Shown piece after piece: positions 1-64,000 of a stretch of 64,000 bases of DNA (position 1 is the first letter of the stretch; the number at the start of each line of letters is the position of its first letter). The DNA is from Polytrichum commune (lineage: Eukaryota; Streptophyta; Polytrichopsida; Polytrichales; Polytrichaceae), in contig OX485807.1 in NCBI GenBank assembly GCA_950295325.1, forward strand, positions 15,839,001 through 15,903,000. Direction: 5' to 3'. The notes under the pieces are model-generated. The model was not told the origin of the DNA and did no database searches. It worked only from the letters and a program-made list of their open reading frames with translations. A program made the position numbers and the translations under genes.

Positions 1-82
1 AAAGGCATAGAAACTTTGTGGTGTTGGAATACTTTGGTCTTGTCAATATGTAACAATCACTGACATTGTGTTGCATGGGAAG

Positions 83-2869
83 GCTGAAAGGCTGTCAGAA
101 TTTTATGAGGTGTGTAAGGGGTTGGACCTGGCACGCAGCTTCCAGTTTCCCACTCTTGAGCAGGTAAGAGTCGTGTTGAAAGAACATTGGGAACAAGTTT
201 GGTTTTTGCTCTTTCTAATCTCATGAGTGTATCAATTATAGATATGTCTGGAAGTAGTAAGTCTCATTATAAGAGCAGACTTTACTCTTGGGATTTGAGT
301 TTTACTTTCACCTGATTTCTACCCTTGTAATGCAGCCTCCGCAATCTTTCCTATCTACAATGGAGGAATATGTGAGGGAAGCTCCACGTGCAGGTGCAAC
401 ATTAATGCTGAAGAATGAACCAGTAAGTTTTAGAAGATTCCATTTTTTCAATTCTTTTTTATCATTTTGATGTAATAGACTTTTTGCCGAAGCATGATGT
501 GTAACCAGACATGATGTGGGTTACTCTTAAGCATACTTTTGGTAGTTGTTTTATAATTGCATTTTCATGTTGCTGTTTGTGACTCTTGGCTTGAGGCATT
601 GGGTCTCTCGGTGTATCATTCTAGATGTTTTGACTTTTTGTTTCAAAATGATTGTTCTCCATACTGCCGAGTATCTGTACACCTAAAGAGCTTGTGAAAG
701 GTGTAGCATATGTTCAGTTTCCTTATCCCAACTGGAATAAGGTGGTGTGGTTAAGAATGTTGGAGCTGGAGGGTAAATTGATTTTTAAATTCAATCATAC
801 ATTTTGATATACCTTTGGATATCTCTTGATGGAAATAGGAGTATGGAGAGCGGAGTCCCCCACGCGCTCTTGAAGAACCAGTTCCAGAATATAAGGAAGA
901 GGAATATGAAGATGCATCACCAAAGGCAGAGCTTCCTATCCCTGAAGAATTACCACCACCAGAGCCAGAGGTTAAACCAGTTGGTGATCTTTTGGTATGT
1001 ACTTGAAACTTGAGAAGAATATTTTCCTCTTTGGTATTATGACACATGTTTGAACGGTTTAGTTGTATTTTTTCTCTGGATCTATATATCTTGTAGGGAA
1101 ATTTGTTGACCTTCTGGCAAGAGTTTCGCAACTCAGTTTAAAAATTTCCATTTGTCAAATCAAATGAATGTGGCATATTTCTATCTAAACAAGCAGTAGT
1201 CGACCTTTTTTTTCACAGTTTTTGAATGTTAATAACCATCATTCATGCAAGAAAACGATTTCCTGTGTTCTGCAGGGGCTGGATGCAGATTTGCCAAGTG
1301 CTTCAGATTTAGATGAGACAAATGCTTTGGCCCTTGCTATTGTGCCGGAAGGTACTTTCTACTTGAACATACATTGTGAGATGCTTCATAAATTTATATT
1401 AACAGCCCTTAAAAAATAATTTGAAACATTTAAGTGCTTCAACTATATCTTGATGCTGGGAGGAGTGAAATTCCTCTGCATCACTCTTACCTGCAACTCT
1501 TCGCCTTCTTCTTACAACTCAGGTCTGTCCATGAAGTAGTGTCTCAGATTTCAAAGAAGTTTTTCAGCTTGGGGCTCACTTATGCATAACCAGTGCAAAT
1601 CCAGTTTAATCATATTTGGGAACAATCTTGTGTTTCATAGGAAATGCAAATGGGACTGGACCTACATTTGACATCAACGATCCTGCTGGTTGGGAGCTTG
1701 CATTGGTCACCAATCCCACAGATATTGCAGCAGCTCCTATCAACACTAGCAAATTGGTATGACAAATTCCTCCTTTAACCTCTTGGCACTTATGGTTAAT
1801 TTATATTATGAAAATATATGCAACTATTACTATTATGTGTTTCATTACTATTATCTCCATGTAAATTTTATTGGATATGAGGACTGTATGTTGTGTGTGC
1901 ATCTTTGCTCCTAAAAGTCACCTTTTTGTCAATTCACCTGGAGACTACACAGATAACTCTATTGATTGGCCAATACCCACTAGAAATATCCTCTAACTCA
2001 ACATGTCTTTCTGTTGGAGTTGCTTGTTCTGCATATAAAACCTTCCATGTTTTGTAAGTTGGTGGTGTACCCTTGGGGTTAGTTGTGTGGAGGTTTAAAC
2101 AAAGGACATTCTGTATCAGTTCATCGTGGGTCAAACTCATTTTGGCATGCCACAAGGTGCTAAAATCAAATTAACCCTCAACAAACTGAAATAGGTTGCT
2201 AGTCATTCAAATTCAAAAACTACCTCCCAGCATGCATCCAAACCTCCAAGATATTATTAGTTGTTTACAAAATAACCAACTCCTGATGAAAAGTTCTATT
2301 GAGTTGAGCAAGAAGCCATATTGCTTTTTGCAGAAAAAGATAACTCTAACGTGTGACCCAACATTGTTTCTTGATCACCAGTGTTTACACCAATGTACTA
2401 ACTAGGTCATGGCCAATTTTTTCCTCAGGCGGGTGGGTTTGACAAGCTCACATTGGACAGCTTGTATGATGATGCCTTGCAAAGGCGTGGCCCGAATGGC
2501 GCTGTTCCAAACAGCTACAACATGGGTATGAACGCTCCAGCAGCAAACCCCTTCCAAGCTCCTGCTCCTGGAATGCCACCTCAGCATATGGACCCTTTCA
2601 TGGCTTCTGGCCAATACCAACCATCCTCAAATGTCCAGATGGCGATGATGCAGCAACAGCAAGCACTGTTAATGCAACAACAACAACAAATGATGGGTGT
2701 TGCTCCTACAAATGCAAATCCTTTTGGAAATCCATATGGAGGGCATGCAGCCCAGTATCCTTATGGTGCTCCTCAGGCAGGCATACAACAGCCAATTCCT
2801 GGCCAATTGGCTCTACCAGCACCGCCTCCTGCAAGTTACAATCCTTTTGGAAGCCCAGGGCTAATTTAA
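83..2869 (+). CDS. AP180/CALM-type clathrin assembly protein (ANTH family), 5'-partial
   Basis: Clathrin adaptor: the ANTH domain binds PI(4,5)P2 at the plasma membrane and the unstructured tail recruits clathrin, AP-2 and EH proteins during endocytosis. Six exons are visible, joined in phase: about 83-163, 336-422, 839-994, 1276-1351, 1641-1756 and 2429-2869; all introns visible in full are GT-AG. The first two encode the conserved end of the ANTH region (RLSEFYEVCKGLDLAR, then PPQSFLSTMEEYVREAPR). The next three are an acidic, proline-rich linker ending in the family-typical DPAGWELALV. The last exon is Gln/Met/Pro-rich with one DPF motif and three NPF motifs, the last in the terminal YNPFGSPGLI. 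The N-terminal exons lie before the window. The acceptor of the first exon is not clear, so its start is approximate. Family assignment is firm; the exact plant subgroup is not. Confidence 0.93.
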
Positions 2870-4075
2870 AGGAAATGGGTGCTTGTTTATTTTTCTGTTT
2901 ACATTGATGTTACGTTGGGTAGAACATTGGTTTTTTTTTACATTGTGCAATGGCAGATTGGTCATTTATGTAGAGAGAGGGAGAGGGAGAGGCTTGTTGG
3001 TGTTGTGGGGTCACTATAAGAGGCGTCGCAATATTACGGCCCAGGGGAATTTGCGGAGCCACAATGTGCTTCAGGTTAGGGCTATTATTCTATAGGGTTA
3101 AGGCTATGAACCATATGTGTAGAAGAGAGCAGGAAACAGGAAGTTTTTATGGCATTTATGAGGCCAGGGAGGAAGGAGCAACACAGGGCCTGCGAGCGAG
3201 AGACAAATGCTGATTCTGGAGTGTTCCCGTGAAGCCGGGATGGTCTCGGTTTCTTAGTTTTTAATCTGTTACGACGTGGTTGAAATTATTGCTACAGGAA
3301 AGGCTTGTATAGTAAGTCTACAATCTCTCAAGCAGCTAGCTCTTCACATTCTGAGATTGAGTTGTTCCTCTAGTATGGAAATTATTCCAGTTCCTGCACG
3401 ACGGTCATGTATTCCGTTATTTTCCCTGTCGATGATGGCACATTGAATAACAGGCATGAGATTTTTCTCGTCTTCCATCTTTGCCTATTTATGGTTGCCA
3501 ATTGTGAAAATGGCATTGAGTGTTTTTCTGGAAGCTCATGCAACCTTGAAGTCTTTACTTCGCCCAGATGTCCATGTTTTCATTTGCAACCTTGAAGCTC
3601 ATATATGACCTTATTTAGTTCCTTTTGCTGTTGGCTACCTTACACTACTTGGATTCGCGAGGTTGATTTATTTGTGCATCCAATAATGTATTTGAAAATC
3701 AATCCAAGAAAGCCTTGGAGCTAATTTCAAACTTGTTATGAATTATCAAAAAGTACAGTGACAGAGAGCCATACGGTCACATTGGTCCCTCCCAATTACT
3801 GAGCTTAAAATGGTTAACGAATCTTTAAATGCTAATTTCAATCTCTTTTATACATGTCTTTCCAGTGTCAATGCCTAGATCTGCACCAAAATGCCCACCA
3901 CGCAAATATAGGTGTCTGATTAAGATAAGTAACCGAACTAGGCCCGCTCATGAAGAGCATTCATTGTTTTTCCGAAAGCTCTTGAAAGAGGGAAAGATGG
4001 ACAACCAGGCATATAATTGTGGTCCATTTGGTCTTTTTGGTAGGCTTCTTCATGGCACCTGTTGAAACATCACTT
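2870..4075. other. 3' flank of the AP180 gene, no other gene seen
   Basis: This holds the probable 3' UTR and flanking DNA of the AP180-type gene. Short open frames here lack family motifs and look random. Confidence 0.5.
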
Positions 4076-4475
4076 GGTAATAGGACTATTTAATGTACAC
4101 TAAATATTCTATTTTCTAAATGACATAAATAATTTTCTAAAATCAATTTCATTTCATGGGCCACAGTAATTTTTTAAGAGTCCACGTTAATTTTAATAGT
4201 GGGATATAATGTGGGCCACATCAATTTCCATCTACACTAACTTCGTAGAAGAAGATCGGTAACCTATTAATTGTTCTAGAAAATTAATGTGGGTGATTAT
4301 TTTATTTTGTGCTGCTTTTGTCCTATAACTATCTAATGTATTGGTCGAAAGTCTTCATAAAGACCCGGAGTGTTGAACCCACATTATATCAACCTGGACT
4401 AGAAAATTAGTGTGGCCCACGCTAATTATTCCCATGCTGATTCTCCACCCACGTTAATAGGACTCTTTAGTGCAG
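4076..4475 (-). repeat. GTGGGCCAC-containing dispersed repeat, copy 1
   Basis: Read on the minus strand, it matches the repeat at about 19.89-20.23 kb: AGTCCTATTA, then a GTGGG block, then GGGCCACACTAATTTTCT and a CTTTATGAAGACTTTC-like block. It has the size and low-GC make-up of a miniature transposon. The left end appears inverted or rearranged, so the true ends are not resolved. Confidence 0.5.
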
Positions 4476-5531
4476 CTATCAAGTCATGTCTTGCTACATG
4501 TGAGCTTGAAAGAAATAAACAACAAATCTGACCCCAATCTGACACTACAAAATCTGAAATCTGACTGGATTCAAACAACTCAGCAACGTTCCTTTTGGTC
4601 ATTTCTCCAACACTGATAGTTCTGGTAACCACTTCTGGTCTACCACGGTTGCCCGTCCAAACCAGAAATATCCTCTATTTGCAGAAATCATGTGTTGTAA
4701 ACTCATGAAATTTGCCAGAATCAGTTGTCCTCCATCATTGTCCATCTTTGAATGTTGAGGTGTCACTACTGTAGCTGTGCTAAATAGGATCAATTTGAGT
4801 TTTAGGAATCAGCAGGTGTGCACTGTAATGCAAGCCTTACTGTAACACTCACACAATTTGCCCTTGAACAAATTCAAGGATCCAAGTGCCAGACTTTTTA
4901 TTGTGGCTACTGAGGCCCTCCATTTCTTTCAAACCACAAGATTTACACTCTTTCTCCACAAGGCAGTCGTGGTTTCCTACCAAAATGGAGAAGATGACCT
5001 AACCAGCTTAGCTGTTTCTAAAAGAATAAACCCAAGAGTTGGAATAAGATGCACTTCCCAGCTTCCACACCTTGAAATCAATCTTGTGTTCATAATCCTC
5101 TAATGTCCTGTCTACCACCTCTATATTACAATTATAATGTTGCATGTTTCTCCGATAGGAATACCTGCTCAAAAGGTCTACCATTACACAACCATGTCTC
5201 CTTAGAAGGCTGTATAGCACCAATCTTATGAAAGTTTCAGAACACATATCTTGGTGGGACCTGCAGTAACAGATTGTCCAGGGGGGCAGTCGACAGGCCT
5301 TCATTTATACATTTTCATCCCCCAGTCCACTGCACATTGACAGTTCACCGTGTAAGCTACTTTGCCACCAAAAACAATCCAGGTTTAATTCAAGAAAAAC
5401 ACCTTAAATGAACTGCTGACAACAAATCATTTCAACCTTTTCACTTTAAAATCCATCTTTTGGAGGGTGAATTTCAAACTTTTAAATGGCTGAAAGGAAA
5501 ACTCGGAGTACTGGAGAATTTCTTTAGATTT
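4476..5531. other. Non-coding stretch downstream of the SVIP-like gene
   Basis: I recognise no gene here. It may contain the 3' UTR, or a last small exon, of the minus-strand SVIP-like gene, but I could not find a convincing exon. Confidence 0.4.
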
Positions 5532-7069
5532 TTAAGTGACAGGGTCAAACCATACCTTGAGGCCGCCATAATCATCCCTACCACTCACAACGGGAGGAGC
5601 CTTCGCTTGTGCGATAGCAGTTCGGGCAGCTCTTCCTCCTGCAGACTTCTCAAATTGCTCCGCTCTGTCTCACAATCACAATAAAACACGATAAGGTTTT
5701 GGAGGTTTGGAGGGAAAATGCAAGAACATCCTCAAATCTATAACAGCCGATGCTCATAGACCTAAGAAATGCAGTAAAACCATTCATTCAACGTGCCGAG
5801 TTTAAACAAGATTCGAAATTAGTGAAGAATAAAGTTAGAATGGTGGTATCGATACCGAGCTCCTAAAACTATCTAATTAGCTTGTACATCAAATAGAAAA
5901 GATTCTCTAACCTAAGCTATGGGTGGCTTGGATTGGCTGAAACAGTGGATTTTAGAGACAAAATAAACATTCAGAAATTTCAGAACTGTCATTGCTCATA
6001 GACCTAAGAAATGCACTAAATCCATTCAACATGCCGCGTGTTTGGACGAGATTCTAATTAGTGACGAATGCAGTTAAAATGGTACTTAAGACGCCAAACG
6101 ATTCCACCGAGCTCCCAAATACTACCTAGGAAGTATGTACATCTAGTATTAAGGATTTTCTAATGTAAGCTATGAGTGGCTTGAATTGGCTGTGTATTGT
6201 TTTCCAATCCGGAAAATGGTAAGATTTAGAGTTGGAGAAAAAAGAACCATCCACACATTCAAAACTGTAGATGCTCGTATTCATGCTACATACTGAGATT
6301 GATCAAGGTTCTATATTAGGGAGGAATCCACATCTACAAGTAAGAATTTTCTAACCTAAGCTATGAGTGCCTTGAATTGGCTGTGTAATTTCTTCCAATC
6401 CAAAAAATGGTGTAATTTTCGAGTTGGAGAGCTAGAAACCATCCACAAACTCAAAACTGTCGATGCTCAATGACCTAAGAATGCAATAAATCCATTTATT
6501 CAACATGCCGGGTTTAAACGAGATTCTAAACTAGTGAGGAATGAAGTGAGGAATCAGCATGGTACTTAAGACGCCAATCGATACCAAGCTCCCACAACTA
6601 GGAAAAGCTTGTACATCTATTAGTAAGAACTTTCTGATCTAAGCTATGACTGGCTTGAATTGGCTGCGAATTGTCTTCCAATCCAAAATGGGTAAAGTAT
6701 AAGAGTTGGACGAGATTCTGAATTAGTGAGGAATGGGGTTAGGATGGTACTTAAGACGGAAATCGATACCCAGCTCCAAAAAACAGGAAAAAGCTTGTAC
6801 ATCTAATTGCAAGGATTTTCTCACGACTACATACCGTTACATAACATAGAAGACGGAAGAATTACTGACCTCTTCTGCGCTGCAATAGCGGCATTCGCTC
6901 GGGCCTCATCCATGCGAGCACGATCTTCCTCCGTCGTCCGCTGTGGAACGGAAACTTTCTCTTGCGGCCGGTACTGCGGCTGCGATCCTTGTTGGAAACT
7001 ATTTTGATGTTGCTGATACTTCTCCTTGTGCGGTGAGCTACCACCGCATGCACCGCACACTCCTCCCAT
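5532..7069 (-). CDS. Small VCP/p97-interacting (SVIP)-like protein, probable N-myristoylated
   Basis: Two exons on the minus strand: 7069-6870 (start MGGVCGACGG) and 5664-5532, joined in phase 2 across a 1205-bp GT-AG intron. The first exon has an MGG start with Cys at positions 5 and 8, typical of N-myristoylated and palmitoylated membrane anchoring, then a Gln-rich linker and the helix RARMDEARANAAIAAQKR. The second exon gives AEQFEKSAGGRAARTAIAQAK. This EARA-AAIAAQKR-QFEKSA-GRAA pattern is that of plant SVIP-like proteins, whose animal relatives bind p97/VCP at the ER. As read the product is 110 aa and ends after DDYGGLKVWFDPVT. The bases after GGLK (GTATGG) could be a donor site, so a short last exon may be missing. 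Start and helix are well supported, the C-terminus is not. Confidence 0.72.
5740..6830. repeat. Degenerate tandem array of about 230-bp units inside the SVIP-like intron
   Basis: A block with CTCATAGACCTAAGAAATGCA, a TTCAACATGCCG-like motif, CGAGATTCTAATTAGTGA, a GATACC-GAGCTCC-like motif, CTTGTACATCTA and TAAGCTATGAGTGGCTTGAA recurs at about 5750, 5990, 6270 (partial), 6460 and 6705 (partial). Copies have diverged by substitutions and small indels. The array makes up almost the whole intron. Confidence 0.75.
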
Positions 7070-7555
7070 CCTTGATTTCCTCTTTGCCTTTAAAGAAACC
7101 CAAAAAAACAGAACAAACCCAGCCCCTCCTAACCACCTGATCACTCAACAAACCCTCACTCCTTTATCCCGCGTTATCGAATACCAAGTCCTCGCAACTC
7201 ACGTCGCTACCGATTCGCTTTCTTTCTTTCCCCACATTCTGCAACAGCCTATATGAATCCACAGAAACGGAGGTTCCAACCCTAGCTTCTCAGCTTCGAT
7301 CGAACGACTCTTTCCCAACGCCGACGACCAGAAAAGTTCGCTCCAATCTTTACCACCGAAGATTCCTCGCAGGCTGGAAACACTCGTTGTTCACCGCATT
7401 TTGGAAACGGTAAATAATGACTAATGCGTGTGCGGAGGCAGCTCCGTTGCAAATTCCTTGAATTCCGACGAAAGAAGCTGATCCGATCGAACTTGCGCTG
7501 CAAATTGTTCGCATCGTCTCGGAAACAGGACGGCCCGCGCAACAGGGGTAGGTAA
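7070..7555 (-). promoter_or_regulatory. Probable 5' leader and promoter of the SVIP-like gene
   Basis: A GC-richer, CpG-containing stretch directly upstream of the minus-strand start. No TATA element stands out. It is inferred from position and composition only. Confidence 0.4.
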
Positions 7556-7640
7556 ATATGTAGGTAGGTAGGTAGGTAGGTAGGTATATACGGCCAGGTT
7601 GGTAGGTAGATGGTTTGGTAGGTAGGTAGGCTCTGGTGGG
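7556..7640. repeat. (TAGG)n microsatellite
   Basis: GTAGGTAGGTAGGTAGG runs with short interruptions. They produce a spurious Tyr-Leu-Pro-Thr open frame on the minus strand. Confidence 0.9.
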
Positions 7641-7914
7641 GTCTTGCTAGGAAAATGGGTCATGACTTAGGGTTTTTTTTTATTTTTTTAAATGAATTTA
7701 AATGGGTGTGACTACCCTTATTAGGAATTAGTGTCATTAATTCTAGTTGTCTTGCTCGTGCCCCATTTACACCAAACTTTCCATCCAATTCTAGCCATGA
7801 AATTGTTGGGGATTATGTTGAGAAATAGATGTTGGCCCACCACTTTTCACATTATTATAGCCGGAGATGCCGATAGTTGATGCCAAAAGTGGCAGATGTG
7901 ATCAGCCCCTCAAG

Positions 7915-8413
7915 GATTGCTTCACACACGAGCCAAGAGCCGTGACCATGAAATTGTGAGAGCCCCCCAAAAAAGTGTCGAAAGGCCGTCCCAAGACACC
8001 TCCAAAATCATGTAGTGTGATCACGGGCCGTCAAGTGTAGTGTGAAGTCATATGTGTCTGGACCCTCGACCAAGTGCTAGTTCAATGAATTCCCATTCAC
8101 GCGGGGTCCTCACGCATGATTAATCATAATAAATCAACGGTTGTGAGATTTCGGAGTGCCATGGTATCTTGTTTTGTGTTAAGCCTTTCTCCAAGAGGTG
8201 GTTTTTGAAAATAGTTTTGATGACCATGAAACATGATCCATTTGATGCCATGTAGGAATCCATGTAGACATTACATCCATCTTGCAGTCACTTACTCGAT
8301 CGGTCCGTCCAGCGTAGTGTGAAGCGAACTTGGACTGGCTCCGCCTTTTCCACCAATGAGGGTGCTTGAAATGCAATGGTCACGGGCCCTCAGTCTCATT
8401 TGTGAAGTGGCCC
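7915..8413. mobile_element. Miniature inverted-repeat element, family C copy 1 (degenerate)
   Basis: The left end carries GCTTCACACACGAGCCAAGA and the right end TGTGAAGTGGCCC followed by TAA. Internal blocks (GGACCCTCGACC, CATGATCCATTTGATGCCAT, GAACTTGGACTGGCTCCGCC) are shared with copies at 32.6-33.7 kb. No coding capacity, so presumably mobilised in trans. Confidence 0.65.
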
Positions 8414-9152
8414 TAATTGTAAACCACCCGTGTAGTGCCACTAACACTAAATGTAAACTAAACATTATTTGTCATTCCTTGTAAAACAATGCTGCAATTA
8501 TTGTCACTTACTAAGTGATTTTCCATCCAAATTTCAATCATCTATGACAATATTTCATTACGGTTTTGGATGATGAATATATCAATAGTAAGTGAACTTA
8601 CAGTAAGTTGGGGTAAAAAGTACTTGTTCATAAAAACAAAATTGTCATTAGAAAAACAACCACAGTGACATAAAATACTACATTACACTAAAACAAAATT
8701 TTAGTGCAGTTGTACAAGATTCAATTTATTTCATTGTTTATGAATTTTTATTTTTATTCTATGTGAATTGCGTGTGTTCACATGTGACATTTTAAAAGGT
8801 TTCCTCACAAAAAGCATTTCAACATTCCCAATTAATTTTTTTTAAATGATAAAATATATGGATGAAGAATCGGTGGAATGGCGTGGATTGAGAGAGAATT
8901 ATATGGAGTGTTTGGGGACGACTCCGTTAAGCATAACATTGTCTTTCTCATGTTGTGCATATTGTTCAACTTCAAATGTCATGAGAAGATGTTGCGACTC
9001 GTGAGCTACCGCAAGTACTAATGAGTCGTTTAGTTCAATTTCAACAATGTCGGCATGCTTCATAACATTACTAAGTAGTGTGGGTTCGTTCATGTGGGCC
9101 TGATAATATAACCATGGGATGCCCTAACTTAGTGCAAGGAGACTCAAACTAA
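8414..9152. other. Repeat remnant, no gene
   Basis: About 8440-8720 resembles the family B element at 27.5 kb (AACATTATTTGTCATTCCTTG, TCACTTACTAAGTGA, CAATCATCTATGACAATAT). The rest is AT-rich with no recognisable gene. Confidence 0.5.
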
Positions 9153-9656
9153 GGGCTGCTTCACACTATGGCCGTGGGATTGAGTGGTCAAACTTTGTTG
9201 AGAGTCCAAAGAAATGAGCTGAAAATAACCAATAAAATATAGGAATTGGAGCCTTCGGCCTGGCATAGTGTGAAGCCTCCAAAGGCCAAGCCCAAAGTCC
9301 AAGCCCAAAGTCCAAACCTTTGGCCATGAACTCCCACGGCCTCTCAACTTGGACGGCCATAGTGTGAAGCCTCCAAAGGCCAAGCCTGGAGTCCAAACCC
9401 AAAGGAGCATCCTATTTTATTCCTTACTCAAAACAACCCCTCCAATCTAACGGCTAAGATCTTGTCAATGTTTGATTTTTTAATGAAAAAAAAAAAGACG
9501 GCCTCTCGGCCATAGTTGGGTTTCCATTCCCGTCCGACCCAAACTTCCTTTGAGAGTATGTTGCCTTCTTCAAAAAGTAAGCATTTTAAATTGCGACGGC
9601 CTTTGGACTTTGGCCTTAGTGTGAAGGGTCGAGAGGCCGAACTCTTGGTTTCTTGC

Positions 9657-10459
9657 TGTAATGTAACTAGAATTATTAAGGAATATTCTAACTACATGTG
9701 CCAGTGTGTAAGCAGAGAAAAATGAGAGCTAGACAGCTCTCAGTTGAGGATGAATGGAAAGGAGTAAGACAACTCCAGATTGACAACATGTGCACTGGAG
9801 TTAGACAGCTCCGCATTTAGTGCATTGGAACTAGACCATTCCAATTGAGAACATGTGCACGTGAGTTAGACAACTCTCGATGAGGTGCACAGGAGTTAGA
9901 CCACTCCATAGATAAAGCTAGTTGGAATTAGACAGTGCCGACTAGAAGATTGACTAGTTGGAATTAGATAGTTCCAACTAAGAGAAAGATTGGATGAACC
10001 AAGTTGGAATTAGACAGTTCCAACTGGAATAAAGGATGGATGTATTTAGTTGGAATTAGACAGTTCCGACTAGAAAGAAGAATGGATGAATCCAATTGGA
10101 ATTAGACAGTTCTAATTGGAAGAATGAAATTGAGATAAGAGATGAAAGAAGGTTCTAGAAGAACCAAAGATAGAAGATTCATAGTAGAACTATGAGATAG
10201 AGCTATGAATAGAATACTTTTACTATATGTAAATATAGAAAGTAAAAGTAGTGCTTCGGCATAAGAGGAAGCACGGGGGAGGAGAGAGGATCTTTTTTGT
10301 CTCTCTCCTATGGTCGGGTGGTAGAGCTTCGTTGACCAAACTTTATTTGGTTGTGGTTTATACTTAGAAGAAGAAATAAAATTGGTGTTGGTTTCAATTC
10401 TTTACTTTGAGATTTTGTTGTCAAGAAACAAATTGCCAACTAGTGTCAGGTTCGTAACA
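9657..10459 (+). repeat. 5' LTR (803 bp)
   Basis: Starts TGTAATGTAAC and ends GGTTCGTAACA. It contains a series of short stem-loops (9725-10119) and an AT-rich TATA-like stretch near 10210 that may drive transcription. The only difference from the 3' LTR that I see is base 3 (T here, C there). Confidence 0.96.
9725..10119 (+). repeat. Series of about 11-12 small stem-loops with a conserved TTAGACA-type loop
   Basis: Repeated units have the form stem-TTAGACA-stem with different but mutually complementary arms: GAGCTAGACAGCTC, GGAGTAAGACAACTCC, GAGTTAGACAACTC, GGAGTTAGACCACTCC, and several of the form AGTTGGAA...TTCCAACT. The last spans 10092-10119 with about 10 paired bases. The loop is kept while both arms change together. 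The set recurs in the 3' LTR at 15028-15422. Confidence 0.8.
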
Positions 10460-10462
10460 AAT

Positions 10463-10479
10463 TGGTATCAGAGCAGGTT
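10463..10479 (+). other. Primer-binding site for initiator Met-tRNA
   Basis: TGGTATCAGAGCAGGTT lies 3 bp after the 5' LTR. TGGTATCAGAGC is the usual complement of the 3' end of plant initiator methionine tRNA used to prime reverse transcription. Confidence 0.93.
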
Positions 10480-10486
10480 AGATGCC

Positions 10487-13400
10487 ATGGAGAGTTTGGA
10501 AGAAAGAATTGCGAGAGCGGTGTTGATAGCATTGAGAGAAAATCAGGGTGTTCCATTACAAGAGGTCCCACCTCTTCCTAGGGATCCTCCTCCCAATTCT
10601 CCACCTCTTCCAAGAGAGGATCCTATAACAACACCACTTGTCTCGAGGGAGGAGGAGTCTAATTCAACATCATCTCCACAGAGGCTACCTCATGGAGATG
10701 TGGATATTTTGAAAGATGTAAAAAAATATCCAATTAAGCCTAGTTTTGGAGGCCGAAACTGCAAACCAGAAGAAGTCATGTCGTTCATTTCAATAGTGGA
10801 GGATTTCTTTCCTTCAAAATACACAGATGCAGATAAAATCAAAGTCACAGTAATTTTCCTCAAGGACAAGGCACAAGTTTGGTTTGACACACTGAAGAGG
10901 GACCGAGAGAATAGGGGACTGGGACCTATTGCAACGTGGAGCACGTTCAAAGAACTTTTTCTTCATCAATTTCTCCCTGGCAATTACGGGGAAGACATGC
11001 GCCAAAAGCTATACGATTTGAAACATGGAAGTCTTTCAGTAACCCAGTTCAAGTTAGAATTTGATGAACACATTGTTTACTTTCCCAATTGGGGTGAAAG
11101 TGATAGAGTTGAATTCTTTGTCCGCAACTTAAAGGATTTAATAAGGTTCAAAGTTAGTGCTCATAACCCACGGACTTTAGATGAAGCTTATGGGTTGGCT
11201 ATGAACTTTGAGAGAGAAGTCAATAGCAGGATGGAGAGGACAAAAGGTCAATTGGGAAAAAGATCTTCAGAGTTTAAATATCCTGCTAATCAAAGCTCCA
11301 AGTTTGCGAAGTTTTCCAAGAATTCTAAACCATCTCAATTTTCAAAATTCAACCAAGGAAACAAGACTTTGATGTTGAGCAAGGAAGAGCAAGAAGAGCA
11401 CGTCAAGAAGGGTTTATGCTTCAGATGTGATAAGCCTGGGCACCGGAATTTTGAATGCCCAACAGTCAAGAGGAAGATAGCAGCAATCGAAGTAGAACAT
11501 GAAGACGATGATGAGTCAGATGGTGAGCCAAGTAAGGAAAGAGTTCCGAACATCTCAACAGCAGTCATGAACATGGAGGTGGAACAAGAGCCGACAGTGT
11601 TGCAAATCAAGGGATTTCTAAATTCTACCTTCTCTTCAATGATTTTAATTGACTTTGGCAGCATTCATAACATGATGTCAGTTTCATTTGCTCATAAGAT
11701 AGGACTTCCCTTAATTCCTATCAAGCCATGTTCAGTATGGTTGCTGAATAATCAACCAAGTTTTATTACTCACCGCGTGTTGAGAGTGCCTGTGAACATC
11801 CAAGGAGTGGACACTGAAGCGGATTTTAAGGTTTGGGATGGAGCGCAATATGAGGTGATACTAGGGATGGCGTGGCTTAAAGAAGTCGATGCATGAATTG
11901 CATGCAAAGAAGGAGAAGTACACGGAAAGCTTATGAACGGTAAATCTTTTTCTATAAAAGGTAAGAGATCTTTGCCAAACACTCCTACTCTTTCACATCT
12001 ACAAATGAAAAGATGTGGTAGAAAAGGTCATCAAGTATTTTTGATACGTATAAGCGAAGTTGAGAATGAATCTAAAGATGACGCTTGGAGTAATAATGGA
12101 GTGAAGATATTCTTGGATGATTTTAAAGATTTATTTCCTGAAGAGTTAAATGAGCTACCACCTACTAGAGAGGTTGATCATGCTATTGACCTCATTGCCA
12201 ATGCTGCTCCTGTAGCTAAGGCACCATATCGTCATTTTTTAGCTCAAAATGTTGAGCTTGAAAATTAATTAAAGGATTTGTTAAACAAAGGATATATTAG
12301 GCCAAGTAAATCACCTTGGGGAGCTCCTGTTCTTTTTACTAAGAAGAAAGATGGATCTTTGAAATTATGTGTAGATTATCGTGGTCTTAACAAACTAACT
12401 ATAAAGAACAAGTTTTCTTTGTCCCGCGTTGATGATATTTTTTATCATCTATATGGATCAAAAATATTTTCCAAAATAGATTTGAGAAGTGGATATCATC
12501 AAATTCGAATAAAAGAATCTGATATTGCGAAAACTGGATTTAGGTCATGTTTGGGTCATTACGAGTATGTGATAATGCCTTTTGGTCTTACAAATGCTCC
12601 TACTACATTTATGACTTTAATGAATTTAATATTTCGTGATTATTTGGGTAAGTTTGTACTTATGTTTATTGATGATATCCTTATATACTCCAAAAATGAG
12701 GAAAAACACAAATAACACCTTAAACAAGTTTTTGAAATTTTGAAAGAACATAAGTTATACGCTAAACTAAGTAAATGTGTTTTCTTTATTTCGCGTGTTG
12801 AATTTCTGGGTCATGTTATCTCTGATGAGGGAGTTTCCGTTGACCCTAGAAAGGTTATGGCCATTGATGAGTGGCAAATACCAAAAGATAAGACGGAGGT
12901 TAGAAGTTTTTTAGGTCTTGCAAGCTATTATAGAAGATTTGTAAAAGGATTTTCTAAAATAGTTGTGCCTATGACTAATTTGCTAAAAGATAAAAGTAAT
13001 GTGATAGATTGGACCCCGAAGTGTGACTCGAGTTTTCAAACTTTAAAATCAATGTTAACTTAGACTCCTGTTTTAACTATTATGGATCCCTTTAAAGGAA
13101 ACATAGTATTATGTACCGATGCTAGCGATTTAGCTGTTTGAGGAGTTTTAATGCAAGATAAGAAAATAATTGCTTACGAATCTCGTAAATTGAATTCTGT
13201 TGAGTTGAATTATCCGGTACATGAAAAGGAATTATTGGCAGTAATCCATTCGCTAAAGGTTTGGAGACATTACTTACTAGGGGTAAGGTTTAAAATTCAA
13301 ACAGACCATGCGTCTTTAAAATATTTGTCAACTCAACCTCACTTGAGTAGAAGACAATGTAGATGGATGGAGTTTTTATAAGAATTTGATTTTGACATAG

Positions 13401-14945
13401 AATATATTAAAAGAAAAGAAAATGTGGTTGCTGACGCTTTGTCTAGAAGACCATTAGCAAATGCTATCTCATGCATTAGAAATTCTTTAATAGATGAAAT
13501 TAAAGGACATTATGATACTGATGATTTCTTTAAATCTTCATTTGAAAGTTTGTCTAAGGAAGCTAGGACCCCAGAGGAAATTGAAAAATTTAAATGTTTT
13601 GAAGTGAAAGATGAGATTTTGTATTATAATGCTAAAGTTTGTGTTCCCAAGTTTGAAGAACACAAAGTCAACATTATAAATAATCTTCATGACATTCCAA
13701 TAGCACGCCATCCAGGTTTTCAAAAGACTTATATGGCAGTAAAGCGTCATTATTATTGGCCAGGAATGAAAAAAGACATTAAAGAATATGTTGAGAGATG
13801 TCTCAAATGTCAAGTCTCTAAATCAGAACAAGTGAAGGATTCTGGATTGCTACAACCACTTGGTGTGCCTAACTTAAAGTTTGAATCAATCAGTATGGAT
13901 TTCATTGTTGGATTGCCAAAGACTCAAAACAATTTTGATAGTATCATGGTAGTTGTGGATAGGTTGACAAAGATTGCTCATTTTATTCCTATAGTTACTA
14001 CTGTTACTGCTTATGGAATTACTGAACTATTCATGAGAGAAATTTTTAAGCATCATGGAATTCCGCGAGAAATTATAAGTGATAGAGATCGTAAGTTTGT
14101 GAGTGAGTTTTGGACTCCTCTATTTAAATTGTGTGAAACTAAGATTAAGTTAAGCAGTGCATATCATCCTGAGACAGATGGACAAACTGAACGGACAAAC
14201 AGAACTCTTGAAGATATGTTAAGGATGTATGTTGGCAAGAGACAACAATCATGGGATAAGTGGTTGCATATGATTGAATTTGCTTATAATGATCATGTTC
14301 ATAGTAGCATTGGTGTAAGTCCATTTTATGTTTTATATGGTCAAGAGTGTAGAACTCCTATTACACTTTCTACTCCTAACACTAGATTTGAAAGTATTAA
14401 TGATATGATCAGAGAGATGAATGAGATTAGAGAATCAGCAAAACTAGCTATGAAAAGTGCTCAGGATAGAGCTAAACATTATGCTGATAACAAAAGAATT
14501 TTTCGTGAATTTGAAGTTGGTGATAAGGTGTTTTTAAAGGTAGCACCTAATCGATCTGGACTTAAGCTTGGCAAGTCAAGAAAGTTATCACCTAGATTTT
14601 GTGGTCCATTTGAAATTTTGAAACGGATAGGCAAGGTAGCTTATCAATTAAAGCTACCTGAAGATTGGAAGATTCATAATGTATTTCATGTGGGATTATT
14701 GAGAAAAATATGTGTCTGATCCTAACCATATTTTGCCTGACCTTCCCAAAGTTGCTCCAGAGGGAGCACTTCTTGCAGAACCTGAAAAGATTTTGAAAAT
14801 AGAGAATCAATATCTAAGGAATAAGACTTTCCGTAGATTTTATGTGAAGTGGAAAGATTATCCTGAAGAAGAAGCTTCTTGGGAAAGAGAAGTTGATTTC
14901 AGAAAGGACTATTCTGATTTTGTCATTGAGGACAATCACTTTTGA
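10487..14945 (+). pseudogene. gag-pol polyprotein of the chromovirus, six in-frame stops and one frameshift
   Basis: One long frame starts at ATG 10487 (context GCCATGG). Gag is followed by a CCHC knuckle at 11417-11459 (CFRCDKPGHRNFEC). The aspartic protease motif at 11651-11659 reads D-F-G instead of D-S/T-G, which should be inactive. Reverse transcriptase has [11 protein letters not shown] and the catalytic FIDD at about 12665. RNase H starts near 13080 (CTDASDLAV). Integrase shows HHCC (HYYWPGMKKDI...CLKCQ) and the D,D-35-E residues (SMDFIVG, SDRDRKF, HPETDGQTERTNRTLED), then a GPF motif. The chromodomain ends in FYVKWKDYPEEEASWE (to 14945). In-frame stops lie at 11894 (TGA), 12266 (TAA), 12713 (TAA), 13061 (TAG), 13139 (TGA) and 13379 (TAA). 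An extra base in the A-run 14704-14708 separates integrase from chromodomain. Confidence 0.95.
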
Positions 14946-14946
14946 T

Positions 14947-14958
14947 GGAAGGGGGAGA
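14947..14958 (+). other. Polypurine tract
   Basis: GGAAGGGGGAGA sits immediately before the 3' LTR, the expected place for plus-strand priming. Confidence 0.9.
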
Positions 14959-14959
14959 T

Positions 14960-15762
14960 TGCAATGTAACTAGAATTATTAAGGAATATTCTAACTACAT
15001 GTGCCAGTGTGTAAGCAGAGAAAAATGAGAGCTAGACAGCTCTCAGTTGAGGATGAATGGAAAGGAGTAAGACAACTCCAGATTGACAACATGTGCACTG
15101 GAGTTAGACAGCTCCGCATTTAGTGCATTGGAACTAGACCATTCCAATTGAGAACATGTGCACGTGAGTTAGACAACTCTCGATGAGGTGCACAGGAGTT
15201 AGACCACTCCATAGATAAAGCTAGTTGGAATTAGACAGTGCCGACTAGAAGATTGACTAGTTGGAATTAGATAGTTCCAACTAAGAGAAAGATTGGATGA
15301 ACCAAGTTGGAATTAGACAGTTCCAACTGGAATAAAGGATGGATGTATTTAGTTGGAATTAGACAGTTCCGACTAGAAAGAAGAATGGATGAATCCAATT
15401 GGAATTAGACAGTTCTAATTGGAAGAATGAAATTGAGATAAGAGATGAAAGAAGGTTCTAGAAGAACCAAAGATAGAAGATTCATAGTAGAACTATGAGA
15501 TAGAGCTATGAATAGAATACTTTTACTATATGTAAATATAGAAAGTAAAAGTAGTGCTTCGGCATAAGAGGAAGCACGGGGGAGGAGAGAGGATCTTTTT
15601 TGTCTCTCTCCTATGGTCGGGTGGTAGAGCTTCGTTGACCAAACTTTATTTGGTTGTGGTTTATACTTAGAAGAAGAAATAAAATTGGTGTTGGTTTCAA
15701 TTCTTTACTTTGAGATTTTGTTGTCAAGAAACAAATTGCCAACTAGTGTCAGGTTCGTAACA
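14960..15762 (+). repeat. 3' LTR (803 bp)
   Basis: Starts TGCAATGTAAC and ends GGTTCGTAACA, followed by the target duplication CTTGC. Same length as the 5' LTR. Read by eye along its full length, I found only the T/C difference at base 3. Confidence 0.96.
15028..15422 (+). repeat. Stem-loop series in the 3' LTR
   Basis: Identical copy of the TTAGACA-loop hairpin series described for the 5' LTR. Confidence 0.8.
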
Positions 15763-15829
15763 CTTGCAATATGAATGGTGGAGATCGACGGCCTCTCAAC
15801 CTTTGGCCATAGTGTGAAGCACCCCTGAA

Positions 15830-16332
15830 GGGCCACTTCACACTATGGCCATCCAAGTCAAGAGGCCGTGGGATTGAATGGCCAAACTTTGTTGAGAGTT
15901 CAAAAGAAATGGTCTGAAAATACATAGTCAATAAAATATAAGAATTGGAGCCTTCGGCCGGGTGTAGTGGGAAGCCTCCAAAGGCCAAGCCTAAAGTCCA
16001 AACCCAAGAAAGAGCATCCCACTTTGTTCCCTGCCCAAAACAACCCCTCCAATCTAAAGGCCAAGCTCTTGTCAAAAGTTTTTTTTTTGCATGAAAAGAA
16101 TCGATGGCCTCTCGACCATGGTTTGGGTTTTCATTCCTCTCTGACCCAAACTTCCTTCGAGAGTCCGTCGCCTTGGTCACAAAGTATTGCCATGTAAACA
16201 TTTTGGAGAGTGATGGCCTTTGGACTTTGGCCTCTAGTGTGAAGGGTCGAGAAGCCAAATTCTTGGTTTCTTGCAATCTGATTGGTGGAAATCGACGGCC
16301 TCTCAACCTTCAGCCATAGTGTGAAGCAACCT
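15830..16332. mobile_element. Miniature element family E, copy 2
   Basis: Starts GGGCCACTTCACACTATGGC and ends GTGTGAAGCAACC before TTAA. It abuts copy 1 in the same orientation and shares its internal blocks (TTGGAGCCTTCGGCC, CCTCCAAAGGCCAAGCC, GGCCTTTGGACTTTGGCC). No coding capacity. Confidence 0.75.
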
Positions 16333-16931
16333 TAAGTCTAAACATGCACTAGGTTGGGACACCCCATGGTTATATTCTCAAGGCCCATGTGAATGAACGC
16401 ACACTACTTAAGAATGTTATGTTCGTTGTACACTTATTTGATCAATCTACACAAACTTGAGACTTGATGTTTCAATCTTCATGTAGGCTTAAGAGCTTTA
16501 GGATTATGCATATGAGGATATGACTCGGGGTAAAAAAAAAATTCTAAGATGGGCTATAACACACCATTTTCAAATGTTCTTCAGAAGTATTACAAAAGAC
16601 GGAAATCAAAATGATCATAAGTATAGATCTCAATCGTTGAATGAACGACTCAATAGAGTTGGTTGAGATCAACGAATATTTGAGGTTGGTGGAGAGTTGC
16701 AATCATAACATGATCTCGAACGGATCAAATTGTCAAACTATTTTTGGAGTTGTGAGCATTCCATGAGGTATGCAACTTCATCATCGAACTTTTGAAAGTG
16801 ATAAGAGTGTTTTATATAGTTATGTACAGGAGTGGTGAAGGGATGTTTAAAACAATGCTTATTACTTAGCAAGATCCAAGAAACGTTTAGGTCACGGGCG
16901 AATTTGTCCTCGATGGCAATCCCTAGTTTAA
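16333..16931. other. Non-coding spacer
   Basis: I recognise no gene or clear repeat in this stretch. Confidence 0.4.
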
Positions 16932-17318
16932 GGGCTAGTTCACACATGGTCCCAAGCCCCAAGTCCCAAGTCCCACTCATGTCAGCAAATCCCAACATGG
17001 AGGCAAAGTTCCAACTTTTGAGCCTCGAGAAACCAATCAAATGGGGTGTACATTCATCAAAGTCGAATCTTGATTATTTTATGCAGTATAATCTCGGAAC
17101 TTGTGTTGAGAGTTGGGCCTAGCTTTTCGACTCAACATAGCTTCAAGCCTGACCTCCAAAAAGTGTTGTCATGTAGGCATTTGTGTCATACTTGGGACTT
17201 AGGACTTGGGACCCCGTGCGAAGTGATAAATTCCAACTTCCATGCTCTCAACAGCTAATTAAGATTGCACAGATTGACCTCAAGTGACTTGGGACTTGGG
17301 ACCCGTGTGAACCGGCCC
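16932..17318. mobile_element. Miniature element family D, copy 1 (387 bp, TAA target duplication)
   Basis: TAA, then GGGCTAGTTCACACATGGTC, and at the right GGACCCGTGTGAACCGGCCC, then TAA. The ends are inverted repeats of each other. Inside are runs of CCCAAGTCCCAAGTCCCA and the complementary GACTTGGGACTTGGGAC, which could form a foldback. A 388-bp relative lies at 38907-39294. Confidence 0.85.
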
Positions 17319-17321
17319 TAA

Positions 17322-19111
17322 GTCACCAAGGACAAATGTCCAAAACCATCCCTTATAGACTACTAAGTGTATATATACACCTATATAAAGCTTGCAAAAT
17401 ATTGCACCGATGAATGGTTAGATGCTATACAAGACGTAGTCATATGTTTCAAGAGATTTGACGACTCGTTCAACAGTGCATGTTATCAAATAACATGCTA
17501 AAAAAATAATTCTAAAAAATGATTGTTGATGGTGTCTAGGTAGTACACTCAACGTCACTTACTATTTGGAATTACACAATGCTATAACTATTTACTTCAT
17601 ATCTCAATTTTTGCCAACAAAGGTCAAATTGGTTGTTTAGACATTAAAGAAACATTCACATCTTTACTTGGTAAAAAATAGCATGTTACTAGTAAAAAAT
17701 AAATAGCATAGTTTAACTCCAATTAGTGTAAGTGACACTAAGTACGATATTTAGTGTAGTCGTATAGAACGTGTTGGTCTTTGCATGTCCATGCAGTGCC
17801 AAGATATTGAGCCAACATTGGCGTTTTAATGTGGTGCATGTGGTGTGGTGACATTCTTCTCTTTAAAAAAAACACTAACAAGTGCGAGTCCCAACAACAT
17901 TTTTTCAAATGTCATGAGCTTGGAGAATCATTATTTTTGAGGAGATCATGGCACCATGCACTTGGTCATGTGCTAGGGTCATCGGTCTTTAGAGCCATAT
18001 TGTTCTATGGCTCCACAAGGGCTTTTGGCCTTTGGATTTGACCTCGGGGGGTTCACTAGCGAAAATCATAGTACAATGTGCGATAAAAAATAGGGTCCAA
18101 TATATTCATTGTAGATAAATTTTATAAAAACTATACATGTAAAATAGGGGATTTTAAAATAGTGAAACATGTTTACATGTAAAATACCATCACATATAAT
18201 ATTTTCAGGCTTTTTACATGTAAAATACCATCACCTTATAATCTTTTCTGCAAGGTAAATAACCCCCCCCCCCAATAAATAGGTCCCGAACGCACGTGTA
18301 TGCAAAATATAAGAGGGAGTGAACCCGTGAACCCCCCGAGGATTTGACTTGAGAATTGTCTCATCCAATGGAAAATTTGTGAACCCACTAAGATTGTCAT
18401 TCCAAGTTTCAGAATCGGAGTTGAGATGTTAAAAGTTATGAGAAGTCAATTTAGGGAAGATTATCATTTCCCATTAATCCTTGATTTCCTGAGAGATTGA
18501 TCTTGAAGGCAAACTCATCCAAAAGGAGGGTGCTAGGAAAGTCACAATAAGTATCAAAATCATTTTTATTTTTATTTTTGCATACCCATCCATGTATTTT
18601 TTTTAAATTTGTGAATTTGTTTGATGCCAATAATCCATTGGATATCAAATATCAAGTTCTCTTTCAATATTTTTACTCACTAAGTATATGAAAAAAAACT
18701 ATGCTAAGATGCCAATATGTGCCTAATTTGGTGTCTAATCTTAAATGGGGACCAAAGGTATGTGGATGTTGCTCAATTTGTTTTTCACGTTCTCCAACTT
18801 CTTCCAATTATAATGACGCAACTGAAAAAAGTTTGTTGCATTGGCAAATCAACTATGAAGCATCAATTTATATATTGGATTTAAAATCAGACCTCCCCAT
18901 ATTTAGTTATGGTTATCAAAAGTGCATGTTTGTTGATTCCTTAGCTGACTACATAAGTTTGTCCAATTGAGTTCAATATTGAGTGTGAAGTGGTTGACTA
19001 AATTGAAGACATAGTCCAATCTCTTTTAGACATGTGTTATAGTGTTGTTTTTTGATCCTCAACAAATCATACACCAATCAAATATAGGTGTATGTTTAAG
19101 AGAAGCACATA

Positions 19112-19142
<31 letters not shown>

Positions 19143-19708
19143 CCTTATACCTATTTGAGTGATGTATGGTTGCGTGTGGACCTAAGAATGGAAACCCAAA
19201 AAACACATGTGGAGAAGAGATTGCCAATGTCTCCAAAACTTGTTAACTATTCAAGACGCAATAGTCAACATACATTGGGTGGGGGGTGGGGGGGGGGGAC
19301 CTATATGGTCATTTAGTATCTTAGAGAATCCTCGTTTTCATAATGAACAAGATATTCATACAAACTTCAAAACTCATGATGAAAATGGCTACATGCATGA
19401 TATCAATTTGCTAGTAATCTTGCACTAAGAGCTTGTTTCACATCCTCCAAGAAGTGGGGACACATAGAAAATTGTCCATTTAAGACATGCTTACCATGAT
19501 TATGCAACCACTACTCCTAGCCTACAACACATGCATACACCATTTATGGTATTTAGCATCATTTAGCATCATATGCATAATAGTGTCAAATTCCGCCATT
19601 TTTTTTTCCTCCTCAAAGTTTACCACATGTCAACCCCATATTGGATTGTGCCCTCTAAATCCCACGTGGAACTCACACACTTCAATCCTCCCCGACAATG
19701 CAAAGGTA
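17322..19708. other. AT-rich intergenic DNA with simple repeats
   Basis: No gene recognised. It holds an ACATGTAAAATA-type short repeat at 18130-18240, a C-run near 18265, an (AT)n run at about 19110-19138 and a G-run near 19280-19300. A family B-like end (GACACTAAGTACGATATTTAG) sits near 17730. Confidence 0.5.
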
Positions 19709-19810
19709 CTAATTTGTTGGGACATAATTTATACACTTGTTGAAGTTTGGATTCCACAATTGTTGAACCAAAAAACAAAATTCCCCATTCACACCATACA
19801 TAATTCAACA
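19709..19810 (-). pseudogene. EXORDIUM-like C-terminal fragment
   Basis: On the minus strand the codons read VNGEF, FLVQQLWNPNFNKC and then a stop at 19709-19711. This aligns with the end of the intact gene at 23.9 kb (ANGKKFLVQWLWDPNANKC). Nothing upstream of the last about 30 codons is preserved; the adjoining DNA is a miniature-type repeat. Confidence 0.72.
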
Positions 19811-19890
19811 TTTGAAGCAAATGACAGTCTTCCAGCCATAGACCACCTCATTAATTGATACCTAGTTGTATGTATTGCCGACTACACGAA

Positions 19891-20228
19891 CTAGTCCTAT
19901 TAGTGTGGGTGGAAATTAGCGTGGACCACACTAATTTTCTAATCAAGGTGGAACTAGCATGGGTCCAAGACCCTGGGTTTTTCTTTAAGTCTTCTTGAAG
20001 ATTTTCAAACAACATCTTACAAAAAAATAAAATAATCATCGTACACCAAAAGTAGCACAAAAACAAATAATCACCCATGTTAATTTTTTAGAGAAACAAT
20101 TGTTATGGCCTACATTGATGTTCTACTATAAGTTTCGCATGAGTTGAGAATTGGTGTGACTCGTTATGAGAATTAGCATGGGCTCTAGAAACTATTGTGG
20201 CCCACAATAATAGGATTATTTAGTGTAT
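19891..20228 (+). repeat. GTGGGCCAC-containing dispersed repeat, copy 2
   Basis: Left end CTAGTCCTATTAGTGTGGG, right end TGTGGCCCACAATAATAGGA. The two are partly inverted repeats. It is collinear with the minus strand of the 4.1-4.5 kb copy. Confidence 0.55.
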
Positions 20229-20680
20229 TGGAGAGCGCTCTAAGAGGGAGACCACAGGTCATCAATACACATGGTCACAATGGAATAATCCTGGATTGGA
20301 TCCAGAAACGGCTCCCACCAATTGGCTTGAACCATGATAATTTCGTTGGTAGAGCATGAAAAGCCCTCCCCAACCATAATAGCATGGGTTGCACTATTGC
20401 GGCCAGTGTGTATGTTTGACAAAGTTTTTGCAAGTTTTTCACTTTTGAAACGCAAAAACTCACACAATTTAGAAGTTGACACCAATTGTGACTTGTGAAA
20501 AAAAACACAACTGACATGCTAGACATTAAACTGACACGTATTACTAAGAAACTTAAGTACTATAAACTGAGCTCAAGTATCCAAAAAAACATAACCCATA
20601 ACAATAGGAGAACTTCCTACACTCACTTACATATTTAAGTTTAGCCTTATTCTTGTAATTTCCTTTGTAACCGGGAAGAC

Positions 20681-20800
20681 TCTACAACTGAGATGGTGAT
20701 CAAAGAGGTGGTGGAGGCTAAGTACAAGGCCGACAAGACCATTGTTCTTGGTCTCTTGCATATGTATTTTCACAATAGTTTTGTGCAGGTATGTGAATGA
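20681..20800 (+). pseudogene. Class III peroxidase N-terminal exon fragment
   Basis: The frame reads TTEMVIKEVVEAKYKADKTI, then LGLLHMYFHNSFVQ, then a stop. This matches the start of secretory plant peroxidases (REVVEAKVKAD..., then LLRMHFHDCFVQGCD). The active-site Arg and the distal motif are altered (R to H; HFHDC to YFHNS), and no further peroxidase exon follows. It is about 40 codons of coding-like composition in AT-rich DNA, so a decayed or captured fragment. Confidence 0.75.
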
Positions 20801-20889
20801 ACAATTTACCCCAGCAGATCTCGAAGAGTGATGCTTTGGCGGTTAAATATTGGGTTCGTTCTAAGGCGTCTCAACTTGACACTGGGATG

Positions 20890-21830
20890 ATTTGAGGTAG
20901 ACTTTGCATAGTAGAGAGATCCCCTTCAAATTGAGTTTAATGTACAATATACAATTCACAATGCCTGAATTAAAGCGTGATTGGAAGCAACATTGTTGTT
21001 GGGTCCGTGATTTGAATGTTGTAAGTCCTTAAAGTTCACAAGTCCTTAAAGTTCGTCACTTACTCTAGGCTAGTGGTAAATAATCCACTCTCACGAGTGG
21101 CACCGCCTATATATGTGATAGATACTTTTGTATGGTCAATTCCTAAGTCACTTGATTTGAAGTTTTAAAAATGGAAGGAGACCTAGAGTGCTTTGTTTGA
21201 TTAAAACTTGGGGAAAGTAGCCATCTCAACTCATAATGATTAGAAATTTGAGGTCTTGCATAGGGCAAAGATCCCCTTCAATTGAGTTTAATATACAATG
21301 TGAAATTCTCATTGATTCAGTGCAATGCTTGAGTTGACGTTAGATTGGAATCAATAATGTTGTTGAGTTTGTGAGTGGAATGTTATCAATGTTCACAAGG
21401 TCCTGAAGTTCATCCCCTAAGTTTGTCCCAATATCTAGGATATTGATAGATATTCCACTCTCACTAGTGGTACCATCTACACTCCTACTAGATACTATGT
21501 TTTGGTCAGTGCCTACCTAGTCCAATCTCTTGTCATTTAGGTTGATTAGCTATCTCAATGTGAAAATCACAATGCTTCAATACAATGCTTGAATTAAAGT
21601 TCAAGGGATCACGTAGGATATGAAGAAAGAGGAGCCGTATGATTCTATCAAAGGGGGAAGAGCAATATTTGTGCATTTGGGTGTGATATTGGACTTTTAT
21701 CAATGTTCACATGGCCTTGAAGTTCGTCACATGTCTTGTCCCAATATCTAAGATGTTGTGATATATTCCACTTTCACTAGTTTTACCCTCTACACATGTG
21801 GTAGAAAGTTTGTTTGGTCCATGCCCAACT
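20890..21830. repeat. Three diverged tandem copies of a unit of about 300-350 bp
   Basis: Blocks such as GATCCCCTTCAA, TTGAGTTTAAT, CACAATGC, CTTGAATTAAAG, TGTTCACA, AAGTTCGTCAC, CCACTCTCACGAGTGG and TTTTGGTCA-like motifs recur in order from about 20895, 21250 and 21555. No coding function seen. Confidence 0.7.
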
Positions 21831-22228
21831 ACGTTGATTAGCGCATGTAGTGTGTGGTATTAATTCCCGAGACATGCATTATTTTGCCAAATCTAAAAAT
21901 TAGTAAGGGTGAATTTTTTACTGAGTGCTACTGAATTCATGAATACATGCCCATTTACCATATATTTCAAGATAATTAGTATGTGCTCTAAGGTGTTTGT
22001 ACAGTAGAGTGCATAATTGGTTTTGGGTGAGGTTGAAAAGGTTGCTTATTCTTTTCAAGCATGGTCACTCACTCCTGAGGCATCATAAGACTAAGAAATT
22101 GAAGAGAGTTTGCATTGAGAGTTTCCGACACTTTGACACTTTGGGTGCTTGAAACCATGGATCTTTTGGTGACACTAATTTCATAGCGTAACAAAATTTA
22201 GATTGCCTTCAATGATTTCCCATACGCA
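21831..22228. other. Non-coding, 5' remnant region of a hAT-like pseudogene
   Basis: No continuous frame. Some of it may be unrecognisable transposase sequence upstream of the preserved C-terminal part. Confidence 0.35.
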
Positions 22229-22831
22229 CTATTAGTCCATGCATTGGCAACTGATGGGCCCAATGAACTACAACAATGCATATTATTGGGTGCATCTTAT
22301 GTACAAAGAGTTGTTCATACTTTGAATGATTGTTTCCCATATCTTCCAGTATACAATGCAGCCAATATTTTCAGCCCTCGTAACTATTCAAGAGATGATA
22401 GTGATCGAATCACAAATACCGAATTGTGGCTCGAAAGAATATTGTTGAAGTTTCAATACACTGAAGTAGAAAGTGACATGTGTAAGGGAGAACTCCTTGA
22501 ATTTATGAAAACACTTCGACATGAGTGTGAGAACAAAAAGATATTTCAGGCTTGGCACATATGTGGTAGCAAATGACACACAAATTGGCCTAAACTTATG
22601 CAACTTTGGCAAAAAGTTATACTCATTCCATCAAGTATAGCTATTTGTGAGAGAGGATTTTCCAAACAAAATGCAATCAAAAGCCACTTGCACAATAGGT
22701 TGAACTTGAAGACCCTTGATGCTCTTATGTGGGTCTCTCATTGTGGGCTTGAAGTGGATGCAATGGATTGGGCAACCTTCTTCAACGTTTGGACAAACAT
22801 GCGAGACCAAAGGATACTTACACTTGATTAA
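22229..22831 (+). pseudogene. hAT-like transposase, C-terminal remnant with in-frame stop
   Basis: The frame reads LQQCILLGASYVQRVVHTLN, then PRNYSRDD, is interrupted by TGA at 22574-22576, and continues in the same frame with VILIPSSIAICERGFSKQN, IKSHLHNRLNLKTLDALM. The ERGFS-N-IKS-L-NRL-LDALM pattern is that of the hAT dimerisation region of ZNF862/DUF4371-type transposases. Only about 200 codons survive, and the sequence upstream is out of frame or lost. The stop could derive from CGA by C-to-T change. Confidence 0.75.
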
Positions 22832-23368
22832 TAGTTTTTTGTTGCAAATCAAGATTGTATTTTGATTATTCAAAATATTAGTTTTTCTAAAATATTGTGT
22901 AACCCAAAATTGAGGTGACATTTTAGAATAAGATGTACATGTCAATTGACATTCTATTTTTTTTGAAAACGTCACGTGACACTTTGAATTTGAAGTTGAA
23001 TGTCAAACGAAATTTGTCAAACATACACACTGATTGCGGCAAACTTTCAACTCCTCTCAAAATGGAATCGGCTACCAGTACTTCACAATCTTCGACCAAA
23101 TAGAATCTTAGCCTCAACTGTTTCTATGTAAGGCCAAGTTGTGTAGATGTTGATAAGATTTTAATTGTGATCATGGGACCTACAGTTCATGGAGCTCATA
23201 TACAGAACGTGTGGGACATATAACAAGACTATCTTTTAAAAATAATGGTACCCGATTTCGTGTTAGTTTTTGATGTACCAACATGGGATCACAATCAAAC
23301 AATTGAGATTGAGATCAAACTTCAAAGAATTCAACTAATGGAAATGCATGGAATCATCATGTCGACAC
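22832..23368. other. Non-coding spacer
   Basis: No gene recognised in this AT-rich stretch. Confidence 0.4.
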
Positions 23369-23413
23369 CAAAAGATTCCTCCCCATTCACGCCATGCATG
23401 TTGAACATCGCCG
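23369..23413 (-). pseudogene. Tiny EXORDIUM-like fragment
   Basis: Minus-strand codons read AAMFNMHGVNGEESF, against GATFNMNGANGKKF in the gene 0.5 kb away. Flanking DNA (ATCATCATGTCGAC) also matches the 3' flank of that gene (ATCACCATGTCGAC), so this is likely a decayed local duplicate of its 3' end. Confidence 0.6.
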
Positions 23414-23873
23414 CTTGAATGTCCAATGTGAGATATTTCTTGAGCTGTCCAGCTTAATTTATCGTTTATGATCGCAAGGAGCAAAGTCGAAAAAATAGCA
23501 CATCGTTCTCAAGTGCATGAAGACATGAATCGGCCTTCTTCATAATGAAAAAAAGAAAAAGAAAAGAGAAGAAGCAAAATCTACAAGCTCAAAACCGTCG
23601 ACTGTGCTCTTTAATCACCTATGTTATTGCATTGAGGAGTAGCATGTAATCCTGTCTGCCTGCCATTTTGCAGTGACAGCCTTAATCCAGCCAGACTACC
23701 TCAGATGCGGTGGATTGGGAAGGCACCATTGGATTGCTCTTTTGGCGATGAATCGACTACCGTCGAGCACTCTCAATCTTGAAAGAATTCAGTAATTCAA
23801 ACCATGAAATCACCATGTCGACAAGCTGCTCAATCAATCCCTCCCCCTCCTTGATGTGCACAAAAAGCACACC

Positions 23874-24992
23874 TTATTTGTTTGGACCTGTACACTTGTT
23901 GGCGTTCGGATCCCACAGCCACTGCACTAAAAACTTCTTCCCATTCGCTCCATTCATGTTGAACGTGGCCCCCGTTTTGCTCTTCAACAACAACCCGGAG
24001 TAACTTCCCCCCGCACCGGGGCCATAAACTCCCTCACAGAGATCCCCGATCTCGTTCGGCGCCGCAGGAGTATCCCCTGCGTACCAGGAATTGATGAAAG
24101 GATTACTTGCAATCTCAGCAAGCTCATGTCCCATGATACTGATCAATCCATCCAGCCCCGCATCACCGTTAGGGGCCTTCTGAGGTTTCACGAATCCATT
24201 CATGTAAGAAGGCACCGCGAAAGGGTAAGCACATGTCCCCGGACACTGCTTCCCGGAGTCCCCTACCCAGGCGTAAGGTAAGGTGTGTCCAACCATCGAA
24301 GGAAACGTGAAGTAATGGAATCCACATGCAGAGCTGCAGAAATCTTGCATGTAAACCTCCTCACCCGTCAACACCAAATACAATCCCCCGCCGGAGTCCA
24401 CCGGCAAGCTTCCAGAGACTCCCGGAAGCTTGTTCGGAACGAGAGCATTCTTGATTAGGGTTTGGATGGAGAGACGTGTGAGACTCTTCCCCATCGAACA
24501 GGCTCCGTCCCATCGCTCACCTGCGATTCTTACTGAACCTGTGATGCTCTTCCCTGTTTGATCGGTGTATAGATTGAGGATTGACCACCAATCTTTCACC
24601 GAGGGGCTTGGTGCGGGTGCGGAGATCGAACGAAGAAACTCCCGAATCACTTCTTGCTTCCAAGCTGGCCAGCCTCCGTACCAGATTATGTAGACTGCGA
24701 TGCCATTGGTGAGTACCGGGCCGTTATGGTATTCCATGGTGACGGTGAAGGGAGTTGTGACTGCGGAGCCTACCAAGCTGCGGCGAGCACTTGCCGGACC
24801 TGCGAGGGATTGGTTCATCTGATTCTTTGATATTGGCCATGGCCGGAATCCGTAGGGGTTGCGCTTGTGTTTGTGGCATTTGGGTGCTTGTGGTTTCTCG
24901 GAGTCGATTCCCGCTCTGGCAGACGGAAATAAAGAGCATGTCGCCAGCAGTAGCACGAGTGCACATATGAGATTCATCCGCGCTGTTGACAT
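23874..24992 (-). CDS. EXORDIUM/PHI-1 family secreted protein
   Basis: A single-exon gene of 372 aa from ATG 24992 (MSTARMNLICALVLLL). EXORDIUM/phosphate-induced-1 proteins are apoplastic proteins linked to cell expansion and brassinosteroid or sugar responses; their biochemistry is unknown. A hydrophobic signal peptide (about residues 6-27, ending SARA) precedes a basic linker. Then come the family blocks: YHNGPVLTNGIAVYIIWYGG, VKDWWSILNLYTD, GGLYLVLTGEEVYMQDFC, ACGFHYF, MGHELAEIASNPFINSWYAG, EIGDLCEG, TFNMNGANGKKFLVQWLWDP, and the C-terminal Cys. An ATG at 24977 would start directly at the signal peptide. Upstream in-frame ATGs to 25118 would put about 40 non-signal residues in front and are less likely. 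Full length for the family, no lesions. Upstream DNA is tandemly duplicated. Confidence 0.95.
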   Translation of the reverse strand: MSTARMNLICALVLLLATCSLFPSARAGIDSEKPQAPKCHKHKRNPYGFRPWPISKNQMNQSLAGPASARRSLVGSAVTTPFTVTMEYHNGPVLTNGIAVYIIWYGGWPAWKQEVIREFLRSISAPAPSPSVKDWWSILNLYTDQTGKSITGSVRIAGERWDGACSMGKSLTRLSIQTLIKNALVPNKLPGVSGSLPVDSGGGLYLVLTGEEVYMQDFCSSACGFHYFTFPSMVGHTLPYAWVGDSGKQCPGTCAYPFAVPSYMNGFVKPQKAPNGDAGLDGLISIMGHELAEIASNPFINSWYAGDTPAAPNEIGDLCEGVYGPGAGGSYSGLLLKSKTGATFNMNGANGKKFLVQWLWDPNANKCTGPNK

Positions 24993-25007
24993 CTTTTGAT
25001 AAACCAT

Positions 25008-25325
25008 CTGTGAGGGAGGAAAGCAACGAGAGTGATGAGGACAAATAATATCCAAGGCATTGATATCTGAAAGTAAACAGAGCATCTTTCCAATATTTTT
25101 GCTTCGCAACCTATGCATAACTTCGGAAGAATGGACAAGGCATTAAGATTTGACAGTTTTCATGAAACATCTGTGAGAAAGAGCCAACGGGAGTGATGAG
25201 CAGAAATGACATCCAAGGGATTCAAATCTGAAATTAGACAGAAGAGCTTTCGATCCTTCGTGCTTCATAATCTATTGCTCTATGTATAACTTCAGAAGAA
25301 ATGGACAAGCCATTGAGATTTGAAA
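25008..25325. repeat. Tandem duplication upstream of the EXORDIUM gene
   Basis: Two copies of about 160 bp, 25008-25165 and 25170-25325. Each has ATCTGTGAG, then AACGRGAGTGATGAG, ACATCCAAGG, CTATGYATAACTTC, ATGGACAAG and ATTTGA. A third, more degenerate piece appears at about 25570-25640. They lie in the probable promoter or 5' leader, so they may duplicate regulatory sites. Confidence 0.75.
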
Positions 25326-25640
25326 ATGCTGATCAATTGCTGTTGCAGTGCAAGAGCAGAGCGACTTCGAAGATTGGCAGGCAAGTTAATAGTCGTGGTG
25401 GTCCAATCAGCAAAGAAGAAACATGATTGTGAAATGTATCTGTTACCGATCACACTGCACATCCGAAAACTCATGCTGGTCTGCAGAGTATTCATAATCC
25501 AGAGTGAAGAACAAAAATGAGTGGAAAGGTGAAAGTAGACAAGAGAAGCCCGTCTATCGCTCTAGAACTTCTGGTAGACTGGACAATGCATTTGAAAGCG
25601 CCGATCGACTACAATGTAAGAGTCGAGCGACTTTGAAAAT

Positions 25641-27501
25641 GGATCAATGCTGCGCTCGTTGCACTATAATTTCGAAACACAACTGATGCGTAGATATTGC
25701 GCTAACCCTAAAAACGTTACTACACATAAAGACCGCATTGAAAACAGGAAGCATTCGATACAGGACACCAATCTGCGATCACCAATTTGTCCAAAGACAC
25801 GCAAATCATGGATCAATGTTCAAGGTATAGTTCAGTCCAGCTTCTTCATCGATCTCAGACTGCAGCTGTAACGCAACAAACAGTCATCCCTGCAGAATTG
25901 GCAAAGCATGACTGTATTGGAAAGTAAGCACCAATGTAAAGAATCTCCATAGTTGAGATCAATAGCGAGCAGATCCGACCTCTTTCATATCCTGCCCCAT
26001 CCTCTCTGCAGATGATCCAACATGCTTCCAAACATACTATAACTTAACCCCCTTCTTTCTCGCTTGCTCCTCCTCGCATGGCAACTCTTGATGGAGTTGG
26101 TTCAATACTACACAAAACTCCATATCTGTAATAGTTCTCTACAAGGCGCATCATCTACCTTGATAGTACATCGACACAGAGTAGGTTCATAAGGGAAGAA
26201 CACCCTATCCTCAAACACACAACGTCCAATTCAAATTCCTCCGCACGCATGATCTGGTTCCCGGAAACGTTCAGCTCCATATGTGGCTTGACTTCCTTCC
26301 AAATCGATGCTACTGGATCAACAGGACATCATCTGACATCAACAATGCAGTTTGTGTGAACCCGATACACTTTGTCACCACCATCCATCAACGCAGAAAA
26401 GAATATGTACCTTGAAGAATCTGTACCCTGCAACCTCCCGGCACTCCTCATCCCCCACAGGATTCCATGATGATCCAGATGATGTTGATCACAACCCTGC
26501 TGCTACCTTCATTCCTTCCGCTGATCCTCCCAGCTCCAGCAACCAAGGCTCTCCGAAGCAATTTCTGAAATCGTTTCAGATACACCTGCTACGCCATTCA
26601 GGCCCCCCCCCCCCCTCCCCTCCCATCCGATGCTGATCATTAATGATGATGATGCTGACGAGGTACATCGATCGCTCGCAACATGATACCTCACCACCAC
26701 CATCTGGGGGCGGATTAACCCATCGGCTCCTTCTGAGCTCCGCTTTTTACTACGACACGGGTGTTCCATCGAGCCACTTGTTTTTATTAGGGTTCAGGGC
26801 TCATTTGGTTCCAGCCACCATCCAAAAAATAGTATTCGCTTGCAATGACTCATTTATCATTGATGAATCCTGATGATGTGATGACGCCTGGATATTGCCG
26901 CCTCGAAGGGGGGCCAATAGTAAGGCGCCACCCTGTGATTGCTTCGCATTCAAAAACCCCTCAGGTGGAACCCTGGAGGAAAATGCGGTCCCCCACGTCT
27001 CCGATACCTACGAAATAGCAAGCCCCTGCCGAACTTTGCTCCTGCATTCTCGCCTGACCCGTTTTTGTTTTGCGTGGGATTTTCCATATGCTCCTCCTCA
27101 AAGGCAGGAGGAGGCATGGAGGCTGAAGATGTATGGTAACCACCAACTCCCCTCGCCATACTTAATTAAACACTCGTCACGCGGCAGATCTTTCTATGTT
27201 GTCAATTGATATGCACTTCACATGTGTCTGCATGAAATTGAAGGACGATGCGTTTCGAAGAGCTTTCCGATGCTGACCTATTGCCGAGACCGATTGATCT
27301 GCGGGAGCTGGTGATCGATCGATTGCCAAGTTCACCATCCCTCCATCGCCGATCCAGCGCCTTCATTCATTGCAGGAGGCTTTTTGATTTGTGGCCAGAG
27401 TTCACCTCGCCTCCGCTTCAATCGCACCCCATTGCAAAAAGCATGCAAAACCAATTATGGACAATTGGAACGCTCTTACGTGGAGCGCAAACAAAAGGAA
27501 C
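25641..27501. other. Intergenic, no convincing gene
   Basis: Composition is a little GC-richer than the AT-rich repeats around it. Several short open frames (for example 27248-27556) show no recognisable domain. Contains a C-run near 26600. Confidence 0.4.
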
Positions 27502-27878
27502 TACACTAACTATGATATTTAGTGTCACCAACTCTAATGCTCTTGCTCAATACTAATTGTAAATCGCGGTGTAGTGACACCAACACTAAATGGTGACCCA
27601 ACATTATTTGTCATTCCTTGTAAATAAAATGTGGATGATTATAGATTGATAGTGTTGCAATTACTGTCACTTAGCAAGTGACTTTTCATCCAAACTCAAT
27701 CATCCATGACAATAGTTCATCACAAGTTGGTGACAAGAGAAGGTATGATTTCGGCCAGTGGATGAACTCATCCATCGTCCATGACAATATTTGTAGACTT
27801 ATTCATAAGAAGTGTCATCCAAAAAGTTATCATAGTGACATAAAATACCATATGACACTAAATATCGTATTTAGTGTA
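27502..27878. mobile_element. Miniature element family B (377 bp) with 25-26-bp inverted ends
   Basis: Left end TACACTAACTATGATATTT then AGTGTCA. Right end TGACACTAAATATCGTATTT then AGTGTA, the reverse complement with about two differences. Each end is itself nearly palindromic (ACACTAAATAT / ATATTTAGTGT). Related stretches occur at about 8.4-8.7, 17.7, 39.5-39.6 and 40.3-40.5 kb. No coding capacity. Confidence 0.8.
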
Positions 27879-30330
27879 CATCTTCTAATCAAAAGTGACC
27901 CAAAATTATTCTAGAAGAGCTTTGAAGAAAAAGATGATTCAGCCTTCTAATTTACGCCACAAGAAGTAGTAGATTATTGCATAGAAATATACACTTCACG
28001 ACAAAGTATCATTGATCATTTTGTTCCAAACATTCAACTTCTTGTTGTTTTTAACAATAGGGGAAATATGGGTCCATGTGAAAGATTTAAGGACATCACA
28101 AGGTTGGTGATATCCATGGGTTGGAACTAAAGTTTCTGAAATGGGATGCAAATGATGTGATTGTATGGTTACTTTGAGTTGTCTAGTAAAAGACATAGAG
28201 TCGTAGGTATGAAAGCCTTAATGGGCACTTTGAGGAAAGAAGTAGTAGTCATAATCACTTGTTGGGAACTCAAATCCCATCTATTGAAGGCTTTGATGCT
28301 TCTTGCTTTCACATACAACACTAAAATTTGAGGAGGTAATTTGGAAAACTCACATTGGAAGGTTTCGAGAAGGGCATGAAGATGCGTATGACTACCTATT
28401 AGAAGCCCATTAGAGAAAAGTTCCTATCACTATTTCATAATGTAATTCTAGGGAGCCTCGAGTCTTTCTTTCAATTAGACCATCAAGTTGATATTAGCCT
28501 CTATCTCACAAAGACTACTGCACTCCACCACTCTAGAGAATTAGTTGGTTTGAAACCATCATAATGTATTTTTAGTCTCATTAAATGTGTGTGTTTGTGT
28601 GCGCGTGGTCTATATTGATGTGTGCAATTAGGACCTATGTTGCCTTCGCAAACAGGTTGCCCATTTACACATGCAAATAATATTTTGTCAAAATTATATT
28701 ACAAAAACGTAAAGACCTTGGACTTTTTATGTCCTTTGAAATATGTCCATTGTTTTAGCAAAATCCATCCATTTGAGATGACAATGCCCGCCATACACTA
28801 TCTTTATGCAATGGAATGCCCCGATGGATTGCATTACGATATTTGAGGGCACATGCTCGAAAATCCCGGAATGCACAACAATAAAGGATGTTCCCCTATA
28901 CTTATAACTTTGTTAATTCATCCATATAACAACCACATCAAAACTAAATAAATAAATCCATGTGTATTGTTATTATGGTAACAAAATTCCATAATAGGGT
29001 GGAATGTCATCAAAATAGCGTGGAGAAGCCTAATTGCACAACTTAGTGTAGGTTGTTGGTCACATCCGACATTTGCCAGCAACCCACAAGTGGGTGGATG
29101 ATTGTTAACGCAGTTGAACGTCAACAACTGGTTGTAGGTTACGCATTGATGGCAAGAGGGCACATGCAAGCTCGCTAGTCATATATGCATTTCTTTGGCA
29201 ACCTACATTGAGGGCAGGGAACACTAATGGGTTTACGATTCAAAAGTTTCAAGTTTGCCAATTATCGACATTGCCATGGTTTAGCATATGGTCTGGGGAT
29301 GGTTTGAAGCATTAGTACATATGAACAAGTGCAACAGTGCGATAGGCATGGATCAAAAGTAGTCTACCACCATCCTACATGGACGGTTTCAAATCTAGAA
29401 ATCATATAAATAACTATTAATTCTTCAAGAAACAAATTGCGACAAACTTGAAATCCACTATTTTCCCAATTCGTCTTTGTTAATTCTTATTTTCTAGAAT
29501 ATAATCTCCCATAGATTTTGGTATTCTATGAAATCTTGTAATCTCCATCGAAGCCACAAAAGCAAGATTGTGGACATTTTGGAAGGGTTGAACGGCAAAG
29601 ATGCATGGGCATTGACGGTGTTGACGGTCAACCTTTCCAAAACAATCGAGCATTGACACTAACATGTTGGATATATGGTGCAAAAGTGCTCCATGATCTC
29701 AATTCATATGCACATGTGCAACATGTGCAACATGTAAGTACATGATGGGCCTGCACCAATCTACTATACATTTTGAAATGCCCAAGCATCGAGGTCGCAC
29801 AGGTGCTCCCACAATCCACTTGCGATGGTGAGCCAATGGCGGGTGTTCAATAACAACGACTTGGATGGTCATGCATATTAATTTCATGAATAAGGGTGCA
29901 ATGGGTTGAGTTGGCACATGTCCAAAGTAGTCTATTATACATATTTGTACTATGGCATGGTGAGGGTGTATGGGCGTTGCCACAATTGTTGCTCCAAACT
30001 ACACGTTTTGGAACTCCTATATGGTGAGGTTGCATGAATGTCGATGCACATTGAACCCCACATGAAAGTTGCCATTCCACACTACTTGGACTATGCATCT
30101 ATCAAGGGTGCCCTATGTACGAGTCAATTGCAATATTAATTAATTTGATGCACCCTTGAAAATACCACATGTCATCATGTGATAATTATAACTACTTGGA
30201 ACTTATATGAACATCTTATTCATCATACATGTACAAGCACATGAGTCTTGGGTAACTAACACATGTTATTGAAAATTGTCCTACATCACTACAAAATATG
30301 CAAATGTACCGCAGTGGTAGATTTACAGTT
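27879..30330. other. AT-rich intergenic DNA
   Basis: No gene recognised. Confidence 0.4.
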
Positions 30331-30754
30331 TTATTACACGGGGAGGTCACTTCATTGTCAAGTTGACACTACGAGCGGACAAAGTTTGCTACCCCTATAT
30401 TACATGCCATATATAATTTTAAAATTTATGATATTTTTTCTACATATACATAACCATTGATAGTATCTTTTGTATAATTTTTTGAAATTTTTAGTCATCT
30501 TTATTTTTTTTAGTAATTGTTTTAGTTCAATTATGTGTCATTCTAGTTAGAAATGGTATGTTTTATGAAAAAAACAAATCATCAATATTAGTTACCACTT
30601 TTAACTATGTCATAGATACTGTGTATACCTACTCGTGAAAAAAATTTGATAAAATTTTGACCCATTTTGGTGGTGCAACTTACCAAAAGAAGATTTTTTT
30701 TGGCCGCACGTGGTGTTCAACTTGACAATGGAGTGATCTACCCGTGTTTTATTA
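30331..30754. mobile_element. Inverted-repeat element, arms of about 50 bp
   Basis: The left arm 30331-30380 (CATTGTCAAGTTGACACTAC in its middle) is the inverted partner of 30702-30754 (GTGTTCAACTTGACAATGG), with several mismatches. Between them is AT-rich non-coding DNA. Target duplication not resolved. Confidence 0.6.
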
Positions 30755-31716
30755 TAACGACGCACAACAATTGTCAAGGACTCATATGCTTGTAGTTTCA
30801 TTGAAACGAAGATGTGCGTGCAGTAAGTGGTCATATAGGCCAATCCCCCAATCATTCACGGTTATCATATTTTGAACACACAATCCGATTTCATCTAAAC
30901 ACATGTCTTTTGTGTCCATTCTTAGACCCATACCTTACCACATACCACTCAAATATAGGTCTCCATGTTATTGATATACACCACATGTCATCACATGCTA
31001 ATTATAACTACTTGGTGTCCATGCCCATGGCCACTTGCCTCATAGTTATGTACATGATGAGACCAGTGGGCATGGGCACAATTTGTAGTTGTTAATAATC
31101 TTGCACTAATTGCGTGTTTACTATCCTACGAGAAGTGGGTGTAAAAGAAATAATTCTAAATAACACGCATCTACCTTACATCCAATTTGGAGAGTATGCC
31201 TTCCTTGATTCACTTAGGCGCTTATTGGTTGGCAACACTAAGTGTAAGTACCTTTCTTAGGGGCCAACCACACTTGCTAGCTAGCACATAAAATTACCCA
31301 GTTGTTATCGACCATTATGTTGAAATAATATTAGTACATTGCTTCACCCGAGTTTCTCAACCTGAATATGATAGTGTAGTACTCTATTGTGAGAATAAAC
31401 AAAGTATAATTCTGAACAAAATTTGGCTTATTCAAGGCCCCACCCAACATACAAACAATTTTAGCTTAGCTAACATGTTTGTTTAAAAAAATTGGGTCCA
31501 CAATAGTAATCGAGTTGTTAGCCTTCAGGAGCTTTAAGAGCTTGAAGGGTTTGTTGGTTAACTCACCTCCGTTGGTTTACTAACTAATTATATAGTTATC
31601 TACTCGACTACCCAACATGCCCAATGGGCATGAAGCTTTTGCCCTTCTTCAAAACTATTTCTCCTCATAGCTCTTCCTCCAAATCACCGAAGGGGAGCGA
31701 ATGCGGAGGGGGGGGG
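30755..31716. other. Intergenic, no gene seen
   Basis: It repeats a short block also present near 30170 (ACATGTCATCA...TAATTATAACTACTTGG), so it is partly duplicated DNA. Confidence 0.4.
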
Positions 31717-32350
31717 GTCCTTCTTTGAGATCAATCGTGGGACCTCTTATCAAAACTCCTTATAATCATCAAGAATCATGACAAAAAGAAAGACAATACA
31801 TACAAATCATGGACTACATAATAGTTTCATGTATGTATATGGCAATCTTGAACCTAAAATAACTTTATTTAGTTATGCAAACAAATTAAACTCCTCAGTG
31901 AAATCACTTTGGATTCACATATGAACCCGCGGCTATGATTGAGGCGAAGCATCCCTCATTCACACCAAACCTAGCGGTTGGTGTCATCTTTCTCTCTCAT
32001 TCTCGCACTGCTTTTTGAAAAGAGAAAAAGGGCATGTGTTATATATATGCTTGTAAATGATTTTTTAATGACATGCCCTTCTTTGAGAGCATATTGCAAG
32101 ACCCCTTATTAAAACCATGTATATGCAAAAACTTCATGACAAAGGGAAAAACTACACATACTACATAATAGTTTCATATATGTATACGGCAATTTTGAAA
32201 ATCAAAGTAAATTGCCTCATTTATGCAAACAAAATACAAGTCTTAAGAGAAGAAAGAAAGCAAGTATTGTGTATGTATATCCATATATCAATTTTCTATT
32301 TATTGAAATCCTCTTCTTTGAGAGCACATGCAAGATCCCTTCTTAAAACC
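31717..32350. repeat. Tandem repeat, about 2.3 copies, period of about 230-360 bp
   Basis: CTTCTTTGAGA, GCAAGA-CCC-TT-T-AAAACC, TCATGACAAA, CTACATAATAGTTTCAT and TTATGCAAACAAA recur from about 31717, 32077 and 32308 (partial). Confidence 0.7.
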
Positions 32351-32622
32351 CCTCATGACCAGAAGGGTGATACTAGATACCTGATATTCTTTACACTATT
32401 ATGTGTGATTAAGTTGCCCCATGCTAATATACGCACATCACACACTATTTTGATTATTTATTACCACTATCAAAAATACAATAATTTGCCCTTATTGTGA
32501 TTAGTATACATATAATTAGAAATTATAATAATAAATTATTTTTAAATTTGAATTTGACCCAAGGTAATTTGCAAGGGTAGAGAGTCAACCTATTCACAAA
32601 GTCAACCGAATTGCATATAATA

Positions 32623-33121
32623 GGCCCACTTCACACACGAGACTGAGAGCCCGTGACCATTACACTTCAAGCACTCTTGTTGGTGGAAAAGGTGGAGCCG
32701 GTCCAAGTTCGCTTCACACTACGCTTGAGGGACCAACGAAGTAAGTGAATGCAAGATGGATGTAAAGTCTACATGGACTCCTACATGGCATCGAATGGAT
32801 CATGTTTCATGGTCACTTGGACGGTTTTCAAAAATCACCTCTTAGAAGTCGGCCTCACACAAAACCGGGAGACCCTGGCACTCCGAATGCTTACAACCGT
32901 TGATTTATTCTATTTTATTATGTGTGAGGACCCACATGAATAAAAACTCATTGAAATAGATGTTGGTTGTGGGCCTGGTCACATATGGCTTCACACTACA
33001 CTTGAGGATCCGTGACCACACTACATGATTTTGGAGGCGTGTTGGGATGGCCTTTGGACACTTTCTTTTGGGCTCTCACAATTTCTTGGTCACGACTCTT
33101 GGCTCGTGTGTGAAGTGGCCC
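32623..33121. mobile_element. Miniature element family C, copy 2
   Basis: Left GGCCCACTTCACACACGAG, right CTCGTGTGTGAAGTGGCCC, then TTA. Shares internal order with copy 1 at 7.9-8.4 kb. Abuts copy 3 with only TTA between them. Confidence 0.85.
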
Positions 33122-33124
33122 TTA

Positions 33125-33678
33125 GGGCCACTTCACACATGAGCCAAGAGCCGTGACCTTGTAATGGTGAGGACCCTTGACTCTCATCCAAAGGCCGTAC
33201 CATGGGTGTTGGGAAAGCCATTTTATGTAGTCTTTGGCCCTCAAGCATAGTGTGAAGTGAGAATGAACCATGTTGCGGGACCATTGCATATTTTGTTGGC
33301 GAAAAAAGAGGGGAGGATTTGGTTTAATATAATATGTCTCCAAGTTTATCAATTTAAGATAACTACTTGGTGGTGTTTGTCTGTCCTGAAATCTGTCCTG
33401 CTGGAAAAAATATTAAAAAAGTCATGGTCTCCCGGAATTTGCGTTAAGCCCACCTCTTGAAGGTGGGTCTGACGCAAATTCCGGTAGACCATGCACCCTT
33501 ATCCACAACTAGCCATGTAGGACTCCATGTAGACTTTTCATCCACGAACTTTTCTTTGGGCCTTTAGGCCTTCACCTCCTAGTGTGAAGTGAACTTGGAC
33601 AATCTCCGCCTTTTCGACCAATGAGAGCTCTTACATTGCCATGGTCAAGGGCCTTCAGCCTTGTGTGTGAAGTGGCCC
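33125..33678. mobile_element. Miniature element family C, copy 3 (TTA target duplication)
   Basis: TTA, then GGGCCACTTCACACATGAG at the left; TTGTGTGTGAAGTGGCCC, then TTA at the right. Both flanking TTAs are intact. Contains the foldback at 33423-33493, which the other copies lack. Confidence 0.87.
33423..33493. repeat. Imperfect 71-bp foldback
   Basis: Arms 33423-33455 and 33461-33493 are complementary at about 29 of 33 positions around a 5-base centre (CTTGA). Outer arm CATGGTCTCCCGGAATTTGC pairs with GCAAATTCCGGTAGACCATG. Confidence 0.85.
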
Positions 33679-33681
33679 TTA

Positions 33682-36234
33682 GTGTAGAAGACTTGGAACT
33701 TCTCACTGGCTTCTGTAGTGTTATCCCTATTAAAAGATCGATGGAAATGTTCATGTCTATTGACCGTCGGTGAAAGAAAGAATGTCTCCCAATTTTGATC
33801 ACAATCCTCGAGTTGCTTACGGTAAAGAACAAATTCACCGACCTCCGTATTTGTACTTACAAGAACAAGGACAACGGAAGGAACACTATGTATGTCAATT
33901 CAATATCCCTCTACAAATATTGAATTACTATTGTTCTCCCTCTTTAGTATGACACGCTTGGGAAGCACCAAAAAAGTTGTATTATCGAGGTGCCATCTTC
34001 TCATTAATATGACATATGACGTAAAGTCGTCGTATCATTGAGGGAATACGAAAACATAAGTAATTTGAGCTTTAAAAATATACACCGAGTTTAAGCAATA
34101 TAGATGGTATGAAAAAATTACTTATAACTCCGAACAAATACAAATATTCTCAAAAACTCTTGAAATAAGAGTCCAAAGATCTTTGGTGTTGTCTACCTAA
34201 GTTAGCAACTGTCATCTTATCTAAACTCCCTACTAACTTTTGAAAACTAGTAGTTTCATTAACACCGACAGATGAAGAGTTCTCTGAGAAGAAACTAGAC
34301 AATAATGGTGCATGATGTTTAGCATCAAGATATTGGTGATACTATATCACATGTGTACAAGGCAACATACTAGGTAGGAGGCCACTTTAACCCTAACCAT
34401 ATCCACACTACACTAGTTACCCTAATTTTCATTAAGTTCCCAATGATAAGTGAAGTTCCCAAGTAGTTTCCAAGTGAAAATGAACGTATTTTAGATGTAC
34501 ATAACATAGACGAAAGGAATTTTAGCATTAACTACCTCTTTAATATGGCAAACCGGAGATTCTAAATGTCGCATTATCGAGTGTTATAGTCATATAAAAG
34601 AGGGAGTTTTGAACTAAACATTTTGGTCTCGCAAAAATGTGTCGTAACATCAAGGGTGTCATATAAACGAGTGTCGTATTAACGAGGTTAGACTATATCA
34701 TAGTGGAACATCCCACCCATTATTTAGATGCTTAATTAAAACATATGTACATCATTGTTAGGTATAACCCTAGTTCTCATGAGTTTGATAGTTAATAGGA
34801 ATTAATCATAACGTAGACGGATGGATTAGGGTTGAAATATCTTAATGGTCCCTTGTTTGAGTGTAACTGAGAAGACTCAGAGGGTTTCTTTGAGTTTCAA
34901 CTGTTGACATGTTTTATCTTTATACAATTTTGAATATTTTATATTACTATCATCTATGTGCACATGCTCCTCTCATCACTTGTATACTCCCCATATATAA
35001 CACACGACAAGAAAAGAAAAACTCGTAATTTTTTTTCAAATTTTGTTGTTTTAGAACAAAGAAAATGATTTCCTTACCTAATTTTTTTAGATCACTGACA
35101 CAAGTGTTGGAAGTGGCAAATATGAAAATTTCCTTCAAAAAACTTGAGTCAATGCCCGCTTTTTGACGATTGTGTGGTTAACCCTAATTAATAGTTAATG
35201 TGACTTCAATAACCTTTCACTATTGAAAACAACATAATATTGTTGAGATCCACATGTCACCTACCCTAAACGAGAGATTAATCCAAACAAGGGTTGGGAA
35301 TAAATATATTGTGATTATCAAAAAATGATAGCTTCACATTTAGTGTCATGGCGATGTCCCCATGGAGCAAGGCATGCATACATGATCAAAGGGTGAGGAA
35401 GCACGAGACTTGGAAGTGTTATGATTTTGACACAATAGTTAGTGTTAGTCACATTTCCTATATAACTTGCAAATACGAAAAGTGACTTCTTGGAATTATA
35501 ATGAGTCACACTAAATACACAAAGCCGGGGAAGCTACCTCGACACCTCAAGGCATGCGTTGTTGACCTCCAATCAAAGATCAATTAATTATAAGGTATAT
35601 TATTGAACGCTTGATTTGAGTTTGGACTTGGCTTCCAAAAGATAGTATGTATATGCACGGTTAGAGCATGCAACATAGGAATTGATCGTCACCAAAAAAA
35701 ATTTGATTTTGGGGCTATATAACATTGTTGAAATTGGAAAGAACACATCATCGTCGTCATTGTTTTCCTCTTACAATGAAACATTTTTAAAAGAGATCAA
35801 AAACTTGCTCAAAATATGATAACCATCCTAAATTCAATAATCAACATAGTTAGGGGCACATATACGACCGTTTAGTGAGCACAATGAATTTTCACTTCGA
35901 CAATAAACAAGAGATTCATACGAGCTCTAAAAATCATGAGGAAATTGGCTACGACCGTGATTTGGACTCCATAATTATGTAGGACTACATAATCACGTAA
36001 CTCATATTTAAGTAAATATGGACAAATTTGCAAAACCGAGACTTTTTGGTTGCTTCACTCCTACGGGTAGGTCCGTTTGTACAGTTATGACACACCTAGA
36101 TTCATGGGAGATATGTGAATCCTTAGCGATAACATGAATGCTACATTATCAAAACAAGATGAAAAAAAACTATTATTGATTTTAAATCTATGCAAATTAA
36201 ATGTTGAACAACGAAAATACAATCAAAACAACTG

Positions 36235-36267
<33 letters not shown>

Positions 36268-37129
36268 CTCTACATATTCTATCGGAGGATCTTACAGTGC
36301 AATCCAATCGTAGGATCCTATGGTAGAATTCATCATACTATAATTTTGGACTTGGACCTGCTCTAATTGTACTTATATATCAGTTGTGTGCGGTGCTAGG
36401 AGAAATGGACTAGCAAAGAATGAAACTTTCGAGATCCATCTAACCTTATGTTACTTCACATTGGTGACTAGTCAACTTGTAGGGGATCAAAAGGAATATT
36501 CTACACAAAGGCCTTTTTTCTAAAAGGAAAACATAAGATGTGTTCTCCCACAAAAAGCTATCCGTGCAATTGAAAACCTAAAGCAGACATATTGTCCCCT
36601 CTCGTTGACAAGTTCTCTCCATGTACCTCACGGCTTTGTATTTACAAATATATACACACACACACTTGCTCAATAATGTGACATGTTCCTTTTCCCCTAC
36701 TCTTTTTCCCTACAGCCTTAGTATTAGAATTGTCTTCCGGGGTATAGACAAAAGACACTACTGCATGAGTGATGGTCTCCCTAAAAAGCAACCTATAAAT
36801 ATGTATATGTATATGTATATTATTTAATAAGCAATTGGCCATTGCATGGATATAGGGAATTTGATGAGCAAACCGGGTGAGGTTTGGGAGAGAAAAGGTT
36901 CGTCAAGACCAATAAGGTTAAGGAAACCCTAATGTGAGATGGAGAGTGAAAGGCTCCATAACCACACAAATGCAATTGAACATGTGGGCCGAACCACTTT
37001 AATCTTTGCTTTGCCACACACACTTAGCAACTTGGCTCATAAATGCAAGCTTCCGCAAAGTTAATGACCAAAGTTCCTTTGTCACCTTTCATGTCGAGCT
37101 CTCGAGTGGGTGGGTGTATGTATATGTTA
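33682..37129. other. AT-rich intergenic DNA
   Basis: No gene recognised. Contains an (AT)n run at about 36236-36264. Scattered short frames lack motifs. Confidence 0.4.
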
Positions 37130-37650
37130 TGCCCCCTCCCCACCTAACTTTACCAAATAACCAAAGTCTTTCCTAAAAACTGGGTAAAGCTCCCTCGGTT
37201 ATAGCGGACGCGTCTGGATATCCCAATTCACCTACAAGAACTTGCTCCGGAGATTGTTGAGTAGGTTTTAGTTAAGTAGCTTTCACACATGGTCATTGTT
37301 TAATCAACCAAGCCATGAATGTTGGGTAGTTTTTGTCCCATCCCCAAATGCCTTACTACTCATTTATTTCACCGTCGGTTTTTGTTAATGAAGCCCCTCG
37401 TGCCCTCATATCTAAGACTAAAAGCAACCAATCACAAGGGCAGGAGGCAACACTTTTAAAGGTCCTACAACCTTGCCCTCATGTCTAGGTACTGATGGGA
37501 GGGTCGGTGCTGGAGGCTTAAAACCTCCACTTTTAAGCCATGCCACATCATTTGCCAACTGGGCTCGGCACCAGATAATGTCGATGGTGTGAAGACCATG
37601 TTTCTAGAACCAACTTTTAGACTTAGCTAAAGTCATGTGGGGAGGGGGCA
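37130..37650. mobile_element. Miniature element family F (521 bp, TTA target duplication)
   Basis: TTA at 37127-37129, then TGCCCCCTCCCCAC and ACTTTA a few bases on. The right end is the inverted partner (AAAGTCATGTGGGGAGGGGGCA) followed by TTA at 37651-37653. No open frame of note. Confidence 0.85.
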
Positions 37651-37653
37651 TTA

Positions 37654-38107
37654 GGGTGGGGTTTACATTAGGGTGTTAAGGTGTCCATGTGTTATTTGGT
37701 TAATATGCATGTGAAACACATGAAGATTTTTGGACCCCTCCCATAAAGAGAAATGTGTGGGTTCCGGCTGCCTAACCATTATGTACTCAAGCCTCCCATT
37801 GAAGAAGATACAAGATCATACTGGAGTCCAGGGTCCACAATTCAAGGGAACAAAGAAGACGAGATTTATACACTAGACTCCAACGTTGCAAATCTTTAGG
37901 AGGTATATTAGGAGAGATGGAAACTTCCCCACAGAACATTCCCATGACCATAAGTAGATGGCCTTGCCGCTTTATAAAAGGGCACCTTCCACTTTACTAA
38001 TCGACCCCCGAGTTGCATGATTGAAACCGTGTCTTGTTGGTTCATAATGTCATGAAACGGAAAGACATTAAAAGTATCATAGAGGCCTCTCTATTCCAAT
38101 ATATATA
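37654..38107. other. Non-coding spacer
   Basis: No gene recognised. Confidence 0.4.
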
Positions 38108-38353
38108 GGGTATTGTCAAACCGACCACGCATGAGTTAAAATGGCCACAAAGACGTGTTGCGTGGTCACATGACCTGTTAAAATTTGAACAATTTTAGTT
38201 GTAAGTTGAAATGTAAAGAAAGAGGGAACATAATTGTTATTTTGCTCCTTTTCATGCATGCAATGAAAAATTAGGTTTTAATAATTTCATGTGATTGTGC
38301 AACGTGTCTTTGTGGTCGTTTTAACAGACTACGTGATCGATTTAACAATCCCC
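38108..38353. mobile_element. Miniature element family G (246 bp, TA target duplication)
   Basis: TA, then GGGTATTGTCAAACCGACCA, and the inverted partner ending GATTTAACAATCCCC, then TA. Similarity continues for about 70 bp on each side (CCACAAAGACGTGTTGC against GCAACGTGTCTTTGTGG), leaving a short centre. TA duplication and size suggest a Stowaway/Tc1-mariner-type origin. Confidence 0.78.
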
Positions 38354-38906
38354 TATACAAACACACGTACATACATCCCTCGAGTTTGCCGTGTGTCAAT
38401 CTTGCATTGGTTGAGACCTTCTTGAGTCTCATGTGGAAACTACACCAATGAATGTGAAACAAAGCACCCTCTATGGTTTGTATAAGGCATACTCGCCTAT
38501 TTCCAACTAATCCACCTATTTTCTCCCCTCAAAAATAAGTACACTGATAGTATGTGCAACTAGGTTGCGTCACGCTACTTTATCAACTATTTACACTATT
38601 TCATATATTTATTATCATAGTAACAACACAAAAATTATTTTGTTTAATTGGTATGGTTGCTACTTCATGGGTGAATAAACAAATTTACAAGTTTTGTAGT
38701 CTAACTTTGACTTAAGGTATTCTACACGGTAAAGAGATAACCTATTCGCAAGGGCAACCCAAAGTGCACATATCACTATACACTATATATACGAGCATAC
38801 CTCCCACTCATCCAACATGCATAAACACCATGAAGTAGTATGCAATCCGGAAGTTATAAATGTTAGCAAATTTGACACCGGTATTAATTGTCGAGACCCC
38901 AAGTTA
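38354..38906. other. Non-coding spacer
   Basis: No gene recognised. Confidence 0.4.
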
Positions 38907-39294
38907 GGGCCGGTTCGCACAGAGTCCCAAGTCCTACATCCCAAGTCACTTGAGGTCAACCTGTGCAATCTCAGCCGTTGAGAGCATGGAAGTTGAGACT
39001 TACCACTTCACACGGGTCCCAAGTCATAAGTTCCAAGTACGACAGGGAAGCCTACATGGCAACACTTTTCGGAGGTGAGGCTTTGGACTTGTGTTGAGAG
39101 TTGGGTTGAGCAAAAAGCTTGACCCAACTCTCAACACATGTCTTGCAAATATTTTTGCAAAAATAATCAATATCCGACTTTAATGATAAATAATCATGTT
39201 CTAATCACTTCGTGAGGTTCAAAAGTTGGGAGTTTGCCTCCATGTTGGGACTTTCTAACATGAGCGGGACTTGGGATGCCATGTGAATTGGCCC
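38907..39294. mobile_element. Miniature element family D, copy 2 (388 bp)
   Basis: TTA, then GGGCCGGTTCGCACAGAGTC at the left; CATGTGAATTGGCCC, then TGA at the right. Almost the same length as the copy at 16.9 kb but in the opposite orientation internally. Contains a foldback of GTTGAGAGTTGGGTTGAGC against GCTTGACCCAACTCTCAAC near 39095-39140. Confidence 0.8.
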
Positions 39295-39479
39295 TGAGTG
39301 TAGTCCAAGTCATTTGAGATGATTCCGCAACAAACCTATAGGGGATTAAGTCTTAATGTTGGATGAATGAGAGATACACTTGTATACAATAATTTGTATA
39401 CGATAATTACCTCCCTCCCATTCTAGCACGTGGTGCATGAGTCTTGTAATTGGTCATTGCAACACAATAAATCTATAAT

Positions 39480-40585
39480 CCCCCCAAAATTTTACAAGGA
39501 ATGACAAATAACGTTGGGCTAACATTTAGTGTTGGTGACACTACATCGCGGTTTACAATTAGTGTTGAGCAAGACAACTAGAATTGGTGACACTAAATAT
39601 CATATTTAGTGTAGCATACCTCCTCACAATGTAGCTGGCTCCCCCACCTCCTCCTAACGCCCCTAACATGATGAATGTCAACATGTGTTTCTCTCTCTCT
39701 CTCTCTCTCTAACATGCTCAAGATAATATTGCAGACCTTGGACAACTACCAAAACAACTATAGTTAACTAGGTTTTTTATCCATACATTTAAGGGAACAA
39801 CTATAATTAACTAGAAAATTTCAAATCGGTTTGAAGAACAACTATAGTTAACAAGAAAAATTTAAGACCAAATTCAAGAACAACTATAGTTAACCAGAAA
39901 ATTCCAAGTATTATATATTCGAAGAAGGTTGCCTCTCGATTTGTTTCGGTTGAGGGTCTTTAATATGCTCGGGCCACTGAGGATCATCAAGAAACGCCTT
40001 TATATGATCACTCACAATGTTGGGCTCCGTAACAACCTCCATGTACACCAACACAAATAACACACTACTGTAGTGACACCACAACACTGCAACAAACATC
40101 TATGAACAAGCTGCACTCCACTTTTAGTTAACTAGACATAACTCTAGTTAACTACATTTTGTGACAGGTCAAATCGCAAACAACTATCATAGTTACAAAA
40201 ATACAACTAGTTAACTAAGAGTTGAATTAGTTGGGTAGTTGTCCACGGTCTGTAATATTGTCATGGATGATTGAAATATGGATGAAAAACCACTTGGTAA
40301 GTGACAGTAATTGCAACACTACAAATCTATAATCCCTCCAAAAATTTACAAGGAATGACAAATAGTGTTGGGTTAACATTTAGTGTTGGTGACACCACAT
40401 GGCGGTTTACAATTAGATTTGGGCAAGACAACTAGAATTGGTGACACTAAATATCATTGTTAGTGCAGCTGGCTCCCCCACCTACTCCTAACATCTAGGA
40501 ATCCCTTACATCTAGGAACCCCTAACATGACGAATGTCAACATGTGCTTCTCTCTCTCTCTCTTTAACACGCTCAAGATACTTAA
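39480..40585. repeat. Duplicated block (39480-39730 and 40330-40585), family B-derived with CT microsatellites
   Basis: Both blocks share CAAGGAATGACAAATA, CATTTAGTGTTGGTGACA, GGCGGTTTACAATTAG-like, CAAGACAACTAGAATTGG, AGCTGGCTCCCCCACCT, ATGTCAACATGTG and a (CT)n run, then AACATGCTCAAGATA. Order and orientation are the same, so this is a local duplication with about 600 bp between copies. Confidence 0.8.
39749..39905. repeat. Four tandem units of about 42 bp (AACAACTATAGTTAAC)
   Basis: AACAACTATAGTTAACTAG-type units start at about 39752, 39795, 39837 and 39879, each followed by A/T-rich filler. The core TATAGTTAAC contains a palindrome. Looser copies appear to 40215. Confidence 0.8.
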
Positions 40586-41899
40586 CTTACAATACAACCC
40601 GCCTGCACAGTGTCACTGTGCTATCAAGTTTAGTAGCTAAGAAAGTATATGCAACGGGACTCCGCGGCCAGACCTCTCGCGAGACTTATCTCCACGCAAC
40701 CGTCGGCAGGCAGGCAGGCAGGCAGGCCCTGCCTTCTTCATCATCATCCTCCCCTCATCATCAAGTGTCCAATATCAACCACATTTGAACTTCGCTGGAG
40801 AGGAGGGAAACCCAGCTCCTCGATCCTCCTCCTCCTCCTCGTTAACGTTGTGAGCTGTAAGTCAAGTGGTGTGTCGTGTCACTGATCTGTCTGTCTGTAC
40901 CAACACTTGCAAGGTGGTTCTTCTTGGTACTGGGAACCTTGGGCAGCTGTTTGTGTGGTGGTGTTGCATACATCCTCGCTGCAGGTTGGGAGTGGACAGG
41001 TTAAACTAAGTTACCAGTATACTCCGCGGCGTCTTCCCGACTCGTCCTCGTCGTCGTCGTCGTCCTCCTCCTGCTGTTGTGGTGAACTTTCGAACTCACC
41101 ATCGTTATTGTCATCATCACCAACGGGAGCCAGCAGCAGCAGCAGTAATGTGAGTTGGGAAGAGGAAATGAGGCGAGCTGTGGTAGACTGAGGAAATGCT
41201 ACGAGGTGCAAGGTGCGAGTTTTTGCTGGGGTTTTAGGAGGAGGGGGGGAGTTTGCGGACTCGAAGGCGGTGGTGATTTTTGTGGGGAGGAGGTGGGTGC
41301 AAGGTGCATTTTCTTGGTGAGGTGAGAAAGTTCGGTCGGTGGAGGTTCGGCCGGGTGTGTGGTCGTGGTAGTGGTGCGGTTAACAGGGGAGAGGAAGTGA
41401 GTGGACTCGAGCTTGGCGAAGCCGGAGAAGAAGGTTGTTCCGGTGTGGCGGTGTTGCGGTAGCAGGCTACATTGGGTGTGTGGGAGCGAGGAAAGGGGCA
41501 AGTTTTAGGGGAGGTGGCTGACTCGAAGGTGGCGAATTTGGGGAGGGAAGGTGACTGCCAGGTGCATTGTTGGGGGGAGTGACAGTGTATTTCGGGGAGG
41601 CTTGGAACTTGGGTGATGGTGGTGTTGAAGAGTTAGTCGCAGTTAGTTGGAGTTGAAGCCGAGGGGTGGTGAAGTTGCAGTAGCTATCGGTGTTTCAGTG
41701 TTGCGGTAGGCCGGCAGGCTACATTGGTGTGTGGGAGTGCGGAAGTGGTGACGAAGAGAGTCTACTAGTCCCTGGAGATTTCTCAGTTGCAGATGATGAA
41801 GGGTTAGGACGGATTTCATGTGAGTGCGTGTGCGTGTATTCATCTGCACATCGGGAAAGGGAAACTACGGAGTTGAGAGTTGAGAGTACCCTTGTGCCG
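40586..41899 (+). promoter_or_regulatory. GC/GT-rich upstream and leader region of the COBRA-like gene
   Basis: Includes a (GGCA)n run at about 40703-40728, CTC/TCG-type runs, and a local duplication of about 250 bp (TGTTGCGGTAGCAGGCTACA near 41451, and a similar block near 41700). The open frame continues upstream of the chosen start to 41690, but without a signal peptide in the right place, so it is treated as leader. Confidence 0.5.
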
Positions 41900-44800
41900 A
41901 TGACAGCGATGGGAGGGTCAAGGGCGATGGTGGTGGTGGTGCTGCTGTATGTTGCAACGAGTTTTTTGTGTGGAGTGTGTGCGCAACAACCTGTACCAGC
42001 ACCGGTAGCCGGAGCAGGAGCTCCTACTGTGGGGACGGCGCCAGAGAGTCCGACGATGGCTCCTGCGCCTGCACCGGGACCTCTATGGCCCGACTGCGCA
42101 GGCGTGGACATTGTGTACGTCACCAGCTTCACCGAGAAGATTTACCCGTTCCTCAACGACACCCCGTGGCTGCAGCCTTACAAATTCGAGGCGTCGGTCA
42201 CTCTGACCAACATGGGGTATTCCACCGTGGAGGGGTGGGCTATGGGCATCGAGTACCAGCATCACGAGGTGAGCGATTCCGAAATCTTGTTTCCGTTGCG
42301 AAAATCGCTCATTGGTTTCTTTAACGTGAAGAAATTCCTTCTTTAGGATTCTCTTCCCACCAAAGATGATCTTGTCGTACCTGTTCATTCCATCGGTGGA
42401 TGTGTCAGAATGACAGGTTGAGTGTCTCGGTTTCAATCTGCTCGAAATTGAGGTCTTAGTACAACAATTTGCTCCAGTAACTCACCTGGTACCTCACCTT
42501 TGGTGACCAGTAACCGAATTCTCAAGACACGGATCCATTCTCGGTGGTTTCTTCCATTGCAGATTCTTCTCAGATGGCTTGATGCTACCATTTGGCTATG
42601 GCAGCCTGTGTGACTCGTTTGCTTTGGCTTAACTATCTGTCGTGTTACTTTCTTAACGGTTCAGTGGTAGCTTTTATCGGTAAATGTTGTTCGAACATCG
42701 ATGCTAACAAGGATATTGCTACGTGTGCTCACTTTTGTTTTCGTGCCCTGTGAGTAGTAAGAGGGGAGCTTCGGAAATGAGGTCTTAGTACACTTATTAC
42801 ACAACAATTTGCTTCTTTCCCGTGAGTTACCTCTGGAGATATCTCAATGCAAGGATCCACTGTCAAGTGGAACTGATGACGGAAGTTTCATCTTTGGGGA
42901 TGTTGTGGAAGGAAATGGCTTCTTCCTGTCATGCAGATTGTTGTCAGATGGCTTGATGCCACTATATGGCTCTGGCCGCATGTGTGATTCATTTTGCTTT
43001 AGGTTGACCCTCTTTTTTGATTCTGTAGTTTCCTGGTTACCTTCATCTGTGAGAGTTGTTCGAGCATCGGTACTGACGAGGACACTGCTACATGTGCTCA
43101 CCTTTGTTTCCATATCTGTGAGTAGTGAGAGAGGAGTTTTCGCAATTGCGTGCACTGTGTAATTCGCCTAATTCTCACTCGTGCGCTGTCAGATTCTCGT
43201 TGACGCTGGAGCCGGAACCGTGGTTTTGGCTAATGGAGCAGCATATCCCGTAGACGTATCGAACGGGACGATTCTCTCCGCATCTCCACCTGACAATTTG
43301 AAGAACGCCATTGAGACTGCTGGAGACTTGACGCAGGTGCAGAGAACGTTCATCATCACAGGAACTGAGTTCGGGGTAAAACGAGACCCCATGCCGCTCA
43401 ACATCAACATCACAAACACGGGCTACAATTGCAGTGCTGGAAAGCTGTATGGAAGTACGTTGCGTAACTTCTCACTTACTTACGCTTCCATTCGTAAAAC
43501 TATCCTCGAGAATTTTCCCAGCAGAGCTCGATGTGTTGTTGCATTACAGAAAATCCAATTTAGAGAGTAATGTAGGTTCTCATAGTGTACATTTCTTTGT
43601 TTTGTTTGTCGCAGATAACACGATGCATACTTGCTGCCTCGAGCCGAACAGTAACATCACGCTAACCGGTGACAACATTTTCCTCCCCTCCGAAACGGGA
43701 AACATCACCATCACCTACGACGTTTCGCAGGCTTATACGACCAACTACCAGGCGCTGGTGAGCGATGATGAACATTTGGCGAGATTTTGAAATGTTGAAG
43801 TTCAGTCACCTCTTCGGATGTGTTTATGTGGCAGATAGTAGCTAGGACTATTCTACCTGATATGGTTCTTGCTCACACCTCATGTGATGAAAATTGTAGA
43901 TTAGGGTGACAGTAGTCAGGATTCTTCCACTTTGGATATGGTTCTCACATTGTTATGATGAATATTGTAGGCTTTGTGGCTGTAGTCAGGATTCCTCTAT
44001 TTGATGTGATGCTCACACGTTGCGCAATGGCAATTGCAGGTTACAATTTCGAATGACAGCCCGATTGCGCGAATCGACAACTGGAACCTCTCCTGGACAT
44101 GGCAAGAGGGGGAGTTCATCACTCAGATGCAGGGAGCACAGACACGATATGCAGATCTTCAAGTTTGCTTGGATGGAATTGCGGGGCAAACCTACCAAAG
44201 CGGCCTAGACGTCAATAGGGCGGTGAGTTGTTCCGTAAGTCCTCAGATTCTTGATCTCCCCGTGGACAGGACCAACGACACTTCCATCGGTAACGTCCAG
44301 TACTGCTGCAAGAATGGGACTATCTTGCCTGCGATCATCGACCCTTCGAAGTCGAAGGCAGCTTTCACTATGATGGTCTACAAGGTCCCCCCTGGCAACG
44401 CCAAGCTGAGCCACATCGTTCCTCCAACGAGCTTCAAAATTGGAGATGGCTACTACCAGTGCGGTTTGCCCCGGCTAATCGCACCGACGGTTTACCCTGA
44501 TACAAACAATCTGCTCCGCTCGACTACAGCTTACAAGACTTGGCAGGTACGAATATCATCAACTAGTCGATGCAACGCAACGAGCGTTCGAGGTCAACAG
44601 AACGCTCTGTTTTTTCTCCTCCTGTTGATCGATCGTTGATCTGCTCTTATTGCCTCACTACAGGTTACAAGAATTGGTAACTATGGTTTTCATCGACTAT
44701 GCAATGCAACGCAACTCATGTTCTGTCTGTCTATCTGTCTGTCTGTTTGTTTGTTTGTTTTTTTTCCCTCCTGCTTCAGTGATTGTTCTTTGATCTAATC

Positions 44801-45703
44801 TTATTGGTTTACTGCAGTTTACAAGAATTGGTAGGTATGATTGTCAAACGAGACAATGAAATAAGACGCAGCCCATTTACTCTGTCTTCGGGTATCGATT
44901 CTGGATCTGATATAAATGCACCGATTGCTGTGATGCAGGTCACTTGCAACATCACGGGCGAAGTGAAGAGGACTCCGACGTGCTGTCTTTCTTTCTCGAA
45001 CTACAACAACGATTCAATTTCACCTTGCCGCACCTGCGCTTGTGGGTGTCCTCAGGCTTCTCAGCCTCCGGTGTGTTCCACCAACGCTTCCGCCATGCTC
45101 CTTCCGTTCGGCGCCTTAACCCTTGCTCCGGTGAATCGAACAAACCAGATACTTGCCTGGGCCGGTCTGACGCACAAGCCGGTACCAAACCCTCTGCCGT
45201 GCCCAGACAACTGCGGTGTTAACATTAACTGGCACATCGTCTCCGACTACAGCAAAGGATGGAGCGCGCGCATGACGCTCTTGAATTGGTCGAACGTGAC
45301 CTACCCCGATTGGTATGCCGTCGTCGAGATGGACAAGGCGTATCCCGGTCTGCAACAAGCATACTCCTTCAACGCGACAAAGGTTCCTGCGGCGTTAAGC
45401 AACTCCACTATAAACAATACTTTCATTTTGCAAGGCCTTCCTGGATTGAATTACTTGATTGCCGAGCAAAACTTGACATCAGGGAAGCTGCAATCCATCA
45501 TTTCCTTCACCAAAGGTCCTACTCCTGGGATCGAAGTCATGCTTGGAGACGGGTACCCTACCAAGCTCTGGTTCAACGGCGACGAGTGTGTGCTCCCTGA
45601 ATTCATCCCAACCAGTGCAGCAACGATGCGGATAATGGCGCCGACAATCTTGATGAGTGCACTCGTGTCGGTGATCGCTGTCTTCTTCGTCATGTTAGGT
45701 TAA
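41900..45703 (+). CDS. COBRA-like GPI-anchored cell-wall protein (COBL7/COBL10-type)
   Basis: COBRA proteins are GPI-anchored at the outer plasma membrane and guide cellulose deposition in expanding or tip-growing cells. Five exons join in phase to 681 aa: 41900-42268, 43193-43454, 43615-43757, 44040-44546, 44939-45703, all GT-AG. The protein has a signal peptide (MVVVVLLYVATSFLCGVCA), a Pro/Ala linker of about 30 residues, an N-terminal extension domain with DIVYVTSF, and then the COBRA domain (DNWNLSWTW, VDRTNDTSIGNVQYCCKNGT). The hallmark Cys cluster reads CCLS rather than CCVS near residue 442, and the Cys-rich region is SPCRTCACGCP. Many N-glycosylation sequons and a C-terminal hydrophobic tail (IMAPTILMSALVSVIAVFFV) fit GPI attachment. 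Length and the extra N-terminal domain point to the COBL7-10 branch. The start is the ATG just before the signal peptide; a second ATG lies three codons on. Confidence 0.95.
42449..43145 (+). repeat. Tandem duplication filling COBRA-like intron 1
   Basis: Two diverged copies, about 42449-42776 and 42779-43145. Shared in order: GAGGTCTTAGTACA, ACAACAATTTGCT, TCAGATGGCTTGATGC, GTTGTTCGARCATCG, CTGCTACRTGTGCTCAC and GTGAGTAGTRAGAG. Confidence 0.85.
43828..44039 (+). repeat. Three tandem units of about 70 bp in COBRA-like intron 3, each ending in an acceptor-like site
   Basis: Units end GATGAAAATTGTAG (43899), GATGAATATTGTAG (43970) and CAATGGCAATTGCAG (44039, the used acceptor). Each contains GTAGTCAGGATTC- or GATATGGTTCT-like blocks. 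Confidence 0.8.
44531..44840 (+). repeat. Repeats of the exon 4/intron 4 boundary in the COBRA-like gene
   Basis: TTACAAGACTTGGCAG at the end of exon 4 recurs in the intron as TTACAAGAATTGGTAAC (44665) and TTACAAGAATTGGTAGG (44821), each preceded by CTACAG or CTGCAG. The following CGATGCAACGCAACGAGC recurs as TATGCAATGCAACGCAACTC. A (GTCT)n/(GTTT)n run sits at 44725-44767. Confidence 0.8.
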
Positions 45704-47176
45704 GTCCTTTCGGGATGCTTTGAGGTAGGAAACAGCAGCTTGTAGCTACCATTGCAACTAGGTTTAGCAGCTACTAAGTGGTCGATTGTTGACAGTAGGA
45801 TTGAGCGGATTCTTCATTCTTTGGGCTGAAATAGTGATAAGAAAATCTCTGGCCCTCGAGCTGTATAGTAATTGAAACACACTTGTCTCTCGTATTTTTG
45901 GGATCTGAAGGCCTGATGTTAGGGTGGACATTTGCTGCAAGCTCATTCTGCCTGGAGAATGCTTGCTCCGGTGAACACTAAGTATAACACCTTTTGCTCT
46001 AGAGGCTAGAAATTGTACCTGTCCTACAGGCAGGTACAGAGCAAGCGAAATGTGTTGAAACTCACCAGGTAAATGTGCCAATTGTGTTGGCATATATAAT
46101 TCTGTGCATTATAATAATTTATGAGCTTCGAAACAATTTTCTGGATATGGATATATACTTGTATGCTTCTAAGCTTATATATCCTTCAGAAGAACAGTTT
46201 CGTGTACTTACTGTTGATGTCAACTTATACCGTTCAAGTTGGCCGTTTCCAAGTGTATGTTGATTCAAAGGATATGTGGATTCATGTGTGTAATCATTTG
46301 CTTTGATGCTAAAAAATTGAGAGAGACTTGTTAAAATCGGACTGGGGGAATAGGGAAGTTGTATTTCATTCAGAAAGTTCAATGTTGTGCACTGTTTGCA
46401 TCACAATGTAACTTAAGCACTACCCTTATCAATCGACGTGGACCTGAACCTTAAACCCTGAACCCTATTGCTACCATTTCAGATACATCTGTTTCCCTCA
46501 GCTGCTACCATTCAAGGGGGGCATTAGTTTTTCACGAATAAACTTGCCAACGAACTATATGTCGCAGCAGCAAAATTTTGTGTAGATTCATGTTCATGTG
46601 ATTAGATTCAATCTGTGCTAAGTTTTAGGTAAAAGTTAAACAATCGAGCAAGGTTCGTAAAAAAAGCAGATTGTAGGAAAAGGAAGTTTTATTTCATCAA
46701 TAAAGCTGTTGTACAGTGGTGCATCACAAGATTGAACTCAAAATTTAGCTTAAGATCAATAGACATACCCTATCACCTTCTCCTACCTTTCTTAGCTGCT
46801 ACCATTCAGGGCAGACACTACTGTAGTGCCTCACGAACAAACTCAGGAACAAACTGTACGTTGCAGCAACAAAAAGGATATGCTGATTCATATGTGCCAC
46901 TCAATCAAATTTTTACAGTCTTTGAGATCGGTGACCTTGGTTAAAGTTGATCAGCTGCTACGATTGACTTGAAGTGTCCTAACAAGTGTGCGTTGCAGCA
47001 AGAAAGGGAAGTCTGATATATGTGTGTGCGCGCGATTCATCTGTTTGAGTTAGCGAGATGCTAACATGCTGAGATCAAAAGCAACTTTTCGAATCTGATG
47101 GAATGGACTCTGATGTATATTACAGGTGTTGTTGCAGGTTGCGAGAATTGGTCGATGGCATGTTGTTAGGATTTAA
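45704..47176. other. Region between the converging COBRA-like and MOT1 genes
   Basis: Contains both 3' UTRs. A tandem duplication of about 330 bp lies at 46346-47020: GGAAGTT-TATTTCAT, GTGCATCACAA, AGCTGCTACCATTCA, GTTGCAGCARC and similar blocks occur two to three times. No additional gene seen. Confidence 0.55.
46346..47020. repeat. Tandem duplication (2-3 copies, about 330 bp) in the 3' flank of MOT1
   Basis: Copy 1 about 46346-46670, copy 2 about 46676-46945, partial copy 3 to about 47020. Shared blocks: TTTCATYMA, AGCTGCTACCATTCARGG, TCACGAAYAAACT, and GCAGCARCAAAA. Confidence 0.7.
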
Positions 47177-50112
47177 TTAGGCAGCGAGCAAAGGGTTAGG
47201 GTTTGCTTCACGCTTGTCGCTCCACGGCATAGCTCTCCACATCTTCTCCCAATTCTTTTTCTCTCGCACCTTCACCAAAACGGCAGCTGCCATCCCGCAA
47301 CCGAATCCTAGGGCGGCATTGTTGGTTGTAAGACTCACTGCAGTGACAGCGAGCATCACAAAGGAGTTGGATCGTGATGTCATGTCGCGGCACGCCATCG
47401 CCAGTTCCAGACCTGAAAACAGCAACAACACACCGAGAAGAGCGATGGGGAACTTTGACAGGATTTCCAGGAGAGAGGAGCCCAGTATCAGGGACAGGAT
47501 GATTTTGGCTGTGCCAAGGAACACCACAGATGCGCCAGTTCGTGCCCCGAATCTGTACTGACCTGCCAAGCCACCACAACCATGGCAGGTTGGCATCGCT
47601 CCGAACCAGCAGCCCACGAGGTTCATAAGCCCTACGCTTGTCTGCAGACATGCAACAGAAATTCGGTATAAAATTTCAGCTCCACCAAGAAAACTTGGAC
47701 ATACTCTCTCTATTTTGGAGCTGCAGTCGGAATCACTGCTACTTCATTATAGTTTATGAGGTTTTGGCATGCAGTTCTTCAAGCAAGATAAGAACAAGAC
47801 AGCGTGGACGCTTAAACCCTTGGGGCATATGGAGCTACTTGCAGCAATTTCAACCGGGAATCTGAGGATTCTAGTTGCTCCTTCAGGTTGCTCAATTGTG
47901 TCAATGGGTGCAATTTTTTACTGTATTTTAGCTGCAGGTGAAATCGTTCCTACGTCAATGTGGATAATAATACTTTGCCAATCGACCTGCAAGGAATACA
48001 AGAAGAAGACTGTGTGGATGGTACAACCCTCGGAGCATATGAAGCTACTACTTGTAGCAAGATCGGGGTTCACTCTAACTTCAACTGGGAATCTGAGGGT
48101 TCCCAAGTTCCTCCCACAGATTAATCAATTGTGTTGATGGGTGCAATTCTTGACTACTTCTAAGCTGCAGTTGAAATCATCGCTACTTCAATGTAGACTA
48201 TGATGTTTTGCAAATTGACCTGCAAGCAAGATAAGAAGACGCTGTGGACGCTAAAGCTCTCGCATATGGAGCTAGCCACTTGCAGCAAAACTGGGGTCAA
48301 CTCTGACTTTAACGGAGAACTGAGGATTTCATTTCCTCCTCCCTCGGGTTACTCGATTGTGTACGGGTTCACGGGTACAATTTCTAACCTTATCAATCGT
48401 TCTCAGGTTTGCAATTGTTCTATTTCTTCGTAATGTAGACAAGAATTTAGCAAGAAAGAAAGTGTTCTTCACTGATGCATATCGACATCGCAAAATAAGC
48501 ACCAGAATGCGAGACGGAGAAGTTCAAAGCAAAATGGTGGCAACGTAGGTGAGCTACTCACCGAGACCCTGACGGGTGTAACTGCAGTCTTCGTTGGAAA
48601 CAAATCATTTGAAAGTTTGACGACGGCGATAACAGAGTTTAAAACCGAAAGTGGAAGCTGCGGAATGGCGCCTCGCACGAACCCGATTCGCCAATCTCTT
48701 CGGGAAATGTGCACCACCTGCGGCGTCGACGGTCCGACTCGAAGTCGACTGCCAATACTCGGGTCGCGCACAAACGCAAGAACAATTCCGAGCAACAACA
48801 CGGAGAGCGCCGTGGGGATCATAAAAATGCGCATCCATCCCTTCCTCGACCTCTTTCGCGCTTCCTCTTCGTCGTCGGCCTCGCCTTCATACGCTTCAAT
48901 GTGAACTCGATCTTTCGTAACCGCGCCTTCGCCGGAGCCGCTGACGAGAATTACGAAACAGAGTGCGAAGATGGCGAGCACCTTTCCGTCCAACCCTAAC
49001 CACGCGCGGTCGCCGAGGGTTTTGCCTTTGGCGAAGTCCTGGTTGTAGAGCATGTACTTCACGGCGGCGATTGCGAAGGCTAACCCCTGCGAGACCTGGA
49101 TGCCTCTTACAACCGCTAGAGGGATCAAGAGGTTCACGAGCGTCATGAGGCCCGTGAGGCCTAATCCTGCGAGAACGGCGCTTGTAGTTATCCCTGCTGC
49201 CATGATTTGGGGGATGGTAAGAGGGTCGCCTGGGGTAATTGCAACAGCGGCGATCGATTTCATCGGTTGCACAGGCATCGGCACGCCGAATAGGAGACCT
49301 GCAAGAATAGAATAGAAAAGAGAATTATGTGGTGTCAGCCGGACTGTTGATGAAGAAATTCAAGCATGTCATTGTGCAGGATGTGCAAGCTTGCACAGGA
49401 AGACTGAAATTGGGGATGTCTGGGGAATCTTAATCAACATTTCCATGAGAATCCCCTTCCTACCAGAATCAATTGTTGTACCACATCCACAAAAACCTCC
49501 ACTCAAGCGATGACTCTGCGGACCCATGTATAAAGAATTTGTTGCAAGTGTCCCAATTCCAAATGCTCACACCTGTAATTCTTGAGCTCTCTACACAAGA
49601 ACTTCCTCCTACGCAAATTTTCTTCCTACCAGGATCAATTATTCTAGAACATCCACAAGATCCTCCACTCAAGCGGTCACTCTTGGAGCCATGTTACATA
49701 ATCCTTGCAAAATATGTTGCACATGTCCCCATTCAAATCCTCGCATCTGTAATTCTTTGATACGTCTGCACAAAAAAGCTAATTCTCAAACTACAATCGG
49801 AAGATAGGTACATAGACAGACTGACAGACAGACAGACATGGAGTTTTCTGAGCAGATTGTGGGGAAGCATTCGGGGGAAACTCAACCTGTGATGATGTTG
49901 TAAGCTCCCGTGAAAAGAAGAGTGGTGCCAAGGTCGAGACCATTGACGAGGGTGAGTGCAATAACAATGGGCACGAAGGTGCCCAAATCACCCAAACAGC
50001 CATTGATCTCTTCCCACAAGCTCTGGTACCGGACATTGTTCTTGATGTCCGCCCATGTCGTGGCTACTCTCCCTGCAGGCTGTCGCGGTTCGGTGTTCTG
50101 TATCTCCGCCAT
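47177..50112 (-). CDS. MOT1-type molybdate transporter (sulfate-carrier-like)
   Basis: High-affinity molybdate carrier family, distant relatives of SulP transporters, on endomembranes, mitochondria or plasma membrane depending on the member; supplies Mo for cofactor synthesis. Three exons on the minus strand, in phase: 50112-49887, 49298-48562, 47641-47177, giving 475 aa, usual for the family. Two signature motifs are clear: GVPMPVQPMKSIAAVAITPG (from about residue 80) and PTCHGCGGLAGQYRFGARTG (about 338). Most of the rest forms about ten hydrophobic segments (for example FALCFVILVSG, IALLGVLLLFSGLELA). An acidic and basic cytosolic-type loop (EGEADDEEEARKRSRKG) sits mid-protein. Start MAEIQN is 8 codons after a further upstream ATG and has the better N-terminus for the family. 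Both introns are filled by tandem duplications. It converges with the COBRA-like gene. Confidence 0.94.
47770..48430. repeat. Three tandem units of about 210-235 bp in MOT1 intron 2
   Basis: CAAGATAAGAACAAGAC, CGTGGACGCTTAAACC, GGAGCTACTTGCAGCAA, GGGAATCTGAGG, TCAATTGTGT and GGGTGCAATT recur in order from about 47782, 47990 and 48222, with substitutions. Confidence 0.85.
49455..49785. repeat. Tandem duplication of about 163 bp in MOT1 intron 1
   Basis: Copy 1 from about 49459 and copy 2 from about 49622. Both have CTTCCTACCAGRATCAATT, ACATCCACAA, CCTCCACTCAAGCG, GCAARWRTTTGTTGCA-like, TGTCCC-ATTC-AAT and CTGTAATTCTT. Confidence 0.88.
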
Positions 50113-50589
50113 CGCCACTGCACCATACCAAAACACTCCAAGTTTAGTGCTGCTATTGGAAGTCGCACAGAAGCGGAGAACTCAGAAGCGGCTACATCCC
50201 CGAAACAGGATCACATTTCACAGATAATTAGTTGCACGCTGCAACTCATGCGGATTCGTCATGACCCTCACACATGTATTTCGCAGTTGCATGAAAGCCT
50301 TTGGGCCTCATCCTTGCGGCGGTTCTGGATGTCACTGCCTGTAGAGCAAGCAACTCACCGGTACAGGGTGCAGGCATAGTTGATAATGCATGCCCTTGCC
50401 CCATCAACTCAGAACCAGCAGTTCCAATTCAACATTGCAGTTCAACAATCATACACTGGCCAGAACCATATAGATGCACAGAAACTAAACACATTCCTTG
50501 CCATCTCCTTAGACTCAATCGACAGCAGATTCAGGCTATGTTGTTACATCGCTGCAACTTCGACCTTGCAGATCAGCAATTCACCATTA
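50113..50589 (-). promoter_or_regulatory. Presumed 5' flank and promoter of MOT1
   Basis: Directly upstream of the minus-strand start. No diagnostic promoter motif stands out. Confidence 0.35.
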
Positions 50590-51130
50590 CAGGCTGCAAG
50601 CGGAACAATCGACAAAACCTCACACATGAACACACACGCGCACCCAAACACGCACATTTTTCCTTGGTAATCGCTATCTCCGGCAATGATGCAAGCCACA
50701 TACATGGCTGCCAGCAGTGTCAACCTATCGTGGGAAGGCATAGCAATTCACTGTCACAGGCTACTCACCTGTGCTCTTGACATAAAACCGCACAGAGACA
50801 CACATAATAAATACTTTTTGCATGGCATATCTACATACATGTTGCAGCTTAATCCAGCCTTGCAGTTCCAGGGATGTCTCAATGGCACCGGAGGTGAAAG
50901 TTAACACCAGAAGAATTTGGTACTGCGGAATTGACAAAACCTCGCACAGCAACACACAGACGCACGCATTCCTTGCTGATTACCATCTCCAGCAATGATT
51001 TAAAGCCGTATACTCAAGTTACATGGCTGCCTGCACCTTCAACCTTGCACTTCCAGATCACGTCGGTGGATGAACATAGTTCCAATTCACCGTTACAGGC
51101 TACCTACCTGTACCCTTGACAATCAAAAAT
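50590..51130. repeat. Duplicated block upstream of MOT1
   Basis: CGACAAAACCTCACACA-like, CGCAYTTTTCCTTG-like, CCATCTCCAGCAATGAT, TACATGGCTGCC and CACAGGCTACTCACCTGT / TACAGGCTACCTACCTGT recur at about 310-340-bp spacing (about 50615 and 50930 onward). Confidence 0.7.
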
Positions 51131-53438
51131 CACACAAAAGCACACAATATCACACAATATTCTTTGGATGGCACCCTTACATGCAGCTTAGTTTAGCTTT
51201 GCAGGCAGTTCCAGATGACCCAAGAAGCATTTGGTGCTGGTATGACGAGTGAGGGAGAGAGGGAGTCTATTTGAAAGAATCTCAACTATTTATGTAAAAA
51301 GCTGCCATGGTGGCTCCTGTGTGCCTTGAAGGGTCGCCCGGTCGCCACATCTGATGAATCTCTTGTCCAAACTCTTTAGAAATTAGGGCACAACTTCATC
51401 AACACACAGACAAGTATCTGCCGGGTTGATCCCTCCATGGAAGCTAAATTTGGACTTCTTACAGATTTCTTTTCATCAATCTGTGAATTGGATTGTAGGT
51501 TACCTCAAGTGGCTGAAGGTCGAAGATCTTCTAATAAGTTAAACCTTTAACAAGCATGTGAAGACCTGTGTGCTTGCTGCCTAACTTAAATTTATTGCAC
51601 AAAAGCCATTGCCATACAGATTCCATCATCCATGCCTGCTTCTAAGATAATGAGAAGCTTTTCTTTCATTTTCAGTGCAATCTGTCCATTCAACAACTTT
51701 GAAGCATTCTGTGCAACGACTTTACCTTGCCAAAGATGTATGGGGCAAACATACCGTATATATATAAAGCAATCTGCACTAACGTAGATGGGTCTTAATT
51801 GGCTACTTTTTCCAACTAGTCCACTTTCTCTTAGGCTATGAAACATGCGATGATTAGCAAATTATCCAAATCGAGGCCATAGCCATTTTCTTCATGATTT
51901 TTGAAGCACACATCAATTTCTTATTCATTTACAAAGTGAAGATTCTCATGCTCAATAAATGGCCATACAAGCATCTCCCAAATTATGTTGATAATCGAGT
52001 TTAGAGTGGTTATCATATTTTGAACATGCAATCCAATCTCTTTTAAACACATGTGTTTTTAGCATTCGTTCTTGGATCCACACCTAATCACATACTACTC
52101 AAATATAAGTGTCCAAGTAAGGAAAGTAGCCAAATGATGACTTTCTTTACGAATCTGAAAACAATGCATTTATCCACTTGCTGCCCAAGATGCTTTTTGC
52201 ATGGAATCAGATGAACAACCATCAAGTGATCCTATGTGACTACTATTGTGCTACGATTGTGAGTGAGGGTATAACCCTTCCATGTGCACAAAAAGGCACA
52301 TATTCTATACTCTAGTGTAGTAAGTACGGACGGGGCGAGATGACTTGCTCTTTGAGTTTGGTCCCCACCAATCTCTCCTAAGGTAAAAATGCAATCAACT
52401 ATATCATAACATGGAAGTTGATTCCACTCCAGAATTAGAATAAGATGTCCAAATTTTTTGTAGTGAAGCTCAGTTGGGATGAATCAACCACTAGTATGTG
52501 TGGACAAGTTTTTATTCTATCCCCTTTACATGGGTAAGATACAGTATGTGAGGCCCCATCTTTTGTAACCATGTCCATATCACAATGTCTTACTCAAGAT
52601 TATTTCAAGCGTGGATGATCAAAATAACTTCAAATGCTAATATTGCTTGCATGTCATGATCAAATGACTCGCTCTTTGAGTTGCCCCCCCCCCTCTAGCA
52701 TGCGCCCTCTAGTCTTATCTAAAGTGATGGGGGGGGGGGGAGGTTTGCTATACCACCTTTACCTTGGTAAGATTGGTGGGACATCTAACCATGGCCTTGT
52801 TTACATGAGTGGAAATGCCTTTTTGCCATGTTTTTCTTGTAAGGCAACCTTAAATGGTGTCTAACATGTATAGATGCAAATTCAAGTTTCAAATGCACAT
52901 ACTTCGAAGATACCCATTTAAGGAAACCGACGAGTGGAAATTTAACTATCCATAATATATTCATATTGATTCCAAGAATACTAAGTCCAATCCTCAAGTT
53001 CCTCATTTGGAGTTGCTCACCAAAATGTACTATCTTCTTCCAAAACAAAATATGCGGATGTAAGCAAACTGGAAGGAAGCAAACCAACAACAATGTCCAC
53101 TCAAGCAGCCTAATCCACCTTATCAAGTTGATGTGCCTCATTCAAACACTACACTATTCATGGTATTTAGTGTCACTTACTCTATTTTGAGGCATATAAC
53201 ACTATATTCGTTAATTGGAGACTTTGGAAAGTCTCAAAATAAATTGGACCCGTAGTTTCGGATGCGAATATTGTGAACGTAGCGAACATGGGGAACATGG
53301 GGAACAATGGCAACATAATGTTTTAAAGATCCATATGTGATGAATATATATGTTTCTAAATATAGTAATTATTCAGTTGATAATCAAAACTATGCCAACA
53401 CAATATTCCAATGACACGAAATTGCAAATTAGCATCTG
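51131..53438. other. Intergenic, no gene recognised
   Basis: Contains a short duplicated block (GACTTGCTCTTTGAGTTTGG near 52341, GACTCGCTCTTTGAGTTG near 52665) and C- and G-runs near 52685 and 52730. Near 53145-53175 there is a family B-like end (TGGTATTTAGTGTCACTTAC). Confidence 0.45.
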
Positions 53439-53630
53439 CAATATAATTATATAGTTTAGGGTCCACATCCGTAAAAACACAGACATAAAAAACATTTGGA
53501 TTCCACATCCATAAATCAATGCATCCATGCAATATAATTATATAGTTTAGGGTCCACATCCGTAATAACACAAACATAAAAAACATTTGGATTCCACATC
53601 CGTAAATCAATGCATCCATGCAATATAATT
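53439..53630. repeat. 91-bp tandem repeat (2.1 copies) just 3' of the transposase-like gene
   Basis: Units begin CAATATAATTATATAG at 53439 and 53530; a third partial copy begins at 53621. Each unit contains TTTAGGGTCCACATCCGTAA and GGATTCCACATCC, that is, half-sites resembling the upstream palindrome arm TCCGTAAAC. Confidence 0.92.
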
Positions 53631-53745
53631 GTAATCTATAAAATTGCTATAAAATGTGTCTAATATAGTATTCGACCCCAATGTCATATATTTTATGAAA
53701 AACCAATACACATTCAAATATCTTTGGTCCAAACCTACGTCAATA

Positions 53746-56700
53746 TCATTCACCATCTTCATCTTCTGCTTCATTTCCATTCTCGACATTGTTTTCTGCA
53801 GCAGCAATACGTGCCAAGTTGTCTTTGGCAAAATCTATATGTTTTTGGGGGATGGTCATTGTTTCAGTTTTGGAACCTTTGCGTGGTTTCCAAGCACAAA
53901 GTATGGTATCCGTGTTTATCCATATTGGTTCGTATGCTGAGTCCATTGTCCATTTGAAACCTTTTTTCGTGTCCCACCCTAAATATGTGCGGAGCACATT
54001 TTGATCTTTGGTGCTTGGACGGCAATATTCCACCTCAATTTGACGAAAATTTGGGCTAGTTAGAACAAAATTTGGTGATGACAATGCTTTCACCAACCAA
54101 ATCGGTTTAGGATGTTCCTCATCTCCAGGACGTACGAGGACCATATAACCTTCGTAGCAATCAATAGCCACACAAAATGATGGAGCCGGGCGATTACGAG
54201 CAGGGCCAACATAATAGTCGTCCGCCGCGAACTCTTCACGAACGTCCCCATTGTTGAAGAACATGGCCTCAGATTCCACGATTGTCACTCGGCTTAGTGG
54301 CCAAAAACCTTGTGTCAAACATGATGGTCTATCGTCTTCGGGTGCTAGCAACGCTGAGCGGATGCGATCCCAATACGCAATCAATGGTTCGTGGGTATCC
54401 CGAACACGTCTTGTGATGTCTTCCTCGCACAAATCTTTCCAGTACTCGATGAATCCAGATATACCTTTGATGATTTCTGGTCCATTCCTCATGGGGTTGG
54501 GTTTGCAGGGCTTCGGCTCCCCATCAGGTAGCATACATTTGCCATCTTCGTTTTGGCGCCATACGAGTATCCCTTCCTCTGGGCCCCAATTCGGGGAGGT
54601 ACACAAAACTTTGAATTGCATGGCCGGCAGACCATCATCACGCATATAGAATCGGAATTGTTGAGCCTTGGTATGGCCCACTAAGCGGTCACCTCCCTTA
54701 AGAATGAATGGTTTGATAAACGATTTGAAATCGGGCACTTCTTCAATCAAATGCGGGATGACTGGCACATTATCCAAATCCATGTACGATTTCATGAGAA
54801 GAGGAATTGTGGGAAAATCCTCCTCGTGCAACTTCATACTCCAACGTCCGAATGAAGCGTCAATGTCATCGTGCGTGTGGCCAACCATCAAAAAAGACAC
54901 AAACACTTCTTTGAAAATGCCCTTGGCTACGAGCAATGACCAAAAACAAAATACGTATCGACATTTGTTGTCCTTGGCACAATTGTCAAGTTGCACGTGT
55001 AGAGTTGGAGGCAAAGGTTTAGCAAGAACGGGTTGTTCAGGCGGTTCTTGCAGTGAAGATAGGCAAACCTCCTTCCCCTCTAGCACAGCCTCATAAATCG
55101 GTGTTGTTCCACATCCAACAAAAAGAGCACGAGAGGATGATGTGGGCGGACTCTCAAGATCTCGTAGAAGTTTTGCAAAAGACCCTACGGTATGATTGGC
55201 GTCGCCATGATAGAAATCCAAGCCATAATGTGCATATTTCACGTCCACATGACCATGTGCGATCATACCTGCATTTAGCCACACAAATCGTATATATGAA
55301 TAAAATTCAAAAATTTCCCCAAGCAAGCAAAAAAATGTACACTTACGGACGTACATCCGTAAATCTTAACAATGAGTATGTGGGCGCGCAAAAAATAAAT
55401 GTGAAAACCAACAAACCTGTGACAGATATTGGAAGCTTGAAATATCCATCTGTAGCCTTTATTTTCCGCGCATAACAAGGGCACGCCGTCTTTGCATGGT
55501 CCATTTTGTCATGAATGATTGTCAAAACCTCATTCGGCCTCATTATCGATAATGCGCGATTCTTATAGTAGTCTTGACGGTGTGCCTCCTGGTTGTTGAC
55601 ATGCTCAATGTATTTCAGTTGATGTCGGTTGTGGGACTCAGTCCCAATGGGATGTGCATCTCGAAGGCCTTTATATTTCTCACAAGCAGAACACCTGGCA
55701 AACTTATCCCCAGGTCTCTTCGTAATATATTCTGCGAATTGTTGATTCTTGATCACACTCAATTTTGACAACGAAATCGGCCCACATCTAGCCTTTTCGC
55801 CAACTTCATTAACATCCATAAGTATGTTCTTCCATTTTTGTCCCTGTAGGCAAAACCATCTGAACAACCTTTTCCCCCGACGGCAGAGTTCGCATCTTGT
55901 GTGGCATCGCATCTGCCAATGGCATAATGATGGTTGATAGTGTTGCAGCCGCTTGGAGTGTTGCCTCCCTAGGCTTCTTTGTGCCAGAGTTGCCATGGAA
56001 CCGAGAACGGCGTCCTTGCATTGAGTAGTTCCGGAACCTATAAAAATCTGCCTTTGAAACTGCATGTATAATGTACCATGCCTTGCAACATATCTCGACA
56101 TTTTCCAAGGTCACAACCTTACGACCTTCGACATCAAGATGCATGTTGCGATGGACTTCAAGTTTCTTTGCAGATCGCATACGAAAGTCCGCGAGCCACA
56201 TCTCTTGTCTCAAAGATTTGATCTTGTCACGGGGAAATAGTTGGCAACATCTCTTTGCACAACAATCATTTGTTGCTACGGACCTAATAGATGCATCTCC
56301 CAATGTTTGATATCGACGACGTTGCGTGGGTTCACGAGGCAAACGAACGGAATCATATTTACGCCGACCCATTCTAGGGCGCATTGTGGAGAACAATGCC
56401 GATTGCATTTGATCAAAACGGCGGGAATGATTCCACAAGCTGACACCATCATGAAGAACACTGCGCAACGGCCGTCGACGAAGAGAGAATCTCCAACCAG
56501 AAGGCACTTCCAACGGATGTAAGGAATTCAAAATGCACACCCCCACATCTTCTTCCCCAAGGGGATTTGCATCAATACAATCCGTAGGATTCGAGTTCCG
56601 ACAAACACCATCGGCCACGGGGACGCCACATCCATTGAGGAGGACGACATCAAGATCAATCCACTGCTCCCGGAAATAACCCTCACATGGTGGGAGGAAT

Positions 56701-56822
56701 TCATCCTCTACATTGGCGACACCAATTGTAGTTTCTTGTTCCACGACAACTTCAAACTCGCTAGCATAGCTTGACGCTTCCGACGAAAAATCAACCCCAC
56801 TATCACTGACGTTGGAATCCAT
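53746..56822 (-). CDS. DUF7869-type putative transposase, two exons, one 1-nt frameshift
   Basis: Exons 56822-55417 and 55268-53746 on the minus strand, joined in phase 1 across a 148-bp GT-AG intron (ISVT-G split codon). With one base of the A-run at 55835-55839 skipped the frame encodes about 975 aa. The start (MDSNVSDSG) has context GCCATGG. Visible in order: an acidic N-terminus; a Cys cluster (CCAKRCCQ); EICCKAWYIIHAVSKADFYR; CSACEKYK with a following His/Tyr-rich region; NEVLTIIHDKMDHAKT; VQLDNCAKDNK; then GHTHDDIDASFGRW. The D-x-N and H-x-HDDID block is the hallmark of the DUF7869 family, widespread in repetitive copies in animals and plants and thought to be an RNase H-like transposase (general knowledge plus inference). 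The ending is acidic (EAEDEDGE). A CpG-rich palindrome lies in the intron and seven more lie just upstream of the start. The frameshift may be a real lesion or a homopolymer sequencing error. Confidence 0.85.
55342..55364. repeat. Palindrome copy inside the transposase-like intron
   Basis: TTACGGACGTACATCCGTAA, a slightly changed copy of the array palindrome, within the intron 55269-55416. Confidence 0.85.
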
Positions 56823-56966
56823 GGCCACTACAAGAGAGCCAAATGAAGAGTATGTCAAAATATCCCATTCAATAAATGTCATGGATAGCCCTAACGCTTA
56901 TTATTGTCAATGAAACACAATGTGAACACTAGTGGATTTCATGGCTTGAAAACAAAGCTAGCATTG

Positions 56967-57804
56967 GTATACGAACGTGCGTCCGTATACCTCCATGTAA
57001 TAACATCAGCAGCGCAAGCACACGCGCATACGGATACATTGATGTGTTCATAGGAGCGGAAAGGAGGAGGCAAAAAAAACATCACTGGTTTATGGACGCG
57101 CATCCGTAAATCGGCTCGTACACAGAGTTCAGGTAAACCCTCAACCAAAACAAAGGTATACGGACGCGCGTCCGTAAACATCCGTATGACAAACATCAAT
57201 GTAGTCCTAGACAGAGGTTCAAGGAAGCAAGAGGTCCTCCAAACACGGCCATGTATACACAGGCCTGACGACTCATGAAATTTGAAGAGGTTTGAACACG
57301 GCCATACGCGCTTCCTAAAATGTTTAATCACTGTCAAATTATTATAGTATGACACATAGGGTGATGTAGGCTAAGGGATGCGAGCTCCCAACCCTTCATG
57401 ACCGTACAGTCTCACTGCAGTCTCAGTCTACATGGCACATTATGGTAACAAAGATTTCCAGGTTTACGGACGCGCGTCCGTAAACCTCTGTGGACCTCAT
57501 TCCTAGCATAAAGACAGTGATCGATGGAATACACCTCTGTGGACATCATTACTAGCCTAAATACAATGTCCAACGCGCCAAGGGGTTTACGGACGCGCGT
57601 CCGTAAACTTCCATGGTAATATATTGTCGTTGTGGTGCTCTACACGACAGGTGGTGTAGGTGACCTACAGAACTATAGCACCAAAGGTATGCAGGTTTAC
57701 GGACGCGCGTCCGTAAACCTCAACGTACATGAGTATTGGCTCAAACAAATAAAGGTTCAATGAACCAATATGTTTAAGGTTTACGGACGCGCGTCCGGAA
57801 ATCT
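56967..57804. repeat. Palindrome array 1, seven copies upstream of the transposase-like gene
   Basis: Copies at 56967-56992, 57088-57112, 57156-57179, 57461-57486, 57585-57608, 57693-57720 and 57777-57804. The consensus is GTTTACGGACGC followed by its exact reverse complement. The fourth and sixth are perfect over 26 and 28 bp. The first lies 145 bp before the start codon. Spacing is irregular (about 68-306 bp). Confidence 0.95.
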
Positions 57805-60800
57805 CCGTGATTTGCGGCGTGAAAATAGGATCATTGCACCAGAAAGGATAACTATCCGAAATTTAAAAAAAATCAGCACACTACAAGGAGAGTGCAACCC
57901 AAATACAAATTGTGTACCCTAATGGGCTCAGGACTTCGGGTTTAGGGTATAATAGGTCCATTGCAATAGGATCTTTACCTGCACAAAATCTGTAGCAGGA
58001 GCACACTACAAGAGCGCAACCCACAGCTGAGATGCAAAAAGAGTCCCGACGGTGGGGGGTGTCCCCTTAAGTACTGATCGCTTTACCTTGGATCCGTTTT
58101 CCAACATAGGATACCAGCCACCAACTATGTCCTATAAATACAAACCTAGCATTACTACATTCCGTGTGCCAGCCTTACAATGGAATGTGTATTCATGTGG
58201 ACTACATGCATAGACCATGAGTCCACATAATGACAAAGAAAAAGGCATCTATGTATTTGTGGTATACAACAAAGTAAATTGGCTAATATTATATGAGCAA
58301 TAAACATTGTTGAGGGGTGGTTTATAATATTGGAGTACCTAATATGAAGAGTACATTTTAAAAAACGTAGACAACAAAATTAAATTAGCAACAACAATAG
58401 TACATGGAGTATAAAAATACATGTAATCAAAATTAAATTAGCAACTACTTTATTGTTTTGCATACAATGTAATGGTATTGACCATAATATCATGCTATCT
58501 CCTCTCATCTTGCATTTAATATTATAATTACATTGGCCACCACCTAACCATCCAACATTTTTAATTTACCCACCTATACACACCTATACATAATTGTATT
58601 CATATCTGATACAGAAACTTTGATTACCGTAAGGCCATGATAGTAGCACATCTATTGTCCTAGGTAACATGGGTTGCATTAAATTCAATATTATCAATTT
58701 TCTCTCTAAACCTTAGGGGCCCCTTCCGTACATCAACATTTACTTCAAAAAAACTAATTATACTAGCCTTCTTCATGTACTATACGTGAGGAAAAACATA
58801 TTTTAGTACCTCATGTACATTACCTACATTAATTAATACTCAAACAATACCAATTGTTGCTCCAAGTAGCATTCTTACCCTCAACCCTAAACCCTATAAC
58901 CACCCAAACCTAAACAAACATGTGGACATAGAGATGCAAGCATGGTTAACTGAACAACTCCTGATACATGTCAAGGCTTAAGTGGAAAGTAATTCAAAAC
59001 AAGCAAGCAAACAATTATACCAATTGTTGTTCTACGTAATACTATTAACCCATAAAATATAATGGACAGAAAGGGAGGGTAGGGTATCTAAATAGTAATA
59101 AGGCAACCAATATTAAGTCGGTGACACAAGGGGGATACTCTTAACCCTAAACCCTAAACCCTAAACCGTATAAACGACTCCCGACTCATGTCAAGGCTTA
59201 AAATTCTCTAAAACAAAACCATCAAGATTTCAAAAGTCAAGCAAATTTATGTTTACAAATTATTCTTGAAGACATGGTAAGTGGTGAAAAAGTAGGTGAC
59301 ATAGAACAAAGATTTATCAAATTGTGAATGGCAATCCGATATGTGGTCTTAATTTGGCTAAGGAAAAAGGTACATGGGTTGCGTAACCTTACCTTTTATT
59401 TTTTTAATCTTTGTTTGCCTGGGTAAAATCCACCCCTTAGAGGCAAGTACAAGATTTAGCCGAGACTTGTTATTCTTTGATGGGATACAATATGAAAACA
59501 ATTAAGCCTTCAAAACATTTAAGATCATCAAAGTTATGTTCTAAGTCATATTTATCCATTTGCTTTAAACCTTTACTTTTGAAGATAGGTTTTGAACATC
59601 ATATATTGGTATTCTATAATCGAATACTTAACACAACCATACATGTCGTGGAAACAAAACTCCAATATAAACAACAATTTGCTACTACTTATAGGCGATA
59701 ATACAAGCTCATACCTAGGTTTGGAAGGATTGCATGAATCCTGAAGGTTGTTTAATGGACAAGAGGGATGTAAATTCAACACCTACCCATTCCTTTTGTT
59801 CTAATACAAGCTTAGACCTATGTGCAGAGGGATTGAATTAACCCCTAACGTTGTTTAAGATATTATAAGCATTTGATCTTAACCCATATTATCTCGATGT
59901 TTGGTTTTGTTAATTGTGTTTCAAACATGCTTAATTTAAATATCATTAATAATGATATTCACATCAAAGCATCCCAAGTGTCCAACTTCAATAAAGTCCC
60001 CAAGTTGCTATTGATAGTATAATTTAGGTTGAAAATCCCCTTTCACAAATTATTGCGATAATTGAGGGATTCATAAGGGTGCAGGGGTTTAGGGTTAATT
60101 GAATTTTTGGCCAATGGGTATATTATTGTCCCAATTGCATTTGAATCCCACCTTTGTGGTAAAAAATTACAAAATGCTTTATCTTTTTTATTATTGATGT
60201 TATTTAATTGATGCCAATGACATAATATACAATGAATAGTTAATATAGCATTCCATAATTCTAAATATTAAGCAATACTACTTATAATATTTAGTGTACT
60301 AGTAATTTAAAGCCCGCTTACCTTCATATTACAACAAGTCCACAAAGAAAATCTTACACTTGAGTTACTCAACCTCAACCCATACTTCAAAATTATGTTT
60401 ACTATTGGGCCTAGATGGTTATTATAATTTGAGCATTGAGATTCCTTTATTTTTGGTCAGCAATTGTTTTTGGTATTCGTTTTTGGACTCACCACATACA
60501 ATCCATCCTCTATAAATGTTATGCTCTGGAATATAATTTTCCTTACATTTATTGTGAGTTAACATTGTAACAACTATAAAGGGAGCTTTTTGAATGCTTA
60601 ACAAATTTGATTCATTACAATTATGGAGGGAGATTTTTGCAAAATTATAAATTATAAAATATGTGTATCAATCACAATATAACCCATATTAATAATTTGA
60701 TCACAAAAGTCAAATTTGGTGGCTTTTGCCACTTTGAAAGGTTGTGACTCAATGTAATGGATGTCATCTCACAATATTGGATGTAGTTCGTAGGTTAACA

Positions 60801-61058
60801 TTTATAAGTGGCAAATTAACAAAGAGGGGAATAAATTATTCTTAACATGTAACAAAGTTTACATTCTAGTTAGCAATATGAGAGGAGTACGAATTTGTTA
60901 ACAAATACAATTATGAGTTAACATGTGGAAGTGTAACATTTATCGAGGGTGGACTCTAGCAATCACAAAATAGACCAATAGACATATGCCACGTAAGGGT
61001 TACATGTGGCCTTTGGGTGCGGGTTGATGGGACGTCTAGGTAGGGAGTGGATGTGACG
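57805..61058. other. AT-rich DNA between the two divergent genes
   Basis: About 3.2 kb with no recognisable gene and no palindrome copies. It contains short telomere-like runs. If the flanking genes form one element, this is its interior. Confidence 0.5.
59145..59167. repeat. Interstitial telomere-like repeat (CCCTAAA)3
   Basis: Three consecutive plant-type telomere units; a shorter match (CAACCCTAAACCCTATAA) lies near 58880. Too short to mark a chromosome end. Confidence 0.9.
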
Positions 61059-62851
61059 TTTAGGGTTTAGGGTTTCGATACACTCCCTTGCTCTTTGCTC
61101 CTTTCGCTCATTTTTGCTCATTTTGCTCCTTTCGCTTACTCCCTTTCGCTCCTTTCCTCCTTGCCCACCATCGTTCCTTTCCTCCTCGCCCTTGCTGCTC
61201 CTCCTTCTCCTCCTTCTCCCTTGCTACTATTACTGGTCCTCCTTCTCCCTTGCTGGTCCTCCTTCTCCTCCTCCTCCTTCTTGTTGTTTATCCTCTTTCT
61301 CCTCCTCCTTGCTCTTCCTTTGTTGTTTCTCCTCCTCCTTGCTCTTAGTTCCATAAGAGCGCCAGGAGCTCCAGGCAGGTGCTTTTTTCTTTCCCTCTTT
61401 GCTAGATGTGCTGTTCCAGGTGCTAATTAGGTGATTTGAGTTTATGTATTGATGCACAAGAGGAGGATTGTGAGTATTGTGTGAGCATGCAATGTTTTGT
61501 TGCACTCACAATTGCAAGTAACATCAGAAATTGAGTAGTTTTTTGCTTGCAGTCTCATTAGGACATTAATGGAGTAGTTTCAGTTGTTGCAAGGGTTTTA
61601 GGGTTGGAGTATTTCAGTTGTTTCAGAGTGCTCCTCCTTTCAGTTTGTAATTGTCTTTACTTCACTTGAATTCACTTTTTCCAAGTTCTAATAAATCATA
61701 TGTTTTACTTTGTTCACTTCTATCTGATGTCAATGTTCAATCCAGTGCAATCTTTGTAGTAGGGTTTTTTTGGTGGGTTTGATGCATTTTAGGAGCAACA
61801 CACAGTTTAGTTGAATCTTGAATGTGCACATTGCATTACCAGAGGTTTCTAACTTCAATTTTATTGTTAATTTGCAGTCTGTCCTAGCTGCAGCTATGGT
61901 TGAGCAGCAAACATTGTACAAAGGTAAGTGTTTCTAGTACATTGCAAATTGAAATGGAACATTCTTCTTAGTTTGGAGTGTAGAATCTGCTATTGCAATG
62001 CAACACCTGATATATTCTAATTTGGAGTGCAAATCCATGTTGCATTCCAAGTAAAGATGAACATTGCACATGAATGGAATGCAACAAAAAACTTGTTCCG
62101 AAAATTTCGGAGCAATATCCAGAAACACAGTAATTGTGCAAAGTAATTAAATTCAGAGTAATTAAAAAATGGCCTGAAGTTTACGGACGCGCGTCCGTAA
62201 ACTTCAGGGAACCCTGGGAATATGCATCGCACTATATGTGAACAGTTTACGGACGCACGTCCGTAAATTGTAGATATATTTAAAAAGAACTATTTAAAAA
62301 CATGAATGATAAGTTTACGGACGTGCGTCCGTAAACTTGAAATATCTAAGTACAATAAATGTGGTACATGATACATGTGCAGAGTTTACGGACGCGCGTC
62401 CGTAAACTAGGCAGCAAAAGCTATGAAAATCTCAGAGTATAATACATGTCATGGGTTTTCAAAATAAGTTCTACAAAATATACAAGTTCTACACAAAAAA
62501 AATGAACTTATTTTCCAAGAATTTACGGACGCACGTCCGTAAATTAGGTCTACATAATAATAATAAACATATTATATTCATGGAATATAGAAATAGAAAC
62601 TTTTGGATGATATATGTGCAGAGTTTACGGACGCGGGTCCGTAAACTCTGCACATATATCATGTATGTGATTTCTTTTTATAAGATATCTCAAGTTTACG
62701 GACATGTGTCCGTAAACTTGACATGTACTATAACATAATACATAACCACATTATATAGGAAAGGGTACGCAAAGGTTTACGACCGCGCGTTCGTAAGATA
62801 GGCTCTGCATCCCCAGACCTTAATACTGACTTGTATATTTTACATTTGCAG
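61059..62851 (+). promoter_or_regulatory. Promoter and spliced leader region of the ParB-like gene
   Basis: A double telo-box (TTTAGGGTTTAGGG, 61059-61075) is followed by a pyrimidine-rich CTCCTT-type stretch (61086-61350), a layout common in plant promoters and 5' leaders. An apparent leader exon at 61878-61923 (acceptor TTTGCAG, donor GTAAGTG) holds the short ATG frame MVEQQTLYK. If joined to the next exon at 62852, that frame reads a further nine codons and stops at 62878-62880, overlapping the main start. It would thus be an upstream open frame that limits translation. The intron 61924-62851 contains the second palindrome array. Confidence 0.5.
62173..62797. repeat. Palindrome array 2, eight copies upstream of the ParB-like gene
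   Basis: Copies at 62173-62208 (perfect over 36 bp), 62245-62268, 62311-62338, 62383-62408 (perfect over 26 bp), 62520-62545, 62607-62662 (26-bp perfect arms around 4 bases), 62691-62720 and 62774-62797 (degenerate). The core is as in array 1. Centres are mostly about 66-80 bp apart, with gaps of 137 and 102. All lie within the apparent leader intron. Confidence 0.96.
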
Positions 62852-64000
62852 ATGGAATCTACAAAAAGACCCGCTATTGATTTATTCGCAGAGCTTGTCC
62901 ATCCTCCGCTTCCAAAAGCCATCAAAGACATAAGCCACAACGACCATTACAAGCCACGCGAAGACATTGTAGATAACTGGACAGTTATTGTAGAAAAAGA
63001 CGAAAATGATATATTTGTCCTTAGATTTGCCTATCAAATAAAAGCAGATATACATGAATCCGAGAAGTGGATGAAGGTAAAAAACTGGACAGTAGAGTGT
63101 GCGGTAGCCCAAGGTGATTATGTTGTCATTGACCTTGAAAAGAAAAATGATAGGATCACATTCATTTTGCACGAGTTGTACCATCCGTTCAACAAAAATG
63201 AATGTGAAAATGCCAGCCCAGATGCGTCTTGCTTCAATTTACAGAATGAATTCCAAGACTATGCATGCAATGCACCCTGGACGGGTAAACGGCTTGGACG
63301 TCTCTTGAACAATGTGACAAGAGTAAATGGGGCATTACTGGAAGCCAAGAAAGGAAAGGCGAAAAAACCAGTTCCTGAACGACCTAAACGTGTTCCTAAA
63401 CACGTGCCAGAAGCCTCGAGACCCTCACAGAGTGGGGCATCAAGAGGGAGCAAGCAGACTAGTAAACGCTCCCACTCACAGATGGAGTCGTCAGGGCTAA
63501 CAGAGGGTCCAGATGTGAGCTCTACTCTTACTGTCGCACCACTCCTGAAGAAAGGACAACGCCCTGACGCCGAACTTTTCACAAAGATTTTCCAAGAGTT
63601 CGACGAGAAGACAAAGGGCTGCTGGCCACTTGGAAGATATTTCACGTTTGATGTGGATGTCTACAAATGCCACAAGGGCACGGAGAGTATGAATACTCGT
63701 GCCAAAGAAGAGACCGGGGTGTGGTGGCAAATGAATAACATTATGAACAACCCCAAATTTGATAGGCAAACCATATGTGTGACACCAAAGGATCCTGTGG
63801 TTGAAGTCACAGCGCAAAACTGGCCAATTCTCAAAGATGGAGAGTTCTACATAGTCGACGGCCAACATAGTGTGATGGCTGCAAAAGCTCTCCTAGAGGA
63901 CGATGAGTGGAAGAGCCCTTTGAAAGAGACAATCCGATACTGGAAGGCATTCGTCGTCCATTCCAAAGACTCGAACCAGCTCATCGCAATATCTGCCTTC
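62852..64000 (+). CDS. Protein with a ParB/DGQHR-like motif, 3'-partial
   Basis: Open for 383 codons from ATG 62852 to the window edge with no stop. The start follows directly after a TTTGCAG acceptor. The N-terminal 130 residues contain two W-rich repeated-looking segments (DNWTVIVEKDENDIFVLRF, KNWTVECAVAQGDYVVIDL), suggesting a beta-rich DNA- or protein-binding fold. Next is a basic Pro/Lys/Ser linker (KAKKPVPERPKRVPK...SKQTSKRSHSQ), likely nuclear-localising. Then comes a domain with RPDAELF, GRYFTFDVDVYKC and, near residue 335, GEFYIVDGQHSVMAAKAL. That last block resembles the DGQHR / GERRxRAA box of ParB- and DndB-like proteins (nucleotide- or DNA-binding). Assignment rests on this motif only. 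It is divergent from the transposase-like gene and shares its palindromes, so it may be an accessory protein of the same element. Its end lies outside the window. Confidence 0.7.
   Translation, partial: MESTKRPAIDLFAELVHPPLPKAIKDISHNDHYKPREDIVDNWTVIVEKDENDIFVLRFAYQIKADIHESEKWMKVKNWTVECAVAQGDYVVIDLEKKNDRITFILHELYHPFNKNECENASPDASCFNLQNEFQDYACNAPWTGKRLGRLLNNVTRVNGALLEAKKGKAKKPVPERPKRVPKHVPEASRPSQSGASRGSKQTSKRSHSQMESSGLTEGPDVSSTLTVAPLLKKGQRPDAELFTKIFQEFDEKTKGCWPLGRYFTFDVDVYKCHKGTESMNTRAKEETGVWWQMNNIMNNPKFDRQTICVTPKDPVVEVTAQNWPILKDGEFYIVDGQHSVMAAKALLEDDEWKSPLKETIRYWKAFVVHSKDSNQLIAISAF

Follow-up and report, generated by a model that had tools for sequence, protein, structure and literature searches.

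In plants, few systems are understood in which an element escapes silencing through a protein of its own; VANC is one of them. Two-protein elements with repeated accessory-protein binding sites are exemplified by En/Spm (TnpA-TnpD), which belongs to the CACTA elements, with CACTA ends and a 3-bp target site duplication (TSD); the TSD of Sola1 elements measures 4 bp. VirB is a relative of ParB.

According to the accessible parts of the papers cited, a short motif guides VANC of Arabidopsis to the introns, intergenic regions, and terminal noncoding parts of its own VANDAL family (PMC5735166). The VANDAL targets expand by tandem repeats, related families have other motifs, and VANC expression removes DNA methylation (PMC5735166; PMC10398659). 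In Shigella, VirB offsets silencing by H-NS (PMC10653881). Sola2 elements make 4-bp AT-rich TSDs (PMC3627910), and Sola1-1_Ec32 of Ectocarpus, together with similar green and red algal transposons, carries accessory proteins of a ParB-like plus N4/N6 methyltransferase type (PMC12477816). The titles and abstract openings of the literature searched held no palindromic target sites of such ParB-methyltransferase accessory proteins. Here we describe a plant transposon in which candidate sites of this kind can be read.

Results

The window, that is, the whole stretch of 64,000 nucleotides analysed, corresponds to C5:15839001-15903000, and the genome searched comprises 408 Mb in 64 contigs. An earlier note on this stretch had proposed that two divergent genes sharing one family of palindromes form a single two-gene element. 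Comparison with five other genome regions gave sharp ends and a DNA transposon of 16.4 kb, from 53198 to 69632. The rightward extension that the note had suggested found the element's end at 69632 (C5:15908632), 28-bp inverted ends, and a 4-bp target duplication; as this right end lies 5.6 kb past the window edge, the window truncates the transposon and covers its left two thirds. Six copies were compared, namely, the window copy W (window plus 20 kb rightward) and copies A to E. The features are as follows.

53194..53197, no strand: left target site duplication (ATAT); partner at 69633-69636, outside the window
53198..64000, no strand: in-window part of the 16.4-kb transposon, from the comparison of copies
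53198..53225, plus: left terminal inverted repeat AACACTATATTCGTTAATTGGAGACTTT, one of the 28-bp inverted ends
53746..55268, minus: transposase exon 2 with the DUF7869 domain (PF25273, 1.5e-39)
55269..55416, minus: transposase intron containing the palindrome at 55341 (site scan, copy comparison)
55417..56822, minus: transposase exon 1; frame shifted in W by a 1-base insertion, with codon 338 the first stop
56831..57980, minus: predicted transposase leader intron with 7 palindromes (56967-57802); splice-like ends in 6/6 copies
57981..61923, no strand: divergent promoter and leader-exon region, palindrome-free (site scan)
61924..62851, plus: predicted accessory-gene leader intron with 8 palindromes (62179-62798); donor region aligned in 4/6 copies
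62852..64000 in the window (to 64138), plus: accessory gene exon 1 with the DGQHS box (frames, copy comparison)
64256-65575, plus: accessory gene exon 2, past the window
65773-67257, plus: accessory gene exon 3, past the window
67631-68350, plus: NIF-type phosphatase frame (PF03031), past the window

The inverted ends of the window family start with AACACTATATTCGKTAATTGGAGACTTT. Both ends and a 4-bp duplication were read from the flanks in five of the six copies (ATAT, TTGT, CACT, ATGG, and TTTA), and copy E has a single end within the stretch examined. Taking in the two further families described below, a 4-bp TSD, which is a Sola-type feature, was present in 8/8 copies with both ends read; the mobility of the element is shown by its inverted ends and this target duplication. 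At up to 2 mismatches, the genome has 1040 matches to the end pattern and 0 to its reversed control. Near the left end, a 91-bp tandem duplication (53437-53618) contains half-site-like CATCCGTAAA words. A central piece of about 460 bp (60497-60955) recurs with 91% identity at 72974-73462 (L005), about 3.3 kb past the right end. Diverged DUF7869 transposase copies (about 52-87% amino acid identity by piece) lie a few kb from copies B and C on C1 (region coordinates B 1547-4547 and C 1521-5359, G000:C1), an arrangement suggestive of nesting or local hopping.

Both genes and the palindromes do lie in one mobile element, as the earlier note had it, yet the recognisable genes number three, not two: a DUF7869 transposase, an accessory protein on the opposite strand, and a NIF-type phosphatase, the gene for which is kept in all three families too. 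The assignment of the minus-strand gene to DUF7869 and the plus-strand frame with its DGQHS box were both recovered. DUF7869 was the only Pfam match of the transposase pieces scanned, and the word has no mention in the literature searched. The nearest named transposase relatives are from Ceratodon purpureus and Physcomitrium patens, and the neighbouring host genes in the window (Phi-1-like, 23874-25142; COBRA-like, 44783-45703; molybdate transporter MOT1, 48469-49359) fit a land plant; together, they indicate that the host is probably a moss-like plant. Elsewhere in the window, at 10325-14719, frames resemble by eye pieces of a Ty3-type retrotransposon.

In 6/6 copies, the introns within the coding regions begin with GT and end with AG; the two leader introns are predicted from conserved splice-like ends. 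Both main genes are broken in W, and open-frame copies are present elsewhere in the genome. The transposase is open for 975 codons in copies B and C; that of W carries its 1-base insertion relative to the five other copies, and A and D have stops. In copy C, the accessory gene stays open over 1346 codons; W (codon 386), A, B, and D have one in-frame stop each, at differing places, and E has several. The NIF frame of W scores 47.7 bits against PF03031 (gathering cut-off 21.8), and all four NIF proteins scanned from the three families pass the gathering score (43.1 to 54 bits). In place of DxDG, all copies read from the three families (67631-68350; L027:2142-2984; L029:2705-3526) have DLNG or DVNG, and phosphatase activity is uncertain. 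Two further frames (68439-69320) are retained in W, A, B, C, and D.

The genes are under purifying selection. For the copy pairs A-C and A-B, to which the computation was confined, dN/dS was 0.14-0.19 for the transposase, 0.13-0.15 for NIF, 0.08-0.11 for accessory exons 1 and 2, and 0.31-0.35 for exon 3. Synonymous divergence was 0.80-0.87 for accessory exons 1 and 2, 0.40-0.47 for exon 3, and 0.17-0.24 for the transposase and NIF, which argues that the middle of the element has a different history from its ends. Between copy groups, the part at about 57112-67030 (arrays, promoter region, and accessory exons 1 and 2) has about four times the synonymous or neutral divergence of the two ends, and by this measure the elements appear to be mosaic.

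The whole window was scanned with GTTTACGGACGCGCGTCCGTAAAC at up to 8 mismatches. The 16 palindromes counted earlier, in a 7+1+8 layout, were all recovered with at most 6 mismatches (one at 55341, seven at 56967-57802, and eight at 62179-62798), and the same scan gave no site elsewhere in the window. Five dinucleotide shuffles yielded no site nearer than 8 mismatches, and a chance origin was rejected on these grounds. Past the window, further sites lie at 64155, 65621, 65670, and 67158, with two weaker ones, so that W totals 22 sites at up to 8 mismatches. Predicted introns hold 19 of the 22 (7 in the transposase leader intron, 8 in the accessory leader intron, and 1, 1, and 2 in the three others); the rest are one in coding exon 3, one directly after it, and one weak site towards the right end. 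The 3943-bp stretch between the two leader introns of W has zero sites at the same threshold. When the copy groups W/A/E and B/C/D are compared, the palindrome columns of the three shorter introns are better conserved than the remainder. The site in exon 3 is translated (W position 67158), as are those in exon 3 of the F502 family introduced below (FGSxDPN, by eye; L027 about 3714-3806), and the palindrome appears to be tolerated within the tail of the accessory protein.

Palindromes scattered through the genome without either gene would, according to the earlier note, have spoken against a common element. The exact pattern TTTACGGACGNNCGTCCGTAAA does occur genome-wide, at 1147 sites (reversed control, 0), but in clusters. 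Among the 50 distinct listed places, all on C1, there were seven clusters and zero lone sites, and 45 of the 50 make up five clusters inside elements A to E, which carry both genes, some of them broken.

The DUF7869 profile gave 150 scored matches of 1492 first-look candidates in the genome, including two large groups of uniform copies, and one full element was read from each. The F502 element (C5:934623-951221) has ends similar to those of the window family and the TSD TCAT; relative to copy C, its transposase is 65-66%, its main accessory-protein pieces 33-36%, and its NIF protein 41% identical. The F692 element (C2:68579972-68604942) has a second copy on C3, with ends 99.8% identical over 3.4 kb; these ends differ from those of the window family (ATGGGGATATTAACTAAAATGAG; TSDs CCTA and CTTA). 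Its identities are 33-44% for the transposase pieces, 21-22% for the accessory protein (E 1e-12 against copy C and 4e-17 against P0001, 27-kb search), and 31-36% for NIF. The gene set and its orientation are common to all three families. Between families, the transposase is 33-66% and the main accessory-protein pieces 21-36% identical; the accessory protein thus diverges faster than the transposase. All three families read have short CCCTAAA tracts, of the plant telomere type, within the element's promoter region (window 58876-59175; L028 1535-1569; L025 4631-5794).

Each family has its own palindrome: AGTTTGGGTCG-NN-CGACCCAAACT in F502 and GCCCACGGGTG-NN-CACCCGTGGGC in F692. The geometry is common to the three, with 11 nt, a 2-nt spacer, and 11 nt forming a two-fold symmetric site of 24 bp, and elements carry about 20 to 44 copies of their own palindrome. 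At up to 5 mismatches, each of the three half-sites was absent from the elements of families other than its own (W, C, F502, and F692 compared). The sites are mostly in leader introns or introns flanking the divergent promoter region and not inside that region, and those of F502 and F692 reach out to the terminal parts. Exact sites in the genome number 9231 for F502 and 644 for F692 (reversed controls, 0); for F692, 6 of the 50 distinct listed places stand alone. In F502, 16 register positions spaced 78 bp apart reveal tandem growth. The spacer is CG in 97 of 134 window-family sites (six related copies) and TT, AA, or AT only in 21 F692 sites, and takes 11 values in 44 F502 sites; it varies freely in F502 only, and the spacer may be read. 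By eye, the three sites seem related in their inner parts (GG.YG-NN-CR.CC).

The accessory protein has about 1350 amino acids, a DGQHS box, and a charged tail. The resemblance to ParB suggested by the earlier note holds at a weak, sub-threshold level, the box matching phrog_1033 'ParB-like partition protein' at E 0.017 and Pfam DUF6551 at E 0.03. Beta-class N4/N6 DNA methyltransferases have a catalytic (D/N/S)PP(Y/F/W) and a cofactor FxGxG motif, and the order of motifs together with a structure model of exon 2 predict a fold of this type. In an alignment of 66 exon-2 sequences (64 of 108 relatives and two exons from this genome), the conserved motifs DFRxIPG and NVFGG[ST]K, placed by order, replace the catalytic and cofactor motifs, respectively, and catalysis has probably been lost. 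Sequence searches of the accessory protein against solved structures and NCBIfam gave nothing significant, nor did Pfam and PHROGs over the 66 exon-2 sequences, where no methyltransferase was seen. In Foldseek, 0/275 matches of the exon-2 model reached E 0.001 (best 9.1e-3); the full-length model (P0001 with 9 further rows) had a pLDDT of 33.4 and was not used.

Discussion

The strongest new fact of this study is the family-by-family pairing of the accessory protein with a private palindrome. As the layout repeats the sequence features of the VANDAL/VANC system, including tandem growth, with another transposase, we infer an anti-silencing mechanism. The accessory protein would bind the 24-bp sites as a dimer and coat its own element and no other family; once bound, it would keep the chromatin of the element active against host silencing, and joint changes of protein and site would keep the families independent. 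We lean slightly towards this reading, in which a family-specific accessory protein binds its own palindromes, coats its own element, and counters host silencing, the identity of the binding protein being deduced, like its dimeric binding and its anti-silencing effect. The transposase and NIF proteins also differ between families, like the accessory protein. A broader proposal, which we advance tentatively and hold to be a little less than probable, is that these elements represent a second, independently evolved class of sequence-specific transposon anti-silencing, in which a ParB-like protein whose DNA-methyltransferase domain has been retired would read 24-bp palindromes private to its family and distributed over its own element, and protein and address would co-diversify such that several families of one genome coexist without cross-talk.

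The palindromes could instead be ordinary transcriptional control sites: bound by the accessory protein or the transposase, they would serve only to regulate the divergent gene pair from its introns and play no part in chromatin silencing. Each large array does occupy a predicted leader intron, immediately within one of the divergent genes. However, W also has palindromes in downstream introns, within exon 3, and past the plus-strand gene, those of F502 and F692 extend to the terminal parts, and tens of copies per element exceed the needs of two promoters; we consider this explanation unlikely. The accessory protein could also be catalytically active, its ParB-like part guiding an N4-cytosine or N6-adenine methyltransferase that marks the protein's own element with a base modification of bacterial type, a role proposed for the algal relatives. 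The replacement of both the catalytic and cofactor motifs across the 66 exon-2 sequences makes it improbable.

It is more doubtful still that the palindromes are transposase binding sites needed for excision, like the subterminal repeats of other transposons. Repeated sites in transposons often serve the transposase, and the transposases differ between families too. Nevertheless, all W sites but one weak site lie at least 2.1 kb from both ends, with the bulk in the middle, and one intact family member could need just a few sites. A part in transposition had been among the functions first suggested for the palindromes; since they are internal and mostly in predicted introns, end recognition is unlikely, and their position disfavours terminal transposase sites as their main role. 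F502 has four imperfect sites within about 1 kb of one end, and these, with the half-site-like repeats at 53437-53618 in W, make a minor role of this type possible. Segregation, another suggested function, is unlikely for a chromosomal transposon. No ParA partner ATPase was noticed by eye in the element frames inspected, some of which were searched against Pfam. Finally, an action in RNA, as intron hairpins affecting splicing or small-RNA production, is hardly credible: the sites are mostly in predicted introns and nearly perfect inverted repeats, and their symmetry, kept across families despite wholly different site sequences, fits DNA and RNA readings alike, but at the inner positions 6, 7, 8, and 10 of 134 sites in six related copies (double changes included), G>A, which disrupts a G-C pair, was seen 36 times and C>T, which leaves a wobble pair, 38 times, or about equally often.

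From a biological perspective, this single genome offers three families with matched pairs of protein and address and, depending on the family, 644 to 9231 exact natural sites; specificity, co-evolution, and an effect on methylation thereby become directly testable. Accessory proteins of the ParB-methyltransferase type have already been reported in algal transposons; as judged from the accessible literature, this study adds their likely target sites, a pairing of protein and site family by family, and a land-plant host. The anti-silencing reading is also a concrete hypothesis for what the algal proteins bind and, if true, supplies their target sites. The changed catalytic motifs suggest that a land-plant element retained a DNA-modifying module of bacterial type once these motifs had changed.

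Among known systems, VirB shares with the accessory protein the notion of a ParB-type DNA binder countering silencing; it is a bacterial regulator without a transposon, and the likeness is an analogy only. En/Spm is likewise a two-protein system with repeated sites for an accessory protein, of which the palindromes would be the counterpart, but the ends here begin with AACACT or ATGGGG, the TSD is 4 bp long, and the sites are mostly internal. With VANDAL/VANC, as presented in the accessible text, the elements share dense family-specific motifs in noncoding parts, growth by tandem repeats, and motifs that change together with an element-encoded protein. In contrast, the transposase there is of the MULE type and here DUF7869, the accessory architecture is another, the short VANDAL motif is replaced by a long two-fold symmetric site, and anti-silencing would apply here by analogy. 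In architecture, the nearest relatives are Sola1-1_Ec32-type elements, as far as the available part of their description goes: Sola1-1_Ec32 is also a giant DNA transposon (21.5 kb there), with an accessory gene on the strand opposite the transposase that encodes ParB-like and amino-methyltransferase domains (PMC12477816). That part describes no target sites for the algal element, whereas here each family has its palindrome arrays, along with altered-looking catalytic motifs, a conserved NIF phosphatase gene, and a land-plant host.
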